Assembly: GCF_037860835.1 (NCBI RefSeq) | Contig: NZ_JBBEOG010000001.1 | Span: 62,001-126,000 of the forward strand | From: Aquipuribacter nitratireducens | Lineage (GTDB): Bacteria; Actinomycetota; Actinomycetes; Actinomycetales; JBBAYJ01 | Direction of reading: 5' to 3' | Length of the DNA: 64,000 nt | In this document: one piece after another, positions 1 to 64,000 of the stretch | Position numbering within the stretch: the stretch's first letter is position 1 | How the letters are laid out: every line of letters starts with the position of its first letter | The notes under the pieces: generated by a model | Told to the model about the DNA's origin: nothing | Seen by the model: only the letters and a program-made list of their open reading frames with translations | Database searches by the model: none | Translations under genes and position numbers: made by a program

Positions 1-1137
1 GGCCATGGCGTCCGGACCGTCGACGAGGACGAAGCGGGGGTCGGCCCTCACGTACTCGCGCACGAGCCGGAACGGCATGCGGTCGTCCCGCAGCGGGGAC
101 CAGCGCCCCTCGTCCAGGGTGCGCCACGGCCCGGCCAGGCGGACCTGGAAGTCGTGGAGCGGGCCGCCCGCCACCGCGAGGAGGGTGGCGACGAGCGCGT
201 CGACGCCGGACGGGTCGATGCAGTGAGCGGTGACGTCGACGCCGACCGCGACGACCGGGACGTCCCACAGCGGCCCCTGCGCACGGCGCCGGAACCGCGG
301 GAGCGGCATGCGCTGCGCGACGTGGGGGCGGTTGTAGGCGATCACCCGCTCCTTCGTCGTCATGACGGTGGACGGACCGAGGTGGAAGGCCGCCGCGCGC
401 GGCTCCGGCACGAACACCGCACCCTGGTTGTACAGCCGGTAGCCGGCCTCGGAGTCCTCGGCGAGCTTGAGCGAGACGTCGAGCCCGCCCGACGCCGCGA
501 GGAGGTCGGCCCGCACCGACGCCGTCGCGCCCACGAGGACGCGGAAGGCGTCCCACCCCGCCTCCGCGAGACCGCACGTCCGGTCGACGATGGCCTCGAT
601 CCAGTCGTGGGGCAGGCGGGGCACCGACGCGTCGACGAGCGCCTCCTCCTGCCCGGCCCGCACGCGCCGGACGACCTCCGCCGGCGTGGCGAGGGGAGCG
701 TCGACGAACCGCTTGTACCCGAGGGTCACGACGTCGTCGGCCACCTCGTGCCAGCGGACCTGCGCCTCGACGTGCTCCCGGAACGGCAGCATGTCGGAGT
801 CGAGCCACAGCACGACCTCGCCGGTCGCGTGCTCCGCGCCGGTCTGCCGGGCCGCCGCGCTGCCCCAGCCGTGGCGGGGGTCGGTCGCGACGACGCGGGT
901 GCCGGCCGGCCGCGGGCCGGCGAGCCGGACCGGCACCGCGCCGCCGTCGTCCACCACGAGCACCTCGAGGAGGTCCTGCGGGTAGCTCTGCTCCGACAGC
1001 GCCGCGAGCGTCAGGGGCAGGGTGTCCGCGCAGTCGTACGCCGGGACCACGACGCTGACGGTCCGCCGGGGCGTCCACCGCCCGAGCTCCGGTGGCCGGA
1101 GGCTGCGCCAGTCGTTGCGGAAGACGGGACCCGTCAC
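1..1137 (-). CDS. Family 2 glycosyltransferase, C-terminus beyond window edge
   Basis: This gene probably transfers a sugar from a nucleotide-sugar donor during surface polysaccharide synthesis. The frame reads from a GTG at 1137 through position 1 with no stop, so the C-terminus is missing. About 379 residues are visible. They include the GT-A core VVVPAYDCADT, LLEVLVVDDGG, and the metal-binding region VVLWLDSDM. A later stretch, LKLAEDSEAGYRLYNQG, fits the ED acceptor and catalytic region of GT2 enzymes. The start lies 4 bp after the stop of the upstream minus-strand glycosyltransferase, so the two are co-transcribed. Donor and acceptor cannot be read from the sequence. Confidence 0.85.
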   Translation of the reverse strand, partial: MTGPVFRNDWRSLRPPELGRWTPRRTVSVVVPAYDCADTLPLTLAALSEQSYPQDLLEVLVVDDGGAVPVRLAGPRPAGTRVVATDPRHGWGSAAARQTGAEHATGEVVLWLDSDMLPFREHVEAQVRWHEVADDVVTLGYKRFVDAPLATPAEVVRRVRAGQEEALVDASVPRLPHDWIEAIVDRTCGLAEAGWDAFRVLVGATASVRADLLAASGGLDVSLKLAEDSEAGYRLYNQGAVFVPEPRAAAFHLGPSTVMTTKERVIAYNRPHVAQRMPLPRFRRRAQGPLWDVPVVAVGVDVTAHCIDPSGVDALVATLLAVAGGPLHDFQVRLAGPWRTLDEGRWSPLRDDRMPFRLVREYVRADPRFVLVDGPDAMA

Positions 1138-1141
1138 GGCG

Positions 1142-2374
1142 TCAGACCCACCGGCGGTCGTCGTCCGCGTCCGTCATCGCGGGCCCCCCGGCCCGCCCCC
1201 ACGTCTGGTGGTAGGCGCGGTCGAGGAAGTAGTCGACGCCCGGGTCCCACGTGTGCCCGTCGCGGGACCGGCGCAGGACCATGTTGTGGGCGTGGGTGCG
1301 GTAGATCGTCGCGCCGGCCGCCGTCGCGGCGGCGAGGAGGCCGGCGTCGACGCCGCTGGCGAGGGACGGGAACCCGCCGAGGTCCTCGACCGTCTCGCGG
1401 CGGGCGGTGATGGTGCCCCCGGCGACGTGGGTCGTCGGCAGCTCGTTGACGGACTGCCGGGCGACCGTGACGTCGAGCGCCTCGAGGTGGACGAACTCCG
1501 CGTTGCAGCCGACGACGGCGGCGCCGCTGGTGGTGAGGGCGGTGCGGAGCTCGCGGAGGTGGTGCGGGCCGTACCAGTCGTCGTCGTCCCACTTCGTCAC
1601 GAGGTCGGTGCCGGCCCGCCGCACCGCCGCCGTGAGGACGTCCCCGAAGACCTCGTCGGCGCCGTGGACCGCGACGTCGGCGGCGAGCCCGGAGTCGTCG
1701 AGCGCCCCGCGGGCGTCGTCCGGCAGCCGCTCGACGCCGTGGAGCGCGATCACGAGGACCGGCCGGACCCCACGCTGGCCCGCCACCTGCTCGACGGCGT
1801 GCCGGAGCATGCCCGGTCGGCGGGAGCACAGCACGACCCCGACCTCGGGCTCGGGTCCTGCCGGCGCCGCCCGCTCCACCGCACGGCGGAGCCGGATGCT
1901 GTGGGTCTCCCGCTCCAGCGGGGCCCACGGCCCCGGGGCCCGTCCGACGAGCCGCGCGAGCGGGCGACCGAGCAGGTGCTCGGCCCACCGGGGGAGGGGC
2001 CCGCTCACGAGGGGGACGCCCGCGGCGGCGAGGGCGACGACGAGCCGGGTGTGCGCGAGGGGGTCGCGGACCGAGGACCACGTGACCTCCACCGCCGACA
2101 GCGGGCGGAGGGCCGCGACACCGACCGGGGCACCGCGCTCGAACCCGACGGGGGCGCGCCGACCGCCGGGCATCTCGACCGACCAGCCGAGGGTCGAGTC
2201 GCGCAGCACGCCGGTGTCGGGGGCGTGGCGCACGAGGAAGCCCCCGCGGTGCGCGGCGAGGACGTCGGCCGTGGCCGCCGCGACCCCCTCCGGCAGCTCC
2301 CACACCGGGGAGCCGTCGGCGGCCGCGGACCACGCGGAGGGGCCGGGTCGGTCGAGGCTCGCGGGGGCGTGCAC
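1142..2374 (-). CDS. Glycosyltransferase-like protein (GT-A fold, DDDD motif)
   Basis: This is a predicted cytoplasmic glycosyltransferase of 410 residues, likely acting in the same glycan pathway as its neighbours. The GT-A region occupies the C-terminal half. It shows VVLCSRRPGMLRHAVEQV for the first nucleotide-binding strand and DLVTKWDDDDWYGPHHL for the acidic metal-binding site. This is followed by a GGTITARRETVEDLGGF stretch typical of GT2-like enzymes. The first 150 or so residues resemble no family I recognise and may be a second domain. The GTG start at 2374 sits 3 bp after the upstream methyltransferase stop. The downstream glycosyltransferase starts 4 bp after its own stop, so this is a tight operon. 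Confidence 0.8.
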   Translation of the reverse strand: MHAPASLDRPGPSAWSAAADGSPVWELPEGVAAATADVLAAHRGGFLVRHAPDTGVLRDSTLGWSVEMPGGRRAPVGFERGAPVGVAALRPLSAVEVTWSSVRDPLAHTRLVVALAAAGVPLVSGPLPRWAEHLLGRPLARLVGRAPGPWAPLERETHSIRLRRAVERAAPAGPEPEVGVVLCSRRPGMLRHAVEQVAGQRGVRPVLVIALHGVERLPDDARGALDDSGLAADVAVHGADEVFGDVLTAAVRRAGTDLVTKWDDDDWYGPHHLRELRTALTTSGAAVVGCNAEFVHLEALDVTVARQSVNELPTTHVAGGTITARRETVEDLGGFPSLASGVDAGLLAAATAAGATIYRTHAHNMVLRRSRDGHTWDPGVDYFLDRAYHQTWGRAGGPAMTDADDDRRWV

Positions 2375-2377
2375 GGG

Positions 2378-3565
2378 TCAGGCGCCTCCGAGGGTCACGC
2401 GCACGCAGCCCTTCTCGTGGTACGGCAGCGTCTCGGCGAGCGCGCCCTCCTCCTCGACCCAGCGCTCGACCGCCGCGCGCTCCGCGGGCCGCGCGGCGTC
2501 GTCGAGCAGGAGGACGGCGTCGGGGGCCAGTCGGTCCCGCAGCAGCGGGAGGGCCGGGTAGCGGGCGCAGTCCGCGGTGAGCTCCGGCGGTCCGTCGACG
2601 AAGACGACGGCGACGTCGTGGAGGTCGGCGAACGCGGCGGGTGAGTACCACACGACCTCCTCGCCCGAGGGGGTGCGCACGCGCTCCAGCGGGGCGAGCC
2701 GGACGTCGGCACTGCCCTGCACCTCGGTGCGGGCCAGCTCCTCGAGGGTGTGGTCCCGGAAGGTCTCCTCGTGCTCGAGCGCGACCACCCGGCCCCCGGT
2801 GCCGAGCTGCTCGAGCAGGGCGGCGAGGTAGACCGTCGAGACCCCGCTGCCGCACTCGAGGACCGTGACGGGTCCGGTGCGGGCGCGCCTGTCGACCTCC
2901 TCCAGCAGCGTGAGGAGCACGTCGGGGGAGGCGGCCCACCCGCGGGCGTGGCTGTGGAGCAGGTGCCCGCCGGGCAGGAGCTTGTCGAGCTGCTGGAGGG
3001 CGGAGACCTGCCGGTACTCCGTCTGCAGCTGCCGTGTGACGGCCGGCACCACGCCGGCCTGGGCCTCACGGGTCTCCCGCACGGCGGCGAGGACGTCCGT
3101 GCTGCTGCGCTCGACGGCGGCGGCGTGGGACTCGCCCGCCTCGCGCACGGCCGACTCGACGCGGTCCGCGAGGCGTGTGGTGTCGTCGGCGAGCAGGCGC
3201 AGGTCCGCCTGCGTCGCGCCGGCGAGGCTGTCGAGCGACAGGCGCAGCTCTGCGACGGCCGCGCTGACCTCCTCGAGCCGGGGCGCGAGGGCAGTCGCGT
3301 TGTCGCGGGCGGCGAGGGCGGCCACGCGGCGGTCGAGGGCGGCGAGGGCGCGGGACAGGGTGCGGACGTCGCCCCGTGCCCGGGAACCGACGCGGTACGT
3401 GGCGCCCGCGCGGCGCAGCACCCACAGCTGGAGGCCCGCGACGGCGGCGAGCGCGAGGACGACGAGGGCGTCACCGGCGCCGAGCACGCCCGTGACGGTG
3501 AGCACAACGAGCACGACGACGAGGACGGCGGCACCGGCCGCGGCCCCCGCCCGGATCCGGCTCAC
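2378..3565 (-). CDS. Membrane-anchored coiled-coil SAM methyltransferase-like protein
   Basis: This 395-residue protein has two N-terminal hydrophobic segments (about residues 10-55). A long helical stretch rich in A, L, E and R follows (about 65-170), with heptad-like spacing. A class I Rossmann methyltransferase domain (about 200-395) ends the protein. The domain shows VLECGSGVSTVYLAALLEQL for the SAM-binding glycine loop, VVALEHEE for the acidic residue after strand 2, and VVFVDGPPE for motif IV. This is the Methyltransf_24-like pattern found in polysaccharide clusters. The context suggests glycan methylation or chain-length control at the membrane. The membrane-plus-coiled-coil architecture is unusual for a sugar methyltransferase. 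The substrate is unknown. Confidence 0.7.
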   Translation of the reverse strand: MSRIRAGAAAGAAVLVVVLVVLTVTGVLGAGDALVVLALAAVAGLQLWVLRRAGATYRVGSRARGDVRTLSRALAALDRRVAALAARDNATALAPRLEEVSAAVAELRLSLDSLAGATQADLRLLADDTTRLADRVESAVREAGESHAAAVERSSTDVLAAVRETREAQAGVVPAVTRQLQTEYRQVSALQQLDKLLPGGHLLHSHARGWAASPDVLLTLLEEVDRRARTGPVTVLECGSGVSTVYLAALLEQLGTGGRVVALEHEETFRDHTLEELARTEVQGSADVRLAPLERVRTPSGEEVVWYSPAAFADLHDVAVVFVDGPPELTADCARYPALPLLRDRLAPDAVLLLDDAARPAERAAVERWVEEEGALAETLPYHEKGCVRVTLGGA

Positions 3566-3696
3566 GGTCTGCCCCCACGGCAGCGGCGCACGCGACGCAC
3601 GAGTCCCCTCTCCTCACGGCCGGGTGCGCCGCAGCGCCCCGGGTCTGACGCCCGCACCCTAGTCGACCGCATGGCGTGCCGGTCGCTCACGCAGCG

Positions 3697-4743
3697 TCAG
3701 GACACCTCGTCGCCGAGCAGGTCGTCGGCGTGCGTGGCGACGTACTCCGGCATCTGCTCCTCCGTGGCGGCGCGCCACAGCTCGTCGGCGCCCGCCTCGT
3801 CGAGCACCACGATGGACTGCCCGTCGGCGCTGCGGCCCGTGCCGTCGGTCGGGACCGTGAGGAAGTGCATGTCGTCGCTGCGCAGGTTGCGCAGCTCGAG
3901 CGCGAGGGAGCGCAGGTCGCCGGCGCCCATGCCCGCGTCGAGGGAGATCGAGCGGGTGGTGGCCCGCAGGAAGTCGTCGAGGCGACCCGGGTTGGTGAGG
4001 GTGTCCCGGCTGGCCGCCTCGGACAGGACCGCGCGGATCCAGTTCTGCTGCCGCTTGACGCGGTCGAAGTCACCGCCGGCGAGGCCGTAGCGCTGGCGCA
4101 CGTAGCTCAGCGCCTCCTCACCGCCCATGCGGTACGTGCCGGCCTCGAACTCCGCCCGCATGTCGCCGGTGTCCTCCGGGACGGTGATCTCGACGCCGCC
4201 CAGGGCGTCGGTCATCGCGACGAAGCCCTCGAAGTCGACGACGCCGAGGTGGTCGACGCGCAGCCCGGTCAGCTGCTCGACGGTCTGGACGAGCAGCGGG
4301 GGACCACCGAAGCTGAACGCCGCGTTGATCTTCGCCTCGCCGTGGCCCGGGATGTCGACCCACGTGTCCCGGGGGATCGAGACGACGTAGAGCGCGGAGC
4401 GGTCCGCGGGCAGGTGCACGAGCATGATCGCGTCGGTGCGCTGGGCGCCGAACTCCCACTGCGAGGCGTCCCCGGCGGAGATGCGGCTGTCGCTGCCGAG
4501 CAGGAGGTAGTTCCGGGCGACGCCGCCGTCCTCCCCTTCGACGGGTGCGGGCCGCTGCTCCTCCGGCAGCGCCTCGAACGGGTCCTCGAAGCGCTCGATG
4601 TTGGCGTCGTAGCGGGCGCGGAAGGCGAGGTCGGCAGCGACGACCCCGACGCCGACGAGCGCGACGAGCACGCCGACGACGACGAGGGCGCGTACCCAGC
4701 GCCGGCGGCCGGGCCGGGCGTGACGAGGTGGTGCGGTGCTCAC
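3697..4743 (-). CDS. LytR-CpsA-Psr (LCP) family cell-wall glycopolymer ligase
   Basis: LCP enzymes move lipid-linked glycopolymers onto peptidoglycan at the outer face of the membrane. The 348-residue protein has a short basic N-terminus and one membrane segment (about residues 16-38). The LCP domain follows, with LLLGSDSR, RTDAIMLVHL, VVSIPRDTWVDIPGHGEAKINAAFSFGG (split here as SIPRDTW and KINAAF) and YVRQRYG. The arginines and aspartates of these motifs are those used for polyprenyl-phosphate binding in the family. It is the first gene of a minus-strand run that continues, after 131 bp, with the methyltransferase and both glycosyltransferases. It probably attaches the glycan they build. The start is GTG at 4743. 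Confidence 0.9.
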   Translation of the reverse strand: MSTAPPRHARPGRRRWVRALVVVGVLVALVGVGVVAADLAFRARYDANIERFEDPFEALPEEQRPAPVEGEDGGVARNYLLLGSDSRISAGDASQWEFGAQRTDAIMLVHLPADRSALYVVSIPRDTWVDIPGHGEAKINAAFSFGGPPLLVQTVEQLTGLRVDHLGVVDFEGFVAMTDALGGVEITVPEDTGDMRAEFEAGTYRMGGEEALSYVRQRYGLAGGDFDRVKRQQNWIRAVLSEAASRDTLTNPGRLDDFLRATTRSISLDAGMGAGDLRSLALELRNLRSDDMHFLTVPTDGTGRSADGQSIVVLDEAGADELWRAATEEQMPEYVATHADDLLGDEVS

Positions 4744-4877
4744 GGTGTGCTCCTCGGTGCGGTGCGGATCACCCGGTCGGTCGCGGTCGGTCCCGGCCCG
4801 GCTGACCCGTTCGGGCCAACGATCTCACGCGGTGTCATCGGTCGACGGCGGCGCGGACTTCAGTCGAGGGGCAGACG

Positions 4878-4927
4878 TGCCGTAGTAGGGGAGGCACAAT
4901 CCGTGAGACAGGGGCGTCGGACCCCTG
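4878..4927 (+). promoter_or_regulatory. Hairpin-containing leader of the first WSxGWD gene
   Basis: The 5' leader holds two small stems. GTGCC/GGCAC spans 4878-4898 with an 11-nt loop. CAGGGG (4909-4914) pairs with CCCCTG (4922-4927). The second stem ends 21 bp before the GTG start. It could influence translation, but nothing here matches a riboswitch class I know. Confidence 0.3.
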
Positions 4928-4948
4928 CCTGACCCAGGGACTTGCTTC

Positions 4949-6340
4949 GTGACTCCTCGCCAGCGCCGCACTCTGACCGCCTCCTTCGCGCTCCCGCTCA
5001 CCCTCGCCCTCACCGGTGGGCTCGCCGCCACCTCGTCCGCGGCCCCCGCCGACGACTGGTCGACCGAGCAGCCCGCCGACGCCCGCAAGGGCGCGACCGC
5101 AGCGGGCGCCGCTGCCCTCGAGGTCGCACCGGCGCCGGCCCGCGCCGGTGTCGCCGAGGCGGCCGCCGCGCCGACGGCGTCCGTCGCGATCTCGGACTGC
5201 TTCGTCCTCGACTCCTTCGGCACCACCGAGATCTCCGGCACCCTGACGGCGGACTCCGCCGCCGCGACGACGTTCAGCCTCACCGACAGCTTCGGCGACG
5301 TCTACGACGTCGACGTGCCGGCCGGCCAGACGTACGTCTTCAGCTACGTCGAGGACTGGGGTCCCACGACCGTGGAGGTCCGGGTCGGTACGACACTGCT
5401 CGCCTCGCGCAGTCGCGACGTGCCGGACTGCACGCCCACGACGGTGTCGAGCACGTACGGCAAGGACGAGATCATCCGCTGGAGCACCCGCGGCTACGGC
5501 GACTTCGTCAGCACCCTCACCGACGGCAACACCGAGCTCCTCGGCTACTGGGACCCCAACGTCGAGGCCGACATCGTGGTGCCGGTCGAGATCGACGGGC
5601 AGCGCGGCGACGAGTTCATGGTCTACGACAGCGTGAGCGGCCGGCAGACGTTCTACGGCTTCGACTTCGTCGACGGGCCGTTCGTCATCTCCGACCGGCA
5701 GTGGTCGAAGGGGTGGGACGTCGTCAAGCCGATCCAGCTCGACGGCGACGCCCTCAGCGAGCTCGTCGTCTACAACTCCGTGACGGGCCGGCAGGTGCTC
5801 GTCAACCTGTTCTCTAACGGCACCACCGGCACGTACTCCGACCGGCAGTGGTCGCGCGGCTGGGACGTCGTCGAGCCGATCCAGCTCGACGCCGACGCCC
5901 AGAGCGAGCTCGTCGTCTACAACTCCGTCACCGGCCGGCAGGTCCTCGTCAACCTCTTCTCCAACGGGAACACCGGCACGTACTCCGACCGGCAGTGGTC
6001 GCGCGGCTGGGACACCGTCGAGCCGATCCAGCTCGACAGCGACCGGCTGTCGGAGCTCGTCGTCTACAACTCCGTCACGGGCCGGCAGGTGCTCGTCAAC
6101 CTGTTCTCCAACGGCAACACCGGCACCTTCTCCGACCGGCAGTGGTCGAGGGGCTGGGACGTCGTGACGGCGGTCGAGTCCGACAACACCGCGCTGTCCG
6201 AGCTCGCCGTCTACAACTCGGTGACGGGCCGGCACGTGCTCGTCGACCTCAAGGCCGGCGGCGGCACCGGGACCTACCTCGACACCTTCTGGGGCCGCGG
6301 CTGGTCGGACGCCGTCCGGATCAACTTCGACGGCGACTGA
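4949..6340 (+). CDS. Secreted six-repeat WSxGWD protein, copy 1
   Basis: The function is unknown. This predicted exported protein of 463 residues has a Sec-type signal (about 1-33, cleavage near SSAA-PA) and a low-complexity Ala/Pro linker. A beta-rich domain (about 76-165) bears two cysteines, C84 and C161, which may form a disulfide. Six repeats of about 49 residues follow, from residue 173 to the end. The consensus of a unit is SELVVYNSVTGRQVLVNL, then SDRQWSRGWDVVEPIQLDGD. The LDGDxxSELVVYN part resembles the calcium loop of FG-GAP/VCBS repeats, so I infer a six-bladed propeller. The GTG start at 4949 gives a full signal peptide. It is the first of three tandem paralogues and diverges from the LCP gene. 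Confidence 0.85.
   Translation: MTPRQRRTLTASFALPLTLALTGGLAATSSAAPADDWSTEQPADARKGATAAGAAALEVAPAPARAGVAEAAAAPTASVAISDCFVLDSFGTTEISGTLTADSAAATTFSLTDSFGDVYDVDVPAGQTYVFSYVEDWGPTTVEVRVGTTLLASRSRDVPDCTPTTVSSTYGKDEIIRWSTRGYGDFVSTLTDGNTELLGYWDPNVEADIVVPVEIDGQRGDEFMVYDSVSGRQTFYGFDFVDGPFVISDRQWSKGWDVVKPIQLDGDALSELVVYNSVTGRQVLVNLFSNGTTGTYSDRQWSRGWDVVEPIQLDADAQSELVVYNSVTGRQVLVNLFSNGNTGTYSDRQWSRGWDTVEPIQLDSDRLSELVVYNSVTGRQVLVNLFSNGNTGTFSDRQWSRGWDVVTAVESDNTALSELAVYNSVTGRHVLVDLKAGGGTGTYLDTFWGRGWSDAVRINFDGD
5465..6337 (+). repeat. Six tandem WSxGWD units (147-bp period)
   Basis: The coding DNA repeats with an exact 147-bp period. The segment encoding DRQWS begins at 5693, 5840, 5987 and 6134. Units 3 to 5 are nearly identical, while the first and last are diverged. 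This looks like expansion by tandem duplication with caps kept at both ends. Confidence 0.85.
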
Positions 6341-6366
6341 GGTCCGTCCGGACCCAGCGCCACGGT

Positions 6367-6396
6367 GAGGGCCGGTCCCCGCAGGGACCGGCCCTC
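6367..6396 (+). terminator. Perfect 13-bp hairpin after copy 1
   Basis: GAGGGCCGGTCCC (6367-6379) pairs perfectly with GGGACCGGCCCTC (6384-6396) around a CGCA loop. It lies 27 bp after the stop of copy 1 and before the start of copy 2. There is no T-run, as with other putative terminators in this window. Confidence 0.75.
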
Positions 6397-6444
6397 GCCC
6401 GTGTTCTCATGTCCCCGCACGTCGTCCGTCCCCGAGGAGCTCCC

Positions 6445-7845
6445 ATGCGCTCGTCCCGTCCCCTCGTTGCGCTCGCTGCCGTGGCGGCAGCCGCTGTCGT
6501 CGGCGCCAGTGCGCCCGCAGGCGCGGCGGTCCCCGACGGCCCGAGCGGACAGAAGGGCTCCGGGGGTGACGTGTCAGGGCTCGAGTCGGGCCTCGAGGTA
6601 CGACCGGCTGAGGGCGCCGACGAGGCGGCCGCGAGCACGGCGCGCGCGGCGGCGGCCGCCTCGGCCACCGTGCGCATCTCCTCCTGCTTCGTCCTCGACT
6701 CGTGGGGGACGGTCGAGGTGAGCGGCGTGCTCGTCGCGGACTCGGCGAGCGCCACGACGTTCACGGTCGTCGACAGCTTCGGCTTCGAGGAGCCCGTCGA
6801 CGTCCCCGCCGGGGCAGCGGTCGAGTTCTCGTACCTCGAGGACGCCGGCCCAACGTCGGTCGAGGTGCGCGTCGGCGGGTCGACGATCGCCGGGTCCACG
6901 CGGGACGTGCCCGACTGCACGCCGACCACGATCGCTCCCACCGGTCGGGACGAGCTGATCCGCTGGGAGGGCGACGCGCTCGGTGAGTTCGTCGACGTAC
7001 TGGCGGACGGCAACACGGAGTTCCTCCGCGAACTGCGCCTCTCGTGGGACGGGCGGGACAGCTACGCCGCGGTGGCGGTCGAGGCCGACCGGACGGCCGG
7101 CGAGGAGCTGCTCCGCTACAACATCCGCACCGGGAACAAGCAAGTGATCGACCCGGTGGTCGGGGCCGATGGGGGGCTCGACCTCCAGTGGCTCGCCTTC
7201 GCGGACTGGTCCCCCGGGTGGTCGACCGCCCGCCCCGTCGAGCTCGACGGCACACCGGGGTCGGAGCTGGTGCTCTACAACGCGACCACGGGTCGTCAGG
7301 TGATCCTCGACTTCATCGAGGACGGCAGGGCGCTCACGGTGTCCGACCGGCAGTGGTCGAAGGGCTGGGACGTCGTCGAGCCGATCCAGCTCGACGCCGA
7401 CTCCCTCAGCGAGCTCGTCGTCTACAACTCCCTGACCGGTCGGCAGGTGCTCGTCAACCTGTTCCCGAACGGCACCACCGGCACGTACTCCGACCGGCAG
7501 TGGTCGCGCGGCTGGGACACGGTCGAGCCGATCGAGCTCGACGGCGACCGGCTCTCCGAGCTCATGGTCTACAACTCCACGACCGGCCGGCAGGTCCTCG
7601 TCAACCTCTTCGCCGACGGCAGCACCGGCACCTTCTCCGACCGGCAGTGGTCGAAGGGATGGGACGTCGTCACCGCCCTCGAGAGCGACACCACCGCCCT
7701 GTCCGAGCTCGCCCTCTACAACTCAGCGACCGGCAGACACGTCCTCATCGACCTCAAGGCCGGCGGCGGCACCGGCACCTACCTCGACACGTTCTGGGGT
7801 CGGGGCTGGTCCGACGCCATCCGGATCGACCTCGACGGGCGCTGA
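6445..7845 (+). CDS. Secreted six-repeat WSxGWD protein, copy 2
   Basis: The function is unknown. This is a 466-residue paralogue of the preceding gene. It has a signal peptide (about 1-28, ending PAGAA), an acidic linker, the same two-cysteine beta domain (SSCFVLDSWG to DVPDCTP), and six repeats. Repeats 1 and 2 are strongly diverged (EELLRYNIRTGNKQVIDPVV), whereas 3 to 6 match the consensus closely. I chose ATG 6445 because GAGGAG sits just upstream and a signal peptide follows at once. The open frame runs further upstream without any convincing start. The next paralogue begins 3 bp after its stop, so these two are co-transcribed. Confidence 0.85.
   Translation: MRSSRPLVALAAVAAAAVVGASAPAGAAVPDGPSGQKGSGGDVSGLESGLEVRPAEGADEAAASTARAAAAASATVRISSCFVLDSWGTVEVSGVLVADSASATTFTVVDSFGFEEPVDVPAGAAVEFSYLEDAGPTSVEVRVGGSTIAGSTRDVPDCTPTTIAPTGRDELIRWEGDALGEFVDVLADGNTEFLRELRLSWDGRDSYAAVAVEADRTAGEELLRYNIRTGNKQVIDPVVGADGGLDLQWLAFADWSPGWSTARPVELDGTPGSELVLYNATTGRQVILDFIEDGRALTVSDRQWSKGWDVVEPIQLDADSLSELVVYNSLTGRQVLVNLFPNGTTGTYSDRQWSRGWDTVEPIELDGDRLSELMVYNSTTGRQVLVNLFADGSTGTFSDRQWSKGWDVVTALESDTTALSELALYNSATGRHVLIDLKAGGGTGTYLDTFWGRGWSDAIRIDLDGR
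6949..7842 (+). repeat. Six tandem WSxGWD units of copy 2
   Basis: The repeat domain covers six units of about 49 codons. The four C-terminal units keep the SELxxYNxxTGRQVLVNL and SDRQWSxGWD cores. Unit 2 carries an insertion of several residues. Confidence 0.8.
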
Positions 7846-7848
7846 ACC

Positions 7849-9222
7849 GTGACGACGTGCCGCTTCGCCAGCCTCGTCCCCGCGGCGCTGGCCGCCGTCC
7901 TCGGCGCCGGCCTCGCCGCCCCTGCCACGGCGGCGACCACCCGCTGGGCCGGTGAGCCGTGGGAACCGGGTCGGCTCTCGGTGACTGCCGTTGCGGCGCC
8001 GACGCTCCCCTCGCTGCCCCCGGGCAGCGCGGCGGCTGCCGCCGCGCCCACGGCGTCGCTGACGGTGTCGCCGTGCTTCGTCCTCGACTCCTACGGCGCC
8101 GTGGAGGTCGTCGGCACGCTGGTCGCCGACGCCGCGGCCGACACGGCGTTCACCGTCGTCGACAGCTCGGGCAGTCGTCACCCCGTGACGGTGCCGGCGG
8201 GGCGCGCCGTCAGCATCCGCTGGGTCGAGGGCTGGGGCGAGGTCAGCGTGGAGGTCTATGCCGGGGACACGCAGCTCACGCGTGTCGAGCGCGACGTCCT
8301 CGACTGCGGGCCGCGCAGCGTGTCGTCCTTCGTCGACGGTGCCGACGAGCTGCTGCGGTGGGACGCCCGTGGCGTGGGCGACTTCGTCGAGGTGTTCACC
8401 AACGGGCACACCGCGCTGCTCGGCTTCTGGGACGCCGAGATCCCCGCCGACGTCGTCGTCCCCGTCGACGTCGACGGCCGGCCCGGCGACGAGCTCGTGG
8501 TGTACGACAGCCTGACGGGGCGGATGGTCGTCGTGGGCATCGACCCGTTCGACGGGCCGTTCGTCATCTCCGACCGGGCGTGGTCCCCGGGGTGGGACAC
8601 TGTCGTCCCGGTCGAGGTCGACGGCAGCCCCGGCTCCGAGCTGGTGGTCTACAACAGCGTGACCGGCCGTCAGGTGGTCGTGAACCTGTTCGCGGATGGT
8701 GGCACCGGCACCATCAGCGACCGGCAGTGGTCCCTCGGCTGGGACGTCGTCGAGCCGGTCCAGCTGGACGGCGACGCCCTGTCCGAGCTCGTCGTCTACA
8801 ACAGCGTCACCGGCCGTCAGGTGCTCGTGAACCTCTTCGGTGACGGCCGCACCGGCACGTACAGCGACCGCGCGTGGTCGCGCGGCTGGGACACCGTCGA
8901 GCCCGTCCAGCTCGACACGGACGGGCTGTCCGAGCTCGTCGTCTACAACAGCGTGAGCGGGCGCCAGGTGCTCGTGAACCTATTCCCCGACGGCTCGACG
9001 GGCACGTTCTCCGACCGGCAGTGGTCGAGGGGCTGGGACGTCGTGACCGCCGTCGAGTCCGACCGCACCCCGCTGTCGGAGCTCGCGGTCTACAGCTCGA
9101 CGACGGGCCGGCACGTGCTCGTCGACCTCAAGCCCGGCGGCGGCACCGGCACCTACCTCGACACCTTCTGGGGCCGGGGCTGGGCCGACGCGGTCGCCTT
9201 CGAGCTCGACGGCCGCCGCTGA
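7849..9222 (+). CDS. Secreted six-repeat WSxGWD protein, copy 3
   Basis: The function is unknown. This is the third tandem paralogue, 457 residues, starting with GTG 3 bp after the stop of copy 2. It has a signal peptide (about 1-29, ending PATAA) and the two-cysteine beta domain (VSPCFVLDSYG to VLDCGPR). Six repeats follow, beginning DELLRWDARGVGDFVEVF and ending with the cap unit GTGTYLDTFWGRGWADAVAF. That cap, with FWGRGW in place of QWSRGW, is shared by all three tandem copies and so marks the true end of the domain. Between 20 and 70 residues of low-complexity linker separate signal and domain in the three copies. No anchor or sorting signal is visible, so free secretion is likely. Confidence 0.85.
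   Translation: MTTCRFASLVPAALAAVLGAGLAAPATAATTRWAGEPWEPGRLSVTAVAAPTLPSLPPGSAAAAAAPTASLTVSPCFVLDSYGAVEVVGTLVADAAADTAFTVVDSSGSRHPVTVPAGRAVSIRWVEGWGEVSVEVYAGDTQLTRVERDVLDCGPRSVSSFVDGADELLRWDARGVGDFVEVFTNGHTALLGFWDAEIPADVVVPVDVDGRPGDELVVYDSLTGRMVVVGIDPFDGPFVISDRAWSPGWDTVVPVEVDGSPGSELVVYNSVTGRQVVVNLFADGGTGTISDRQWSLGWDVVEPVQLDGDALSELVVYNSVTGRQVLVNLFGDGRTGTYSDRAWSRGWDTVEPVQLDTDGLSELVVYNSVSGRQVLVNLFPDGSTGTFSDRQWSRGWDVVTAVESDRTPLSELAVYSSTTGRHVLVDLKPGGGTGTYLDTFWGRGWADAVAFELDGRR
8344..9219 (+). repeat. Six tandem WSxGWD units of copy 3
   Basis: Six units of about 49 codons. Unit 2 reads SDRAWSPGWDTVVPVEVDG and units 3 to 5 follow the consensus. Synonymous differences between units are more numerous than in copy 1, which suggests older duplications or conversion from different donors. 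Confidence 0.8.
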
Positions 9223-9237
9223 GGCCCGCCACGACTA

Positions 9238-9421
9238 CTGTGCCGCCGGGGTCATAGCGACGGAATCGCCGAATCCGGCGCTACAACCCCTGTGCCGCAG
9301 GGGTCGTGGCGGCGGTGGCGGCGAGGGCGGCGATGGCGGCCACCCGCGTCCACAACCTCTGTGCCGCAGAGGTTGTAGCGCGGAATCGGCCTGATCCCGG
9401 TCTACAACCCCTGCGGCACAG
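9238..9421. repeat. Nested palindromic repeats between convergent genes
   Basis: The 222-bp gap between the convergent repeat-protein and heparinase genes is filled by related dyads. ACAACCTCTG (9352-9361) pairs perfectly with CAGAGGTTGT (9367-9376). CTGTGCCGCAGAGGTTGTAG (9359-9378) is complementary at 19 of 20 positions to 9402-9421, across a 23-bp spacer. A third copy, CCCCTG/CAGGGG, lies at 9286-9302. Alternate pairings are mutually exclusive. The array may act as a bidirectional terminator or be a small REP-like element. Confidence 0.65.
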
Positions 9422-9444
9422 CCCTGGTAGGTGCGTGCGGGCGC

Positions 9445-11712
9445 TCAGCGCAGCGACGCCGTGAGGGTCATCGACCGCACCCGCGGCAGCGCCACGGTGA
9501 CGACCGTCAGCGCACGCCCGTCGGAGGAGGTCTCCGGCGCCGGCGCCTCGCTGATGACCGACCCGGCGGGCAGGCCCGAGAAGCGGAGCGTCGCGGTCTG
9601 ACCGGCCTTTCGGAGCACGACCTGACCCGAGCCCACCGACACGTCGGCGTCGGTGACCCAGCGCCACTGGAGGTTGACGGCGCTGTCGGCCCGGACCTCG
9701 TCGCGGATGTCGACACGGTCCGAGTAGTGGGTGACGGTCCGCTTCGCCAGGCGCGTGCCCGGGACGGCCTTCGTGAGGTCGACCCCGACCTGGGACGCCG
9801 TGAAGCCGCTGAAGGTCGCCCGCGCCGTGGTGGGCTGGTTCGCCCCGGCCCGCACGAGCGTCGAGTGCGCGGACACGCTGGGGTGCCAGTACGTCCACCG
9901 CTTCACCGAGTCGAAGTAGCCCGGCTGGGAGTAGCTGCCGAGGCCGGGGTCGACGGCCCAGTCGACGCCCTTGCGCTGCACGGACACCGAGCCGAGGTCG
10001 AGGTGGCCGTGGGACAGGCCGTTCCGCCCGCCCTTCACCGTCACGGTGCCCTCCGGGCGCTGGAGCACGGCGAGGCCGCTCGCCGGGTACAGGGACGAGC
10101 GCGGCGTGGCGACCGACCCGCCGTCGACCCACCACCACAGCAGGTACGGGTGCGGCTCCTGCGCGAACTTCCCCCGCGCCCACGCGGCGACGGTCGTGTT
10201 GCCCGTCGCCTTCGCGACCCACGCGGGCGCGAACGGGGCGACGTCCTGCGGCGCGGAGTCGCCGACCGGCACGACGGAGCCGTCCTTGTTCGCGCTGTTG
10301 AGGGCGTACGTCGCGAGCTTCCAGGGCGAGGGCAGCGTGACGGGGCCGGTGCCGTAGACGGCGTCGTAGGTGGCGTACAGCGCGGCGACCCCGCCGACGC
10401 CCGACGTCATGTAGTTCCAGTAGCCGGGGCCCTCGACCGACCCGCCGTCCTGCGCCAGGGCGCGGAGACCGGGGGCGACGCCGCCGAGCGTCGCGCGGGC
10501 GAACGCCGCGGACTGGGCGGGCTTGCCGCGGAGGAACACCGCGCCGGCGATGAAGTAGTTGCTGTTCTGGATGACCGGGATGTTCGTGCTGCCGGAGACG
10601 AAGCTGTCGCGGAACGCGTGCTCGCACGTCGCCGGTCCGAGCCAGCGGACGTACACCCGCTCCTCCGTCATCGGGTCGACCGTGGCCGTCCAGTTGTAGC
10701 CGGCGGCCATGGCGCCGAGCACACCGGCGGCGCGCAGCGTGTTGGTCTGCCGCTCCGGACCGGCAGCGGCGAGGGTGCGGACGTCCTTCTGCAGGGCCGT
10801 GCGCGACGCGCCGTCCCCGCCGCCGAGCCACGCGTAGCCGAGGCGCGTCGTGCGGGTGCCGAAGGACTGCCAGGCGCCGTCGACCGCCTGGGGCGTGCCG
10901 CGCTCGCGGGCCGCGCTCTGGAGCATCTGCCGGTGCGTCGTCGCGAGGGGCTCCCGCGTCACGCGCTGCTTCGCGGCGCTCACCATGGCGCTCGTGGTCG
11001 CGACGACGGGACGGTCCGTCGGCACGCTCGGGCGCCACACCGACGTCGCGTACGGCAGCGCGCAGCCGCCCGCGAAGCCGGTCCAGCCGCTCGCGGCGGG
11101 GACGCTGCCGCTGCGCGTCCGCACCGAGGACAGGTAGCGGGAGGAGAACAGGGTCGGCGTCGCCACGGCCTTGCCGGCGGCGGCGAGGTGGGCGGCGGTG
11201 TCGCCCGCGAGCCGCGTGGAGAACGACTCGAGCCGGGTGCGCTGCGCGGCGTAGGCCGACGACGACATCCGGCCGGTCGCCCGGTCGTCGAGCGCGGTGC
11301 GGGCGAGGGTGTGCTGCTCCGTGCGGTAGGCGGCGATCGTCTGCAGACGACCGGCGACGTCGCGCACGGTGCGGGCGCGGCGCGTCTCGCTGTCGATGCG
11401 GCGCTTCGCCGTGTCGTACGTCGACCAGCTCGTGACCGCGGAGATGAGCGGACCGGACGCGGTGAGGGAGGCGTAGCCGCGCGCGTTCGCGTCCTGCATC
11501 GCGACGACCTGCGAGCGGGGCAGGCCACCGAGCCGCGTCCGCGCCACCTTGTAGTCCTCGCCGGCGGCCTTGTACCTCGTCCACAGCGCCGCCTTCGCGT
11601 CGGCGAGGGCCGAGGCGGCGTGCCCGGGGGCGGGCAGCAGCAGCAGCGCGAGGAGGAGCGCGGTCAGACCGGCGAGGAGGGCGGCGGGCGTGGCAGAGCG
11701 GGAGCGGGTCAC
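9445..11712 (-). CDS. Secreted heparinase II/III-like polysaccharide lyase
   Basis: This is a predicted exported enzyme of 755 residues that would cleave an acidic polysaccharide by beta-elimination. It has a signal peptide (about 1-32, ending PGHAA) and a helical N-terminal half with several YxxxxHxxxxALDD-like stretches that suggests an alpha/alpha toroid. The heparinase II/III motif GLSHGHLDLGSVSVQ and WAVDPGLGSYS sit in the C-terminal beta-sandwich region. Family members use such His and Tyr residues for catalysis and metal binding. It lies 60 bp downstream of the transpeptidase gene on the same strand. Given the polymer locus around it, it may trim or recycle the cell's own surface glycan. 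The exact substrate is not readable. Confidence 0.75.
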   Translation of the reverse strand: MTRSRSATPAALLAGLTALLLALLLLPAPGHAASALADAKAALWTRYKAAGEDYKVARTRLGGLPRSQVVAMQDANARGYASLTASGPLISAVTSWSTYDTAKRRIDSETRRARTVRDVAGRLQTIAAYRTEQHTLARTALDDRATGRMSSSAYAAQRTRLESFSTRLAGDTAAHLAAAGKAVATPTLFSSRYLSSVRTRSGSVPAASGWTGFAGGCALPYATSVWRPSVPTDRPVVATTSAMVSAAKQRVTREPLATTHRQMLQSAARERGTPQAVDGAWQSFGTRTTRLGYAWLGGGDGASRTALQKDVRTLAAAGPERQTNTLRAAGVLGAMAAGYNWTATVDPMTEERVYVRWLGPATCEHAFRDSFVSGSTNIPVIQNSNYFIAGAVFLRGKPAQSAAFARATLGGVAPGLRALAQDGGSVEGPGYWNYMTSGVGGVAALYATYDAVYGTGPVTLPSPWKLATYALNSANKDGSVVPVGDSAPQDVAPFAPAWVAKATGNTTVAAWARGKFAQEPHPYLLWWWVDGGSVATPRSSLYPASGLAVLQRPEGTVTVKGGRNGLSHGHLDLGSVSVQRKGVDWAVDPGLGSYSQPGYFDSVKRWTYWHPSVSAHSTLVRAGANQPTTARATFSGFTASQVGVDLTKAVPGTRLAKRTVTHYSDRVDIRDEVRADSAVNLQWRWVTDADVSVGSGQVVLRKAGQTATLRFSGLPAGSVISEAPAPETSSDGRALTVVTVALPRVRSMTLTASLR

Positions 11713-11772
11713 CGAGAAGTGGTCGGCACGCGCCCGACCGGTCTTGACGCCGACGCCCCGGACAGGACCCGG

Positions 11773-13083
11773 TCAGCTCCCGTCGACGTCGAGCGCGGTG
11801 AGCGACCAGCCCCTCGACCAGGTGGTGTCGCTGAGGGTCACCGTCGTGCCGTCGGCGCGCAGGTCGAGCAGGACGCGTCGGCCGGTGGTGGGGTTGTAGG
11901 TGAGGAGCTCGCTGCCGGTGGTGCCGTCGGTCTCGACGGGGGTGAGGGTCCAGGCCTTCGACCAGGTGGTGTCGGTGAGGGTGCGGGTGGTGCCGTCGGC
12001 GCGGAGGTCGAGCAGGGCCCGTCGGCCGGTGGTGGGGTTGTAGGTGAGGAGCTCGCTGCCGGTGGTGCCGTCGGTCTCGACGGGGGTGAGGTGCCAGGCC
12101 TTCGACCAGGTGGTGTCGGTGAGGGTGCGGGTGGTGCCGTCGGCGCGGAGGTCGAGGAGGACGCGTCGGCCGGTGGTGGGGTTGTAGGTGAGGAGCTCGC
12201 TGCCGGTGGTGCCGTCGGTCTCGACGGGGGTGAGGGTCCAGGCCTTCGACCAGGTGGTGTCGGTGAGGGTGCGGGTGCTGCCGTCGGCGCGGAGGTCGAG
12301 CAGGGCCCGCCGGCCGGTGGTGGGGTCGTACGCCACGAGCTCGTCGGTGCGCGTCGCGCCGCCGGGCCGGTCGTCGAGCCACGACTGCGGGCCCATGACT
12401 ATCTGCGGTGTCGCGGCGGGGTCGAGCCAGCGGAGCAGCGTGTGCATCTGGGTCTGGCTCACCGAGACGCAACCGAGCGTCGCGTCCCGTCCGTTGACGT
12501 GGAGGAAGATCGCCGAGCCGCGGCCCGCGACCGGGTCCGGGCGGTTGAAGTCGATGACCGCCGCGTAGTTGTACTGCGGGTCGTACGTCGCGAGCCGCTC
12601 CGAGGCCTCGGTCCGGAAGCCGCCCTGGGAGCCCAGCCGCATGTCGTTGTAGTACGGCGACTCGCTGCCGCCGACCCAGTAGTGGTCCATGCCGACCTGG
12701 ACGTACGGCATGCGGGTGCCGGGGTCGGCGAGCCGGCCGAAGGTCTCGGTGATGCTGTAGCTGCCGGCGGGCGTCGTCCGGTTCCCCACGACCCGCTCCT
12801 CGCCGATCATGAACCCGTTCGGTCCCAGACGCGCCTGCCACGGCCCGTGGACCCGCTCCCAGCCGGTGGCGCGCCGCTCGTAGGCGGTGAGCGTCGCGTA
12901 GGACGTCGTCCACGACGGGGCGGTCACGACGATCACCTGGCTCGTGGCGGCCGGCAGCCGCGACTCGAAGCGCTCGATGCCGGGCACCGTGACGGTCCCC
13001 GCGCTCGCTGGCGCGACGGCGCCCAGCAGGACGACGGCGAGGGTGAGCAGCACGGTCACGACAGGGCGGGCGGTACGGGACAC
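11773..13083 (-). CDS. L,D-transpeptidase fused to four WSxGWD-type repeats
   Basis: This 436-residue exported protein has a signal peptide (1-28, ending PASAG) and a YkuD-superfamily domain (about 35-230). The catalytic motif is FLHVNGRDATLGCVSVS, with H195 and C205. L,D-transpeptidases form 3-3 peptidoglycan crosslinks or attach proteins to peptidoglycan. The C-terminal part (247-436) is four 48-residue repeats of the type SELLTYNPTTGRRVLLDL followed by DTTWSKAW. These are clearly related to the repeats of the neighbouring secreted proteins. I chose GTG 13083 because GAGGAG lies 9 bp upstream and the signal peptide follows. The fusion links the repeat family to the cell wall. No ORF longer than the repeat array follows before the heparinase gene. 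Confidence 0.85.
   Translation of the reverse strand: MSRTARPVVTVLLTLAVVLLGAVAPASAGTVTVPGIERFESRLPAATSQVIVVTAPSWTTSYATLTAYERRATGWERVHGPWQARLGPNGFMIGEERVVGNRTTPAGSYSITETFGRLADPGTRMPYVQVGMDHYWVGGSESPYYNDMRLGSQGGFRTEASERLATYDPQYNYAAVIDFNRPDPVAGRGSAIFLHVNGRDATLGCVSVSQTQMHTLLRWLDPAATPQIVMGPQSWLDDRPGGATRTDELVAYDPTTGRRALLDLRADGSTRTLTDTTWSKAWTLTPVETDGTTGSELLTYNPTTGRRVLLDLRADGTTRTLTDTTWSKAWHLTPVETDGTTGSELLTYNPTTGRRALLDLRADGTTRTLTDTTWSKAWTLTPVETDGTTGSELLTYNPTTGRRVLLDLRADGTTVTLSDTTWSRGWSLTALDVDGS
11776..12345 (-). repeat. Four 144-bp direct repeats in the transpeptidase gene
   Basis: An exact 144-bp period is visible, with equivalent sites at 11827, 11971, 12115 and 12259. The central units differ at only a few positions, including Val/Ala in TGRRVLL or TGRRALL. 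Such near-identity in DNA implies recent amplification or ongoing recombination. The copy number may be wrong in short-read assemblies. Confidence 0.85.
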
Positions 13084-13222
13084 AGCGGTCTCCTCGTCGA
13101 CGGCGTCACCGATGTCATCGGCAGGGTGCACCGTCGAGCCAAGCGTCACGCCCGTTCCGCCACTGCGGACGCGACTATGGTCGGTCGACCGGGCGGTCGA
13201 TCCCCCGGGGAGGAGGTTCGAC

Positions 13223-14467
13223 GTGCGGGTGACCTGGACCTCCGTCGACGAGCGGACGCTGCACCTGGAGTTCCGCCCCGACGCCGAGGACGCGCTGGTC
13301 GCCCGACGTGGACCGGACGTGCGGCTCATGACGACGAGCGCGAACATCCGGCTGCCGGTCCCGGCCGACGACCTGCACCCCGACCTCCTCGCGCTGGCGG
13401 CGTACGCCGTGGTGTGGCCGTGGACCCGCTCGCGCCTCGTCGTCGACCGCCCCGTGAGCGACGCCCTCGCGGAGGCGATGGCCCTCGACGGCGTCGCGAT
13501 CACCCCGACCGGGGGCGAGGCCCGCCGGCCGGGATCACGGGTCTCCCTCGCGTACTCCGGCGGCACGGACTCGATCGCGGCCTCGGTCCTGCTCCCAGAG
13601 GACACCGTGTACGTCCACCTGCGCCGGCAGAAGCACCCCCGGACCGTCGACCGCATGACGCACGTCAAGGGCGGCGTCCTGGAGCGGCTCGTGAGCGACG
13701 CGGGCCGGCGTGGCGTCGAGACGACGGTCGTGCGGACCGACCTGGAGTACGTCTGCCTGCCGTTCGCCACGTTCCCCGTCTGGTGGGCGGTGCTGGTCGG
13801 CTCCATCCTCACCGCGGACGCGTACGACGCCGGGGCGGTGGCGACCGGGACGGTGCTCGAGGCGCGGTACCTCGGCAGCGGGATCCGATTCATCGACCAC
13901 GCCCACCCCTCGACCTTCCACCGCCTCTTCGAGGCCGTGGGCCTACCGTTCCTGCGCCCGACCGCAGCGCTGACGGAAGTCGGCACGACTCTCGTGGCGC
14001 GGCACTCGCCGCTCGCCGACCTCGCGCGGTCGTGCCTCCTCGGCTCGTACGAGCGGCCGTGCCTCCGCTGCGACAAGTGCCTGCGCAAGGAGATGACGAC
14101 GGCGGCGATCGACGGCAGGCGCCTGTCGCCGGCAGTGCTCGACGCCATGCGGAGCCACCCGGCCATGTTCGCCAAGGTCCTCGCCGAGCCCCCGCTCTAC
14201 ATGCAGGACATGGTCGAGTACGCGCTCGCGCGGGTGGACGTGTCGGGGACACCGCTCGAGGCAGCGGCCGAGCGCCTCCGGCCCTCGGCGGAGTCGACGC
14301 GCTGGGTGGAGGGGTACTACGCCCCGGCCCTCGACCACGAGGTGCCGCCGCGCTGGCGCACCGACGTCGAGCGGCGCCTCGGCGGTCTGGTCCGGCGGAT
14401 GACGGCGCAGGAGGAGGCCGTCGTCGAGACGTGGGACGCCGCCACGAGGTCGGAGGTCCCGGCGTGA
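13223..14467 (+). CDS. QueC-like PP-loop ATP pyrophosphatase of unknown role
   Basis: This 414-residue protein carries the N-type ATP pyrophosphatase loop SLAYSGGTDSIAAS (SGGTDS at 112-117), which activates substrates by adenylation. Near residues 271-286 four cysteines are spaced C-x8-C-x2-C-x2-C, like the zinc site of QueC. The first 100 residues and the middle part do not look like queuosine enzymes, and no other deazapurine gene is nearby. Start GTG 13223 is supported by AGGAGG at 13211-13216. It overlaps the next small gene by 4 bp and diverges from the transpeptidase gene. I infer a tailoring enzyme that activates a carboxylate or amide in the surface-polymer pathway, but this is a guess. 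Confidence 0.7.
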   Translation: MRVTWTSVDERTLHLEFRPDAEDALVARRGPDVRLMTTSANIRLPVPADDLHPDLLALAAYAVVWPWTRSRLVVDRPVSDALAEAMALDGVAITPTGGEARRPGSRVSLAYSGGTDSIAASVLLPEDTVYVHLRRQKHPRTVDRMTHVKGGVLERLVSDAGRRGVETTVVRTDLEYVCLPFATFPVWWAVLVGSILTADAYDAGAVATGTVLEARYLGSGIRFIDHAHPSTFHRLFEAVGLPFLRPTAALTEVGTTLVARHSPLADLARSCLLGSYERPCLRCDKCLRKEMTTAAIDGRRLSPAVLDAMRSHPAMFAKVLAEPPLYMQDMVEYALARVDVSGTPLEAAAERLRPSAESTRWVEGYYAPALDHEVPPRWRTDVERRLGGLVRRMTAQEEAVVETWDAATRSEVPA

Positions 14468-14787
14468 CGCGGCTGCGGGTGCGCCTCGCCGATCGCGTGA
14501 GGTCGCGTCTGGGGGTCACGGCCCTACGTCGCGAGAACGCGGACCTCACGCGGCGGGTGCGCGCGCTCGAGGCGGCCCTCGTGCGCGCGACGAGCGGCCC
14601 GGCGTCCGACGTCGAGCTCCTGTCCCTGCGCACGGAGCTGCGCGCGCTCGTGACGGCGCACCGCGACACGAGCCGGATGACGGTCGAGGCCGCGAAGGCC
14701 ATCGAGCTCGTGCTCGCCGACCTCGTCGAGCTGCGGCGTGACCTCGACGCGCAGACCCCGGCGTCACCGGAGCACCACGACGAGTGA
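14464..14787 (+). CDS. Small coiled-coil protein coupled to the PP-loop gene
   Basis: I do not recognise this 107-residue protein. It starts with GTG overlapping the TGA of the PP-loop gene by 4 bp, which implies translational coupling and a shared role. It is highly charged, with heptad-like leucines in RRENADLTRRVRALEAALV and again in LLSLRTELRALV and LVLADLVELRRDL. This suggests two helices of a coiled coil. It has no signal peptide or membrane segment. It may be an accessory or oligomerisation subunit for the ATPase. Confidence 0.65.
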   Translation: MTRLRVRLADRVRSRLGVTALRRENADLTRRVRALEAALVRATSGPASDVELLSLRTELRALVTAHRDTSRMTVEAAKAIELVLADLVELRRDLDAQTPASPEHHDE

Positions 14788-14864
14788 TCGGTCACGGACA
14801 CCCGCCGTCATAACGGTCCTGCAACGAGTCAGTCACGATCTCGACGCAGGTGCCATGAGGATCC

Positions 14865-14948
14865 CGCAGGTCATAGCGTCTGGTCCGAGCGTACGTCGAG
14901 GGCGTATCGACGCGTCCCGCGCTCCCGTGTCAAGGGGGATCCAGCCCG
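14865..14948 (+). promoter_or_regulatory. Duplicated leader upstream of WSxGWD copy 4
   Basis: This leader matches that of the next paralogue (16155-16236). Both contain CGCAGGTCATAGC, then a conserved ACGTCGAGG, then an identical 28-bp block (14912-14939 here) that includes the ribosome-binding AAGGGGG at 14932-14938. Identity is higher than in the coding regions. CATAGC could be a -10 element, but I cannot define the promoter. Confidence 0.55.
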
Positions 14949-16016
14949 ATGCGTCATGCCCGCCTACTGCCCGTCGTCGCCACCGCGGCCTGCGCAGCCA
15001 TCGTCACCACCGGCCTGGCCGTGCCCGCGAGCGCGGACCGCGTGCCGGCCGCCGACTTCACATCCGAGGTCGTCGTCTACGACGCCGACACCGGCCGCCA
15101 GGTCACGATCGACCTGCGGACCGCCACGACCACCGGCACCCTCGCGGACCGGCGCTGGTCGGCGGGCTGGGACCACGTCGTCCCGGTGGACTACACCCAG
15201 TACGCCGCTGGCAACCCGGCGACGCTCGTCTACAACAGCACGACCGGGCGCTACGCAGTCGTCGACCACTACGACGACGGCAGCACCGTCACCCTCGCCC
15301 AGGGCCAGTGGTCGCGCGGCTGGGACGTCATCACGACGATCCCGGCGAACAGCCAGGAGCCTGGCCGCGTCGACGAGGTCATGCTCGTCGACAGCGAAAC
15401 CGGTCGCGTCGTCGTCCTCGAGACCTTCGGCCTCGATGGGGGCGCCGGGTTCCGCACCGTCGCGGACCAGTCGAGCACCGCCCCGGTCGGCACCGACACG
15501 GTGCTCGCCTCCGAGGCGTTCTTCCGGGCGCCCGGCGACGACGTCTTCCGGGAGGCCGCGCTCGTCTTCTACGACAGCCGCACCGGCGAGCGGTCCCTCG
15601 GCTTCGTCTCGAGCAGCTACGCGAACACGCTCGTGTCGGTGGTCGTCGAGGACACGCTGCCGGCGTGGTCGGCGGGCTGGGACGTGGTGAGCCGGGTGGA
15701 GGTGGACGGCACGGCGGGGGACGAGGTGCTGTTCTACAACGCGAGGACGGGGCGCTCGATCCTCGCGGACCTTCTCGACGCGACCTACCGCTACCGGGTG
15801 ATCTCGCAGCGGCCGTGGTCGGCGGGCTGGGACGTCACGGTCGTCGAGGCCGACGGCAGCCTCGGCAGCGAGGTGCTGCTGTACAACCCGGAGACCGGGC
15901 GGCAGGTGACGGTCGACCTCAAGCGGGACGGTTCGACCGGCACGTACGCGGACCGGCAGTGGTCGCGTGGCTGGGACTCCCTCGTCGCGATCGAAACGGA
16001 GTTCTTCGCCGACTGA
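14949..16016 (+). CDS. Secreted WSxGWD protein without the two-cysteine domain, copy 4
   Basis: The function is unknown. This 355-residue exported protein has a signal peptide (about 1-31, ending PASA) followed directly by six repeats of 45-60 residues. The two-cysteine domain of copies 1 to 3 is absent. Repeats keep the YNxxTGR and WSxGWD cores (SEVVVYDADTGRQVTIDL, RRWSAGWDHVV). Units 3 and 4 carry longer loops and lose the tryptophan core in places. It forms a second subfamily with the following gene. AAGGGGG 10 bp upstream supports ATG 14949. A long hairpin follows the stop, so it is transcribed on its own. Confidence 0.8.
   Translation: MRHARLLPVVATAACAAIVTTGLAVPASADRVPAADFTSEVVVYDADTGRQVTIDLRTATTTGTLADRRWSAGWDHVVPVDYTQYAAGNPATLVYNSTTGRYAVVDHYDDGSTVTLAQGQWSRGWDVITTIPANSQEPGRVDEVMLVDSETGRVVVLETFGLDGGAGFRTVADQSSTAPVGTDTVLASEAFFRAPGDDVFREAALVFYDSRTGERSLGFVSSSYANTLVSVVVEDTLPAWSAGWDVVSRVEVDGTAGDEVLFYNARTGRSILADLLDATYRYRVISQRPWSAGWDVTVVEADGSLGSEVLLYNPETGRQVTVDLKRDGSTGTYADRQWSRGWDSLVAIETEFFAD
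15063..16013 (+). repeat. Six degenerate WSxGWD units of copy 4
   Basis: Six units are recognisable by SEVVVYDADTG, ATLVYNSTTG, EVMLVDSETG, ALVFYDSRTG, EVLFYNARTG and EVLLYNPETG. The last unit, GTYADRQWSRGWDS, is closest to the copies 1 to 3 consensus. Confidence 0.75.
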
Positions 16017-16032
16017 TCCACGCACCGTTCGC

Positions 16033-16066
16033 ACGGCCCGCCACGACCTCGGTCGTGGCGGGCCGT
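16033..16066 (+). terminator. Perfect 16-bp hairpin after copy 4
   Basis: ACGGCCCGCCACGACC (16033-16048) is the exact complement of 16051-16066, leaving a 2-base spacer (effective 4-base loop). It starts 17 bp after the stop codon. The arm sequence is shared with the hairpin after copy 5. Confidence 0.8.
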
Positions 16067-16154
16067 CGCCCTGTGAGCACGCTCGGCGAGTGGCTGTCAT
16101 CACGGATCGGCCACGGTCCCATCACGGATCACGCACCGCTCCCCACGGTGTTCT

Positions 16155-16236
16155 CGCAGGTCATAGCCTTCGCGGTGAGCGCACGTCGAGGACGCACCGA
16201 AGCGTCCCGCGCTCCCGTGTCAAGGGGGAACCACCC
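16155..16236 (+). promoter_or_regulatory. Duplicated leader upstream of WSxGWD copy 5
   Basis: This is the second copy of the leader described at 14865-14948. It carries CGCAGGTCATAGC at 16155-16167 and the identical 28-bp block at 16202-16229. AAGGGGG lies 8 bp before the ATG. Two direct copies of ATCACGGATC occur just upstream, around 16098-16131. Confidence 0.55.
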
Positions 16237-17301
16237 ATGAGCTCTGCCCGTCGTCTGCTGCCCGCGGTCGCCACCGCGGCCTGTGCAGCAGTCGTCACCG
16301 CCGGCCTCGCCGGCCCGGCCACCGCCAGCCACACCACCGGCTACTACGACTACACGTCCGAGGTCGTCGTCTATGACGCCGACTCGGGCCGGCAGGTCAC
16401 GATCGACCTGACGAGCGACGCCAGCACCAGCACGCTCGCCGACAGGCGCTGGTCGACGGGGTGGGACCACGTCGTCGCGCTCGACCACGGCACGGCGACC
16501 GGCCGGGCAACTCTGCTCTACAACAGCACGTCGGGCCGGTACGCGGTCGTCAACCACCTCCCCGACGGGCGCACCGGCACCCTGGCCCAGGGGCAGTGGT
16601 CGAGGGGCTGGGACGAGATCATCGCTGTCTTCGCCAATCGGTACACCGTCGGAACGGACGAGGTGCTCCTGCTCGACTCCGAGACGGGTCGCGTCGTTGC
16701 CCTGGACACCAGCAGGCTGTGGGACGGACGCGGGTTCCGGACCCTGTCCGACGACGTGGCTGCGCCTAGGGGGACGGACGTCCTCCGGGGTCAGGTCGGC
16801 AGCTCCGACACGTCCCTGGCGACAGCGGGGCTCCTCTACTACGACTCGGTGAACGGCTGGTACCACAGCTCCCACACCGATGATCGACGCTTCCCGGTCG
16901 ATGGCACCATCGACGTGCGTGAACGCTCCGCGTTCGTCAGCAACCGGAAGTGGTCGGCGGGTTGGACGTACATCGAAACAGTGGAGTCCGACGGCAGCTA
17001 CGGCCCGGAGACCCTCTTCTACAACCCCGCCACCGGCCGGGCGGTGGTACGCGACAGGTCGGGCATCGGCATCGGGTCCCAGCAGCCCAAGGAGGCGAAC
17101 TGGGGCTCGGGCTGGAAGGTGACCGTCGTCGAGATCGACAACTTCACCGACACCGAAGTCATCCTCTACAACCCCGACACAGGCCGGACGCTCATCGCGG
17201 AGATCGAGCCCGACGCCACCCTCCGGGTCCTCTCCGAGCGCACCTGGTCGACCGGCTGGGACGCCATCACCGCCATCGACACGGAGTTCGCCTGGTCCTG
17301 A
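16237..17301 (+). CDS. Secreted WSxGWD protein, copy 5
   Basis: The function is unknown. This is a 354-residue paralogue of the preceding gene, with a signal peptide (about 1-31, ending PATAS) and six repeats. The first two repeats resemble copy 4 most (SEVVVYDADSGRQVTIDL, QGQWSRGWDEII), while units 3 to 5 have diverged strongly (NRKWSAGWTYIETV, EANWGSGWKVTVVEI). I chose ATG 16237 because the AAGGGGG of the conserved leader precedes it. The open frame extends upstream only by chance. Gene plus leader plus terminator look like one duplicated transcription unit. Confidence 0.8.
   Translation: MSSARRLLPAVATAACAAVVTAGLAGPATASHTTGYYDYTSEVVVYDADSGRQVTIDLTSDASTSTLADRRWSTGWDHVVALDHGTATGRATLLYNSTSGRYAVVNHLPDGRTGTLAQGQWSRGWDEIIAVFANRYTVGTDEVLLLDSETGRVVALDTSRLWDGRGFRTLSDDVAAPRGTDVLRGQVGSSDTSLATAGLLYYDSVNGWYHSSHTDDRRFPVDGTIDVRERSAFVSNRKWSAGWTYIETVESDGSYGPETLFYNPATGRAVVRDRSGIGIGSQQPKEANWGSGWKVTVVEIDNFTDTEVILYNPDTGRTLIAEIEPDATLRVLSERTWSTGWDAITAIDTEFAWS
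16357..17298 (+). repeat. Six degenerate WSxGWD units of copy 5
   Basis: Units begin at SEVVVYDADSG, TLLYNSTSG, EVLLLDSETG, LLYYDSVNG, ETLFYNPATG and EVILYNPDTG. Spacing varies from about 48 to 58 residues. Confidence 0.7.
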
Positions 17302-17317
17302 CCGACGACGCCCGCCG

Positions 17318-17350
17318 GACGGCCCGCCACGCCCGCCGTGGCGGGCCGTC
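17318..17350 (+). terminator. Perfect 14-bp hairpin after copy 5
   Basis: GACGGCCCGCCACG (17318-17331) pairs exactly with CGTGGCGGGCCGTC (17337-17350) around a 5-nt loop. The convergent VWA gene ends at 17378, so it may serve both strands. Confidence 0.8.
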
Positions 17351-17377
17351 GCCGTCCCGGTGACCGGCGGACGTGCC

Positions 17378-19435
17378 TCAGCGCCGCCCGCGCGCCCGCA
17401 CGTAGCTCGCGACGACCGCCCCGCCGAGCCGGTCCGGGTCCGCGGACAGCACCCGACCCCCGTTGCGCCGCGCGATGGCGTCGACGAACCGGACGAGCCC
17501 CGGGTCGTCGCCGAGCATCACCGTGTCGATCGGCACCCGCATGCGCGTGAGCGCGTCGACCTCCCGCACGGTCGCCTCCACCGTCTCCGGCAGCGGCGGC
17601 CAGCTGAACACCGCCTCGCTCTGCACCCCGCCGGTGCCGTCGGCCCACGTCTCGAGGTGCGCCGTCGGCTCCCCGTCGGTGACGACGAGGACGACGGGCG
17701 TCGCGTCCGGGTGCCGGCCGACGTGCCGTCGGGCGAGCGACAGCGCGTGCGCGAGGTTGGTGCCCTGCACGTACGCGGGTTCGACGTGGGCGAGCTCGGT
17801 CGTCGTCATCTCACGGGCGTAGCGGTCGAAGCCGATGACCTGCAGGGCGTCGCGCGCGAAGCGGGTCTCGACGAGGTGACCGAGCGCGAGGGCGGTCCGC
17901 TTCATCGGCGCCCACCGGCCCTCGCTCACCATGGAGAACGACAGGTCGACGCACAGCGCGACGGCCGCGCGGGTGCGGTCCTCGGTCTCGACGACCGCCA
18001 TGTCGACGGGCGCGAGCCGGACGGCGCCGCCGCGGGCGACGCCGTCGCGAGCGACGTCCTCACCCGGTGCCTCCGACGCCGTCCGCAGGACGGCGTTCGT
18101 CACGGTCCGGACGACGTCGAGGGGCTGCTCGTCGCCGAAGCGCCACTCCCGCCACGCCCCCGTCGGCTCCCCGGCGCTGCCGGCGCGGGTGTCCTCGTGC
18201 TCCCCGGCCGCCCCGCCCGTCAACCGGTCCGCGACCGCGCGCAGTGCGCTCTGCCCGAGCCGGCGCATCGCCTTCGGCGACAGCCGCGCCTCGTGCGCGG
18301 GACCGGTCAGCCAGCCCTGGTCGCGCAGCGCCCGTTCGAGCTCGCGGAGCGCCTGCACGTCCTCCGCCGCCGTGCGCCCCAGGGCGCGCTCGACCTGGTC
18401 GACGTCGACGTCGTCGAGGGTCGCACCGGGGTGGCGCTGGCCCAGGGAGTCGAGGAGGTCGTCGAGGTCGGCGATCTCCGCGAGCGCGCCCGCCGCCTCG
18501 CCGTACCCGGACTCCCCCTGCCCGCGCAGCGGAGTGCGCGGCCCGGCGAGGTCCGGGCGCAGCTCGGCGAGCCGGTTCCCGAGCGAGGCCATCGCCTCGG
18601 CGAGACCCGGGTCGCGACCGAGCGCCTGCTCCATGAGGGAGGACAGCTCGGCCCGCTGCTGCGGCGACAGCTGGTCGAGCAGCGCCTGCGACGCCGCGGC
18701 CCGGCGGGCGAGCTCGTCGACGAGCTCCTCGGTGTTCCGCGGGTTCCCGGGCACGAGGTCGCCGTGCTCGGCCATGAAGCGCTCGAACTGCTCGGTCGTG
18801 TCCTCCCCTCGCGCATGGGCGGCCAGCAGGTCGTCGAGGTCGCGGAGCATCGCCCGCAGCGCCTCCTGCGCCGCGGCGTCCCCACCGCCCTCCGCCATCT
18901 GCCGCAGCGCCTGCGACATGCCGCGGAACTGGTGGTCGAGGACCTCCTCGCGCAGCTCGTCGAGCACCTGCCGGTACAGCTGCTCGGCCTCCGCCGACGC
19001 CCACTCGTAGTCGGACAGCTCGGCGACGGCCCGGGAGGTGGACCGGGGGAGGGAGTCGAGCCGCGCCTCGGCGAAGCGGGCGTCGTCGTCGTCCCGTGCC
19101 TGGAGCTCGGCGCGCTCGGCGGCGAGCGCCTGGTCGAGGCGCGCCTGGGCGCGGGTGAGCGCCCCCTCCGCGTTGCTGCGCCGCGCGAGCTCCGCCCGCC
19201 GACGCGCGGCCTCTGCCCTCAGCCGGTCGAGGCCGGCCCGCTGCTCGCGGCCGTCGCGGAACCCGTCGCGCAGGAGGCTGCGCAGCGCCTCCGCGGCGCC
19301 CTCGCCCTGCATGATCCGCTCGCCGAGCTCGTCGACGGCCGCCCGCACGTCGACTGGGGGCGCGAGCGGGTCCGCCCCGCCGCGCCACGCGCCGTAGCGG
19401 TACCCGCGCCCGGGTCGTGGGTCACGCGCCGGCAC
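17378..19435 (-). CDS. VWA-domain protein partnered with a MoxR-type ATPase
   Basis: This 685-residue cytoplasmic protein probably acts with the adjacent AAA+ ATPase as a chaperone-like metal-insertion or complex-remodelling pair. A charged helical N-terminal 430 residues, rich in DDLLD, ERALR and QALRQM stretches, precedes a C-terminal von Willebrand A domain. The domain has the MIDAS motif CVDLSFSM (DxSxS), GTNLAHAL and VTDGEPTAH. The start is taken as GTG 19435, which lies 6 bp after the stop of the ATPase gene. A much longer open frame upstream is a shadow of the ATPase gene. The MoxR-VWA pairing is common in actinomycetes, but the client protein is unknown. Confidence 0.85.
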   Translation of the reverse strand: MPARDPRPGRGYRYGAWRGGADPLAPPVDVRAAVDELGERIMQGEGAAEALRSLLRDGFRDGREQRAGLDRLRAEAARRRAELARRSNAEGALTRAQARLDQALAAERAELQARDDDDARFAEARLDSLPRSTSRAVAELSDYEWASAEAEQLYRQVLDELREEVLDHQFRGMSQALRQMAEGGGDAAAQEALRAMLRDLDDLLAAHARGEDTTEQFERFMAEHGDLVPGNPRNTEELVDELARRAAASQALLDQLSPQQRAELSSLMEQALGRDPGLAEAMASLGNRLAELRPDLAGPRTPLRGQGESGYGEAAGALAEIADLDDLLDSLGQRHPGATLDDVDVDQVERALGRTAAEDVQALRELERALRDQGWLTGPAHEARLSPKAMRRLGQSALRAVADRLTGGAAGEHEDTRAGSAGEPTGAWREWRFGDEQPLDVVRTVTNAVLRTASEAPGEDVARDGVARGGAVRLAPVDMAVVETEDRTRAAVALCVDLSFSMVSEGRWAPMKRTALALGHLVETRFARDALQVIGFDRYAREMTTTELAHVEPAYVQGTNLAHALSLARRHVGRHPDATPVVLVVTDGEPTAHLETWADGTGGVQSEAVFSWPPLPETVEATVREVDALTRMRVPIDTVMLGDDPGLVRFVDAIARRNGGRVLSADPDRLGGAVVASYVRARGRR

Positions 19436-19440
19436 GGGGC

Positions 19441-20919
19441 TCAACCGTCCTCGCCGACGGCACGCGGCCGCTGCCGGGCGCTGAAGCGGGCCCGGCCCTC
19501 GCCGACCGGGTCCTTCGCGAGCCGTCGCGTGAGGTGGAGTCCCTCGAGGACGAACTCGACGACCGAGGCGAGCTCCGCGGGTTGCGGCGCGTCCTCCACG
19601 CCGAGCCGCGAGCACAGCGCGCCGAGCCCCGGCACGGCACCGAGCCGGGCGAGGAGGTCGTCGACCCGCACGTCGTCGCCGACCTCGACCGGTTCGCCGT
19701 CGGCCACCCGGTCGAGCACACCGCCGAGGTCGGCCCCGGCGAGGCGGTCGCGGAACGTCTCGGCGGTCGCGACCTTGAGCAGGTGGGCGAGGACCTCGAC
19801 CTCGCGGCCCTCCTCGCCGGCCTCGAACTCCACCTTGCCCCGCAGGGTGGCGACGGCGGCCTCGAGGTCGCCAGCCCGCGCGACGACGGCACCGTCCTCC
19901 CCGAGGACGGCGGCGCGACGGTCCGCGGCGGCCGCGACGGTCTCGACGGCGGCGACGGCGAAGCGGGCCGACACGCCCGAGCGGGAGTCGACGCTGGGGG
20001 AGTCGCGGACCAGGCGGGTCCAGCGGGCGACGACCTCGACGAGGTGGACGGGGACCCGCGCGACGTCGGCGTGCCCGACAGCGGCCTCCTGGGTGACGAG
20101 GTCGACCTCCGCCTGGACGTCGACGGGGTAGTGCGTACGGACCTCCGCGCCGAAGCGGTCCTTGAGCGGCGTGATGATGCGCCCGCGGTTCGTGTAGTCC
20201 TCGGGGTTGGCGCTCGCGACGAGGAGCACGTCGAGCGGCAGACGCAGGGCGTAGCCGCGCACCTGGAGGTCCCGCTCCTCCAGCACGTTGAGCAGGCCGA
20301 CCTGGATGCGCTCGGCGAGGTCCGGCAGCTCGTTGACGGCGAACACGCCCCGGTTCGTGCGCGGCAGCAGGCCGAAGTGGATGGTGTCGGGGTCCCCGAG
20401 CGAGCGGCCCTCCGCGACCCGGACGGGGTCGACGTCGCCGATGAGGTCGCCGATGCTCGTGTCCGGGGTCGCGAGCTTCTCCCCGTAGCGCTCGCTGCGG
20501 TGCCGCCACCCGACGGGCAGCTCGTCGCCGAGCTGCTCCGCGAGCGCCCGCGTCGCGGGCAGGACCGGCTGGAACGGGTCCTCCCACAGCGGCGAGCCGG
20601 CGACGTGCGGGCTCCACTCGTCGAGCAGACCGGCGAGGGAGCGCAGGAGGCGGGTCTTGCCCTGCCCGCGCTCGCCGAGCATGACGACGTCGTGACCCGC
20701 GAGCAGCGCCCGCTCGAGCTCGGGGAGGACCGTGTCGTCGAAGCCGACGATGCCCGGCCAGCGGTCACCGGCCGACGCGCCGGATCGCATGAGGCGCAGC
20801 AGGTTCGCCCGGACCTCGTCCCGGACGCCGCGGGACGTCCACCCGGACTCCCGCAGCTCCCCGACGGTGCGGGGCGAACCGGGGGGCGGGGCCGGGGGCA
20901 GCAGCGACGGAGCCGTCAT
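19441..20919 (-). CDS. MoxR/magnesium-chelatase-type AAA+ ATPase
   Basis: This 492-residue AAA+ protein has a Walker A loop GERGQGKTRLL (about residues 82-92). A FAVNELPDL Walker B-like element sits in the ChlI-type arrangement with GVFAVNELPDLAERIQ. A sensor 1 region LLVASANPEDYTNRGRI and the remodelling motif TPLKDRFGAEVRTHYP follow. A helical C-terminus follows. It belongs to the magnesium chelatase subunit I/MoxR group, which powers conformational changes in partner proteins. The VWA gene starts 6 bp downstream and is almost certainly the partner. It diverges from the AI-2E transporter gene 54 bp away. Confidence 0.88.
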   Translation of the reverse strand: MTAPSLLPPAPPPGSPRTVGELRESGWTSRGVRDEVRANLLRLMRSGASAGDRWPGIVGFDDTVLPELERALLAGHDVVMLGERGQGKTRLLRSLAGLLDEWSPHVAGSPLWEDPFQPVLPATRALAEQLGDELPVGWRHRSERYGEKLATPDTSIGDLIGDVDPVRVAEGRSLGDPDTIHFGLLPRTNRGVFAVNELPDLAERIQVGLLNVLEERDLQVRGYALRLPLDVLLVASANPEDYTNRGRIITPLKDRFGAEVRTHYPVDVQAEVDLVTQEAAVGHADVARVPVHLVEVVARWTRLVRDSPSVDSRSGVSARFAVAAVETVAAAADRRAAVLGEDGAVVARAGDLEAAVATLRGKVEFEAGEEGREVEVLAHLLKVATAETFRDRLAGADLGGVLDRVADGEPVEVGDDVRVDDLLARLGAVPGLGALCSRLGVEDAPQPAELASVVEFVLEGLHLTRRLAKDPVGEGRARFSARQRPRAVGEDG

Positions 20920-20973
20920 GGCCTCACGGTAGGCATGCCGCGCACGACGGCGCGCGGGGTGGAGGATGTCGCC

Positions 20974-22185
20974 ATGGTCACCGGCCCCGAGCGCGACCCG
21001 CGTCGACGCGTCGAGGTGCCGTGGGCGCTGGAGCTCGCGACCGCATGGGGGTGGCGTCTCCTCGTCGTCGGGGCCGCGATCTACGTGTTCTCCTTCGTCG
21101 TCCTCGGTCGGATCGACGTCGTCGCGGTGCCGCTGCTGCTCGCCGTGCTGGTGGCCGCCCTGCTGTTCCCCTTCTACAAGGGGCTCGTGCGGGCCCGAGT
21201 GCCCCGCTACCCCGCGGCGGGCATCGCCGTCGCCGTGTTCGGCACGCTCCTCGTGCTCGTCGTGGCGCTCGTCTCCCAGCAGATCGCGACCCAGATCGGG
21301 GACTTCGGCACCTCGGCGTCCGAGGGCCTCGACCAGGCCATCACGTGGGTCGCCGAGCTCATCGGGGTGCCGCTGTTCGTCGTCCGCCAGACCATCAGCG
21401 ACGCGGTGTCCGCGCTCGGCGAGCAGTCGGTGGGGATCGCGACCGGTGCCGTCGTCGCCACGGGCGGCGCGATCAGCGTCCTCACGGGGACCCTGCTCAC
21501 GCTGTTCGCGGTGTTCTTCTACCTCGCCGACGGGCCCCGGATCTGGGCGTTCGTCGTGTCGCTCCTGCCGCGGCAGGGCCGCGCCCGCGCCGACGTCGCC
21601 GGCCGCCGCTCGTGGCAGACGCTCGCCGGCTACGTGCGGGCCGTCCCCGTCGTCGCCGCCGTCGACGCCATCGGGATCGGGGCCGGGGCCGCGCTGCTCG
21701 GGGTGCCGTTCGCCATCCCCATCGCCGTGTTCACCTTCATCGGGGCGTTCGTCCCGCTCGTCGGCGCGATCGTGACCGGGACCCTCGCCGTCCTCGTCGC
21801 CCTCGTCACCCAGGGCCTCGTGACGGCGCTCATCCTCCTCGCGGTGGTCATCGGGGTGCAGCAGCTGGAGTCGTACGTGCTCCAGCCGCTCCTGCTGGGG
21901 CGGGCCGTCGAGCTGTACCCGCTCGCCGTCGTCACCGCGATCACGACCGGCATCGTGCTCGCCGGCATCGTCGGCGGCGTCCTGGCCGTGCCGCTCCTCG
22001 CGATGAGCGTGACGTTCATCAAGTCGTTGGCGGCACCGCAGGCCGTGGACGCGATCGAGGTGGAGCCGGACGACGTCGCGCCCCCGCCGCCCGGGCGACC
22101 GCCGAGCGCGGCCGAGCCCGTAGCCTCACCCGGCGCACCCCCACGCCGACGCGACGACGTCGTCGCGGCACCACCGGAGGCCTGA
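20974..22185 (+). CDS. AI-2E/YdiK-type membrane transporter
   Basis: This 403-residue integral membrane protein belongs to the AI-2E transporter (UPF0118) family. About seven to eight hydrophobic segments are visible. The layout is typical: two at the N-terminus, a periplasmic-like loop SQQIATQIGDFG to VGIATG, then a C-terminal set including PFAIPIAVFTFIGAFVPLVGAI (given here as FIGAFVPLVGAI). A conserved QQLESYVLQPLLLGRAVEL stretch follows. Members export small molecules or act as Na+/H+ antiporters, and the substrate is not predictable. ATG 20974 follows GGAGG at 20961. The Pro-rich tail is cytoplasmic. ilvA starts 3 bp downstream, so the two may be one transcript. Confidence 0.88.
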   Translation: MVTGPERDPRRRVEVPWALELATAWGWRLLVVGAAIYVFSFVVLGRIDVVAVPLLLAVLVAALLFPFYKGLVRARVPRYPAAGIAVAVFGTLLVLVVALVSQQIATQIGDFGTSASEGLDQAITWVAELIGVPLFVVRQTISDAVSALGEQSVGIATGAVVATGGAISVLTGTLLTLFAVFFYLADGPRIWAFVVSLLPRQGRARADVAGRRSWQTLAGYVRAVPVVAAVDAIGIGAGAALLGVPFAIPIAVFTFIGAFVPLVGAIVTGTLAVLVALVTQGLVTALILLAVVIGVQQLESYVLQPLLLGRAVELYPLAVVTAITTGIVLAGIVGGVLAVPLLAMSVTFIKSLAAPQAVDAIEVEPDDVAPPPPGRPPSAAEPVASPGAPPRRRDDVVAAPPEA

Positions 22186-22188
22186 GCC

Positions 22189-23436
22189 ATGACCACGCCC
22201 GCGACCACCCCGACCGTCCCCGCCGTCCCGGACGCCGCCGACCGCGCCGCCGCGCGCGCCCGGCTCACCGACGTCGTCCGCCGGACGCCCGTGGTCCGCA
22301 ACCGGGCGCTGTCCGACCTCGTCGGCGGCGACGTGTGGCTCAAGTGCGAGAACCTCCAGCGCGCCGGGTCGTTCAAGATCCGCGGGGCGTACACCCGCAT
22401 CAGCCGCCTGTCGGAGGCCGAGCGCGCCCGGGGTGTCGTCGCGGCCAGCGCCGGCAACCACGCGCAGGGCGTCGCCCTCGCCGCGTCCCTGCTCGGCACC
22501 CGCGCGACGGTGTTCATGCCGGTCGGGGCGGCCCTGCCCAAGGTCGCCGCCACCAAGGCGTACGGCGCGACGGTGGAGCACGTCGGCCGCAGCGTCGACG
22601 AGGCCCTCGTCGCCGCGCGCGAGATGGCGGAGCGCACCGGCGCGGTGCTCGTCCACCCCTTCGACCACGTCGACGTCGTCGCCGGGCAGGCCTCCCTGGG
22701 CGCGGAGGTGCTCGAGCAGGTGCCCGACGCCCGCACCGTCCTCGTGTGCACGGGCGGTGGCGGGCTGCTCGCGGGCATCGCGCTCGAGGTCGCCGCGGCC
22801 CGCGACGCCGGGCGCGCCGTCCGGCTCGTCGGGGTGCAGGCGGCGAGTGCGGCCGCGTACCCCGCCTCGCTCGCGGCCGGGCACCCTGTCGCGCTCGAGC
22901 GCATGTCGACGATGGCGGACGGCATCGCGGTCGGTCGGCCGGGGCAGGTGCCGTTCGGGATCGTCCGCGACCACGTCGACGACATCCGGACCGTCACCGA
23001 GGAGGACCTCTCCCGGGCGCTCGTGCTCCTGCTCGAGCGGGCCAAGCTCGTCGTCGAGCCCGCGGGCGCCGCGGCCGTCGCGGCCGTCATGGCCGACCCG
23101 CGGGCCTTCGAGCCGCCCGTCGTCGCGGTCCTCTCCGGCGGCAACGTGGACCCGCTCGTCCTCCACCGCGTGCTGCGGCACGGCCTCGTCGCCGCGGGCC
23201 GCTACCTGCAGCTGCGGGTCGCGATCGCCGACCGGCCCGGCGAGCTCGGGCACCTGCTCGAGCTGGTCGGCTCGAGCGACGCGAACCTCGTCGAGGTGGA
23301 GCACCGGCGCACCGAGGCGCGCCTGCACGTCGACGAGGTCGAGGTCGCCCTGCAGCTGGAGACCCGCGGCGGCGAGCACCGCGACGCCGTCATCGCCTGC
23401 CTGCGGGAGGCCGGTTACGCGGTGCAGGTCGACTGA
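22189..23436 (+). CDS. ilvA: Threonine ammonia-lyase
   Basis: The enzyme converts L-threonine to 2-oxobutanoate and ammonia, the entry to isoleucine synthesis. The 415-residue protein has the PLP-lysine motif SFKIRGAY, the substrate loop SAGNHAQG, and the phosphate-binding glycine loop CTGGGGLLAG. A C-terminal ACT-like domain (about 330-415, LQLRVAIADRPGELGHLLEL) is present. This length and single ACT domain fit the short actinobacterial IlvA rather than the two-domain E. coli form. ATG 22189 lies 3 bp after the transporter stop. No other branched-chain gene is close. Confidence 0.92.
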   Translation: MTTPATTPTVPAVPDAADRAAARARLTDVVRRTPVVRNRALSDLVGGDVWLKCENLQRAGSFKIRGAYTRISRLSEAERARGVVAASAGNHAQGVALAASLLGTRATVFMPVGAALPKVAATKAYGATVEHVGRSVDEALVAAREMAERTGAVLVHPFDHVDVVAGQASLGAEVLEQVPDARTVLVCTGGGGLLAGIALEVAAARDAGRAVRLVGVQAASAAAYPASLAAGHPVALERMSTMADGIAVGRPGQVPFGIVRDHVDDIRTVTEEDLSRALVLLLERAKLVVEPAGAAAVAAVMADPRAFEPPVVAVLSGGNVDPLVLHRVLRHGLVAAGRYLQLRVAIADRPGELGHLLELVGSSDANLVEVEHRRTEARLHVDEVEVALQLETRGGEHRDAVIACLREAGYAVQVD

Positions 23437-23448
23437 GCGTCCCGGCGT

Positions 23449-24318
23449 CTACGACCCGCGCTCGAGCAGGTCGAGGAGGTACTGGCCGTACCCGGACTTC
23501 GTCTGCGCCTGCCCGACGCGACGCAGCGCGTCGTCGTCGAGCCAGCCGTTCCGCCACGCGACCTCCTCGGGGCAGCCGACCTTCAGGCCCTGCCGCCGCT
23601 CGACGGTCCGGACGAACTCGCCGGCGTCGAGCATCGAGTCGAACGTCCCGGTGTCGAGCCACGCCGTCCCGCGCGGCAGCACCTCGACCTCGAGGGTGCC
23701 CCGCTCGAGGTAGTGCCGGTTGACGTCGGTGATCTCCAGCTCGCCGCGGGCGGAGGGCCGCAGCCCGGCGGCGACGTCGACGACGTCGGCGGCGTAGAAG
23801 TAGAGCCCCGGGATCGCCCACCGGCTGCGCGGGTGCGTCGGCTTCTCCTCGATGGAGACGGGGCGGCCGTCGGCGCCGAGCTCGACGACGCCGTACGCCT
23901 GCGGCTCCGCGACCCAGTACGCGAACACGACACCCCCGGCCGGGTCGGCGAAGCGGCGCAGCTGGGTGCCGAGCCCGGAGCCGTGGAAGATGTTGTCGCC
24001 GAGGACGAGCGCCGCGGGCTGCCCGTCGAGGAAGGCCCGGCCGATGACGAACGCCTCCGCGAGACCGCGGGGCTCCGGCTGCACGGCGTACGACAGGGAC
24101 ACGCCGAACCGGCTGCCGTCGCCGAGGAGACGCTGGAAGCCGGGCGCGTCGTGCGGGGTCGTGATGACGAGGACGTCCCGCACGCCGGCGAGCATGAGCG
24201 TCGACAGCGGGTGGTAGACCATCGGCTTGTCGTAGACGTTGAGCAGCTGCTTCGACGTCGCGATGGTGATGGGGTGCAGCCGGGTGCCGGAGCCGCCGGC
24301 GAGGATGATGCCGCGCAC
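23449..24318 (-). CDS. rmlA: Glucose-1-phosphate thymidylyltransferase
   Basis: RmlA makes dTDP-glucose from dTTP and glucose 1-phosphate, the first step to dTDP-L-rhamnose. The 289 residues match the usual family length. Visible motifs are the nucleotide-binding [48 protein letters not shown]-like [10 protein letters not shown], and [14 protein letters not shown] 24318 gives the canonical VRGIILAGG start. It lies 70 bp downstream of rmlC on the same strand and divergent from rmlB-rmlD. Confidence 0.95.
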
Positions 24319-24388
24319 CCGCCCGATCCTGGCCGACGTGGGCGTCTCGGCGCAGCGGTTCGTGCCCGCGCGTGCCTCGCCGACAGGG

Positions 24389-24967
24389 TCAGCGGGGCAG
24401 CAGCCCCTGCTCCTTCGCCTCGGCGAGCGTCGGGGCGGCGGCGTCCTTCTCCGACAGCACGGGCGTGAGCGGCGACCCCTGCCGGTCGGTGGTCGGCCAC
24501 CCGATGCCGAGGGCCGGGTCCAGCGGGTGGACGCCGTGCTCCGCGCCGGGCGTGTACGGCGTCGAGCACGCGTAGACGACCGTCGAGCCGGCCTCGAGGG
24601 AGCAGAAGGCGTGCCCGAGGCCCTCGCCGATGAACACGGCACGCTGCTCGCCCGGCTCCAGCAGGACGCTCTCGTGCGCGCCGAACGTCGGCGACGACGT
24701 CCGCAGGTCGACGACGACGTCGAGCACCGCCCCGGCCACGCACGTCACGTACTTCGCCTGGCCGGGCGGGACGTCGGCGAAGTGGACCCCCCGCAGCACA
24801 CCCGCCGCGGACACCGACAGGTTCGCCTGCGCGAGCGACAGCTCCCGCCCGGTCGCTGCGACGAGCGAGCGCTGCGTGAACAGCTCGAGGAACGAGCCCC
24901 TGTCGTCGCCGTGCCGGCGGGGCGTGAAGACCCACGCCCCCTCGATGCCCATCGCCGCGACGTCCAC
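24389..24967 (-). CDS. rmlC: dTDP-4-dehydrorhamnose 3,5-epimerase
   Basis: RmlC performs the third step of dTDP-L-rhamnose synthesis, inverting C3 and C5 of the 4-keto sugar. The 192-residue cupin protein shows [27 protein letters not shown] (with the catalytic His region RGVHF), [18 protein letters not shown], and a [13 protein letters not shown] stretch corresponding to the family GFAHGF motif. GTG 24967 is the first start in frame, and no strong Shine-Dalgarno site is seen. It is the first gene of the minus-strand rmlC-rmlA pair. Confidence 0.93.
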
Positions 24968-25056
24968 CGGGGCACCGTAGTGACCGGCCGGGCGCGAGGT
25001 GCGGCTTCGTCCGAAGCACCCCGGCGGGCCGGGCGCGGGCCGTAGGCTCGGCGACC

Positions 25057-26040
25057 ATGCGCGTCGTCGTGACAGGGGGAGCGGGGTTCATCGGCTCGCA
25101 CCTCGTGCGGGCCGCCCTCGGGGGCACGCTGCCGGGTCTCGAGCCGTCGCGGCTCGTCGTGCTCGACAAGCTGACGTACGCCGGCAACCTCGACAACCTC
25201 GCCCCGGTGCAGGACGACCCCCGGCTGGAGGTCGTCGTGGGCGACATCTGCGACCCCGCCGCGCTCGACCGGGTGCTGCCGGGCGCCGACGCCGTCCTCC
25301 ACCTCGCGGCCGAGTCGCACGTCGACCGCTCGATCGCCGGCGCGGCCGACTTCGTCGTGACGAACGTCGTCGGCACCCAGACGCTGCTCGACGGCTGCCT
25401 TCGCCACGACGTCCCGACCGTCGTCCACGTCTCCACCGACGAGGTCTACGGCTCGATCGCCGAGGGCTCGTGGCCCGAGACGCACCCGGTCGACCCCAGC
25501 TCGCCGTACTCCGCGAGCAAGGCCGGCAGCGACCTGCTCGCCCTCGCGTACGCCCGCACCTTCGGCATGGACGTGCGGGTGACCCGCTGCTCGAACAACT
25601 ACGGGCCGTACCAGTTCCCGGAGAAGGTCATCCCGCTGTTCGTCTCCAACCTCCTCGACGGCCTCCAGGTGCCGCTGTACGGCGACGGCCTCAACGTCCG
25701 CGACTGGCTCCACGTCCACGACCACTGCCGCGGCATCGCGCTCGTGCTCGCCGGCGGGCGCGCCGGTGAGGTCTACAACATCGGCGGCGGCACCGAGCTC
25801 ACGAACCGCGAGCTCACCGACCGGCTCCTCGCGGCGTGCGGCGCAGGGCCGGGGATGGTGAAGCAGGTCCCGGACCGCAAGGGCCACGACCGGCGCTACT
25901 CGGTCGACATCACGAAGATCCGCACCGAGCTCGGCTACGAGCCGTCCGTGCCGTTCGACGACGGCCTGCGCGACACCGTCGAGTGGTACCGGGCGAACCA
26001 GGCGTGGTGGCGCCCGCTCAAGGCCGCCGCCGCGCTGTGA
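25057..26040 (+). CDS. rmlB: dTDP-glucose 4,6-dehydratase
   Basis: RmlB converts dTDP-glucose to dTDP-4-keto-6-deoxyglucose using bound NAD+. The 327 residues are a complete extended SDR. They include the NAD-binding GGAGFIGSHLVR, DKLTYAGNLDNL, the catalytic region STDEVYGSI, the YSASKAG active-site Tyr/Lys, and the NNYGPYQFPEKVIPLF signature. The gene overlaps rmlD by 4 bp and diverges from rmlC across 89 bp, so both rml pairs probably share a promoter region. Confidence 0.96.
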   Translation: MRVVVTGGAGFIGSHLVRAALGGTLPGLEPSRLVVLDKLTYAGNLDNLAPVQDDPRLEVVVGDICDPAALDRVLPGADAVLHLAAESHVDRSIAGAADFVVTNVVGTQTLLDGCLRHDVPTVVHVSTDEVYGSIAEGSWPETHPVDPSSPYSASKAGSDLLALAYARTFGMDVRVTRCSNNYGPYQFPEKVIPLFVSNLLDGLQVPLYGDGLNVRDWLHVHDHCRGIALVLAGGRAGEVYNIGGGTELTNRELTDRLLAACGAGPGMVKQVPDRKGHDRRYSVDITKIRTELGYEPSVPFDDGLRDTVEWYRANQAWWRPLKAAAAL

Positions 26041-26897
26041 GCGGTCCCCGCCGCTGGCTCGTCACCGGCGCCGCCGGGACGGTCGGCAGCCGGGTCGTCG
26101 AGCGGCTGCTCGCCGACGGCGAGGACGTGACCGCGGCGACGCGCGCCCACCTCGACGTCACCGACCAGGAGGCGGTCGACGCCGCGGTCGAGGGCCACGA
26201 CGTCGTCGTCAACGCCGCGGCGTGGACCGCGGTCGACGACGCCGAGACGCACGAGGCGGAGGCCTTCGCCGCCAACGCCGTCGGGCCCGCGCTGCTCGCG
26301 GTCGCGTGCGCGCGCCGCGGTGTCCCGCTCCTCCACCTGTCGACCGACTACGTCTTCGACGGGCAGGCCGACCGCCCGTTCCCGGAGGACGCGCCCCTGC
26401 GGCCGCGGTCGGCCTACGGCCGTACGAAGGCGGCGGGGGAGTGGGCGGTCCGCGCCGCCGGCGGGCCGCTGTGGCTGCTGCGGACGGCGTGGGTGTACGA
26501 CGTCGACCGGCCGTGCTTCCCCCGGACGGTCGTCCGCCTGCTCGGGGAGCGGGAGTCCCTCGACGTCGTCGACGACCAGGTGGGCCAGCCGACGTGGGCC
26601 CGCGACGTGGCGGACCTCGCCGTGGCGGTCGTCCGGGCCGGTGCCCCGCACGGCACGTACCACGCGACGGCCGCCGGGCAGGTGTCGTGGTTCGGGCTGA
26701 CCAGGGCGCTGCTCGCGCACCTCGGCGAGGACCCGGGGCGGGTCCGCGCGACGACGTCGGAGGCGTTCCGGCGCCCGGCGCCGCGACCCGCGTGGTCGGT
26801 GCTGGGGCACGCGGCCTGGCAGAACTCCGGTGTCACGGCGCCGCGGGCGTGGGAGGCGGCGCTCGCCGAGGCGGTCGGAGCGGGCCTGCTGCGATAG
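26037..26897 (+). CDS. rmlD: dTDP-4-dehydrorhamnose reductase
   Basis: RmlD performs the final NADPH-dependent reduction to dTDP-L-rhamnose. The 286-residue protein has the nucleotide-binding VTGAAGTVGSR, LDVTDQEAV, NAAAWTAVDDAE, and LSTDYVFDG. The active-site stretch SAYGRTKAAGEW contains the Tyr and Lys. The GTG start overlaps the rmlB stop by 4 bp. With rmlA, rmlB and rmlC this completes the pathway. The product is likely used by the surface glycosyltransferases in this genome. Confidence 0.94.
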   Translation: MSGPRRWLVTGAAGTVGSRVVERLLADGEDVTAATRAHLDVTDQEAVDAAVEGHDVVVNAAAWTAVDDAETHEAEAFAANAVGPALLAVACARRGVPLLHLSTDYVFDGQADRPFPEDAPLRPRSAYGRTKAAGEWAVRAAGGPLWLLRTAWVYDVDRPCFPRTVVRLLGERESLDVVDDQVGQPTWARDVADLAVAVVRAGAPHGTYHATAAGQVSWFGLTRALLAHLGEDPGRVRATTSEAFRRPAPRPAWSVLGHAAWQNSGVTAPRAWEAALAEAVGAGLLR

Positions 26898-26944
26898 CGC
26901 CGTCAGCGAAACGCGCTCGCGGACTGTCGGACCGCGTGGACAGG

Positions 26945-27994
26945 ATGGGTCCCGTGACCGACACCATCGTCGCCGAGGGCCTCGTCAAGACCTACGGCTC
27001 CGTCCGCGCGCTCGACGGCTTCGACCTGTCCGTGGCGCCGGGCACCGTCATGGGTCTGCTCGGCCCGAACGGCGCCGGCAAGACGACGTCCGTCCGGGTC
27101 TTCACGACCCTGCTGCGGGCCGACAGCGGCCGGGCGAGCGTCGCCGGCCTCGACGTCGTCCGGGACGCCACCGAGCTCCGCTCCCGCATCGGGGTGTCGG
27201 GGCAGTACGCCGCGGTCGACGAGAACCTCACCGGCTTCGAGAACCTCGACATGGTGGGCCGGCTCTACCACCTGGGCTCGAAGGTGTCGCGGGAGCGGGC
27301 GTGGGAGCTGCTCGAGCGTTTCGACCTCACCGAGGCGGGCCGGCGCCCGGTCAGCACGTACTCCGGCGGCATGCGCCGGCGCCTCGACCTCGCCGGCGCG
27401 CTCGTCGCGCAGCCGGAGGTGCTGTTCCTCGACGAGCCGACGACCGGGCTCGACCCCCGCAGCCGCATCGGCATGTGGGACGTCATCGCCGAGCTCGTCT
27501 CCGGCGGCACCACCCTGCTGCTCACCACGCAGTACCTCGAGGAGGCCGACCGCCTCGCCGACCGGATCGCCGTCATCGACACCGGCAAGGTCATCGCGCT
27601 CGGCACCGCCGACGAGCTCAAGCAGCAGGTCGGCGGGGAGCGGATCGAGGTGACCGTCGCCCGCCCGGAGGAGCTGCCCGTCGCCCGCGACGCGCTCGCG
27701 CGGCTCTGCCTCGCCGAGGTCGGCGTGGAGGAGCACACCCGCACCCTCACGGCGCCCGTCAGCGGCGGGGTCAGCGTCCTCGTCGACGCCCTCCGCGCGC
27801 TCGACGCCGCGCAGGTCGAGGTGCTCGACGCCGGCGTCCGGCGGCCCACCCTCGACGACGTGTTCCTCACCCTCACCGGGCACGCGGCCGAGGAGACCCC
27901 CGACCCGGACGCCGACGACGGCGGTGGCGTCGCCGGACGACGCGGGCGCCGGTCCCGACGCAGCAGCACCGAGAAGGAGGCGGCGCAGGCATGA
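26945..27994 (+). CDS. Daunorubicin-type ABC exporter ATP-binding protein
   Basis: This 349-residue ATPase drives an ABC-2 exporter with the next gene. Visible are Walker A GPNGAGKTT, the Q-loop region GVSGQYAAVDENLTGFENL typical of DrrA-type proteins, signature YSGGMRRRLDLA, Walker B VLFLDEPTTGLD and the H-loop position occupied by TTQYLEEAD. DrrA-type proteins have Gln instead of His at that site. ATG 26945 is used here. GTG 26954 (VTDTIVAEG) is an equally possible start. A charged C-terminal tail ends in an ATGA overlap with the permease gene. Confidence 0.92.
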   Translation: MGPVTDTIVAEGLVKTYGSVRALDGFDLSVAPGTVMGLLGPNGAGKTTSVRVFTTLLRADSGRASVAGLDVVRDATELRSRIGVSGQYAAVDENLTGFENLDMVGRLYHLGSKVSRERAWELLERFDLTEAGRRPVSTYSGGMRRRLDLAGALVAQPEVLFLDEPTTGLDPRSRIGMWDVIAELVSGGTTLLLTTQYLEEADRLADRIAVIDTGKVIALGTADELKQQVGGERIEVTVARPEELPVARDALARLCLAEVGVEEHTRTLTAPVSGGVSVLVDALRALDAAQVEVLDAGVRRPTLDDVFLTLTGHAAEETPDPDADDGGGVAGRRGRRSRRSSTEKEAAQA

Positions 27995-28890
27995 GCGCTC
28001 CCACCACGCCCACGGGCACCACGACGTCCACCCGGTCCGGGCCGTCGCGCCGCCCGGCCGCGTCGCCCGCGAGCGGGCCGCTCGTGGCCCTGCAGGACGG
28101 CTGGACCGTCGCGCGGCGCAACCTCATCAAGATCAAGCGGGTGCCGGACCTGCTGGTCGGCTCGATCATCTCGCCGATCATGTTCATCCTGCTGTTCGCC
28201 TACGTCTTCGGCGGGTCGATCGCCCTACCCGGTCAGGACGCCCTCGACCCGGCGCTCTACCGGGAGTTCCTCATCGCCGGCATCTTCGCCCAGACGGTGA
28301 TCTTCGGGGCGACCATCACGGGCTCCGGCATGGCGCAGGACCTCAAGACCGGCATCGTCGACCGTTTCCGCTCGCTGCCGATGGCGCCGTCGGCGGTGCT
28401 CGTCGGCCGCACCACCGCGGACGTCGTCAACAACGTCCTCACGATCGTCATCATGTCGCTGACCGGGCTCGTCGTCGGCTGGCGCATCGGGAGCTCGGTC
28501 GGGGAGGCGCTCCTCGGGTACGCGCTCCTGCTGTTCTTCGCCTACTGCATCAGCTGGGTCATGGCGTACGTCGGACTGCTCGTGCGGACACCCGAGGTCT
28601 TCAACAACGTCGTCTTCATCGTGATCTTCCCGTTGACGTTCATCGCGAACACGTTCGTGCCGCTGGAGAACTTCCCCTCGGCGCTGCGCGTGTTCGCCGA
28701 GTGGAACCCGGTGTCGGCGGTGACGCAGGCGGCCCGCGAGCTGTTCGGCAACGTGCCGCCGGGGTTCCCGGAACCGCAGGCGTGGCCGCTGCAGAACAGC
28801 GCCCTCTACACGGTGCTGTGGGGTGCGGCGATCCTGCTCGTGTTCGTGCCCCTCACGGTGCGGCAGTACCAGCGCGCCGCCGCCCGCTGA
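27991..28890 (+). CDS. ABC-2 type exporter permease
   Basis: This 299-residue membrane partner of the preceding ATPase has a Thr/Ser/Pro-rich cytoplasmic N-terminus (about 1-35). Six predicted membrane segments follow, including LVGSIISPIMFILLFAYVFG and a conserved GxAxDLKTGIVDRFRSLPM loop. That loop is the ABC-2 membrane signature of the DrrB family. Exporters of this class confer self-resistance to drugs or export lipids and glycans. Nothing in the sequence selects a substrate. The start overlaps the ATPase stop by 4 bp. Confidence 0.92.
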   Translation: MSAPTTPTGTTTSTRSGPSRRPAASPASGPLVALQDGWTVARRNLIKIKRVPDLLVGSIISPIMFILLFAYVFGGSIALPGQDALDPALYREFLIAGIFAQTVIFGATITGSGMAQDLKTGIVDRFRSLPMAPSAVLVGRTTADVVNNVLTIVIMSLTGLVVGWRIGSSVGEALLGYALLLFFAYCISWVMAYVGLLVRTPEVFNNVVFIVIFPLTFIANTFVPLENFPSALRVFAEWNPVSAVTQAARELFGNVPPGFPEPQAWPLQNSALYTVLWGAAILLVFVPLTVRQYQRAAAR

Positions 28891-29002
28891 GGCCCCCCGG
28901 GTCTGACGCAACGCGCCGTGGTGTCGGATAGGGCGACGCGACGGCCCCTTGTGTCGGGTGAGGAGTGACGCAACGGCACGTCCCGTCAGACGGTTCGGCG
29001 CG

Positions 29003-30151
29003 TCAGCGCGGGTCCGGTTGGATGCGCAGGACCTGGCGGCTGCCGTGCGCGACGTACCAGACGTCTCCGGCGGCGTACGCCGCCGGGCCGGCGAACAACC
29101 AGCCGCCCAGTCGCAGGTGCTGCACGATCCGGCCGTCGTCGGCGCGGACCTGTGCGAGCGTGCCGCCGCCGGCCGTCACCCAGAAGGCGTCGCGGTCCGG
29201 GTCGTGGACGGCGTACGGGTCCTGCTCGTCCCGGCCGCCGGGGACGGTGAGGCGACGGACCTCGACGAGAGTGGTCGGGTCGAGGCCGACGAGCTCGTCG
29301 GTCTCGGGGACGCCGACCCACACCAGCCCGTCGCCGGCCAGGAGCGCGCCAGGCCTCCCCCCGAGGGGCGCCGGGTCGCCGACCGCGCCGTCGGGGGCGA
29401 CGCGGACGGCCGCGCCCAGCGCCGGGACCGTCACCACGACGGCGCCGTCGGGCTGGACGAGGACGCGTTCGGCCGGCCCCGGCAGGGGCACCCGCTCGGC
29501 CACGGTGCCGTCGGCCGGATCGATCCGGGCCAGGCCCGCTGCGCCGTCGCTTGCCCACACCTGCTCGCCGGAGGCGCCGATGCCGAATCCGTCGCCGACC
29601 GCCACGCGCGTCCGCACCTCGAGCGTGTCGGGGTCGACGCCCAGGACCTCCTCGCGCAGGTGCACCCAGACCATGTCCGCCGACAGGGCCGGCGCCTCGA
29701 CCCGCCCCGGTGGCAGTTCGACCTCGACGAGGCCGCCGTCGGCCGGGTCGATCCGGCTCAGCACGACCCCGCCGCCGTCTCGGGCGCTGGTGACCCACAC
29801 GTGCCCCAGGCCCGCACTCGCGCCCGTCGGGAAGCCGGGGACGGACCACGTGCCGAGCACCGTGCCGTCGGCGGGGCGGGTCGGCGAGGGCGTCGCGAGG
29901 GCCGACGGCGGCGCCGGACGGACGGGCACCACGGGGGTGTCCGACGGTGAGCCCGCCAGGGCGACCACGGCCACCGTGGTGGCGGCGGCGGCTGCCACGC
30001 CGAGTGCGACAGCCACCCGCGGGCCGCGCGGGGGGCGCCGGGCGCGCGACCGCAGCTCGTCCCACGCCCCGGGCCGGGGACGTACTGTCTCGGCGCGTGC
30101 GGCGAGGGCGGCGCGGAGCTCGTCCTCCAACTGGTCCTGGTGCCGGCTCAC
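29003..30151 (-). CDS. Membrane protein with propeller-like extracytoplasmic domain, putative anti-sigma partner
   Basis: This 382-residue protein has a cytoplasmic helical N-terminus (about 1-45, LEDELRAALAARAE) and one membrane segment (about 46-68). A Pro/Ser/Thr linker follows, then about 290 residues with repeated GxVWVTSA, DMVWVHLR, EQVWASD, GLVWVGVP and GDVWYVAH strands that suggest a beta-propeller. It starts with GTG overlapping the sigma-factor stop by 4 bp, so it is very likely the regulator of that sigma factor. The N-terminus lacks an obvious HxxxCxxC zinc motif, which differs from classical ZAS anti-sigma factors. A sensory role for the propeller is an inference. Confidence 0.7.
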   Translation of the reverse strand: MSRHQDQLEDELRAALAARAETVRPRPGAWDELRSRARRPPRGPRVAVALGVAAAAATTVAVVALAGSPSDTPVVPVRPAPPSALATPSPTRPADGTVLGTWSVPGFPTGASAGLGHVWVTSARDGGGVVLSRIDPADGGLVEVELPPGRVEAPALSADMVWVHLREEVLGVDPDTLEVRTRVAVGDGFGIGASGEQVWASDGAAGLARIDPADGTVAERVPLPGPAERVLVQPDGAVVVTVPALGAAVRVAPDGAVGDPAPLGGRPGALLAGDGLVWVGVPETDELVGLDPTTLVEVRRLTVPGGRDEQDPYAVHDPDRDAFWVTAGGGTLAQVRADDGRIVQHLRLGGWLFAGPAAYAAGDVWYVAHGSRQVLRIQPDPR

Positions 30152-30756
30152 GTGCCCACTCGCTCCAGCCCCGTGGGGCGGGCTGGGTCTGCCGGCCGCG
30201 CGTGCTCCCGCCGAACCCGCAGGGTCGCCGTGGCCCTCGACAGGTGCTGCTTCACCGAGCCCGGCGAGATCCGCAGGGTCTCGGCGATCCCGCGGTCACC
30301 GAGACCCGCCCAGTACCGCAGCACCACGCACTCCCGCTGCCGACGGGGGAGGGCAGCGACGAGGCCCAGCAGCTCGTCGCGCTCGCCACGCCCGACGACC
30401 TGCGACTCGCCCGACGGCGCGTCTGCGCGGGCGAGCCACGCCTCGGCCTCCAGCGCCCGCTGCCGGCGCCTCACCGCGACCCGCCGCCGCATCGAGGACC
30501 GGCACACGTTCACCACGGCGCGCCGCAGGTAGCCCTCGGCGGCGTCCGGGTCGCGCAGAGCCATGCCGCCGCGACGGTGCACGGAGAGGAAGACGTCCTG
30601 CACGACGTCCTCGGCCTCGTCGTGGTCCAGGAGCAGCCGAGCCAGCCGCACCATCGGCCAGTAGTGCACCTCGTAGAGTCGCTCGAGGTCCTCCAGCGCC
30701 GACGTGCCCGCCCCGGCCTCGCCCCCGGACCCGCGACCTCCCCGGCCCACGCCCAC
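30148..30756 (-). CDS. ECF RNA polymerase sigma factor, SigE-like family
   Basis: This sigma-70-family protein of about 202 residues directs RNA polymerase to a small regulon. Region 2 is seen as YEVHYWPMVRLARLLLDHDEAEDVVQDVFLSVHR (key residues YWPMVRLA, AEDVVQDVF). Region 4 is ALPRRQRECVVLRYWAGL plus the helix-turn-helix IAETLRISPGSVKQHLSRA. It belongs to the group called SigE family in Streptomyces annotations. GTG 30756 is the probable start, and GTG 30750 is also possible. The membrane protein gene is translationally coupled downstream. Confidence 0.88.
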   Translation of the reverse strand: MGVGRGGRGSGGEAGAGTSALEDLERLYEVHYWPMVRLARLLLDHDEAEDVVQDVFLSVHRRGGMALRDPDAAEGYLRRAVVNVCRSSMRRRVAVRRRQRALEAEAWLARADAPSGESQVVGRGERDELLGLVAALPRRQRECVVLRYWAGLGDRGIAETLRISPGSVKQHLSRATATLRVRREHARPADPARPTGLERVGT

Positions 30757-30809
30757 CAGGCTAGAGCCGCGAGCGGTCGACGTCCCGGCTCCCGGTCGAC
30801 TGGTCGCGA

Positions 30810-31277
30810 TCAGGTGAGGTACGCGCAGAGCGCCGTCTCGTCGAGCTCCTTCGGCCCGGCCGAGACCAGCTGCTCCCCGCCCGAGAGGACGGCGCGACCC
30901 GCGGACAGGAGCACGACGCCGTACCCGGGCACGGTCACACCGCGCTCCTTGCCGCGCAGGGTCACGGTCCCCGAGGGGTCGAAGGTCTCGTTGACCACGC
31001 CCCGCGAGCCCAGCGAGGCTCCCGTCTCGGGGTTGGACCACGTCAGCGTGTACGCAAGGTGCACGTCGAGGCGCTCGCCCCGGAACGTCTCCTGCGCCCA
31101 ACCCTCGGCGGCCACGTCGAGCGCGACCTCACCGCAGTCGACCAGGCCGGGCAGCACGAACGCGAAGTGGATGCGTTCAGGTCGCTCCGGCGGCGCCGCC
31201 GACGCCACGGCGGGGGTGAAGGCCACGAGGGCGGCGCCGGCGGTGAGGGCGAGGGAGTGGCGGACGGTTCGATGCAT
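30810..31277 (-). CDS. Small secreted protein of unknown function
   Basis: I do not recognise this 155-residue protein. It has a clear signal peptide (about 1-27, LALTAGAALVAFTPAVASAA). The mature part of about 128 residues is beta-rich (VDCGEVALDV, DVHLAYTLTWSNPETG, GTVTLRGKERGVTVPGYGVVLLSAG) and contains two cysteines. ATG 31277 is supported by GAGGAG 7 bp upstream. It lies 53 bp upstream of the sigma-factor start on the same strand and may belong to its regulon. No membrane anchor is visible. Confidence 0.75.
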   Translation of the reverse strand: MHRTVRHSLALTAGAALVAFTPAVASAAPPERPERIHFAFVLPGLVDCGEVALDVAAEGWAQETFRGERLDVHLAYTLTWSNPETGASLGSRGVVNETFDPSGTVTLRGKERGVTVPGYGVVLLSAGRAVLSGGEQLVSAGPKELDETALCAYLT

Positions 31278-31387
31278 GGCTGGTCTCCTCCGGACGGGCC
31301 GCGTGGTGCGGCGCCTGTGGTCGTGTGACCCCAGGTCGCCCGAGACCGCTCGCTGGTTGACACCCCTGCGCGCCCTCCCCCTGACGG

Positions 31388-31428
31388 AACGGCACATGGC
31401 GTCGACCTGGTCGACGCCATGTGCCGTT
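31388..31428 (-). terminator. Perfect 20-bp inverted repeat downstream of greA
   Basis: AACGGCACATGGCGTCGACC (31388-31407) is the exact complement of 31409-31428 with a single base between. The stem is therefore about 18 bp plus a tight loop. It lies between the greA stop (31461) and the next minus-strand gene (31277), where a greA terminator is expected. Confidence 0.75.
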
Positions 31429-31460
31429 GCGACAGAAGCGGTGGGTGGGTGGCGGGTTGC

Positions 31461-31955
31461 TCAGCCGGTGAAGCGCTCCGCCTTGAGGATCCTCACGGGG
31501 ATCTGGCGGCCGTTGGGCGCGGTGTAGCTCGTCTCGGTGCCGACCGGCTGGCCGAGGACCGCGGCCCCCAGCGGGGACTGCTCGGAGAACACGTCGAGGT
31601 CGGTCGTGGCGGCGATCTCGCGGCTGCCGAGGAGGAAGGTCTCCTCGGCGCCGGCGACGTCGGCGGTCACGACCATGCCGGCGTGGACGGCGCCGTCGTC
31701 GGCGATGTCCTCGGGCGCCCCCACCTGCGCGTTCTCGAGCATCTGCTCGAGCTGGCGGATGCGGGCCTCCTGCTTGCCCTGCTCCTCCTTGGCGGCGTGG
31801 TAGCCACCGTTCTCCTTGAGGTCGCCCTCCTCGCGGGCGGCCTCGATCTTGCGGGCGAGCTCCAGGCGGCCCTCGCCCCGCAGGTGGTCGAGCTCGGCCT
31901 GCAGCCGGTCGTGGGCCTCCTGGGTCAGCCAGGTCACGCTGCTGGTCTCGGACAT
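31461..31955 (-). CDS. greA: Transcription elongation factor GreA
   Basis: GreA inserts into the secondary channel of RNA polymerase and stimulates cleavage of backtracked RNA. The 164-residue protein has the N-terminal coiled coil (EAAREEGDLKENGGYHAAKE, with the tip DLKEN acidic residues) and a C-terminal FKBP-like domain (VGTETSYTAPNGRQIPVRIL). ATG 31955 gives MSETSSVTWLTQEAHDRL. GAGGAG lies upstream. The arrangement greA, DUF4307 and mca is conserved in Mycobacterium and other actinomycetes. Confidence 0.95.
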   Translation of the reverse strand: MSETSSVTWLTQEAHDRLQAELDHLRGEGRLELARKIEAAREEGDLKENGGYHAAKEEQGKQEARIRQLEQMLENAQVGAPEDIADDGAVHAGMVVTADVAGAEETFLLGSREIAATTDLDVFSEQSPLGAAVLGQPVGTETSYTAPNGRQIPVRILKAERFTG

Positions 31956-32148
31956 GCACGTACTCCTCGGTGGTCGGGTCCCCCGGGCCCGTCCGCGTCG
32001 GCGTCGCCGGTGGCGCGCCGCGGGACCAGCCGGGCTCTCGTCACGGGTCCGTTCCCCCTGTCCGGGGCCCGTGGGTAAGCCCACGATCATACGCCAGTGG
32101 GTGCCCCCGGCCGGTACGGGTGCGAGCCCGGCGCCGGTCAGGCGCCGG

Positions 32149-32577
32149 TCAGGGGACGAGGATGCACGTCCGCACCGACGACGTGACGGCGCGGGAGGTC
32201 GTGCGGACCTCGGTCGTCACGCTCGTCGCGCGCTCCGCCAGCGGGTCCAGGTCGACGTCGACCTGCCCGACGTCGCCGTAGCGGGCGTCGGCGGCCCGGA
32301 CCTGGCAGCGCAGCCGGTCGCCGGGGTCGGCGTACACCTCGAAGGTCGTCCGCACGAGGTGGTCGTCGACCACCTCGAACGACACCTCCCGCCACCGCAC
32401 GTCGTCGGCGAGGACGGCGCGGGTCACGAGCGCGAAGGCCGACACCGCGAGGAGGCCACCGAGCACTGCGACGGCGACGGCGAGGGCGCGCCCGCCGCGT
32501 CGCGGCGGACGGGCGTAGCGGGCCGCCACGTCGTCGGCGGGCACACCCGGCGTGACCGCGTCCCGGCCCTGCTCCAC
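32149..32577 (-). CDS. DUF4307 single-pass membrane protein
   Basis: This 142-residue protein has one N-terminal membrane segment (about residues 32-54, LAVAVAVLGGLLAVSAFALV). An extracytoplasmic beta-rich domain follows, with VRWREVSFEVVDDHLVRTTFEVYADP (key part VSFEVVDDHLVRTTFEV), RLRCQVRA and a C-terminal CILVP. It matches the DUF4307 family found between greA and mca in actinomycetes. Two cysteines may pair outside the cell. The role is unknown. Start GTG 32577 follows GGGAGGG. It diverges from mca across 127 bp. Confidence 0.82.
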   Translation of the reverse strand: MEQGRDAVTPGVPADDVAARYARPPRRGGRALAVAVAVLGGLLAVSAFALVTRAVLADDVRWREVSFEVVDDHLVRTTFEVYADPGDRLRCQVRAADARYGDVGQVDVDLDPLAERATSVTTEVRTTSRAVTSSVRTCILVP

Positions 32578-32704
32578 GCGCCCTCCCGACGATCGGGGAC
32601 AATCCCTGTCGGCCCCGACCCGGTGTCGGAGCCCGACCCCATGATGACCCGTCGTCCCCGGGCACACCGCCCGCCCGGTCGGGGACCGACAACGAGGGAG
32701 GACC

Positions 32705-33631
32705 GTGAGCGAGCAGCTCCGCCTGATGGCCGTCCACGCGCACCCGGACGACGAGTCGAGCAAGGGCGCGGCGACCACGGCCCGCTACGTCGCCGACGGC
32801 GTCGACGTCCTCGTCGTCAGCTGCACGGGAGGCGAGCGCGGCGACGTCCTCAACCCCCGGCTGCAGCACGACCCCGAGGTGGTCCGCGACATCGTCGGGT
32901 ACCGCCGCCGGGAGATGGCCGAGGCCGTCCGCATCCTCGGGGTGCAGCACCGCTGGCTCGGGTTCGTCGACTCCGGGCTGCCCGAGGGAGACCCCCTGCC
33001 GCCCCTGCCGGACGGCTGCTTCGCCCTCGAGCCCCTCGAGATCGCGGCCGCCCCGCTCGTGCGGCTCGTCCGGGAGTTCCGCCCGCACGTCATGACGACG
33101 TACGACGAGAACGGCGGCTACCCGCACCCGGACCACATCATGTGCCACCGGGTCTCCGTCGAGGCGTACGAGGCCGCGGGCGACCCCGACCGCTACGTCG
33201 GCCACGGCGCGCCGCCGTGGACGCCGCTCAAGCTCTACTACAACCAGACCTTCTCCCGACTCAAGATCACCGCCTACCACGAGGCGCTCCTCGCCTCGGG
33301 TGCCGAGTCGCCGTTCGCGGAGTGGATGGAGCGCTGGGAGGAGCGGGAGGAGCGCCCCGTCACCACGCGCGTGCCGGTCGGCGACCACATCGAGACCGCT
33401 GACGCCGCCCTGCGCGCCCACGCCACGCAGGTCGACCCCGACGGGTTCTGGTTCGCGGTGCCGGCGGCGCTGCGCCGCGAGGTGTGGCCGACGGAGGACT
33501 ACGAGCTCGCGCGCAGCCGCGTCGGCGGTCCCGTGGCGGGCACGCCCGAGGCCGACGGCGTCATCGAGGACGACCTGTTCGCCGGGGTCCGAGAGCACCT
33601 CGCCGCCCAGGCCGCCGGGGTCGCGAGGTGA
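32705..33631 (+). CDS. mca: Mycothiol S-conjugate amidase
   Basis: Mca hydrolyses mycothiol conjugates of electrophiles and antibiotics, releasing a mercapturic acid for export and GlcN-Ins for recycling. The 308-residue protein is of the LmbE/PIG-L metal-dependent deacetylase type. It shows the zinc motif VHAHPDDESSKGAA, SCTGGERGDVLNP, TYDENGGYPHPDHIMCH (second metal ligand) and LKLYYNQTFS. These features and the length favour Mca over the related deacetylase MshB. The gene indicates an actinomycete that makes mycothiol. The GTG start gives MSEQLRLMAVHAHPDD. Confidence 0.93.
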   Translation: MSEQLRLMAVHAHPDDESSKGAATTARYVADGVDVLVVSCTGGERGDVLNPRLQHDPEVVRDIVGYRRREMAEAVRILGVQHRWLGFVDSGLPEGDPLPPLPDGCFALEPLEIAAAPLVRLVREFRPHVMTTYDENGGYPHPDHIMCHRVSVEAYEAAGDPDRYVGHGAPPWTPLKLYYNQTFSRLKITAYHEALLASGAESPFAEWMERWEEREERPVTTRVPVGDHIETADAALRAHATQVDPDGFWFAVPAALRREVWPTEDYELARSRVGGPVAGTPEADGVIEDDLFAGVREHLAAQAAGVAR

Positions 33632-33942
33632 GCGTCGCGGGTCTGCTGCTCGGCGCGAGCCCGTCGCCGGCGCCCGACGGCGCACCGCCCCCGGAGCTCG
33701 TGACCCCGGGGACGATCGGGTTCGTCGTGACGTTCCTCGTCGCCGTCGCGTTCGTCTTCCTGGTCCGCGACATGGTGCGACGCGTCCGCGGGATCGACGT
33801 CCGTGCCGCGCGGGAGGAGCGCGAGGCGCAGGCCTCCGACGGCGGGTCGGGTACCGAGGGCCCGCACGGCCGACCGGGTGAGCGCGGCACGGGCCGTGAC
33901 GACGCGGACGGCACCGGTGGGGTGCCCGGACCCCGTCGCTAG
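33628..33942 (+). CDS. Small membrane protein coupled to mca
   Basis: This 104-residue protein starts with GTG overlapping the mca stop by 4 bp. It has a single strong membrane segment (about 30-50, TIGFVVTFLVAVAFVFLVRD), then a basic DMVRRVRGIDVRA stretch. A hydrophilic low-complexity tail rich in Gly, Asp and Arg ends it. A small membrane protein follows mca in other actinomycetes too (for example next to Rv1082), so the pairing is conserved. Its function is unknown. Confidence 0.75.
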   Translation: MSVAGLLLGASPSPAPDGAPPPELVTPGTIGFVVTFLVAVAFVFLVRDMVRRVRGIDVRAAREEREAQASDGGSGTEGPHGRPGERGTGRDDADGTGGVPGPRR

Positions 33943-34017
33943 CCCGTCCGGCTGACCTCGTCCGGCGGACCCGGTGACACGCCGTGGCCGCGGCCGCGGG
34001 CGGCCTACGGTCGGGTC

Positions 34018-34173
34018 ATGACCCCGGTCCCCCTCCAGTCCCGCCGCCCCGACGAGGCCGCCGCCGTCCCGGTCGTGCCGGTCGAGCCGGTCGTGCCCGG
34101 CGCCCTCGCGGAGCCGGCCGTCGTCGACCTCGCGCTCCTGGAGCGGGTGCTCTCCGCCGTCGAGCGGCTCTGA
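34018..34173 (+). CDS. Possible small protein upstream of sbcD
   Basis: A 51-codon frame opens with ATG 34018 and ends with TGA 34171. The product is Val/Pro/Glu-rich (VVPVEPVVPG) with a helical amphipathic C-terminus (VVDLALLERVLSAVERL). The third-position GC bias is consistent with coding. I do not recognise it, and it could be a chance frame. An 8-bp hairpin (34180-34187 with 34201-34208) follows its stop. Confidence 0.4.
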   Translation: MTPVPLQSRRPDEAAAVPVVPVEPVVPGALAEPAVVDLALLERVLSAVERL

Positions 34174-34241
34174 CGCCCACCGTCCGGGCGTGACGGCGCG
34201 CCGGACGGGTTGTGTCGCGGGCCCCGCCTAGCGTCGTCGGC

Positions 34242-35594
34242 ATGCGGTTGCTCCACACCTCCGACTGGCACCTCGGGCGGCGTCTGCACGGTGCCGACCT
34301 CACCGAGGCGCACGCGGCGTGGGTCGACCACCTCGTCGAGGTCGTGGTCGGGGAGCACGTCGACGTCGTCGTCGTCGCGGGGGACGTGTTCGACCGGGCC
34401 ATCCCCCCGGTGGCCGCCGTGCGGCTGTGGGACGAGGCGCTGCAGCGGCTGCGTGCGGCCGGGGCCGCCGTCGTCGTGTCGAGCGGCAACCACGACTCCC
34501 CGGCCCGGCTCGGCGCCCACGGTGCCCTGCTCGCCGAGCTCGGGGTCCACGTGCGCTGCGACCCGGCCCGCGTCGCGGAGCCCGTCGTGCTGCACGACAC
34601 CCACGGCCCGGTGGCCTTCTACCCGCTGCCCTACCTCGAGCCCGTCACCGCGACGTCGTCGCTGCCCGACACGGTCCCCGGGCCTGCCCGCAGCCAGGCG
34701 GCGGTGGTGGGCCGCGCCGTCTCGCTCGCCACCGCCCACGCGGCGCAGGTGGGGCACGGCCGCACGGTCCTCCTCGCCCACACGTGGGTAGCCGGGGTCG
34801 GGGGCGAGGACCGTTGCGACAGCGAGCGCGAGATCGGGGTGGAGCCGCCCGTCACCGGCGGGTCCGTGCCGCGGGTGGGCGGGGTCGACCGCGTGCCCAC
34901 GGAGCCGTTCCGCGGCACCACCTACACCGCTCTGGGGCACCTGCACGGGCCGCGCACCCTCGACGAGCACCTCCGCTACAGCGGGTCGCCTGTGGCGTTC
35001 TCCTTCTCCGAGCGGAACCACCGCAAGGGCAGCTGGCTCGTCGACATCGGTCCGGACGGCCTCGAACGGGTGGAGCGGGTCGAGGCCCCGGTCCACCGGG
35101 GACTCGCGCAGCTGCGCGGCACGCTCGAGCAGCTGCTCGGCGACCCCGCCCACGCGGTCGCCGAGCACCGCTGGGTGAAGGCGGTCCTCACCGACCCCGC
35201 CCGCCCCGCCGAGGCGATGCGCCGGCTGCAGGACCGGTTTCCGCACGCGCTCGCCCTCGAGTGGGAGCCGGAGGGCCGGGCCCCGGAGCTGCCGTACGCG
35301 GTGCGGCTCGCCGCCGCCCGCACCGACACCGAGGTCGCGACCGGCTTCGTCGAGCACGTGCGTGGCACACCCGCCACCGCGGCCGAGGCGACGGTGCTCG
35401 ACGCGGCCTTCCGGGCCGTACGAGCGGCCGCGACGGGGGAGCCGGTGGCCGCGTCCGCCGCCCCCGCCGCCGACGAGCTCGCTGCCCTGGACGACGTCGA
35501 CGGGCTCGACGGGCTCGACGGGCTCGACGCGGACCTGCTCGCAGGTGCGACCGACGTCCCACCGCCTCCGGCGCGGGGCGAGGGCGCGGCCTGA
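34242..35594 (+). CDS. sbcD: SbcD-type exonuclease subunit (Mre11 family)
   Basis: SbcD is the Mn-dependent nuclease of the SbcCD complex, which cuts hairpins and processes double-strand breaks. The 450-residue protein has the calcineurin-like phosphoesterase motifs HTSDWHLGRRLHG, VVAGDVFDRAIPP, VVSSGNHDSPARL, LLAHTWVAG and ALGHLHGP. A C-terminal region of about 160 residues ends in an unusual run of repeated GLD units before the stop. ATG 34242 starts MRLLHTSDWHL. The stop overlaps the sbcC start (TGATG). Confidence 0.94.
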   Translation: MRLLHTSDWHLGRRLHGADLTEAHAAWVDHLVEVVVGEHVDVVVVAGDVFDRAIPPVAAVRLWDEALQRLRAAGAAVVVSSGNHDSPARLGAHGALLAELGVHVRCDPARVAEPVVLHDTHGPVAFYPLPYLEPVTATSSLPDTVPGPARSQAAVVGRAVSLATAHAAQVGHGRTVLLAHTWVAGVGGEDRCDSEREIGVEPPVTGGSVPRVGGVDRVPTEPFRGTTYTALGHLHGPRTLDEHLRYSGSPVAFSFSERNHRKGSWLVDIGPDGLERVERVEAPVHRGLAQLRGTLEQLLGDPAHAVAEHRWVKAVLTDPARPAEAMRRLQDRFPHALALEWEPEGRAPELPYAVRLAAARTDTEVATGFVEHVRGTPATAAEATVLDAAFRAVRAAATGEPVAASAAPAADELAALDDVDGLDGLDGLDADLLAGATDVPPPPARGEGAA

Positions 35595-38500
35595 TGCGCC
35601 CGCACCGGCTCCGCGTCACGGCGTTCGGGCCGTTCCCCGGGAGGGTCGAGGTCGACCTCGACGAGCTGTCGTCCGGCGGGCCGTTCCTGCTCCACGGCCC
35701 CACGGGGGCCGGCAAGACGAGCCTGCTCGACGCCATCGGGTTCGCCCTCTTCGGTCGGGTACCGGGCGCCCGCGGCCAGAAGCAGCTGCGCAGCCACCAC
35801 GCCGCCCCGGAGCAGCGCACGGAGGTCGAGCTCTGGGCGAGCCTCGGCGACCGTGCCGTCCACATCACGCGCACCCCGGACCAGGAGCGACCCAAGACTC
35901 GTGGCAGCGGCACCACGAAGGACCGCGCGAGCGTCGCTGTCGAGGTCGCCCGCGACCTCGCCGGGCTCGAGCGCGGCGACCTCGTCGCGAGGTGGACGGG
36001 CGTCCAGGAGGCCAACGACGAGCTCCAGCAGCTCGTCGGCATGTCGCACGAGCAGTTCTTCCAGGTCGTCGTCCTCCCGCAGGGCCAGTTCGCCCAGTTC
36101 CTGCGCGCCACCGACGACGACCGCGCGGCGGTCCTCCGGCGGCTCTTCGACACCGCCCGCTTCGGCGCCGTCGAGCAGCGGCTGAAGGAGCGGGCCCGGA
36201 CGCTCGAGCAGCGGTGCGCCGACGCCGCGCGGGCGTGCGAGGTCGCCGCCGCCCACGTGAGCGCGCACGCCGGTCTGTCGGACGAGGGCCCGCCGGACGC
36301 CGACCGGTCCGGGTGGGGGCTCGACCTGCTCGCTGCCGCCGGCCGGCTGGAGGCCGCCGCGGACGCCGCCGCGTCGTCGGCAGCGGCGAAGGAGGCGACA
36401 GCCCGCGCCGCCCTGGAGCTCGCCCGCGAGGCCGCCGACCTCCTGGACGCGCGCCACGCCGCCTCGTCCGCGCTCGCCGCCCTCGAGGCGGACGGCGACC
36501 AGGCCGAGGCGGACCGGCTCGCCCTCGCCGCCGCCGACCGCGCAGCCCCGGTGGCCGGGCTCCACGCGGCGGCCGTCGCCGCCACGACCGCCGTCGCCGA
36601 ACGGCGTGCCCTCGCTCAGGAGGCCATCGAGGTCGTGCGCGGGACCGGCGCGGGCGACGGGTCACCCGCGTGGGTGCTCCCGACCGAGATCGACGGCGAG
36701 GCCTGGCAGGCGCTCGTCGACGAGGTCGCCGAGCGCGTGCGTACAGCCGTGGCGGGCGCCGAACGGCTGGCCGGGCTCGGTGCCGACCTCGAGCGCCTCA
36801 CGCACCTCGTCGCCGGCAGGGGAGCCAGGGACGGTGCCGTCGCGGCCGCCCGCCGTGACGCCGACCACCGCCGGCGCGCACTCGAGGGGCTGCCCGCCCG
36901 GGTCCGCGCCGTCCAGCGCGAGCGCGAGACGGCCGTGCAGCTGGCGGCCGGCGCGAGCCAGGCGGAGGTCGAGGCCGCGCGCTACGCGAGGGCCGACCGC
37001 CTGCTCGACGAGCTCCTCGAGCAGGTCGGTGCGGTCGCCGACGCGGAGCGTGCCGAGCTCGACGCCAGGGCCGCCGCCCGCGCGGCCGAGAGCAGGTACG
37101 ACGCCGTCCGGGAGGGCCGGCTGCGCGGCATGGCGGCGGAGCTCGCCACCTCCCTCACCGCGGGCGAGCCGTGCGCTGTGTGCGGTGCCACCGAGCACCC
37201 CGCGCCCGCGCGACCCGGCCCCGAACCGGTCGACGCCGGCACCGAACGCGTCGCCCGTGCGGCCGCCGACGACGCCCGCGCCGTCGCCGACCGCGTCACC
37301 GGACAGCTCGCGGACGCGCGCAGCTCCGCGGAGCGGACCCGTGCCGCGCTCGCCGAGGCGCTCGCGCCCGACGGGGAGGACGACGCCGTCCCGGCGCTCA
37401 CCGACCTCGTCGCACCCGAGGGCGCCACCGGGCTCGACGCCCTGCGGGCCGAGGTGGCGCGGCGCAGCACGGCCGCCCTCGCACGGGGCGAGGAGTGCCG
37501 GGCCGCGCAGGTGCTCGTCGCGCACTGCGGCGAGCGGCTGGCCGCGCTCGATGCAGAGGAGGGCGAGCTCCGCGAGGGTCACGAGGCCGCGCGCCACGCA
37601 GAGCAGCACGCGGTCCACGAGGCGGCGACCGCCGAGAGCGAGGCCTCCCGGTTGGCCGCCGGGCTGGCCACCGACCTGGGTGTCGACGGAGTGCCGGCCG
37701 AGGGGTCCGGGGCCCCGGTCGAGGCGGAGACGCTCGTGCGCGTCGGGGAGGCCCTCGAGGAGGCACGGACCTCGGCGGCGGACGAGGAGGGGCGCGCCGA
37801 CTCTGCGCTCACCGCCCTCCACGACCTCGCGTCCGCCGCCGGTCGCGAGCGCGCGGCGCGGGCGCACGCTCGCACCGCCGCCCACGACCACGGCTGGGAG
37901 GAGCCGGCCGAGGCGGCCGCCGCCGCCCGGCCCGCACCCTGGTGCGACACCACCCGGGCCCGGCTCGAGGACCGGGACCGGCGGTGCGCCGAGGAGCGTC
38001 GCCGCCTCACGGACGCCGACGCCCGGCTGACCGACCTCCTCGGACCCGAGGTGTTCGACGCAGCGGACGCCGCCGACGGCGGCGACGGGCCGGGCGAGGT
38101 CCTCGCAGCGGCCCGCTCGTGCGCGTCCGAGGTCCCCGTGCACGAGGCGGCGCTCGTCGCGGCCGGCAGGGCGCGCCGCGAGGCGGACTCGGCCGACGCC
38201 CGGGCCGCCGACCGGCACGCGGCGCTGCGCGTGTCCGTCCCGCGCCTCGTCGAGGCCGAGCGCGCCGTCGGGCCGCTGCGCGAGACCGCTCGCGAGGCGC
38301 GGCGTCTCGCCGACCTGTGCAGCGGCAGCAACGACAAGGGCATCCCCTTGTCCACGTACGTCCTCGCCGCGCACCTCGAGCACGTCGTGTCCGCCGCCAA
38401 CGTCCGCCTCGGGCGGATGAGCGACGGTCGCTACGCGCTCGAGCACGTCGACGAGGGCGAGGATCGGCGGCGTCGGGCGGGACTCGGTCTCGCCGTCCTC

Positions 38501-38842
38501 GACGGCTGGACCGGCACGCGGCGCCCCGCCGGGACCCTGTCCGGCGGGGAGACGTTCCTCGCGAGCCTCGCCCTCGCCCTCGGGCTGTCCGACGTCGTCA
38601 CGGCCGAGGCGGGCGGCACCCGGGTCGATGCCCTGTTCGTCGACGAGGGCTTCGGCACCCTCGACCCCGAGGCCCTCGACCGTGCGATGGACGTCCTCGA
38701 CGGGCTGCGGGAGCACGGTCGCGTCGTCGGCATCGTGAGCCACGTCGACGAGCTGCGTCGCCGGCTGCCCACGCAGCTCCACGTGCACCGCGGGCGGGAC
38801 GGCTCCTCCGTCGAGGTGCTGACGGCCGCGCTGCCCGGTTGA
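35594..38842 (+). CDS. sbcC: SbcC-type SMC-like ATPase subunit (Rad50 family)
   Basis: SbcC dimerises through a zinc hook and controls the SbcD nuclease with ATP. The 1082-residue protein has an N-terminal head with Walker A GPTGAGKTSLLDAIGFALFG (key GPTGAGKT), then long coiled coils of about 180-900. The hook motif CAVC lies near residue 528, in AGEPCAVCGATEHP. The C-terminal head has signature GTLSGGETFLASLALALGLS and Walker B ALFVDEGFGTLDPE. The composition is extremely Ala/Arg/Glu-rich. It overlaps sbcD by one base. A hairpin spans its stop codon. Confidence 0.95.
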   Translation: MRPHRLRVTAFGPFPGRVEVDLDELSSGGPFLLHGPTGAGKTSLLDAIGFALFGRVPGARGQKQLRSHHAAPEQRTEVELWASLGDRAVHITRTPDQERPKTRGSGTTKDRASVAVEVARDLAGLERGDLVARWTGVQEANDELQQLVGMSHEQFFQVVVLPQGQFAQFLRATDDDRAAVLRRLFDTARFGAVEQRLKERARTLEQRCADAARACEVAAAHVSAHAGLSDEGPPDADRSGWGLDLLAAAGRLEAAADAAASSAAAKEATARAALELAREAADLLDARHAASSALAALEADGDQAEADRLALAAADRAAPVAGLHAAAVAATTAVAERRALAQEAIEVVRGTGAGDGSPAWVLPTEIDGEAWQALVDEVAERVRTAVAGAERLAGLGADLERLTHLVAGRGARDGAVAAARRDADHRRRALEGLPARVRAVQRERETAVQLAAGASQAEVEAARYARADRLLDELLEQVGAVADAERAELDARAAARAAESRYDAVREGRLRGMAAELATSLTAGEPCAVCGATEHPAPARPGPEPVDAGTERVARAAADDARAVADRVTGQLADARSSAERTRAALAEALAPDGEDDAVPALTDLVAPEGATGLDALRAEVARRSTAALARGEECRAAQVLVAHCGERLAALDAEEGELREGHEAARHAEQHAVHEAATAESEASRLAAGLATDLGVDGVPAEGSGAPVEAETLVRVGEALEEARTSAADEEGRADSALTALHDLASAAGRERAARAHARTAAHDHGWEEPAEAAAAARPAPWCDTTRARLEDRDRRCAEERRRLTDADARLTDLLGPEVFDAADAADGGDGPGEVLAAARSCASEVPVHEAALVAAGRARREADSADARAADRHAALRVSVPRLVEAERAVGPLRETAREARRLADLCSGSNDKGIPLSTYVLAAHLEHVVSAANVRLGRMSDGRYALEHVDEGEDRRRRAGLGLAVLDGWTGTRRPAGTLSGGETFLASLALALGLSDVVTAEAGGTRVDALFVDEGFGTLDPEALDRAMDVLDGLREHGRVVGIVSHVDELRRRLPTQLHVHRGRDGSSVEVLTAALPG

Positions 38843-38858
38843 CGGGTGGAACCCGTCA
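38840..38858 (+). terminator. Short hairpin at the sbcC stop
   Basis: TGACGGGT (38840-38847) pairs with ACCCGTCA (38851-38858) around GGA. The left arm contains the last bases of the sbcC stop codon. Confidence 0.5.
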
Positions 38859-38913
38859 CGATCAGGCGTGTTCCGCTGACAGCCCGTCACCTCCGCTGAC
38901 ACGATGTGTCGCC

Positions 38914-39747
38914 ATGCGAGCCGCTGTCGTCGACGCCTTCACCGACCGGGCGTTCGCCGGCAACCCTGCCGCCGTCGTGTGGCTCGACCCCGAGGCCCCC
39001 ACGCCGGCGCTGGGCTGGATGCAGCGGGTCGCCTCGGAGTTCGGTCTGTCGGAGACGGCCTTCGTCAGCCCGCTCGGTCCGGGTCAGTACCGGCTCCGGT
39101 GGTTCACCCCCACGGTCGAGGTCGAGCTGTGCGGGCACGCGACGCTCGCCACCGCCCACTGGCTGCTCGAGCAGGGCCTCGAGACCGGCCCCATGACGTT
39201 CCGCACCATGTCGGGACGACTCAGCGCCGACGGGTCCCCCGGCGACGTCCGCATCGGGCTCCCGCTCGTCCCGGTCGGGGACCGCCGCGCCCCCGACGGT
39301 TTCGAGCAGGCGATGGGCTTCCTCAGCTACGAGCTCGTCGGCTTCACCGACCAGTCCGAGGCGCTGCAGCGCAACGCCCTCGTCCTCGTCGACGCCGTCG
39401 ACCTCCGTGACATGCAGCTCAACCTCCGCAAGCTCGCGCAGCTGCCGCTCGGCGGGGTCATCGCCACCGCCGCTGCCGACGACGTGAACGCCGCCAAGGG
39501 CGTCGACGTCCTCAGCCGCTACTTCGCCCCGGCCCTCGGGATCGACGAGGACCCGGTCACCGGGTCCGCGCACTGCACGCTCGCCGACTACTGGTGCGGC
39601 GAGCTCGGCCGGCGCAGCTTCCGTGCGGCGCAGGTGTCGGAGCGCGGTGGGCTGCTCGACGTCGAGCTCGACGACAGCCGCGACGAGCCCCTCGTGCTGC
39701 TGCGCGGCGGGGCCGTCACGACGATGGAGGTCACCCTCAGGGTGTGA
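38914..39747 (+). CDS. PhzF-family isomerase/epimerase-like protein
   Basis: This 277-residue protein has the diaminopimelate-epimerase-like fold of the PhzF family. Motifs are DAFTDRAFAGNPAAVVWL, SETAFV (with the catalytic Glu position), VELCGHATLATAHWLLE and IDEDPVTGSAHCTLADYW. PhzF proper isomerises a phenazine precursor, but no phenazine genes are present. Most such proteins have unknown substrates. ATG 38914 is clear. Its end overlaps the convergent phosphatase gene by 11 bp. Confidence 0.88.
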   Translation: MRAAVVDAFTDRAFAGNPAAVVWLDPEAPTPALGWMQRVASEFGLSETAFVSPLGPGQYRLRWFTPTVEVELCGHATLATAHWLLEQGLETGPMTFRTMSGRLSADGSPGDVRIGLPLVPVGDRRAPDGFEQAMGFLSYELVGFTDQSEALQRNALVLVDAVDLRDMQLNLRKLAQLPLGGVIATAAADDVNAAKGVDVLSRYFAPALGIDEDPVTGSAHCTLADYWCGELGRRSFRAAQVSERGGLLDVELDDSRDEPLVLLRGGAVTTMEVTLRV

Positions 39748-41869
39748 CGGTCACGGCGTGACCCTGCCGTCGTGGGCCGCCCGTCGCGACCTCGAACCAG
39801 ACCCGCAGCCCGCTCGTCGTGCGCTGGCTGCCCCAGGCGTCCGCCACGTCGGCCACGATGCCCAGCCCCCGGCCCCGGGTGGCGCCCACAGGAAGGTCGT
39901 GCGGCCTCGCCTCGCCGTGCGCGCCCCGGTCGCTGACCGTCACGAGCACCCGCTCGCCGCCGCATCGCACCGCCACCTCGGCGGTCGACCTCGCGTGGAC
40001 GACGGCGTTGGTCACGACCTCCGACAGGGCGACCTCGAGGTCGCCGACGCGGTTCGTCACTCCCCACGCCGCGAGCTGGTCCGCGAGCCACCGTCGTCCC
40101 TCCCGCGCCGCCGACGGCTCCGCCGGCAGCACCGTGCGGGCCGTCCGGACCCGCCCGGCGGTGCGGGCGGCCGCGAGCAGGGCGACGTCGTCGGACGTCT
40201 CGGGGCCGTAGCGCTGCAGCAGCGCCCCGCACAGGACGAGGGGGTCGGCGTCGCCGTGGCGGGCCACCTCGTCCAGCAGCAGGTCGAGCGAGTCGGTGAG
40301 CGACTGGTCGCGGCGTTCGACGAGCCCGTCGGTCAGGAGCAGGAGGAGGTCGTCGACGGCGAGCTCGAAGTCCATCGCCTCCCGGTCGCCGGCGATGCCG
40401 AGGGGCGGCCCCACCGGCAGCTCGAGCAGCCGCGGAGGCGGCAGCACTCCCTCGACCGGGGCGGGCCGCAGCACCGGCGGCAGGTGGCCCGCGCTCGCCG
40501 CGCACGCCCGGCCCGTCGCCGGGTCGAGCAGCACGTAGCAGACGGTGACGAAGTGCCCGGAGCCCAGGGCGTCGCTGGAGGACGCCATCCGCTCGAACAG
40601 GTCGCTGCAGGTCCCCAGCACGTGACCCGGGGAGGGGTCCCGCAGCGCGACGGCCCGGATCGCGGAGCGGACCTGACCCATGACCGAGCTCGCGAGGACC
40701 CCCTGTCCCATGGCGTCGCCGAGGACGAGCGCGACCTGGCCGTCGGCGACGTCGAACGCGTCGTAGAAGTCGCCGCCGACGGTCGCGCGGGCCGCACCCG
40801 GTTCGTGGCGGACCGCGACCAGCAGGTGGTCGTGCTGCGGCAGGTTGTCCGGCAGGAGGCTGCGCTGCAGCAGCTGCGCCGCGCTCCGTTCCTCCTCCAG
40901 GACGTGCGCGCGCCGCAGGGCACGGGCCAGCAGCCCCGCGCAGCTGTCGAGCAGCCGCAGACCGGTCGGGTCCGGTGCGGCGTCGGCGTAGCCGAAGGCG
41001 AACCAGCCGTCGCGGACGGGTCGGCGGCCGAGCTCGGCCTCGTCGCCGTCCAGGCGGACGGGAAACACCGCGACCTCCCCGACCTGCCGGTCCACCGCGT
41101 CCGCGGCCGGACCCAGCCAGCGCAGCAGCTCCTCGCCGGGGCGCAGGGAGGAGCGGGTGCCGGGCTGCTCGCCGCCCGCGACCGCGAGGTCCCACCGGGT
41201 CCCCCCGGACCCCGCGGAGCGGCTCCCCGACCGGCTCGGCGACCGTCCCGGCAGGGAGCGCCACAACGGCGGCAGGCGTTCCGTGGCCGGGTCCGCGAGG
41301 TCGGCGGCCGTGAACCGGACCGTCACCCAGCCGTCGCGTCCGGGGTCGCGCAGCGCGAGACGCACGAGGTCCGCCCCGAGGTCGGCGACCGCATGGTGGA
41401 GGGCGGCGCGGACGACGTCGTCGACCGTCACGGCCTCGGTGAGGCGGGCGGCCAGCCGCGTCACCACGTCGGCGCCGCCCGGCCCCGCCGCGGGCGCGGA
41501 CCCGACGAGCAGCAGGCCCGCGAGCCCACCGGCGGAGTCGAGCACCGGCGAGCACCCACCGGCGAGGGGTGGCGTGATCTCGCCCGCGACCTGGTCCCGC
41601 CAGACCCGGTGCACGGCGTCGCCGACCCCCGGCACCTGCCACACCCCGGCGAGCACCTCGTCGGCCCGGCGGCCCGCCCCGTCGGCGCGGCCGACCAGGG
41701 CCGCGAAGGCGGCGTTGCCGAGCACGAGGTGGTCGGGTCCGTGGAGGTAGGCCATGGGGGCCGACGAGACGAGCACCGTGCGGACGACGGCACGGACGGC
41801 GGCATCCCCCGCGTGGCGGCCCAGCGGCGCCGCGAGGTGCGTCGGCAGGTCGTCGGCCACGGGCGCCAC
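39737..41869 (-). CDS. SpoIIE-type PP2C phosphatase with PAS/GAF-like sensors and HATPase_c domain
   Basis: This is a signalling protein of about 710 residues. The N-terminal 110 residues look PAS-like (MAYLHGPDHLVLGNAAFAAL). A GAF-like region (about 135-310) follows. Then comes the SpoIIE phosphatase (about 340-565) with ATVGGDFYDAFDV, LVLGDAMGQGVLAS, HLPPVLR and LLLTDGLVERRD. A C-terminal HATPase_c anti-sigma-kinase-type domain (about 590-705) shows EVALSEVVTNAVVHA and GRGLGIVADVADAWG. Such fusions both phosphorylate and dephosphorylate anti-sigma antagonists. GTG 41869 is the likely start, with GTG 41860 also possible. It diverges from the secreted acidic protein gene. Confidence 0.85.
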   Translation of the reverse strand: MAPVADDLPTHLAAPLGRHAGDAAVRAVVRTVLVSSAPMAYLHGPDHLVLGNAAFAALVGRADGAGRRADEVLAGVWQVPGVGDAVHRVWRDQVAGEITPPLAGGCSPVLDSAGGLAGLLLVGSAPAAGPGGADVVTRLAARLTEAVTVDDVVRAALHHAVADLGADLVRLALRDPGRDGWVTVRFTAADLADPATERLPPLWRSLPGRSPSRSGSRSAGSGGTRWDLAVAGGEQPGTRSSLRPGEELLRWLGPAADAVDRQVGEVAVFPVRLDGDEAELGRRPVRDGWFAFGYADAAPDPTGLRLLDSCAGLLARALRRAHVLEEERSAAQLLQRSLLPDNLPQHDHLLVAVRHEPGAARATVGGDFYDAFDVADGQVALVLGDAMGQGVLASSVMGQVRSAIRAVALRDPSPGHVLGTCSDLFERMASSSDALGSGHFVTVCYVLLDPATGRACAASAGHLPPVLRPAPVEGVLPPPRLLELPVGPPLGIAGDREAMDFELAVDDLLLLLTDGLVERRDQSLTDSLDLLLDEVARHGDADPLVLCGALLQRYGPETSDDVALLAAARTAGRVRTARTVLPAEPSAAREGRRWLADQLAAWGVTNRVGDLEVALSEVVTNAVVHARSTAEVAVRCGGERVLVTVSDRGAHGEARPHDLPVGATRGRGLGIVADVADAWGSQRTTSGLRVWFEVATGGPRRQGHAVTVTP

Positions 41870-41897
41870 TGTGCCGGAGCGGGGCCCGTGTCGCGCG

Positions 41898-41935
41898 CAC
41901 AGCCCCGCCCGGCGTCCCGCACAGCGTCCTGACAG
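41898..41935. promoter_or_regulatory. 11-bp-phased CACAG boxes upstream of the secreted acidic protein
   Basis: CACAG occurs at 41898 and 41920, and GACAG at 41931, so the spacing is 22 and 11 bp. The same motif and phase occur before the response regulator gene at 42802-42850. The site lies in the divergent region shared with the SpoIIE-type gene. It is a candidate binding site for that response regulator. Confidence 0.5.
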
Positions 41936-41998
41936 CAACCCGGCGGAGGGTCGTCGGTACACGCGGGAGACACCCGCGCAGAAGGACGGAGGCACACC

Positions 41999-42718
41999 GT
42001 GACCCGACGCAGGACCCTCGCCGCCGTGGGGCTCGCCGGCGCCACGGCTGTCGTCGTCGGCGCGGCCGCCCTCACGGGCGCCGCTGCCGCGACGACCGAC
42101 GACACCACGACGGGAACCGTCGTCGACCGCGTCCAGGCGCGCGTCGAGCGCATCGCCGAGGCGCTCGGCGGGCTCGTCGACGACGGGACCATCACCGAGG
42201 ACCAGGCCGACACCGTCGCCGAGACGCTCGCGGAGTCCGACGCCCTGCGCGGCCCGGGCGGTCACGGGGGCCACGGCGGACCCGGTGGCCACGGCGGGCG
42301 GCTGCTCGTCCTCGACGCCGCCGCCGAGACCCTCGGCATGAGCGCCGAGGAGCTGCGCACCGCGCTCCAGGAGGACGGCGCGACCCTCGCCTCGGTCGCC
42401 GAGGCGCAGGGCGTCGACCGGGACGCCCTCGTCGACGCCCTCGTCGAGGCCGCGCAGACCCACCTCGACGAGGAGGTGGCCGAGGGCGACCTCACGCAGG
42501 AGCAGGCCGACGAGCTCGGCGCGGACCTGGAGACCCGCGTCGCGGACCTCGTCGACGACGAGCTGCCGGCTCGCGGTGTCGGCGCTGGTCGGGGCTGGCA
42601 CCACGGCCCCCGCGGCGGGATGACGGACGACGGCACGGACGACGGCACGGACGACGGCACGGACGACGGCACGACGACGCCGTCCCCGTCCGCGTCGACC
42701 GCGGCCCTCGACGTCTGA
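41999..42718 (+). CDS. Secreted acidic low-complexity protein
   Basis: I do not recognise this 239-residue protein. It has a signal peptide (about 1-31, ending GAAAA) and two helical modules. The first is VQARVERIAEALGGLVDDGTITEDQADTVAETL (key part LVDDGTITEDQADTVAE). The second is a related LVEAAQTHLDEEVAEGDLTQEQADEL. Between them lie a GHGGHGGPGGHGG stretch and a repeat-like AAAETLGMSAEELRTALQ. The tail has four DDGT tetrapeptide repeats before a Thr/Ser/Pro end. The His-rich loop and acidic runs could bind metal. It sits beside a two-component system and shares its upstream motif. Confidence 0.75.
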   Translation: MTRRRTLAAVGLAGATAVVVGAAALTGAAAATTDDTTTGTVVDRVQARVERIAEALGGLVDDGTITEDQADTVAETLAESDALRGPGGHGGHGGPGGHGGRLLVLDAAAETLGMSAEELRTALQEDGATLASVAEAQGVDRDALVDALVEAAQTHLDEEVAEGDLTQEQADELGADLETRVADLVDDELPARGVGAGRGWHHGPRGGMTDDGTDDGTDDGTDDGTTTPSPSASTAALDV

Positions 42719-42737
42719 CGAGCCGCTGGGACACGGC

Positions 42738-42780
42738 CGGCTGCGCCGCCGGTCGCTGATGGCGACCGGCGGCGCAGCCG
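42738..42780 (+). terminator. Perfect 19-bp hairpin after the secreted acidic protein
   Basis: The arm at 42738-42756 is the exact complement of 42762-42780, with a 5-nt TGATG loop. It separates the secreted protein gene from the two-component operon, which must therefore have its own promoter. Confidence 0.8.
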
Positions 42781-42801
42781 CGTCCACGACCTGGCCGGTG
42801 C

Positions 42802-42850
42802 CACAGCGACCGCACAGGAACCGCACAGCACACGCACCCTCGCCGCACAG
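42802..42850 (+). promoter_or_regulatory. Five CACAG direct repeats at 11-bp spacing
   Basis: CACAG starts at 42802, 42813, 42824 and 42846, and CACCC fills the 42835 position. One copy per helical turn on one face is what OmpR-family regulators usually bind. The last copy ends 22 bp before the response-regulator ATG, which suggests autoregulation. Confidence 0.6.
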
Positions 42851-42872
42851 CGCGCCGCGCCATGCTGGTCCC

Positions 42873-43619
42873 ATGACGAGCCCCGCCCGCACCGAGCGCG
42901 CCGCGCCCCTCGCCCGGGCGGACGGCGCACCCGTCCGGGTCCTCGTCGTCGACGACGAGCAGGCGATCACCGAGCTGCTCGCCATGGCCCTGCGCTACGA
43001 GGGGTGGGAGGTCCGCAGCGCCGCCGCCGGCATCCCCGCCGTCCGCGCCGTCAAGGAGTTCCGACCGGACGCGGTCGTCCTCGACGTCATGCTCCCCGAC
43101 ATCGACGGGCTCGAGGTGCTGCGGCGCCTGCGCGGCGGCGGCGACGACGTTCCCGTCCTCTTCCTCACCGCGAAGGACGCCGTCGAGGACCGCGTCGTCG
43201 GCCTCACCGCCGGCGGCGACGACTACGTGACGAAGCCGTTCAGCCTCGAGGAGGTCGTCGCGCGGCTCCGCGGGCTCATCCGTCGCAGCGGCGCGGTGGC
43301 GGCGAAGACCGACGCCCGGCTCGTCGTCGGTGACCTCGTGCTCGACGAGGACTCCCACGAGGTCACCCGCGGCGGCGACGAGATCGCGCTGACGGCGACG
43401 GAGTTCGAGCTGCTCCGCTTCCTCATGCGCAACCCGCGTCGGGTCCTGAGCAAGGCGCAGATCCTCGACCGGGTGTGGAACTACGACTTCGGCGGGCAGG
43501 CGAACATCGTCGAGCTGTACGTGTCGTACCTGCGGAAGAAGGTCGACGCCGGCCGCACGCCCATGATCCACACGCTGCGCGGGGCCGGGTACGTCCTCAA
43601 GCCCGGCGCCGACGCCTGA
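42873..43619 (+). CDS. OmpR-family response regulator
   Basis: This 248-residue DNA-binding regulator has an N-terminal receiver domain (RVLVVDDEQ, phospho-acceptor in DAVVLDVMLPDIDG, FLTAKD, YVTKPFSLEEVVARL). A C-terminal winged helix follows, with LTATEFELLRFLMRNPRRVLSKAQIL and VELYVSYLRKKVD then LRGAGYVLK. ATG 42873 gives the usual length. The histidine kinase gene starts 3 bp after its stop. Direct repeats upstream are likely its own binding sites. Confidence 0.93.
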   Translation: MTSPARTERAAPLARADGAPVRVLVVDDEQAITELLAMALRYEGWEVRSAAAGIPAVRAVKEFRPDAVVLDVMLPDIDGLEVLRRLRGGGDDVPVLFLTAKDAVEDRVVGLTAGGDDYVTKPFSLEEVVARLRGLIRRSGAVAAKTDARLVVGDLVLDEDSHEVTRGGDEIALTATEFELLRFLMRNPRRVLSKAQILDRVWNYDFGGQANIVELYVSYLRKKVDAGRTPMIHTLRGAGYVLKPGADA

Positions 43620-43622
43620 TCC

Positions 43623-45209
43623 GTGACCGGCAGCGTGGCCCACGGCCCGACCGATCGCGTGGCGCGGCGTCGCCTCACCCTGCGGGGGCGGTTGCTCCTC
43701 ACCCTCGTCGCGGTGACCGCCGTCGTGTCGCTCACCGTCGGCGGCGTGAGCGTCGTGCTGCTCCAGGCGTTCCTCGTCGGCCGCCTCGACGACCAGCTCG
43801 CCGGAGCCGTGGCTCGCTCGAGCACCGGTCGTGAGGGCGGTTTCCCCGGTCCCGGACGCGGGCCGCGCGGCGGCGACTTCGGGTTCCTCCTCCAGCCCGG
43901 GCAGGCCGAGGGCACCCTCGGGGCGGAGATCGAGGACGGGACCGTCGAGCGGGTCGCCGTGCTCGACGACCGCGGTCGGGCCGCGTCGCTCGAGACCGAC
44001 ACCGCCTCGGCCCTGCTCGGGGTCGACCCCGGTGAGGGCCCGACGACGGTCCGACTCGCCAGCCTCGGGGCGTACCGCCTCGTCGCGACGACGACACCCG
44101 ACGGGTCGACCATCGTCACGGGCCTGCCGCTGTCAGGGGTGCGGAGCACGACCCTGAGCCTGCTCGCGATCATCGTCACGGCGACCGCCGCCGGCGTCGT
44201 CGTCGTGGTCCTGCTGGGAGGTGCCGTCATCCAGCGGGCGGTCCGGCCCCTGCACGACGTCACCCGCACCGCGACGCGCGTCCGCGACGTCGACCTCACG
44301 AGCGGCGCGGTCGTGCTGCCCGACCGGGTGCCCGCCGACGTGGCCGCGACGCCGGACGAGGTGGGCGAGGTCGCCTCCGCCCTCAACCGCATGCTCGACC
44401 ACGTCGAGGCGGCGCTCGCCGAGCGGCACCGCAGCGAGACGCAGGTGCGGCAGTTCGTCGCCGACGCCAGCCACGAGCTGCGCACCCCGCTGGCGTCCAT
44501 CCAGGGGTACTCCGAGCTCGTGCGGCGCCGGCCCGAGCCGCTCCCCGACGACGTCGTCGCGGCGATGGGCCGGGTGGAGTCCGAGGCGCGGCGCATGGCC
44601 GGGCTCGTCGACGACCTCCTGCTCCTCGCCCGCCTCGACGCCGGCCGCCCGGTCGAGCGGGAGGAGGTGGACCTCGTCCCGCTCGCCGTGGCAGCGCTGT
44701 CCGACGCGCACGCCGCCGGCCCCGACCACCGGTGGGTCCTCGACCTCGACGGCCTCGACCCCGAGTCGGGTGACGCGGACGAGGTGACCGTGCTCGGGGA
44801 GGAGGCACGGCTGCAGCAGGTGCTGGCGAACCTCCTCGGCAACGCGCGGGTCCACACCCCACCCGGCACCACCGTCACCCTGCGCGTCGAGCGATCCGGC
44901 GGCGACGCGGTCGTGACGGTCGCCGACGACGGCCCCGGCGTCCCCGACGGTCTGCGGGACTCCGTGTTCGAGCGGTTCACGCGAGGCGACTCCTCCCGCT
45001 CCCGCGCCGCGGGGAGCACCGGGCTCGGGCTCTCGATCGTCGCGGCCGTCGTCCGTGCGCACGGCGGGACGGTCGCGAGCCCGGCGCAGGCGCGAGGAGC
45101 CGCCTTCGTGGTCAGCCTTCCTCTGGCGAGGTCGAGCGACGAGACCTCCACCACCGATGGTGGAATCGGAGGAGATGTACACCATGGCGCTCAACATCAA
45201 GGACCCTGA
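43623..45209 (+). CDS. Sensor histidine kinase
   Basis: This 528-residue membrane kinase pairs with the preceding regulator. Two membrane segments (about 23-45 and 177-200) enclose a Gly/Arg-rich extracellular sensor of about 130 residues. A HAMP region follows. Then come the H-box DASHELRTPLASIQGYSELV and the ATPase domain with N-box LLGNARVHTPPGT, VADDGPGVPDGL and SRAAGSTGLGLSIV. The kinase domain is complete near SLPLA. The last 20 or so residues run past this point and overlap the start of the antitoxin gene by 26 bp. This suggests that the toxin-antitoxin insertion altered its end. Confidence 0.92.
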   Translation: MTGSVAHGPTDRVARRRLTLRGRLLLTLVAVTAVVSLTVGGVSVVLLQAFLVGRLDDQLAGAVARSSTGREGGFPGPGRGPRGGDFGFLLQPGQAEGTLGAEIEDGTVERVAVLDDRGRAASLETDTASALLGVDPGEGPTTVRLASLGAYRLVATTTPDGSTIVTGLPLSGVRSTTLSLLAIIVTATAAGVVVVVLLGGAVIQRAVRPLHDVTRTATRVRDVDLTSGAVVLPDRVPADVAATPDEVGEVASALNRMLDHVEAALAERHRSETQVRQFVADASHELRTPLASIQGYSELVRRRPEPLPDDVVAAMGRVESEARRMAGLVDDLLLLARLDAGRPVEREEVDLVPLAVAALSDAHAAGPDHRWVLDLDGLDPESGDADEVTVLGEEARLQQVLANLLGNARVHTPPGTTVTLRVERSGGDAVVTVADDGPGVPDGLRDSVFERFTRGDSSRSRAAGSTGLGLSIVAAVVRAHGGTVASPAQARGAAFVVSLPLARSSDETSTTDGGIGGDVHHGAQHQGP

Positions 45210-45453
45210 GGCGGAGCGTCTCGTCGCCGAGCTGGCCGCCCTCACCTCCCGTACCAAGACGGGTGCCGTGCGCGAGGCCGTGAGGGCGGAGCTCGAGCGA
45301 CTGCGACGCGACGCTCATCCGGCTCGGGCCGACCTGCTCCGGGTGATGGCGGCGGAGGTGTGGCCGACGATTCCCGACGAGGCGCGTCGTCCCTGGACCA
45401 AGGCCGACGAGGAACGGCTGCTGGGCTACGACGACTCGGCGACGGCCGGGTGA
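45184..45453 (+). CDS. vapB: VapB-type antitoxin
   Basis: This 89-residue antitoxin neutralises a PIN-domain ribonuclease and represses its own promoter. The N-terminus MALNIKDPEAERLVAELA followed by TSRTKTGAVREAVRAEL matches the DNA-binding half of the Rv0623-like VapB group. The C-terminal tail with RPWTKADEERLLGYD resembles the toxin-binding segment of those proteins. I chose ATG 45184 because GGAGGAG lies 9 bp upstream. ATG 45175 would be too close to that site. The stop overlaps the toxin start by 4 bp. Confidence 0.85.
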   Translation: MALNIKDPEAERLVAELAALTSRTKTGAVREAVRAELERLRRDAHPARADLLRVMAAEVWPTIPDEARRPWTKADEERLLGYDDSATAG

Positions 45454-45779
45454 TCCTCGACAGCTCCGCGCTCGCCGCGGTCGTCCTCGGCGAGCCGCTC
45501 GCGCCGGCGATCCTCCGGGCGATCGGTGCGTCGGACGAGGTGTCGGTCGGGGCTCCGACGCTCGTCGAGGCCTCGATCGTCCTGCGTGCTCGCGCCGGTG
45601 AACCGGGGACCGCAGGCCTCGACCGTCTCCTGGTCGCCGGTGAGGTCGACGTGATCCCACTGGCGGCCGGGCACGTCCCCGTGGCGCTCTCACGTCCCTC
45701 TCATGAACGCTGCGGTTGTCTTGGTCCTGGCGACGAGGAGGCTGTCCTCGCCTGGTCCGTTCCCCCTTCGGCGGGCTGA
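45450..45779 (+). pseudogene. vapC: VapC-type PIN toxin with a lost C-terminus
   Basis: VapC toxins are Mg-dependent ribonucleases. The first 85 residues are a clear PIN domain: VILDSSALAAVVLGEP with the first catalytic Asp, and VGAPTLVEASIVLRAR with the catalytic Glu. LLVAGEVDVIPLAAGHVPVA follows. The expected continuation with an NFGDCF-type second Asp and a final Asp is absent. Instead SRPSHERCGCLGPGDEEAVLAWS leads to a stop at residue 110, about 20 residues short. Other frames downstream do not supply the missing motif, so deletion or replacement is more likely than a simple frameshift. The toxin is probably inactive. Confidence 0.65.
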
Positions 45780-45796
45780 GGGCGAGTCGCCGGGTG

Positions 45797-45830
45797 GCGT
45801 CGTCGGGGTCGGGCTGGGCCCCGACGACGC
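45797..45830 (+). terminator. Perfect 12-bp hairpin after vapBC
   Basis: GCGTCGTCGGGG (45797-45808) pairs with CCCCGACGACGC (45819-45830) around a 10-nt loop. It lies between the broken toxin gene and the efflux gene. Confidence 0.6.
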
Positions 45831-45935
45831 CCTGTCCCGCGTCCGGGAACAGATCTCCGACCTCTCGGGTTGGCCACAGCCGACGGCTCCACCGGCGTAG
45901 GCGTCCACCACATCCTCGCGACGGGACGGACGACC

Positions 45936-47204
45936 ATGGCCGACGACACGACCACGCGCACGACCGACGGCGCGGCTGATCGCAGCCTCCTGCGGATGGT
46001 CCTCGTGCTCGGGGCCTTCGTCGCGGTCGGCCCGCTCACGATCGACATGTACCTACCGGCCCTACCGACCATCGCCGCGGAGCTGCAGACCACCGAGGCC
46101 GCGGTCCAGCTCACGCTCACCGGCACCCTCGTCGGCCTCGCGCTCGGGCAGCTGCTCATCGGGCCGCTGTCGGACGCCGTCGGCCGTCGGGTCCCGCTGC
46201 TCGCGGGGACGGCGCTGCACATCGTGTCGTCGCTGCTCATCGTGCTCGCGCCCGACATCGTCACCCTCGGCGTGCTCCGCGTCCTCCAGGGCGTCGGGAC
46301 CGCCGCGGGTGCGGTCGTCGCCCTCGCCGTCGTCCGCGACCTGTTCACCGGCCGGGCCGCCGCGACCATGCTGTCGCGGCTGTTCCTCGTCATGGGGGCC
46401 GCGCCCGTCCTCGCCCCGACGATCGGCGGGGAGCTGCTGCGCTTCACGTCGTGGCGCGGGGTCTTCGTCGCGCTCGCCGTCTACGGGGTGGCGCTGCTCG
46501 TGCTCGGGTCGATGGCGCTGCAGGAGACGCTGCCCCCGGAGCGGCGCCGCTCCAGCCGCCCGCTCGCGACCCTGCGGACGTACCGCGGGCTGCTCAGCGA
46601 CCGCTCGTACGTCGGCCTCGTGCTCGTCGCGGGGCTCAGCATGGCGGCGCTGTTCAGCTACGTCGCCGGCTCGTCGTTCGTCTACCAGGGCGAGTTCGGG
46701 CTCGACGAGCAGCAGTTCGGGCTCCTGTTCGGTGCCGGCGCGTTCTGGCTCATCGCCGCGACCCAGCTCAACCCCGTCGCGCTGTGGTGGTTCTCCCCGG
46801 CGCAGCTCCTGCTCGCCGGTGTCGTCGCCGGGACGGTGGCGGGTGGCGTCCTCCTTCTGCTCGCCCTCACGGGTGCCGGTGGGCTCGTTGGCGTCGTCGT
46901 GCCGCTGTGGGCGGTCCTCTTCGCCGCGGGCCTCGCGCTGCCGAACGCGCCCGCGCTCGCCCTCACCCGGCACGGCGAGGCCGCCGGCTCCGCCGCCGCG
47001 GTGCTCGGCGCCGTCCAGTTCGGGGTCGGGGCGCTCGTGTCGCCGCTCGTCGGGCTGCTCGGCAACGACGCGGCCGCGATGGGTGCTGTCATCGTCACGG
47101 CGTTGACGATCGCGCTCGTCGTGCTCCTCGTCGTCGTGCGCCCGTGGCGGCTCGACACCGGTGCGGGCGACGCGCAGGAGGCGGCGCTCGCCGCCGCGCA
47201 CTGA
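45936..47204 (+). CDS. Bcr/CflA-family drug efflux MFS transporter
   Basis: This 422-residue proton-driven exporter of the DHA1 type has twelve predicted membrane segments. It includes the Bcr/CflA signature GPLTIDMYLPALPTIAAELQ, the loop QLLIGPLSDAVGRRVPLL (MFS motif A) and VLQGVGTAAGAVVALAVVRDLF. Family members export bicyclomycin, sulfonamides or chloramphenicol, and some export cysteine or arabinose. The substrate here is unknown. ATG 45936 gives an Asp/Thr-rich N-terminus of about 20 residues before the first helix. Confidence 0.9.
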   Translation: MADDTTTRTTDGAADRSLLRMVLVLGAFVAVGPLTIDMYLPALPTIAAELQTTEAAVQLTLTGTLVGLALGQLLIGPLSDAVGRRVPLLAGTALHIVSSLLIVLAPDIVTLGVLRVLQGVGTAAGAVVALAVVRDLFTGRAAATMLSRLFLVMGAAPVLAPTIGGELLRFTSWRGVFVALAVYGVALLVLGSMALQETLPPERRRSSRPLATLRTYRGLLSDRSYVGLVLVAGLSMAALFSYVAGSSFVYQGEFGLDEQQFGLLFGAGAFWLIAATQLNPVALWWFSPAQLLLAGVVAGTVAGGVLLLLALTGAGGLVGVVVPLWAVLFAAGLALPNAPALALTRHGEAAGSAAAVLGAVQFGVGALVSPLVGLLGNDAAAMGAVIVTALTIALVVLLVVVRPWRLDTGAGDAQEAALAAAH

Positions 47205-47222
47205 CGGGTCCGGACACCCTGG

Positions 47223-48119
47223 TCAGCCGAACGGAACCGCCCGCCACGGCACGACCGGTACGCCCGGGACGTCGACGCGGGCGCTGAACAGCCGACCGGA
47301 CAGCGGGTGGGCCGCGCGTCCGGCGTCGTCGAGCTCGGCGCTGCCGGTCGTGACGACGAGCGTGCGGAGGTCCCCGCCCGCGAGCGCCGCGCTCGTCGTG
47401 TGCGGCGCGGGGACCCGCACGACGGTGTCGAGCACCCCGGTGGGGGAGAAGCGACGGACCTCGCCGGCGCCGAACACCGCGACCCACAGGTGGTCGGCGG
47501 CGTCGACCGTGATGCCGTCGGGCAGCGCGTCGCCGAGGTCGAGGTGGACCGCGCGCGGTCCCGTGCGGCCGGTCGCCGCGTCGTAGTCCCGGGCGTGGAC
47601 GACGTGACGGGTCGTGTCGACGCTGTACATCCGCGTGCCGTCGGTGGAGAACGCGATGCCGTTGGCCTGGCCCAGGTCGTCGTCGAGGGTCGTGAGCGAG
47701 CCGTCCGGCTCCAGCCGGACGAGCGCCTCGTGGTCCGAGCCGCCGTCCATCGTCAGCGTGCCGACGAGCAGGCGACCGGCCGGGTCGGTCGTCGCGTCGT
47801 TGCACCGTCGACCGCTCCCGGCGGGGACGACGCGAGGGCCGAGCGCCAGCCGGCGGTCCGCGCCGAGCACGGCCACGTGCTCCTGGGCGGCGAGGACGAG
47901 CCCGCCGTCCGTGGTCGGCAGCGCCGCCCCGACCATGCCGTCGACGTGGTCCCGGTGCTCGACGGTGACGAGGCCCGGGCCGTCGACCGTCCCGCGGAGC
48001 ACCTCCCCGGCGTAGATGTCGACCCACACCAGCCGCCCGCGCGCCGCGTCCCACCGCGGCCCCTCGGCCAGCTGGTACGTCTCCTCGCCCGCCGAGAGGG
48101 CCTCGATCGTCGTCAGCAC
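47223..48119 (-). CDS. SMP-30/gluconolactonase-family protein
   Basis: This 298-residue six-bladed-propeller hydrolase probably opens a sugar lactone. Motifs include LAEGPRWDAARGRLVWVDI (with the metal-ligand Glu), GSGRRCNDATTDPAGRLLVGT (Asn/Asp metal ligands), QANGIAFSTDGTRMYSVDT and LPDGITVDAADHLWVAVFG. It resembles regucalcin-like lactonases of aldonate pathways. It converges on the efflux gene with an 18-bp gap and diverges from a small membrane-protein gene. No dedicated sugar dehydrogenase is adjacent. Confidence 0.87.
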   Translation of the reverse strand: MLTTIEALSAGEETYQLAEGPRWDAARGRLVWVDIYAGEVLRGTVDGPGLVTVEHRDHVDGMVGAALPTTDGGLVLAAQEHVAVLGADRRLALGPRVVPAGSGRRCNDATTDPAGRLLVGTLTMDGGSDHEALVRLEPDGSLTTLDDDLGQANGIAFSTDGTRMYSVDTTRHVVHARDYDAATGRTGPRAVHLDLGDALPDGITVDAADHLWVAVFGAGEVRRFSPTGVLDTVVRVPAPHTTSAALAGGDLRTLVVTTGSAELDDAGRAAHPLSGRLFSARVDVPGVPVVPWRAVPFG

Positions 48120-48210
48120 GGCCCCACCGTGCCAGACCCTGCCCCGGCCCCGAGGTGCCTCGCCATCCGTGCCGCGGGTCGTGTCCGGCCCTGTGTCTAC
48201 CGTGGTCAGG

Positions 48211-48606
48211 GTGACGGGGGAGTCGGTGGTCGAAGCGGTCGGGCAGGCGCCGTTGTGGCAGGGGTTCCTCCTGTCACCCGGATTCGGGGGTCTGGCCGCG
48301 CTGCTCGCCGCGCTCGTGGCCGGAGCCGTGGCGGCCTCCGTCGCCCGCAGGGACCGGCTCCAGCGCGAACGCACCGACCGCAAGAACCAGTGGTGGACCC
48401 GGGCCCAGTGGGCGCTCGACGCGACGACCAGTGACCGGGCGTGGGTCCGGGTCACCGGCTTCCGCATGCTCGAGGCCTTGGCGGAGAGCGAGTGGGCGGA
48501 CGAGCACGAGGCGGACGTCGTCGCCGCGGCGACGGCGCCCTCGTTGAGCGGACCCTCGCCCGTCCGCCGGGTCCGGCGCATACTGGGGGGAGGGAGGTCG
48601 ACATGA
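48211..48606 (+). CDS. Small single-pass membrane protein
   Basis: I do not recognise this 131-residue protein. It has one membrane segment (about 29-50, FGGLAALLAALVAGAVAASVA). A basic cytoplasmic stretch RRDRLQRERTDRKNQWWTRAQWALD and a helical tail with VTGFRMLEALAESEWADEHEADVV follow. The order resembles small actinomycete proteins that carry a WWxRxQWALD motif. The start is GTG 48211. An ATGA overlap couples it to the next small gene. Confidence 0.65.
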   Translation: MTGESVVEAVGQAPLWQGFLLSPGFGGLAALLAALVAGAVAASVARRDRLQRERTDRKNQWWTRAQWALDATTSDRAWVRVTGFRMLEALAESEWADEHEADVVAAATAPSLSGPSPVRRVRRILGGGRST

Positions 48607-48812
48607 CCCTGCACCAGGAGTGGACCCGCTTCCGCCGGAGCCTGCGGGACCGTGAGGCCCGCGTGGCAGACGGTCGTGAGCCCGTGACCGACGAGGAGCG
48701 CGTGGCCGCCGCACGCGCCCGGGTCGCGGCCGACCGCAAGCGCGGGGTCGAGACCGAGGCCTGGATCCTCCGGCTGGCCGAGCAGGGGCCGCGGCGCGAC
48801 CGCCCGGCCTGA
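48603..48812 (+). CDS. Small charged cytoplasmic protein
   Basis: This 69-residue protein overlaps the preceding gene by 4 bp. It is highly charged and helical (WTRFRRSLRDREARVADG, VAAARARVAADRKRG). It has no membrane segment or recognised domain. GGGAGG lies just upstream of ATG 48603. The coupling suggests that it works with the membrane protein. Confidence 0.6.
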   Translation: MTLHQEWTRFRRSLRDREARVADGREPVTDEERVAAARARVAADRKRGVETEAWILRLAEQGPRRDRPA

Positions 48813-48860
48813 CCGCTCGCAGAAGGGCCTCTCGCCGGGCTCCAGCGGCGCCTCGAGCCC

Positions 48861-51113
48861 TCAGGCCGCGTGCACCGACACGAGGACCGACTCCGCGACG
48901 CGCAGCGCGGGCGCCGACACCCCGACCGTCGTGAGGACGGAGCCGGGCAGCCGCACGCCGTCCGTCGCCCAGCGCGGCATCCGCTCCTTGTCCGGTGCGG
49001 ACGTGGCCGGGTGCTCGAGGGCCAGCCGGTACGTGGTGTCGTCGCGGAGGCCGGGGAAGGTGATGCGGTCGATCGGCCACGTGAGGGGGTGCTCGAGCAG
49101 GCTGATGCGGTACAGCGCCGCGGAGCCGTCGGCGGCGACGACGCCGTCGACGCTGACGGCGGGGTCGGGGCGGTCGGCGTGGACGACGTCGCCGCTGTGG
49201 AGCAGGTGCCGGTGCTGCTTGTGCAGCTGCACCCACTCGGCGAGCTCGGACAGGTCGGCGTCGGACATGGTCGTGAGGTCGTTCTCGATGCCGAGGTGAC
49301 CCCAGAGGGCGGTGGCGGCGCGGAAGGCGAGGCTGTGGTGCCGGTCGGTCGTGTGGTCGGTGGCGGAGCCGATGTGGGTGCCGAGGAGCTCCGGGGGCAG
49401 CAGGAGCCCGGTCCAGCGGACCATGCGGTGCCGTTCGTGGGGGTCGATGCAGTCCGACACCCACACCCGGTCCGTCGCCTCGACGGTGCGGAGGTCGACG
49501 CGGCCGCCGCCGCCGGCGCACGACTCGATCTCGAGACCCGGGTGCCGGCGCCTGAGCGCCGTCATGAGCCGCAGGACGGCGGCCGCCTGGTCCCGGCCTG
49601 CCGGGCGGGCGTGAGGCTGGTGGGCGGGGTCGAGGACCGGTCTGTTGTGGTCCCACTTGAGGTACGCCACGTCGTACTCCTCGACGAGGGCCGAGATCCG
49701 CTCGAAGACGTGGGCGAAGGCGTGGAGGTTGCCGAGATCGAGGACGTGCTGCTGGCGCGACGGGATACCGGGGCCGTGCTCGGTGGCGAGCAGCCAGTCG
49801 GGATGGTCTCGGGCGAGGTGGGAGTCGAGGTTCACCATCTCCGGCTCGACCCACAGGCCGAACTGCATGCCGAGGTCGCGGACGCGGGAGACGAGCGGGT
49901 GGAGACCCTCCGGCCACACGTCCGGGTCGACGACCCAGTCGCCGAGCCCGGCGCGGTCGTGCCGGCGGCCGAGGAACCAGCCGTCGTCGAGCACGAACCG
50001 CTCTACCCCCACCCGCGCGGCGCGGTCGGCGAGGTCGAGGAGCGTGTCGAGGTCGTGGTCGAAGTACACCGCCTCCCACGTGTTGAGCAGGACAGGGCGC
50101 GGTGTGGTCGGGTGCGCGGGCCGTGCCCGCAGGTACCGGTGGAGACGGGCCGCGAGCGCGTCGAGCCCGTCACCCCACGAGCCGACCAGCCACGGCGTGG
50201 TGTACCGCTCGCCGGGCGCGAGCCGCACCTCACCGGGCGCGAGGAGCTCCCCGCCGCCGAGCAGCCGCCAGCCGACGACGGTCCGCTCGGCCGCGACCTG
50301 CTGGCTGCCGTTGTGGGCGACGTGGACCCCCCACACCCGGCCGCCGCGGAAGCCGAAGCCGGTGCTGCCGGCGAGCAGCAGCGTCGGGGCGTCGAGGCCG
50401 GGGCGCCCGCCGCGGGAGTCCCGGACCCAGGCGCCGACGGGGAACGGGTGGCGCTGCGGGTGCCGCTCGTGCGTGTGGCGCCCGGTGAGGTCGACGAGCT
50501 CGGTCGCCGTCGCGGGGACGGGCAGGCTCACGCGGACCTGGTCGACCTGGTACGGGTCGTCGCCCCGGTTCTCCAGCCACGCCCGCAGCCGCACGAGACC
50601 GCTCGCGAGCAGCTCGAGCTCGGTGCCGACGACGACCCGGGCGACGGTGTCCTGGGCGGTCGAGACGACCCGGACCGCGTCGACGGGGCCGTCGGGCCAG
50701 TCGTGGGACCCGGCCTCGTGCACCTCGTGGTCGACGGCCGTGTAGTCGAGGGACCACGCCGCGCCGTCGCGGCCGCCGACGACGCCCGGGTGCCCCAGCC
50801 AGCCGCGGGCCGTCCGGGGGAGGACGGGGACCACCTCCTGCGTCGTGACGAGGCTGTCGGTGTCGGGCACGGCGAGCGCGGCGAGCAGCGCCCGCTCGTC
50901 GGCCGCACGGCTGCCCGCACCCGGGCCCGCACCCGGACCCGTGTCCGGCAGTTCCTGGCCCCAGTGGGCGAGGCTCGGCAGGTCGCGGCGGGGGAGCCGG
51001 ACGAGCAGGCTCGTCCCGCCTCGTCGCAGGTGGACCAGGCGGTCCTCGTCGTGCGGCACGGCATCCACGTCCTTCGTCGTCCGGTTCGTCGTCCGGGTCG
51101 TCGTCGGTGTCAT
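48861..51113 (-). CDS. Alpha-galactosidase, glycoside hydrolase family 36
   Basis: This enzyme removes terminal alpha-galactose from melibiose- or raffinose-type sugars. The 750-residue protein has the GH36 layout: an N-terminal beta-sandwich, the (beta/alpha)8 barrel and a C-terminal domain. Visible motifs are RFVLDDGWFLGRRHD, FGLWVEPEMVN, the nucleophile region VAYLKWDHNR and the acid/base region WVSDCIDPHERHRM. No signal peptide is seen, so it acts on imported sugar. ATG 51113 is used, and an upstream GTG 51152 is possible. It is the last gene of the ABC transporter operon. Confidence 0.92.
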   Translation of the reverse strand: MTPTTTRTTNRTTKDVDAVPHDEDRLVHLRRGGTSLLVRLPRRDLPSLAHWGQELPDTGPGAGPGAGSRAADERALLAALAVPDTDSLVTTQEVVPVLPRTARGWLGHPGVVGGRDGAAWSLDYTAVDHEVHEAGSHDWPDGPVDAVRVVSTAQDTVARVVVGTELELLASGLVRLRAWLENRGDDPYQVDQVRVSLPVPATATELVDLTGRHTHERHPQRHPFPVGAWVRDSRGGRPGLDAPTLLLAGSTGFGFRGGRVWGVHVAHNGSQQVAAERTVVGWRLLGGGELLAPGEVRLAPGERYTTPWLVGSWGDGLDALAARLHRYLRARPAHPTTPRPVLLNTWEAVYFDHDLDTLLDLADRAARVGVERFVLDDGWFLGRRHDRAGLGDWVVDPDVWPEGLHPLVSRVRDLGMQFGLWVEPEMVNLDSHLARDHPDWLLATEHGPGIPSRQQHVLDLGNLHAFAHVFERISALVEEYDVAYLKWDHNRPVLDPAHQPHARPAGRDQAAAVLRLMTALRRRHPGLEIESCAGGGGRVDLRTVEATDRVWVSDCIDPHERHRMVRWTGLLLPPELLGTHIGSATDHTTDRHHSLAFRAATALWGHLGIENDLTTMSDADLSELAEWVQLHKQHRHLLHSGDVVHADRPDPAVSVDGVVAADGSAALYRISLLEHPLTWPIDRITFPGLRDDTTYRLALEHPATSAPDKERMPRWATDGVRLPGSVLTTVGVSAPALRVAESVLVSVHAA

Positions 51114-51168
51114 CGGGGGATCGGGAGGGGGGTGCGGGGCGGGCAGTGCCACCCGCCCCGCACCGGTC

Positions 51169-52524
51169 TCACTCGAACAGGGCGTTGACCTGCTCGTTCG
51201 CCGCGGTCAGGCTCGAGGCGTCCGCGGAGCCGTTGAGGACCGCGTCCATCGCCGGCGCCATGATGGCCGTGACGTCGGCCGCGTTGTCGGTGATGGGCAG
51301 CAGGAAGGTGGTGCCGTCCTCGACGTGCGTGGTGAAGGCGGAGACGTCCACGCCTCGCTCCTCGAAGGAGGCGGTGGCGGTGTCGACGGCGGCGGGGATG
51401 GCCGGGAAGACGACGCCGGCCTCGCCGACGAGCTGCTGGCACTCCTCGGATCCCAGGAACTCCACCCATCGGGCGGCCGCCTCCGGGTTGTCCGTTCCCG
51501 CGAAGATGGAGTCGGCGAGACCGTTGAACATGCTCGACCGCTCCCCGTTGGGGCCGATCGGCGTGGGCGCGATACCGAGCTCGATGCCCTCGTACCCCGC
51601 GTAGCTGCCGATCATCCACGAGCCGTTGGCGTTGATGGCGGACTGCCCGGCGCCGAAGTTGTCGTTCATGCTCGCGCCGACGGTCTGCTCCAGCGGCGGC
51701 ATGTAGCCCTTGTCGATGAGGCTCTTCCACCACGCGATCGCCTCCTGGAAGGCGGGGTCGTCGTAGTTGTAGCTCGTGCCCCAGGGGTTCTCGTCGGTGT
51801 GGGTCCAGCCGACCGTGTCGGTGAAGAAGCTCCACTCGGTCTGGCCGAGTCCGCCACCGGACCCGGGCAGGCCGAGCCCGTAGACGGCGACGTTCTCGGG
51901 GTCGAAGCCGTCCTCGTTGCCGCGGACGCCGTTCTCGTCGACCGTGAGCGCCGCGACCGCGGCCTCGAAGGTGCCGCCGTCGTCGGGGTTCCACTCGAGG
52001 CTGTTCATGTCGTCCTCGGTGAGGCCGGCGTCGGCGAGCATCGCGGAGTTGTAGAACAGTGCGATGGTGTCCCAGTCCTTCGGAAGGCCGTAGCGCTGGC
52101 CGTCCTGCGCGATCCACAGGTCGGCGAGGCCCTCGACGTAGATGCTCGTGTCGACGTCGGGCAGCACCTCGTCGAGGGGCAGCAGGACCCCGTTCTCCAC
52201 GAACTCGGGGTAGCGGGACAGGTGGTTGGTGAACACGTCGGGCGCGGTGTCGGACTGGAAGCCGGTCGTGAGCGTGGCCCAGTAGTCGTCCCAGCCGCGC
52301 TGCGTGATGGTGACGGTGACGTCCGGGTTCGCCTCGGTGAAGGCGTCCGCGCACGCCTGGTAGGCGGGCTGCTGGTTGGCGTCCCACAGCCAGTAGTCGA
52401 TCGTCGTGGCGCCGTCGCCGGCGGCGCCCGACGCGTCGTCCCCGGAGCTGCCGTCACCGCAGGCGGCGAGGGCGAGAGCCACCGCCGAGACGGCGGCGAG
52501 GGTGGCGATCCTGTGCGTGTGCAT
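51169..52524 (-). CDS. ABC sugar transporter binding lipoprotein
   Basis: This 451-residue extracellular solute-binding protein of family 1 has a lipoprotein signal (VSAVALALAACGDGSSG). The mature part has typical features such as IDYWLWDANQQPAYQACADAF (start of lobe 1), FVENGVLLPLDEVLP, YGLPKDWDTIALFYN and GQSAINANGSWMIGSY. It delivers an oligosaccharide, probably an alpha-galactoside, to the two permeases encoded upstream. The ATPase is not in the operon, so a shared MsiK-like ATPase elsewhere is likely. GAAAGGA precedes ATG 52524. It is third in the operon. Confidence 0.92.
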   Translation of the reverse strand: MHTHRIATLAAVSAVALALAACGDGSSGDDASGAAGDGATTIDYWLWDANQQPAYQACADAFTEANPDVTVTITQRGWDDYWATLTTGFQSDTAPDVFTNHLSRYPEFVENGVLLPLDEVLPDVDTSIYVEGLADLWIAQDGQRYGLPKDWDTIALFYNSAMLADAGLTEDDMNSLEWNPDDGGTFEAAVAALTVDENGVRGNEDGFDPENVAVYGLGLPGSGGGLGQTEWSFFTDTVGWTHTDENPWGTSYNYDDPAFQEAIAWWKSLIDKGYMPPLEQTVGASMNDNFGAGQSAINANGSWMIGSYAGYEGIELGIAPTPIGPNGERSSMFNGLADSIFAGTDNPEAAARWVEFLGSEECQQLVGEAGVVFPAIPAAVDTATASFEERGVDVSAFTTHVEDGTTFLLPITDNAADVTAIMAPAMDAVLNGSADASSLTAANEQVNALFE

Positions 52525-52628
52525 GGTGGTCCTTTCGTGGGCGCCGGACCGGTGCGGCCGCGGACGGGTGGGTCGGGCAGGGGTGGGTCGGGTCGGGGTC
52601 GTCGGGGCTGTGGGGCTCATGGGGGTGG

Positions 52629-53561
52629 TCACTTGATGCCGGTGAAGCCGATGGAGTTGACGATCCGGCGGGCCAGGAGCAGGTAGAGGACGAGGATCGG
52701 GATGGCGGCGATGAGGGTCGCCGCCATGAGTCCCGCCCAGTCCGGCGAGCCCTGCGGGGTCTGGGAGCGGAAGACGCCGAGCGCGACGGTGAGCACGCGC
52801 GAGCCCTCGGTCTGCCCGACGAGCAGCGGCCACAGGTAGTCGTTCCACGCCGCGATGAACTGCAGGAGGGACAGCGTCGTGATCGGGGCGATCGACATCG
52901 GCATGATGACGCGCCAGAAGATCCTCAGGTGCGAGGCGCCGTCGATCTTCGCCGCCTCGTCGAGCTCGCGGGGGATGCCGAGGAAGAACTGCCGCATGAA
53001 GTAGACGGCGAACGGCGTCATGAGCATCGTCGGCAACGCGATCCCCGGCAGCGTGTTGAGCAGGCCGAAGGACTGGATCGTGAGGAAGTTCGGCAGCGCC
53101 ACGAAGATCGGCGGCACGAGCAGGGCCGACAGGAAGAACGCGAAGACGACGTCGCGGCCGCGCCAGCGCAGCCGGGCGAAGGCGTACGCGGCCATCGAGC
53201 TGAAGAAGACCTGCCCGACGGTCACCAGCACCGCGACGACGAGGGAGTTGCGCAGGTACAGCCAGAACGAGAGGGACGCGCCGGACCCGCCCTGCGCCTG
53301 CGCCTCCTCGAGCGTCGCGAGGCCGAGGACCCGGCGGAACGCACCCAGGGTGAGGTCGGCAGGCAGCAGGTTCGCGGAGTTGGCGGCGAGCGCGACGTTG
53401 TTCGACAGCGCCGTGCGGAGCATCCAGTAGAAGGGGAAGAGGGTGAGGAGGATGAAGAGGACGAGGAACGCCCAGGCGACGACGCGGCCGGGGGAGAAGG
53501 AGCGGCGGTCCTTGGCGGTGGGGGTGGCAGTGGGGGTGGGGGTGGCGGTGGCGGACGACAT
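52629..53561 (-). CDS. ABC sugar transporter permease (MalG type)
   Basis: This 310-residue inner-membrane permease has a Thr/Pro-rich cytoplasmic N-terminus and six predicted membrane helices. The cytoplasmic EAA loop is seen as ELDEAAKIDGASHLRIFWRVIMPMS (key EAAKIDGA and G-x9-LP-like ending). It ends SIGFTGIK, as in MalG-type proteins. It follows the other permease gene by 9 bp and precedes the binding-protein gene by 104 bp. Confidence 0.92.
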   Translation of the reverse strand: MSSATATPTPTATPTAKDRRSFSPGRVVAWAFLVLFILLTLFPFYWMLRTALSNNVALAANSANLLPADLTLGAFRRVLGLATLEEAQAQGGSGASLSFWLYLRNSLVVAVLVTVGQVFFSSMAAYAFARLRWRGRDVVFAFFLSALLVPPIFVALPNFLTIQSFGLLNTLPGIALPTMLMTPFAVYFMRQFFLGIPRELDEAAKIDGASHLRIFWRVIMPMSIAPITTLSLLQFIAAWNDYLWPLLVGQTEGSRVLTVALGVFRSQTPQGSPDWAGLMAATLIAAIPILVLYLLLARRIVNSIGFTGIK

Positions 53562-53570
53562 CGGGACCTC

Positions 53571-54518
53571 TCAGGCCAGGTCCGACTCGCCGCCGCGCAG
53601 CCACTTGTTCTGCGCGAAGGCGATGACGGCGAGGATGACGAACAGGACGACGGACAGGGCGGAGGCGTAGCCGAAGTCGCTGCGTTCGAAGGCGCGTTCG
53701 ACGATGTACACCTGGATGACGCGGCTGGCGTTGACGGGGCCGCCGCCGGTGGTGACCGCGACGGTGTCGAACACCTGGAACGAGCCGGTCACGGTGATGA
53801 TGAGGACGAGCACGAGGACGGGGCGCAGCAGCGGCAGCGTGATCGACCAGAACGTGCGCCACTCCGAGGCCCCGTCGACCGAGGCGGCCTCGTAGACCGT
53901 CGGCGGGATCATCTGGAGCCCGGCGAAGATGAGCAGCGCCGTGTAGCCCATGTGGCGCCACACGTTGACGAACGCGATGGTCGGGATCGCGAGGTCCTCG
54001 CTGCCGAAGAACGCCAGGCGTGAGGCTCCGAGCCAGTCCAGCGCCGTGTTGACGATCCCGATCTGGAAGTCGAGCAGCCAGAACCACAGAAGCGCGACGA
54101 CGACGTTGGCCACGAGGTACGGCAGCAGCAGGCAGATCCGCACGAGCAGCGAGGTCGTGAGGCGCTGCATGAGGACCGCCAGGCCGAGCGCGATGGCGGT
54201 CTGGAACCCGATGTTGAGGACGACGTAGTAGAGCGTCACCAGCATCGAGTTCCAGAACAGGTCGTCCTGGGCGATGTCGACGTAGTTGTCGACGCCGACG
54301 AACTCACCGCGCCCGAAGAGGTTGAAGTCGGTGAGGCTGAGCCAGATGCCGCGGACGGTCGGCCACAGGAAGAACAGGACGAAGCCGACCGCGGCGGGGA
54401 AGAGGAAGAACGCCGCCACGCGGGCGTCGCCGCCTCGCCGGCGCGGCCGGGTGGTGCGCGGGCGCCTCACCGTGCCCGCGACGGTGGCGGGGACGGTGGG
54501 GGTGAGCTGACTGCTCAT
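53571..54518 (-). CDS. ABC sugar transporter permease (MalF type)
   Basis: This 315-residue permease, the first gene of the operon, has six predicted helices. The first is AAFFLFPAAVGFVLFFLWPTV. The EAA loop is VYEAASVDGASEWRTFWSITLPLL. It forms the channel with the MalG-type protein. GGAG lies 8 bp before ATG 54518. The start faces the LacI regulator gene across 135 bp that contains a palindromic operator. Confidence 0.92.
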   Translation of the reverse strand: MSSQLTPTVPATVAGTVRRPRTTRPRRRGGDARVAAFFLFPAAVGFVLFFLWPTVRGIWLSLTDFNLFGRGEFVGVDNYVDIAQDDLFWNSMLVTLYYVVLNIGFQTAIALGLAVLMQRLTTSLLVRICLLLPYLVANVVVALLWFWLLDFQIGIVNTALDWLGASRLAFFGSEDLAIPTIAFVNVWRHMGYTALLIFAGLQMIPPTVYEAASVDGASEWRTFWSITLPLLRPVLVLVLIITVTGSFQVFDTVAVTTGGGPVNASRVIQVYIVERAFERSDFGYASALSVVLFVILAVIAFAQNKWLRGGESDLA

Positions 54519-54556
54519 GGGGACTCCTACACGCCGTCGTGTCCGGATCTGTTGGC

Positions 54557-54574
54557 TGGTGGATCGATCCACCA
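54557..54574. promoter_or_regulatory. LacI-type operator of the alpha-galactoside operon
   Basis: TGGTGGATCGATCCACCA is a perfect 18-bp palindrome with the central CG typical of LacI-family sites. It lies 39 bp upstream of the permease start and in the region divergent from the regulator gene. A second, imperfect half-like element, GGTTGATCGAAACA, follows at 54578-54591. Confidence 0.75.
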
Positions 54575-54653
54575 TCTGGTTGATCGAAACATCGCACGGC
54601 CGTACGGTTGTCGTCAACCCCCCTCTTCGTCATGTGAGGACGCGAAAACGACG

Positions 54654-55712
54654 ATGCGAGCCACGACACCGGCCCCCGCGGGGCGCGCCGCCGGCGCGCG
54701 GCGACCCCGCATCAAGGACGTCGCCGCCGCGGCGGGGGTGTCGCCGCAGACCGTGTCGAACGTCATCAACGCGCGCGGTCGCTTCACGGACGCGACACGG
54801 GACCGCGTCGAGCAGGCGATCGCGGACCTCGGGTTCCGGCCCAACCAGTACGCGAAGAGCCTCCGCACCCGGCGCACCACGATGATCGGGTTCGACCTGA
54901 GCGGCACCCAGATGAGCGTGCGGAACCCCTTCACGCTGTCGTTCCTCCACGCCCTCGTCCACGCCGCCGCCCTCCGCGGGTACCGCGTGCTGACGTTCAC
55001 CCACGACGCGCCGGGCGCCGACGACCTGCGCGAGTCCTCCGTCGACGCGCTCGTCGACGGCTTCGTCCTCAACGACTCCACCCCCGCGGACCCGCGGCCG
55101 CGGGTCCTGCACGAGCGGGGCATCCCCTTCGTCGTCGTCGGGCGGACCGCCTCCGACCTGCCGGCCGCCTGGGTCGACGTCGACAACCGGGCGGCCATGC
55201 GCGCGCCCGTCGACCACCTCGTGGGGCGCGGCTTCCACCGCTTCGCCTTCCTCGGCTACGACACCCACGACTACTGGGACGTCGACCGCCTCGTCGGCAC
55301 GGAGGAGCACCTCGCGCGGCACGGGCTCCCGCTGGCCTCGACCGTGCTCGTCGACCCGGCAGGAGCCGGGGTGCGCGAGGCGGTCGTCGACCTCCTGTCC
55401 GGCGACGACCGTCCGGACGCGGTGGTGACGAGCAGCGACTCCCTCGCGGTCGTCGTCGCCCAGCTCGCGCCCGGCCTCGGGCTGCGGATGGGGACGGACC
55501 TCGGCCTCACCGGCTTCGACGCCGGCCCGCTCGCGGGCATGACGGAGCCCCCCCTGGCCAGCGTCCGCATCCCCGTCGAGGAGATCGCCGAGCTCAGCAT
55601 CGAGCGGCTCGTGCGCCGGCTGGAGGGGGAGGAGGCGCGGGACGGCCTGCTCGTCGACACCGAGCTCGTCACCGACCCCACGAGGCCCGGGGCCGGGACG
55701 TCGGACGGCTGA
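54654..55712 (+). CDS. LacI-family transcriptional repressor
   Basis: This 352-residue regulator has a N-terminal helix-turn-helix (RIKDVAAAAGVSPQTVSNVINARGRFTDATRDRVEQAI, key part VAAAAGVSPQTVSNV) and the hinge LGFRPNQYAKSLRTRRT. A periplasmic-binding-protein-like effector domain follows, with GFVLNDSTPADPR, WVDVDNRAAMRAPVDHL and a TGFDAGPLAGMTEPPLASVRIP end region. It most likely represses the divergent GH36/ABC operon until an alpha-galactoside is present. ATG 54654 leaves the HTH near residue 22. Confidence 0.9.
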   Translation: MRATTPAPAGRAAGARRPRIKDVAAAAGVSPQTVSNVINARGRFTDATRDRVEQAIADLGFRPNQYAKSLRTRRTTMIGFDLSGTQMSVRNPFTLSFLHALVHAAALRGYRVLTFTHDAPGADDLRESSVDALVDGFVLNDSTPADPRPRVLHERGIPFVVVGRTASDLPAAWVDVDNRAAMRAPVDHLVGRGFHRFAFLGYDTHDYWDVDRLVGTEEHLARHGLPLASTVLVDPAGAGVREAVVDLLSGDDRPDAVVTSSDSLAVVVAQLAPGLGLRMGTDLGLTGFDAGPLAGMTEPPLASVRIPVEEIAELSIERLVRRLEGEEARDGLLVDTELVTDPTRPGAGTSDG

Positions 55713-55777
55713 CGCCGGGCGCGCGTGACGTCACCGCGAGGTGACCGTCCACCGAGCCCCGTCGACCGCGGGCCGCC

Positions 55778-56440
55778 CTACGGCATCGGGGTCAGGAAGT
55801 GCCGGAACCCCTCTCGCCGCTCGTGCAGACCCCAGACGACGTCGGCGATCGTCGTGGGGTTCGTCTGTGGGTCGTCCTCCCGGATGGCGCCGGGCACGAC
55901 GAGCTGCGTCACGTGGATGCCCTCGGGGGCGAGGACCTCGTGGAGCAGCTGCGCGTAGACGCTCTCCGCCGCGAACGCGACGGACGTGCCGGCGTAGTCC
56001 GCGCGGGGACGGACGGCGGTGCCGCCGTTGACGAGCACGACGGTGCCGGCACCGGCCGCGCGCATTCCGGGGAGCACCGCGTCGACGGCCGTCTTGGGGC
56101 CGAGGACGGAGAAGTCGAGCGCGGCGGCCAGGTCGTCCCCGGTCGTGTCGGTCAACGGCTTGAGGAACTCCCGCTGCGGGATCGGGCTGAACTGGAGCAC
56201 CTGCACGGGGCCCAGCTCGGCGGCCGCCGCGGCGAGCGCGTCCCGCAGGCCCGCGCGGTCGCGGACGTCGGCGGCGAACCCGCGGGCGGTGATGCCCTCG
56301 TCGGTCAGTGCGCGCGCGAGGGTGTCGAGCCGGGCCTGGTCCCGCGCGAGGAGCGCGACGGCGAAGCCCTCCCGGCCGAACCGGCGGGCGACGGCAGCGC
56401 CGACGCCCGCTCCGGCGCCGACGATGGCGATGGTCGTCAT
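55778..56440 (-). CDS. Short-chain dehydrogenase/reductase-like protein
   Basis: This 220-residue Rossmann protein has the cofactor loop IVGAGAGVGAAVARRFGREG and ARDQARLD. The catalytic region is altered: VLVNGGTAVRPRADYAGTSVAF replaces the classical S-x-Y-xxx-K, so Tyr is present but the usual Lys is not evident. It may still bind NADP and act on a small carbonyl, or be a regulator like other atypical SDRs. It follows the XRE regulator gene by 31 bp on the same strand. Confidence 0.8.
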   Translation of the reverse strand: MTTIAIVGAGAGVGAAVARRFGREGFAVALLARDQARLDTLARALTDEGITARGFAADVRDRAGLRDALAAAAAELGPVQVLQFSPIPQREFLKPLTDTTGDDLAAALDFSVLGPKTAVDAVLPGMRAAGAGTVVLVNGGTAVRPRADYAGTSVAFAAESVYAQLLHEVLAPEGIHVTQLVVPGAIREDDPQTNPTTIADVVWGLHERREGFRHFLTPMP

Positions 56441-56471
56441 GGTGGTGTCCTCCGTGGTGGCGGCCGGCCGC

Positions 56472-57365
56472 TCAGGGCGTCCGGGACCGGTCGTCGACCG
56501 GTGCGATCGGGGGGTCGGTCGTCGCCGCCCACGACGCCAGGAGCGTGAGGGCGGCCGCGCTCGGTGACCCGGGCTCGGCGCTGTAGATGGTCATGGACAG
56601 GCTCGGGTCGGCGCGGAGGTCGAAGCTCTCGAAGGCGAGGGCGAGGTCACCCACCACCGGGTGACGGAAGTGCTTGACCCCCGTGCCGTGGGTCCGGACG
56701 TTGTGCGCCGCCCAGCGGTTGCGGAACTCGTCGGAGCGGGTGGAGAGCTCCCCGACGAGGTCGTGCAGGTCCTTGTCGTGGGGGTCCTTGCCGGCCGCCG
56801 TCCGCAGGTTGGCGACGCACATGTCGGCGGCCAGGCCCCAGTCGGGGTAGAAGCTGCGGGAGTCCGGCTGCAGGAAGATGTGCCGGGCGAAGTTGGGCGG
56901 GGTCGCGCCCGCGTGGTCGAGCCCGTGGTACATGGCGCGTGCGAGGTGGTTGGCGACGAGCAGGTCCTGGCGGCTGTTGCCGACGATCGCGGGGCCGCCC
57001 GTCACCGCGTCGACCGCCCACTGGAGGCTGGGGCGCGGCGCGGCAGGCCGGGCCCGGCGGCGCGAGCGCAGGATGGCGTTGGTGCCGTCCGCCTCGTGCG
57101 CGAGGTGGAGCAGGTGCGCCCGCTCCGCCTCGTCCAGGCGCAGGGCGGAGACGATCGCCTCGAGGATGCCGGCCGACACGCCCGCCAGGTCGCCGCGCTC
57201 GAGCTTCGCGTAGTACTCGACGCTCATCCCCGCCAGGGCCGCCACCTCGCTGCGGCGCAGACCGGGCACGCGACGGTGCCCGGTGGTGGGGAGACCGGCC
57301 TGTTCGGGGGTCACGCGCGCACGGCGTGTGGTGAGGAACGCTCGCACCTCGGCCCGGTTGTCCAC
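56472..57365 (-). CDS. XRE-family regulator with MmyB-like sensor domain
   Basis: This 297-residue regulator has a helix-turn-helix (VPGLRRSEVAALAGMSVEYYAKLERGDL, key RRSEVAALAGMS) and a C-terminal MmyB-like ligand-binding domain. That domain contains NHLARAMYHGLDHAGATPPNFARHIFLQP (key NHLARAMYHG) and GTGVKHFRHPVVGDLALAFESFDL. This architecture is common in actinomycetes next to oxidoreductase genes, and it probably controls the SDR downstream and the divergent dehydrogenase. The ligand may be a fatty acid or similar hydrophobic molecule. Confidence 0.9.
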   Translation of the reverse strand: MDNRAEVRAFLTTRRARVTPEQAGLPTTGHRRVPGLRRSEVAALAGMSVEYYAKLERGDLAGVSAGILEAIVSALRLDEAERAHLLHLAHEADGTNAILRSRRRARPAAPRPSLQWAVDAVTGGPAIVGNSRQDLLVANHLARAMYHGLDHAGATPPNFARHIFLQPDSRSFYPDWGLAADMCVANLRTAAGKDPHDKDLHDLVGELSTRSDEFRNRWAAHNVRTHGTGVKHFRHPVVGDLALAFESFDLRADPSLSMTIYSAEPGSPSAAALTLLASWAATTDPPIAPVDDRSRTP

Positions 57366-57498
57366 GCCCCGAGGTTACGAGCGGGTCGAGCGACGAGGGA
57401 TGCCCTCTCGGTACACCCATCGTCGGTGACTTCCCCGCTGCCGTTCCTCGCGGTGCAGTGGTGCCCCAGCACCGACGAAGCACGATGGAGGAACGCGC

Positions 57499-58527
57499 AT
57501 GCGTGTCGCCGTGATGACAGCCCCGGGCCGCGTCGAGGTCGAGGAGCGGCCCGACCCGGGGATCGAGAAGCCCACCGACGCGGTCATCCGCCTGGCCGCG
57601 ACGTGCGTGTGCGGGTCGGACCTGTGGCCCTACCGGGGCATCGAGCCGCTAGACGGGCCCCGGCCGATGGGTCACGAGTACGTCGGCGTGGTCGAGGAGG
57701 TGGGGGGCGAGGTCACCACCGTGTCGCCCGGCGACTTCGTCGTCGGGTCGTTCTTCGCCTCGGACAACACGTGCGAGATCTGCCGCGCGGGGTACCAGAG
57801 CTCGTGCGTACGACGCGAGGCCGCCGCGCCGGGCGGCGCGCAGGCCGACCTCATGCGGGTGCCGCTCGCGGACGGGACCCTGATCGCGACGCCCGGCGTG
57901 CCCGAGCCCGACCTCGTGCCGAGCCTCCTCGCCGCCTCCGACGTGCTCGGCACCGGCTGGTTCGGGGCCGTCGCCGCGGAGGTGGGCCCTGGGAAGACCG
58001 TCGCCGTCGTGGGGGACGGCGCCGTCGGTCTGCTGGCGGTGCTCGCCGCCCGCGAGCTCGGCGCCGAGCGGATCATCGCGATGAGCCGTACCCCGGCGCG
58101 GCAGGCGCTGGCCCGCGAGCTCGGCGCCACCGACGTCCTGACCGAGCGCGGCGACGAGGGCGTGGCGGCGGTGAAGGACCTGACGGACGGGCTCGGTGCC
58201 CACTCCGTCGTCGAGGCCGTCGGCACGCAGGAGTCCATGATGCAGGCGCTGCGTGCGACCCGTCCCGGCGGTCACATGGGCTTCGTCGGGGTGGCGCACG
58301 AGGTGTCCCTGTCCGGCATGGACGTGTTCTTCTCCCACGCGCACCTCCACGGTGGGCCCGCGCCCGTCCGGCAGTACCTGCCCGACCTGGTCCGACGGAT
58401 CTGGGAGCGGCGGATCGACCCGGGCAGGGTCTTCGACCTCGAGCTGCCGCTGGAGCGTGCGGCCGACGCATACCGCGCCATGGACGAGCGCAAGTCGGTC
58501 AAGGTGCTGCTCCGACCCCGTGGCTGA
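57499..58527 (+). CDS. Zinc-dependent alcohol dehydrogenase-like oxidoreductase
   Basis: This 342-residue medium-chain dehydrogenase has catalytic zinc ligands in TCVCGSDLWPYRG and PMGHEYVGVV. A structural-zinc-like CEICRAGYQSSC retains three of the usual four cysteines. The NAD(P) loop is VAVVGDGAVGLLAVLAA. The substrate is unknown. GAGGAACGC precedes ATG 57499, and the divergent XRE gene starts 133 bp away. Together with the SDR it suggests a regulated detoxification or alcohol-metabolising unit. Confidence 0.88.
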   Translation: MRVAVMTAPGRVEVEERPDPGIEKPTDAVIRLAATCVCGSDLWPYRGIEPLDGPRPMGHEYVGVVEEVGGEVTTVSPGDFVVGSFFASDNTCEICRAGYQSSCVRREAAAPGGAQADLMRVPLADGTLIATPGVPEPDLVPSLLAASDVLGTGWFGAVAAEVGPGKTVAVVGDGAVGLLAVLAARELGAERIIAMSRTPARQALARELGATDVLTERGDEGVAAVKDLTDGLGAHSVVEAVGTQESMMQALRATRPGGHMGFVGVAHEVSLSGMDVFFSHAHLHGGPAPVRQYLPDLVRRIWERRIDPGRVFDLELPLERAADAYRAMDERKSVKVLLRPRG

Positions 58528-58581
58528 CGCGGGCCCTTCAGCAGCAAGAACCGACCGTCGAGCGCGAAAGGGAGTGTGTCG

Positions 58582-59235
58582 ATGCAGACCCTCGACGCTG
58601 TCGGCTGGGCCGCGACCGCTCTGGGCTCGACCTTCGCCGTCCCGCAGCTCGTCCGTCTCGTCCGGACCCGGCGGACCGACGGCCTCTCCCTGCTCGCGTG
58701 GCAGGCCATGCTCGTGCTCAACCTCGCCTTCAGCGTCCACGGGGCGCGGATCGGGCAGGCCCCGCAGCTCGTCACCAGCGTGCTCGCGCTCTGGTCGAGC
58801 CTCCCGCTCGTCGTGCTCATCGCGCGTCACCGGGGACTGACCCCGTGGCGGGCGCTCGCACCGCCCCTCCTCGTCGCGTGCGTCGCCGTGGCCGTCGACG
58901 TCACCGTCGGCTCCGCGGCCTTCGGCGTGCTCGTGATCGGACCCGCGATCCTCGCAAACATCGGGTACAGCGTCGAGCTCGTGCGTGCGCCGTCGGTCGC
59001 CGGGGTGTCCCCGGCCTACCTCGTCCTCGCCGTCGTCAACCAGGCGCTGTGGGTCACGTGGGCGCTCCTGGTCCCGGACATGGGGACGGTGGTCGCTGCC
59101 ACGACCATGACCGCCCTCACGACGTTCAACCTCGGGTGGTGGGCCGGGCGCCGACTCCGCGGGACCGCCACGCGACGCGGGACGCCGGGCCGCGTGGCGG
59201 ACCCCGCGCCAAGCGTTCCGGAGGGAGCAGCGTGA
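58582..59235 (+). CDS. PQ-loop (SWEET-like) membrane protein
   Basis: This membrane protein of about 217 residues has seven predicted helices. One clear PQ-loop motif is AVPQLVRLVRTRRTDGLSLLAW, and a weaker second copy is ILANIGYSVELVRAPSVAGVSPAY. The arrangement of two three-helix bundles joined by one helix is that of full-length SWEET/PQ-loop proteins rather than bacterial SemiSWEETs of about 90 residues. It may move a sugar or amino acid. GGGAG 7 bp upstream supports ATG 58582. It overlaps the next gene by 4 bp. Confidence 0.8.
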   Translation: MQTLDAVGWAATALGSTFAVPQLVRLVRTRRTDGLSLLAWQAMLVLNLAFSVHGARIGQAPQLVTSVLALWSSLPLVVLIARHRGLTPWRALAPPLLVACVAVAVDVTVGSAAFGVLVIGPAILANIGYSVELVRAPSVAGVSPAYLVLAVVNQALWVTWALLVPDMGTVVAATTMTALTTFNLGWWAGRRLRGTATRRGTPGRVADPAPSVPEGAA

Positions 59236-60191
59236 CCTTCCGACTCGGGTACCAGGTCGTGAGCTTCACCTACCCAGGCGGCGCGCCGTCGATCCGAGAC
59301 ACCCTGCTCGAGCAGGCCCGCGAGGCGGAGGTCGGCGGCTTCGACGCGGTCATGGTCATGGACCACTTCCTCCAGCTCGACTCCCACGGGGCGCTCGACG
59401 AGCCGATGCTCGAGTGCTACACGACGCTCGGGGTGCTGGCGGCCGCGACGTCCCGCGTCCGATTGTCGGCGCTCGTCACCGGCAACACATACCGCAACCC
59501 GGCGCTGCTGGCGAAGACCGTCACCACGCTGGACGTCCTGTCCGGGGGGAGGGCGGTTCTCGGGCTCGGGGCCGGCTGGTTCCGGGAGGAGCACGAGGCC
59601 TTCGGGTTCGAGTTCGGCACCGTGACCGACCGCTTCCAACGACTCGAGGAGGCGCTCAGCATCATCACGCCGATGCTCGCGGGCGAGCGTCCCACCGTCG
59701 AAGGTGTCTGGTACGGGGCGCGGGACGCGCTCAACGAGCCGCGCCTCGGCCGGGTCCCGGTGCTGCTCGGTGGGAGCGGCGAGCAAAAGACCTTCCGACT
59801 GGCGGCACGCTTCGCCGACCACCTCAACCTCATCTGCCCGTACGACGTCATCGACCACAAGGTCCGCGTCCTCGCGCAGCGGTGCGAGGAGGCGGGTCGC
59901 GACCCCGCCACGCTCGCGACGAGCTTCCTCGTCTCCGCGGTCCCGGTCGAGGCAGCGCGTGACGTGGCTCGGGTCCGGGCCGACCTGACGCCGTACATGC
60001 AGGAGTTCGCGCTGGTCGGGACGCCCGAGCACATCGCAGGACGGGTCGCCGAGGAGGTCCTCGGCCGGGGGGTGGGCGGTGTCGTGGTGAACCTGCCGAC
60101 CACGGGGCACGTACGGGGCACCGTGCGGGCAGTGGCGGAGGCGCTGCTGCCCGTCCTCGGCGCCACCGGCGGAGGCGGGGACGTGGCCTGA
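59232..60191 (+). CDS. LLM-class (luciferase-like) flavin oxidoreductase
   Basis: This 319-residue TIM-barrel enzyme is likely F420- or FMN-dependent. Motifs include AREAEVGGFDAVMVMDHF, LVTGNTYRNPALLAKTVTTLDVLSGGRAVLGLGAGW (key NPALLAKTVTTLD and GLGAGW) and RVPVLLGGSGEQKTFRLAARFADHLN. The pattern is closest to F420-dependent members common in actinomycetes. GTG 59232 overlaps the PQ-loop gene stop by 4 bp. It converges on lutC with a 6-bp gap. Confidence 0.9.
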   Translation: MTFRLGYQVVSFTYPGGAPSIRDTLLEQAREAEVGGFDAVMVMDHFLQLDSHGALDEPMLECYTTLGVLAAATSRVRLSALVTGNTYRNPALLAKTVTTLDVLSGGRAVLGLGAGWFREEHEAFGFEFGTVTDRFQRLEEALSIITPMLAGERPTVEGVWYGARDALNEPRLGRVPVLLGGSGEQKTFRLAARFADHLNLICPYDVIDHKVRVLAQRCEEAGRDPATLATSFLVSAVPVEAARDVARVRADLTPYMQEFALVGTPEHIAGRVAEEVLGRGVGGVVVNLPTTGHVRGTVRAVAEALLPVLGATGGGGDVA

Positions 60192-60197
60192 CGACCG

Positions 60198-60866
60198 CTA
60201 CGCGCGGCCGTCCACGACCACCACGTCCAAAGTCCTCGGGCCGTGGACGCCCTCGACCCGGTCGAGCTCGATGTCGCTCGTGGCGCTGGGCCCGCTGATC
60301 CACGTGAGCGGCCTGGTGGGGTCGAGCCGCGCCAGCGCCTCCGGGACGAGCCCGACGACCTGGTCGGCGCGGACGACGACGACGTGGTGGTCGGGCACCA
60401 GGGTGAGCGCACGGCGGCCCTGGTCGGGTGAGGCGTCGAGGACGATCGTGCCGGTGTCGGCGACGGCGACCGCGCAGGCGGTGAGGACGCTGTCGGTGGC
60501 GTCGAGCCTCGACAGGGGCATCGGGGCGGCGGGGTGGTCCGGGCGCACCTCGACCCCGGTCGCGGCCGCGGTCCACGTCATGTCGAGGCCCGTCGGCACA
60601 GCGAGGCTTCGGGCGGGGTGGTCGCGCCGCTCGCGCAGCAGCCGCGCGACGACGGCGGGCACCTCCTCGGGCGTGCAGCGGTGGACGCCTGCCTTGTAGT
60701 CCTCGAGCCGGTCGACGAGCACGTCCACCAGGCCCGGGTCCCCGGCGGCCCGGCCGTCGCGGCGGCGGTAGTCGCGCGGCACGGGGCCGGGGGCGTCGCG
60801 GTGGTCGGCGCCGAGCGCCGAGCGCAGCCGGTCGAGGACCTCCTCGCGCGCGCCCGGGCTGCTCAC
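60198..60866 (-). CDS. lutC: L-lactate utilisation protein LutC (LUD domain)
   Basis: LutC is the third subunit of the iron-sulfur L-lactate dehydrogenase LutABC, which oxidises L-lactate to pyruvate. The 222-residue protein is a LUD-domain protein with VAVADTGTIVLDASPDQGRRALTLVPDHHVVVV and SGPSATSDIELDRVEGVHGPRTLDVV, the typical C-terminal signature. The GTG start overlaps the lutB stop by 4 bp. The order lutA, lutB, lutC on one strand is canonical. Confidence 0.92.
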   Translation of the reverse strand: MSSPGAREEVLDRLRSALGADHRDAPGPVPRDYRRRDGRAAGDPGLVDVLVDRLEDYKAGVHRCTPEEVPAVVARLLRERRDHPARSLAVPTGLDMTWTAAATGVEVRPDHPAAPMPLSRLDATDSVLTACAVAVADTGTIVLDASPDQGRRALTLVPDHHVVVVRADQVVGLVPEALARLDPTRPLTWISGPSATSDIELDRVEGVHGPRTLDVVVVDGRA

Positions 60867-62380
60867 GAGCGGCCCTCCTTCTCCCACCAGTCGCGGAAGC
60901 TGCCGCGGGGGACGGGCAGGTCCCGGGTGCGGGTCCAGCTGCGGCCGGGGCCGGGCAGCCACGACAGGTGCCGGGGGTGACCCTGCAGGCGCGCCAGCAG
61001 GCCCGCAAGCCGCGACAGCCGCTGGGCGAGGCGCAGGCGACGCGGGTCCCGGAACAGCCACGCCACCGTAGCCATGCCGGCGCGCTCGGCGACGTGGTCG
61101 ACGTCACGGGCGTGGGCGTCGACGGCCTGCGCGCGCATGTGCACGAGAATCGAGGGGATGTCGATGCGGACCGGGCACGCGTCGAAGCACGCCCCGCACA
61201 GGCTGGAGGCGAACGGCAGCGACGCGCTGGCGTCGTCGGTCACTCCCGTCAGCTGCGGCGACAGCACCGCGCCGATCGGGCCGGGGTACACGCTGCCGTA
61301 GGCGTGCCCGCCGGTCCGCTCGTACACCGGGCACACGTTGAGGCAGGCGGAGCAGCGGATGCAGTGCAGCGCGGCACGTCCCCGCGGGTCGGCGAGGACC
61401 CGGCTGCGGCCGTTGTCCAGGAGCACGAGGTGGAACTCCTGCGGCCCGTCGCCCGGTGTGACACCCGTCCACATCGACGTGTACGGGTTCATCCGCTCGC
61501 CCGTGGAGGAGCGGGGCAGCAGCTGGAGGAACACCTCGAGGTCGGCCCACGTCGGCACGAGCTTCTCCACGCCCATGACGGTGATGAGGGTCTCGGGCAG
61601 GGTGAGGCACATCCGCCCGTTGCCCTCGGACTCCACCACCGACAGGGTGCCGGTCTCGGCGACGGCGAAGTTCGCACCCGAGATCGCGACCTTCGCCCGC
61701 AGGAACGTGCGGCGCAGGCGCAGCCGGGCCGCCTCGGCGAGAACCCGAGGCTCGTCGGTCAGGCCCTCAGGGAACAGCTCGTCGACGTCCGGCATCTCCC
61801 GTAGGAAGATCTCGCGGATCTCCCGGCGGTTGCGGTGGATCGCGGGCACGAGGATGTGGCTGCCCTCGTCGTGGCCGAGCTGCACGATGAGCTCGGCGAG
61901 GTCGGTCTCGTGCGCGGTGATGCCCGCGGCCTCGAACGCGTCGTTGAGCCGCGTCTCCTGCGTCGCCATCGACTTCACCTTCACGACCTCACGCGCCGCC
62001 TGCGGGTGACGGTCCAACGCCGCCCCGGCCAGGTCGACGACGATCCGGTTGGCCTCCTCGGCATCGCGGGCCCAGTGCACGACACCGCCGCGGGCGGTGA
62101 CGGCGGCCTCGAGCTGCTCCAGCAGCTCGGGCAGCCGGGCCATGGTGTCGGCCTTGAGCGCCTCTCCGGCGAGCCGGAGCTCCTCCCAGTCCGGCACCTC
62201 GGCGACGACCCTCGCGCGCTTGCCACGGATGGTCGTCGTCGCGTGCGCGAGGTTGCGCCGCAGCTGGTCGTCGGTGAGCGTGCGCGCCGCGGCGTGGGGG
62301 AACGAGTCGGTGCCCCGCAGGTGCGACCCGGACGAGGCCGGAGGCGGGGGAGCGGCGGGCATCCCGAGGAACGTCGTCAT
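60863..62380 (-). CDS. lutB: L-lactate utilisation iron-sulfur protein LutB
   Basis: LutB carries the iron-sulfur clusters of the L-lactate oxidation complex. The 505-residue protein has an N-terminal LUD domain (about 60-300, with AVAETGTLSVVESEGNGRMCLTLPETLITVMG). Two 4Fe-4S motifs follow, CIRCSACLNVCPVY and CGACFDACPVRID, and a tail ending FRDWWEKEG that is characteristic of LutB. It begins 4 bp after the lutA stop. The N-terminus has a Pro-rich extension of about 20 residues. Confidence 0.94.
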   Translation of the reverse strand: MTTFLGMPAAPPPPASSGSHLRGTDSFPHAAARTLTDDQLRRNLAHATTTIRGKRARVVAEVPDWEELRLAGEALKADTMARLPELLEQLEAAVTARGGVVHWARDAEEANRIVVDLAGAALDRHPQAAREVVKVKSMATQETRLNDAFEAAGITAHETDLAELIVQLGHDEGSHILVPAIHRNRREIREIFLREMPDVDELFPEGLTDEPRVLAEAARLRLRRTFLRAKVAISGANFAVAETGTLSVVESEGNGRMCLTLPETLITVMGVEKLVPTWADLEVFLQLLPRSSTGERMNPYTSMWTGVTPGDGPQEFHLVLLDNGRSRVLADPRGRAALHCIRCSACLNVCPVYERTGGHAYGSVYPGPIGAVLSPQLTGVTDDASASLPFASSLCGACFDACPVRIDIPSILVHMRAQAVDAHARDVDHVAERAGMATVAWLFRDPRRLRLAQRLSRLAGLLARLQGHPRHLSWLPGPGRSWTRTRDLPVPRGSFRDWWEKEGRS

Positions 62381-62384
62381 CCCG

Positions 62385-63182
62385 TCACCCCGTCACCCGC
62401 TCAGGCCGGTCGGCGCGCGTGCTCGCGAGGATCTCCGCGAGGTGCACCGCACGGGGGGTGCCGTCGCCACGCGTGGTCGACAGCCGGGACAGGCCCCCGC
62501 CGAGGTGGAGCAGGCACGACGCGTCGCCGGCCGACACCACCTCCGCCCCGGTCGAGCAGATCGCGCTGCACTTGTCGGCGAGCATCGCGGATGACGTGTC
62601 GGCGTTCTTCACCGCGAACGTGCCGCCGAACCCGCAGCACTGCTCGGCCCCCGGCAGCTCGACGAGGTCGATACCTCCGACCGCCCGGAGCAGCTGCAGG
62701 GGTCTGTCGCCGACCCGGGCCATCCGGAGCGAGTGGCACGTCGGGTGGTACGTCACGCGGTGGGGGTACCAGGCGCCGACGTCGGTCACCCCGAGCACGT
62801 CGACGAGCAGCTCGCTGAGCTCGAACGTCCGCGCGGCGACGGCTCGAGCGCGCGCGGCGAGGGCCGTGTCGCCGGCCTGCTCGGCGACGTCGGCGTGCTG
62901 GTGACGCACCGACCCGGTGCACGACCCCGACGGCACCACGACCGCCTCCGCGCCGCCGTCGGGACCCTCACCCAGCGCCCGCTCGAACGTCTCCACGTAA
63001 CGCCGCACCAGCGGCAGCGCCATCGCGGGGTACCCGGAGTTCACATGCATCTGCCCACAGCACGTCTGCTCGGGCGGGAACACCACCTCGTGACCCAGAC
63101 GCTCGAGCAACCGGACCGTCGCAACGCCGACCTCAGGAGCCACCGTGTCGGCGAGGCACGTGACGAACAACGCGATCCTCAT
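62385..63182 (-). CDS. lutA: L-lactate utilisation protein LutA
   Basis: LutA is a CCG-domain protein of the L-lactate oxidation complex. The 265 residues contain two CCG motifs, EQTCCGQMHVNSGY and AEQCCGFGGTFAVKNAD, each with the conserved cysteines for an unusual iron-sulfur cluster. The family also has a HxTCH-like motif, here TYHPTCHSLRM. ATG 63182 gives MRIALFVTCLADT. It is the first gene of lutABC and faces an alpha-L-rhamnosidase gene across a LacI-type operator. Confidence 0.94.
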   Translation of the reverse strand: MRIALFVTCLADTVAPEVGVATVRLLERLGHEVVFPPEQTCCGQMHVNSGYPAMALPLVRRYVETFERALGEGPDGGAEAVVVPSGSCTGSVRHQHADVAEQAGDTALAARARAVAARTFELSELLVDVLGVTDVGAWYPHRVTYHPTCHSLRMARVGDRPLQLLRAVGGIDLVELPGAEQCCGFGGTFAVKNADTSSAMLADKCSAICSTGAEVVSAGDASCLLHLGGGLSRLSTTRGDGTPRAVHLAEILASTRADRPERVTG

Positions 63183-63224
63183 GCGGCGGCCTTGACGTGC
63201 CCAGTCATGCGGGCCATTGTGGCC

Positions 63225-63236
63225 TGAATCGTTTCA
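63225..63236. promoter_or_regulatory. LacI-family operator between lutABC and the rhamnosidase gene
   Basis: TGAATCGTTTCA fits the LacI-family consensus (TGAAxCGxTTCA, one mismatched pair). It lies 43 bp upstream of lutA and 54 bp upstream of the rhamnosidase ATG. The regulator is not in this window. Confidence 0.6.
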
Positions 63237-63289
63237 CTGCGTCCACCGCCCCGGAGCCTCGTCCTCCGCCGCACCCTAAGGAGCGCTGC

Positions 63290-64000
63290 ATGCCTGCGCC
63301 ATCGGCACCCGTCGACGTCCGCTTCGACCACCTGCCCGCCGGGCGACCTGCGCTGGGGATCGGCAGCGCCGAGCCACGCCTGTCGTGGAAGGTCCTCGAG
63401 GCCCCCTCGGACTACAGCCAGGCGGCCTACGAGATCGAGCTCAGCCGGAGCGGCGAGACCGCCACGTACGTGGTCGAGTCCGACGAGCAGGTACTCATCC
63501 CGTGGCCCGCGGCGCCGCTGTCGTCCGGCGAGGCGGCCGAGGTGCGAGTGCGCGTCCGCGCCTCGGACGGCGACTGGAGCGGGTGGAGCGACCCCGCCTC
63601 CGTCGAGGCCGGGCTGCTGGGGGTCGAGGACTGGTCGGCACGGTTCGTCTCGCCCGCGGGGGCCCCGGCCGGGGGGGAGGGCCCTGCGCCCGTCCTCGTC
63701 GGACGGCTCACCCTCCCCGACGGCGTCGTGCATGCCCGGCTGCGCGCCACCGCGCACGGCGTCTATCGGGCGCACGTCAACGGCCGCCATGTCGGCGACG
63801 AGGAGCTGGCCCCGGGCTGGACGAGCTACTCCCACCGGCTGCGCTACCAGACGCACGACGTCACCGACCTCGTCTCCCACGGGGAGAACGTCGTCGAGGT
63901 GCTGCTCGGCAACGGCTGGTACCGGGGTCGGCTCGGGTTCCTCGGGCAGCGCGGCCTCTACGGCGACCGCCTCGCGCTGCTCCTGCAGCTCGAGGTGACG
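63290..64000 (+). CDS. Alpha-L-rhamnosidase (GH78), N-terminal part, cut by window end
   Basis: Only the first 237 codons are present and the frame is open at the window edge. No signal peptide is seen, so the enzyme is probably cytoplasmic. The residues match the N-terminal domains of bacterial GH78 rhamnosidases. A fibronectin-like part (PRLSWKV, QAAYEIELSR, WSGWSDPASVEAGLL) precedes the bacterial rhamnosidase N-domain (RLRATAHGVYRAHVNGRHVGDEELAPGWTSY, key YRAHVNGRHVGDEELAPGW). That domain ends here in LLGNGWYRGRLGFLG. The catalytic barrel is outside the window. A TAAGGAG site precedes ATG 63290. Confidence 0.9.
   Translation, partial: MPAPSAPVDVRFDHLPAGRPALGIGSAEPRLSWKVLEAPSDYSQAAYEIELSRSGETATYVVESDEQVLIPWPAAPLSSGEAAEVRVRVRASDGDWSGWSDPASVEAGLLGVEDWSARFVSPAGAPAGGEGPAPVLVGRLTLPDGVVHARLRATAHGVYRAHVNGRHVGDEELAPGWTSYSHRLRYQTHDVTDLVSHGENVVEVLLGNGWYRGRLGFLGQRGLYGDRLALLLQLEVT

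Follow-up and report, generated by a model that had tools for sequence, protein, structure and literature searches.

A predicted secreted YkuD-family enzyme of Aquipuribacter nitratireducens ends in a repeat family also carried by amidase and SpoIID-domain proteins

The gene studied here lies in a stretch of 64,000 nucleotides from Aquipuribacter nitratireducens, called the window throughout, and its features are collected in Table 1. The window's genome is denoted G000, and G001 and G002 are two other species of the genus. The limits of the gene in the initial annotation of this DNA proved correct, with the gene on the minus strand; the plus strand of the same interval is also open, yet it holds no gene.

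Table 1. Features of the enzyme gene and of its surroundings (positions in the window)
Feature	Position	Strand	Remarks
Family 2 glycosyltransferase, cut by window edge	1-1137	-	
Glycosyltransferase-like gene, below Pfam cut-offs	1142-2374	-	
LCP (LytR-CpsA-Psr) glycopolymer transferase, left flank of block	3697..4743	-	
Block absent at this place from G001 and G002	4744..17377	.	Gene order comparison
Secreted protein, N-terminal beta domain and repeats (five and a degenerate first)	4949..6340	+	
Secreted protein, layout as 4949..6340	6445..7845	+	
Secreted protein, layout as 4949..6340	7849..9222	+	
Heparinase II/III-like secreted protein	9445..11712	-	60 bases behind enzyme, same strand
YkuD-family enzyme with C-terminal repeats	11773..13083	-	436 aa, GTG at 13083, stop at 11773
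Repeat unit 4, residues 391-436	11776..11913	-	Sequence, unit model
Repeat unit 3, residues 343-390	11914..12057	-	Sequence, unit model
Repeat unit 2, residues 295-342	12058..12201	-	Sequence, unit model
Repeat unit 1, residues 247-294	12202..12345	-	Sequence, unit model
YkuD domain, residues 97-226	12406..12795	-	Pfam; region alignable with relatives is about residues 35-234
Presumed active site, H195 to C205	12469..12501	-	Sequence and alignment with relatives
Sec-type signal peptide, about residues 1-28, ends ASA	13000..13083	-	By eye from sequence
DUF6395 open frame, divergent from enzyme	12944..14467	+	Gene start probably inside, beyond 13083
Secreted protein of six repeat units only	14949..16016	+	
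Secreted protein of six repeat units only	16237..17301	+	
VWA-type protein (by eye), right flank of block	17378..19348	-	93.5% identical in G001

The enzyme belongs to a block of 12.6 kb that also contains the heparinase-like gene, the DUF6395 gene and all five secreted repeat proteins. In G001 the relatives of the flanking LCP gene (77% identical) and of the VWA-type gene are direct neighbours, 124 bases apart, and beyond this pair relatives of the window genes 19534-24967 follow in the same order; in G002 the two flanks (71 and 77%) likewise adjoin, 180 bases apart. The block is thus either a gain in this species or a loss common to both others. Its GC content is 72.4%, against 75.0% for the rest of the window, and its ends showed neither a flanking repeat beyond chance nor a tRNA. 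No match to the heparinase-like protein was found in G001 or G002, and a conserved pair of this gene with the enzyme was rejected on that ground; the two genes are perhaps read as one transcript. The DUF6395 protein, whose frame resembles an ATP-pyrophosphatase (SGGTDS motif, by eye), also had no match in either species, in a search without positive control. In the three tandem proteins at 4949-9222 a beta domain with two conserved cysteines precedes the repeats, and residues 76-156 of the first were modelled with fair confidence.

As evidenced by a match to PF03734 above the curated cut-off (28.7 bits versus 23.4, E 2.3e-6), the enzyme contains the YkuD-type catalytic domain that had been annotated, although it is the weakest of the three YkuD matches in G000. 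Both residues named for the active site, H195 and C205, were found in place, each in a column whose conservation is at least 90% in an alignment of 40 sequences. The cysteine motif is TLGC, and the aligned relatives have T-x-G-C as well, mostly TAGC. Searched against solved structures, the enzyme profile had no match at E 0.01. The protein is probably a secreted, active enzyme of YkuD fold that acts on peptidoglycan stem peptides; cross-linking and trimming are indistinguishable from its sequence.

Residues 247-436 form four repeat units of 48, 48, 48 and 46 amino acids, in agreement with the initial annotation. Their designation as WSxGWD repeats was right as to the family and wrong as to the letters, since none of the four units has this motif (three read WSKAW, one WSRGWS). 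With the tail alone as query we obtained 24 matches in G000, and its best E-values against the five neighbouring repeat proteins, 8e-40 to 6e-22, are far beyond chance, so that the annotated kinship with the secreted proteins at 4949-9222 and 14949-17301 holds. The nearest units (61-63% identical) belong to a nuclease-like protein on another contig, and none of the window neighbours is closer. Units 1-3 share 90-97% of their DNA sequence; their duplication is therefore of recent date, which leaves the count of four copies insecure. Silent and non-silent codon changes are both present between the units and decide nothing. Long exact DNA repeats occur only in the nuclease-like protein and in the enzyme (277 and 120 bases, respectively), those of the other arrays reaching at most 43.

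Repeats of this family stand at five separate places in G000: in the window, on contig C11, at the end of C9 and start of C12, on C1 near 665 kb and on C3 near 234 kb. On C1 an Amidase_2 protein adjoins a SpoIID protein, both with C-terminal repeats, and on C3 a second Amidase_2 protein ends in the same way. The C11 gene (locus L024, 7717-9054) codes for the nuclease-like protein, which is secreted, has five units and by eye resembles the HNH type, an identity that neither Pfam nor NCBIfam confirmed. Three of its units are 97-99% identical in DNA, and the gene also holds the exact repeat of 277 bases. One gene of the family is cut at the end of C9 (L025, 10856-11533), and C12 opens with the final repeats of a gene of this kind (L028, 1-237). 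This suggests that the assembler broke within a repeat array, and the two contigs may join at the broken gene.

Six units were counted in 13 of 15 repeat proteins, a figure that combines a 49-position unit model, itself built from the very units it counts, with weak partial matches and inspection by eye, and that leaves the split C9/C12 gene aside. The two SpoIID proteins and the two repeat-only proteins have six model matches each. Five proteins with an N-terminal domain have five units and a degenerate first one, the sixth unit here relying on inspection and on partial matches of low score (4 to 9 bits). In the four amidases five units are followed by a last one that ends after positions 26-29, and a strand resembling the missing one precedes the first unit. 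Inspection showed this strand in each of the four, the model (at -3 to 4 bits) in three of them; the arrays thus seem to be permuted by one strand, and a shift of this kind closes many beta-propellers. Only the nuclease-like protein with five units and the enzyme with four deviate, and these numbers possibly reflect a recent contraction or a collapse in assembly. Note that the stand-alone arrays and the nuclease-like protein also carry the repeats, and the module is thus not exclusive to wall enzymes.

The initial annotation had further proposed to look for a linkage of the fusion with LCP and glycosyltransferase genes. As the relatives of the LCP and VWA-type genes adjoin each other in G001 and G002, the LCP gene flanking the block is older than the block and not a partner that arrived with it, and its position tells little about the function of the block. 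On C1 a second LCP gene of G000 is separated by 3.4 kb from the amidase that is paired with the SpoIID protein. The relative of this LCP gene in G001 (89% identical) closes a contig on which relatives of the same neighbouring genes (72-90%) precede it, and the next genes up to the amidase have relatives (88, 93 and 50%) at the end of another G001 contig. The neighbourhood of LCP gene and amidase-SpoIID pair is probably common to both species across the contig break. In G000 an LCP gene is found within 10 kb at two of the five repeat places, compared to 0.13 expected (P 0.008), where the calculation treats the places as random and one partial LCP match is counted.

The fold of the repeats was approached from several sides. 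Both AlphaFold models are poor (mean pLDDT 46.9 and 50.2). Of 1570 Foldseek matches to the model of 4949-6340 the best 50 were mostly beta-propellers, yet no TM-score exceeded 0.35 and the rmsd was at least 11, and on account of these scores the list was dismissed as evidence for the fold. A profile of seven arrays weakly matched designed six- and seven-bladed (Pizza) propellers in the PDB (E 0.0014), while for a profile of nine arrays designed TIM barrels ranked above propellers; repetitive composition may explain both results. With a single array as query no propeller lectin was found. The longest named match of the repeats is the PA5033 family (NCBIfam NF052506), at 23.5 to 53.2 bits against a cut-off of 100 and at 25 bits for the enzyme. 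For one window protein a tryptophanase model outscores it and another has no PA5033 match, and plainly wrong Pfam models lie above their cut-offs for the nuclease-like protein and one C9 protein, so that such weak matches to the repeats are not to be trusted. Pfam models for FG-GAP and VCBS repeats did not match the enzyme, the five window repeat proteins or the two amidases, the SpoIID protein and the nuclease-like protein of G000. A unit number near six in 13 of 15 proteins and the apparent one-strand permutation in the four amidases speak for end-to-end closure, the four units of the enzyme and the poor models against it. The repeats may form a closed six-bladed beta-propeller, the fold that we consider most likely. 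The ligand is most likely a wall or surface glycan of the organism, to which the repeats would target the enzyme.

A comparison within the genus shows related enzymes with other modules. G001 has two amidases and a SpoIID protein with the repeats, and its one YkuD match is a gene without them. In G002, an assembly of about 550 contigs, the repeat profile had no match. Two related amidases of this species (53 and 44% identical over the enzyme part) end in DUF4214 instead, and so does the SpoIID protein adjoining one of them; the sole YkuD match comes with a B_lectin domain. The pair with DUF4214 on contig C34 (L206, 1963-5663) stands beside a glycosyltransferase and an exporter pair composed of a Wzt-type ATPase and an ABC-2 permease, and the pairs of G000 and G001 lie among sugar-nucleotide and glycosyltransferase genes; here the neighbours were assigned with Pfam in G002 and by eye in G000 and G001. 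Since corresponding or related enzymes carry the repeats in one case and DUF4214 or B_lectin in the other, and the amidase-SpoIID pairs keep a neighbourhood of the same kind, the tail appears exchangeable. The bulb-type lectin domain of the YkuD enzyme from G002 (contig C149; L043, 1-1368) is N-terminal, and the protein also resembles lectin-like bacteriocins of the putidacin L1 type, below the cut-off.

In the surveys made, the fusion was encountered in G000 only. In a survey of the order, 62 of 396 genomes matched the enzyme, and both parts were joined in one intact gene only in G000, G001 being matched by the repeats alone; with at most four candidates scored per genome here, and at most eight in the class survey, matches may be missing. 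One genome, G169, gave a match that runs into the repeat part (query 40-341, with two stops inside) and was judged a chance extension. In the survey of the class, with 394 genomes, the repeat profile matched G000 and, weakly, one other, and G001 was evidently not drawn, as it is not among the matches. The weak match, in a genome of 9.4 Mb (L088, G669:C1:7180829-7181386), consists of five near-identical units of 44 residues, which we read as distant kin of the repeats. No case was confirmed by a pattern scan with the repeat alignment that covered 84,980 species with one genome each, and from which records of G000 itself are possibly excluded.

A scan with an enzyme alignment was evaluated for the best 80 of 542 relatives; the nearest among them is from Kineosporia (48%), and none of the 80 has the repeats. 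A YkuD match was obtained for 31 of the 40 members of the relative set. Of 39 relatives from the order analyzed with Pfam (loci taken from the survey matches, some from one genome, with L038, a masked stretch, left out), five contain LGFP repeats (L044 and L066-L069) and one, the enzyme of G002, B_lectin. A tree of 30 rows unites the LGFP enzymes L066-L069 in one clade (98/92) and does not place the window enzyme, in which PF08310 (LGFP) had no match. In the open-licence literature we found no paper on a fusion of this kind; the repeats have no searchable name. Found in one of 396 genomes of the order and absent from G001 and G002, this combination of YkuD domain and repeats is not conserved and looks sporadic and confined to a species-specific block, an outcome that the initial annotation had itself named as speaking against its reading.

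We consider it somewhat more probable than the contrary that the gene encodes a secreted YkuD enzyme for stem peptides, held at the cell's own surface by a glycan-binding propeller that is common to several wall enzymes. This reading builds on direct observations: the enzyme domain and its active-site residues, the repeats and their other fusions, their presence in a second species and the modules found in a third. The exported enzyme would act on peptidoglycan stem peptides, by 3-3 cross-linking or by trimming, and its C-terminal repeats would retain it at the surface. Units of about 49 residues, about six in most of the proteins, would close into a propeller that binds wall or surface glycan. 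G000 would employ this module on several secreted, wall-acting proteins, namely two amidases, a SpoIID-domain protein and the enzyme, and would also export it behind an N-terminal beta domain or by itself. Enzyme activity, propeller closure, glycan binding and targeting are the steps that we infer. Two Amidase_2 proteins and a SpoIID protein with the repeats, in G000 as well as in G001, support the proposed tie of the family to peptidoglycan. The idea that the repeats target the enzyme to the glycan of this locus is plausible as far as targeting is concerned, but with repeats at five places in the genome the target would not be the glycan of this locus alone.

Other explanations have to be weighed against this one. 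The YkuD domain might be a carboxypeptidase or a protein-releasing hydrolase instead of a transpeptidase, with the repeats still positioning the enzyme, and we regard this as rather unlikely without dismissing it. The usual motif of the family is SHGC, and the TLGC of the enzyme lacks its histidine; as T-x-G-C is also seen in the aligned relatives, however, the motif does not set the enzyme apart. DpaA, a hydrolytic precedent, is itself a YkuD protein. It is described as detaching Braun lipoprotein (PMC8263019), and Csd6 of H. pylori is reported to be an L,D-carboxypeptidase (PMC4599014). The enzyme could also covalently attach the neighbouring repeat proteins to peptidoglycan, in the way that E. 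coli enzymes link Braun lipoprotein, with the repeats as mutual recognition surfaces, which would account for the common arrival of the enzyme and five secreted repeat proteins in one block and was one of the functions initially proposed. We know of no such protein attachment in the subfamily of the enzyme. For L,D-transpeptidases as such a precedent is described in Lpp and OutB, which are linked via a C-terminal lysine (PMC12274547), but the last 20 residues are free of lysine in all five window repeat proteins, two of which contain a single lysine overall. Anchoring of this type is consequently very improbable.

The two remaining alternatives concern the tail. It could be devoid of a specific role, the product of recent, accidental domain shuffling in a repeat-rich genome: the fusion occurs in one of 396 genomes, inside a block missing from two sister species, and its only four units, the first three of them 90-97% identical in DNA, have their nearest kin on another contig. 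Nevertheless, family enzymes of other lineages are joined to other modules, and two species have the repeats on amidases and on a SpoIID protein, which suggests selection in favour of tails of this sort, and we hold such an accident to be unlikely. Alternatively, the ligand might be protein or metal instead of glycan, or the repeats might build a lattice at the surface. Beta-propellers often bind proteins, FG-GAP repeats hold calcium, as the DG-type loops of the present units could, and the secreted copies that consist of repeats only could assemble with each other. The B_lectin and LGFP modules of related enzymes point to sugar or wall as the ligand instead, which leaves this option a minority view with us, though one to be taken seriously.

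A broader reading, speculative and in our view unlikely, goes beyond the glycan-bound wall enzyme. In it each species of the genus would place one module, matched to its own surface glycan, on its peptidoglycan remodelling enzymes (six-unit repeats in two species, DUF4214 in the third) and would swap it across the whole set of enzymes together with the polymer. The repeats would then represent an undescribed glycan-binding propeller, and its ligand would be the polymer made by the genes near the amidase-SpoIID pair. The use of one module on several wall enzymes and its replacement on corresponding enzymes of a related species looks like a wider habit, of more interest than the single gene. Wall enzymes must be held in place, and what is known of the modules responsible derives largely from a small number of models; in G000 at least three kinds of protein that act on peptidoglycan terminate in units of a small, uncurated repeat family. 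If such modules bind the surface polymer of their own species, they would provide a new tag for binding to the wall and would connect surface polysaccharide with wall remodelling in actinobacteria.

Several known systems resemble parts of this arrangement. Propeller lectins of the AAL2/PVL type are built of four-stranded repeats closed end to end with a shift of one strand, and AAL2 from Agrocybe aegerita is described as a GlcNAc-binding propeller with seven blades (PMC4483166); these blades have about 56 residues, compared to about 49 in the units described here, and no sequence match to them was found. A homology model of PA5033, whose family is the longest named match of the repeats yet always falls below the cut-off, was reportedly built on a lectin of Agrocybe aegerita (PMC8516228), and PA5033 mutants of P. 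aeruginosa are listed with a lower resistance to some antibiotics in biofilms (PMC3634840). The YkuD enzymes with LGFP (L044, L066-L069) share with the window enzyme a repeat module that is presumed to bind the wall: LGFP has been proposed as a wall-anchoring repeat (PMC3314691) and is stated to interact with peptidoglycan (PMC12113857). It is a different repeat, however, N-terminal to the enzyme in L066-L069, and the clade of these four excludes the window enzyme; L044 has LGFP without a YkuD match at 0.001, its enzyme part being assigned by similarity to the window protein. In the B_lectin protein of G002, from the same genus, a YkuD enzyme is likewise combined with a presumed sugar-binding module, although the lectin is N-terminal, repeats are absent and the enzyme is only 32% identical. 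The Amidase_2 and SpoIID proteins of G000 and G001 differ in their catalytic domains, their six units and, for the amidases, the apparent permutation by one strand, but they carry the repeat family of the window, also at the C-terminus, and they also act on peptidoglycan.
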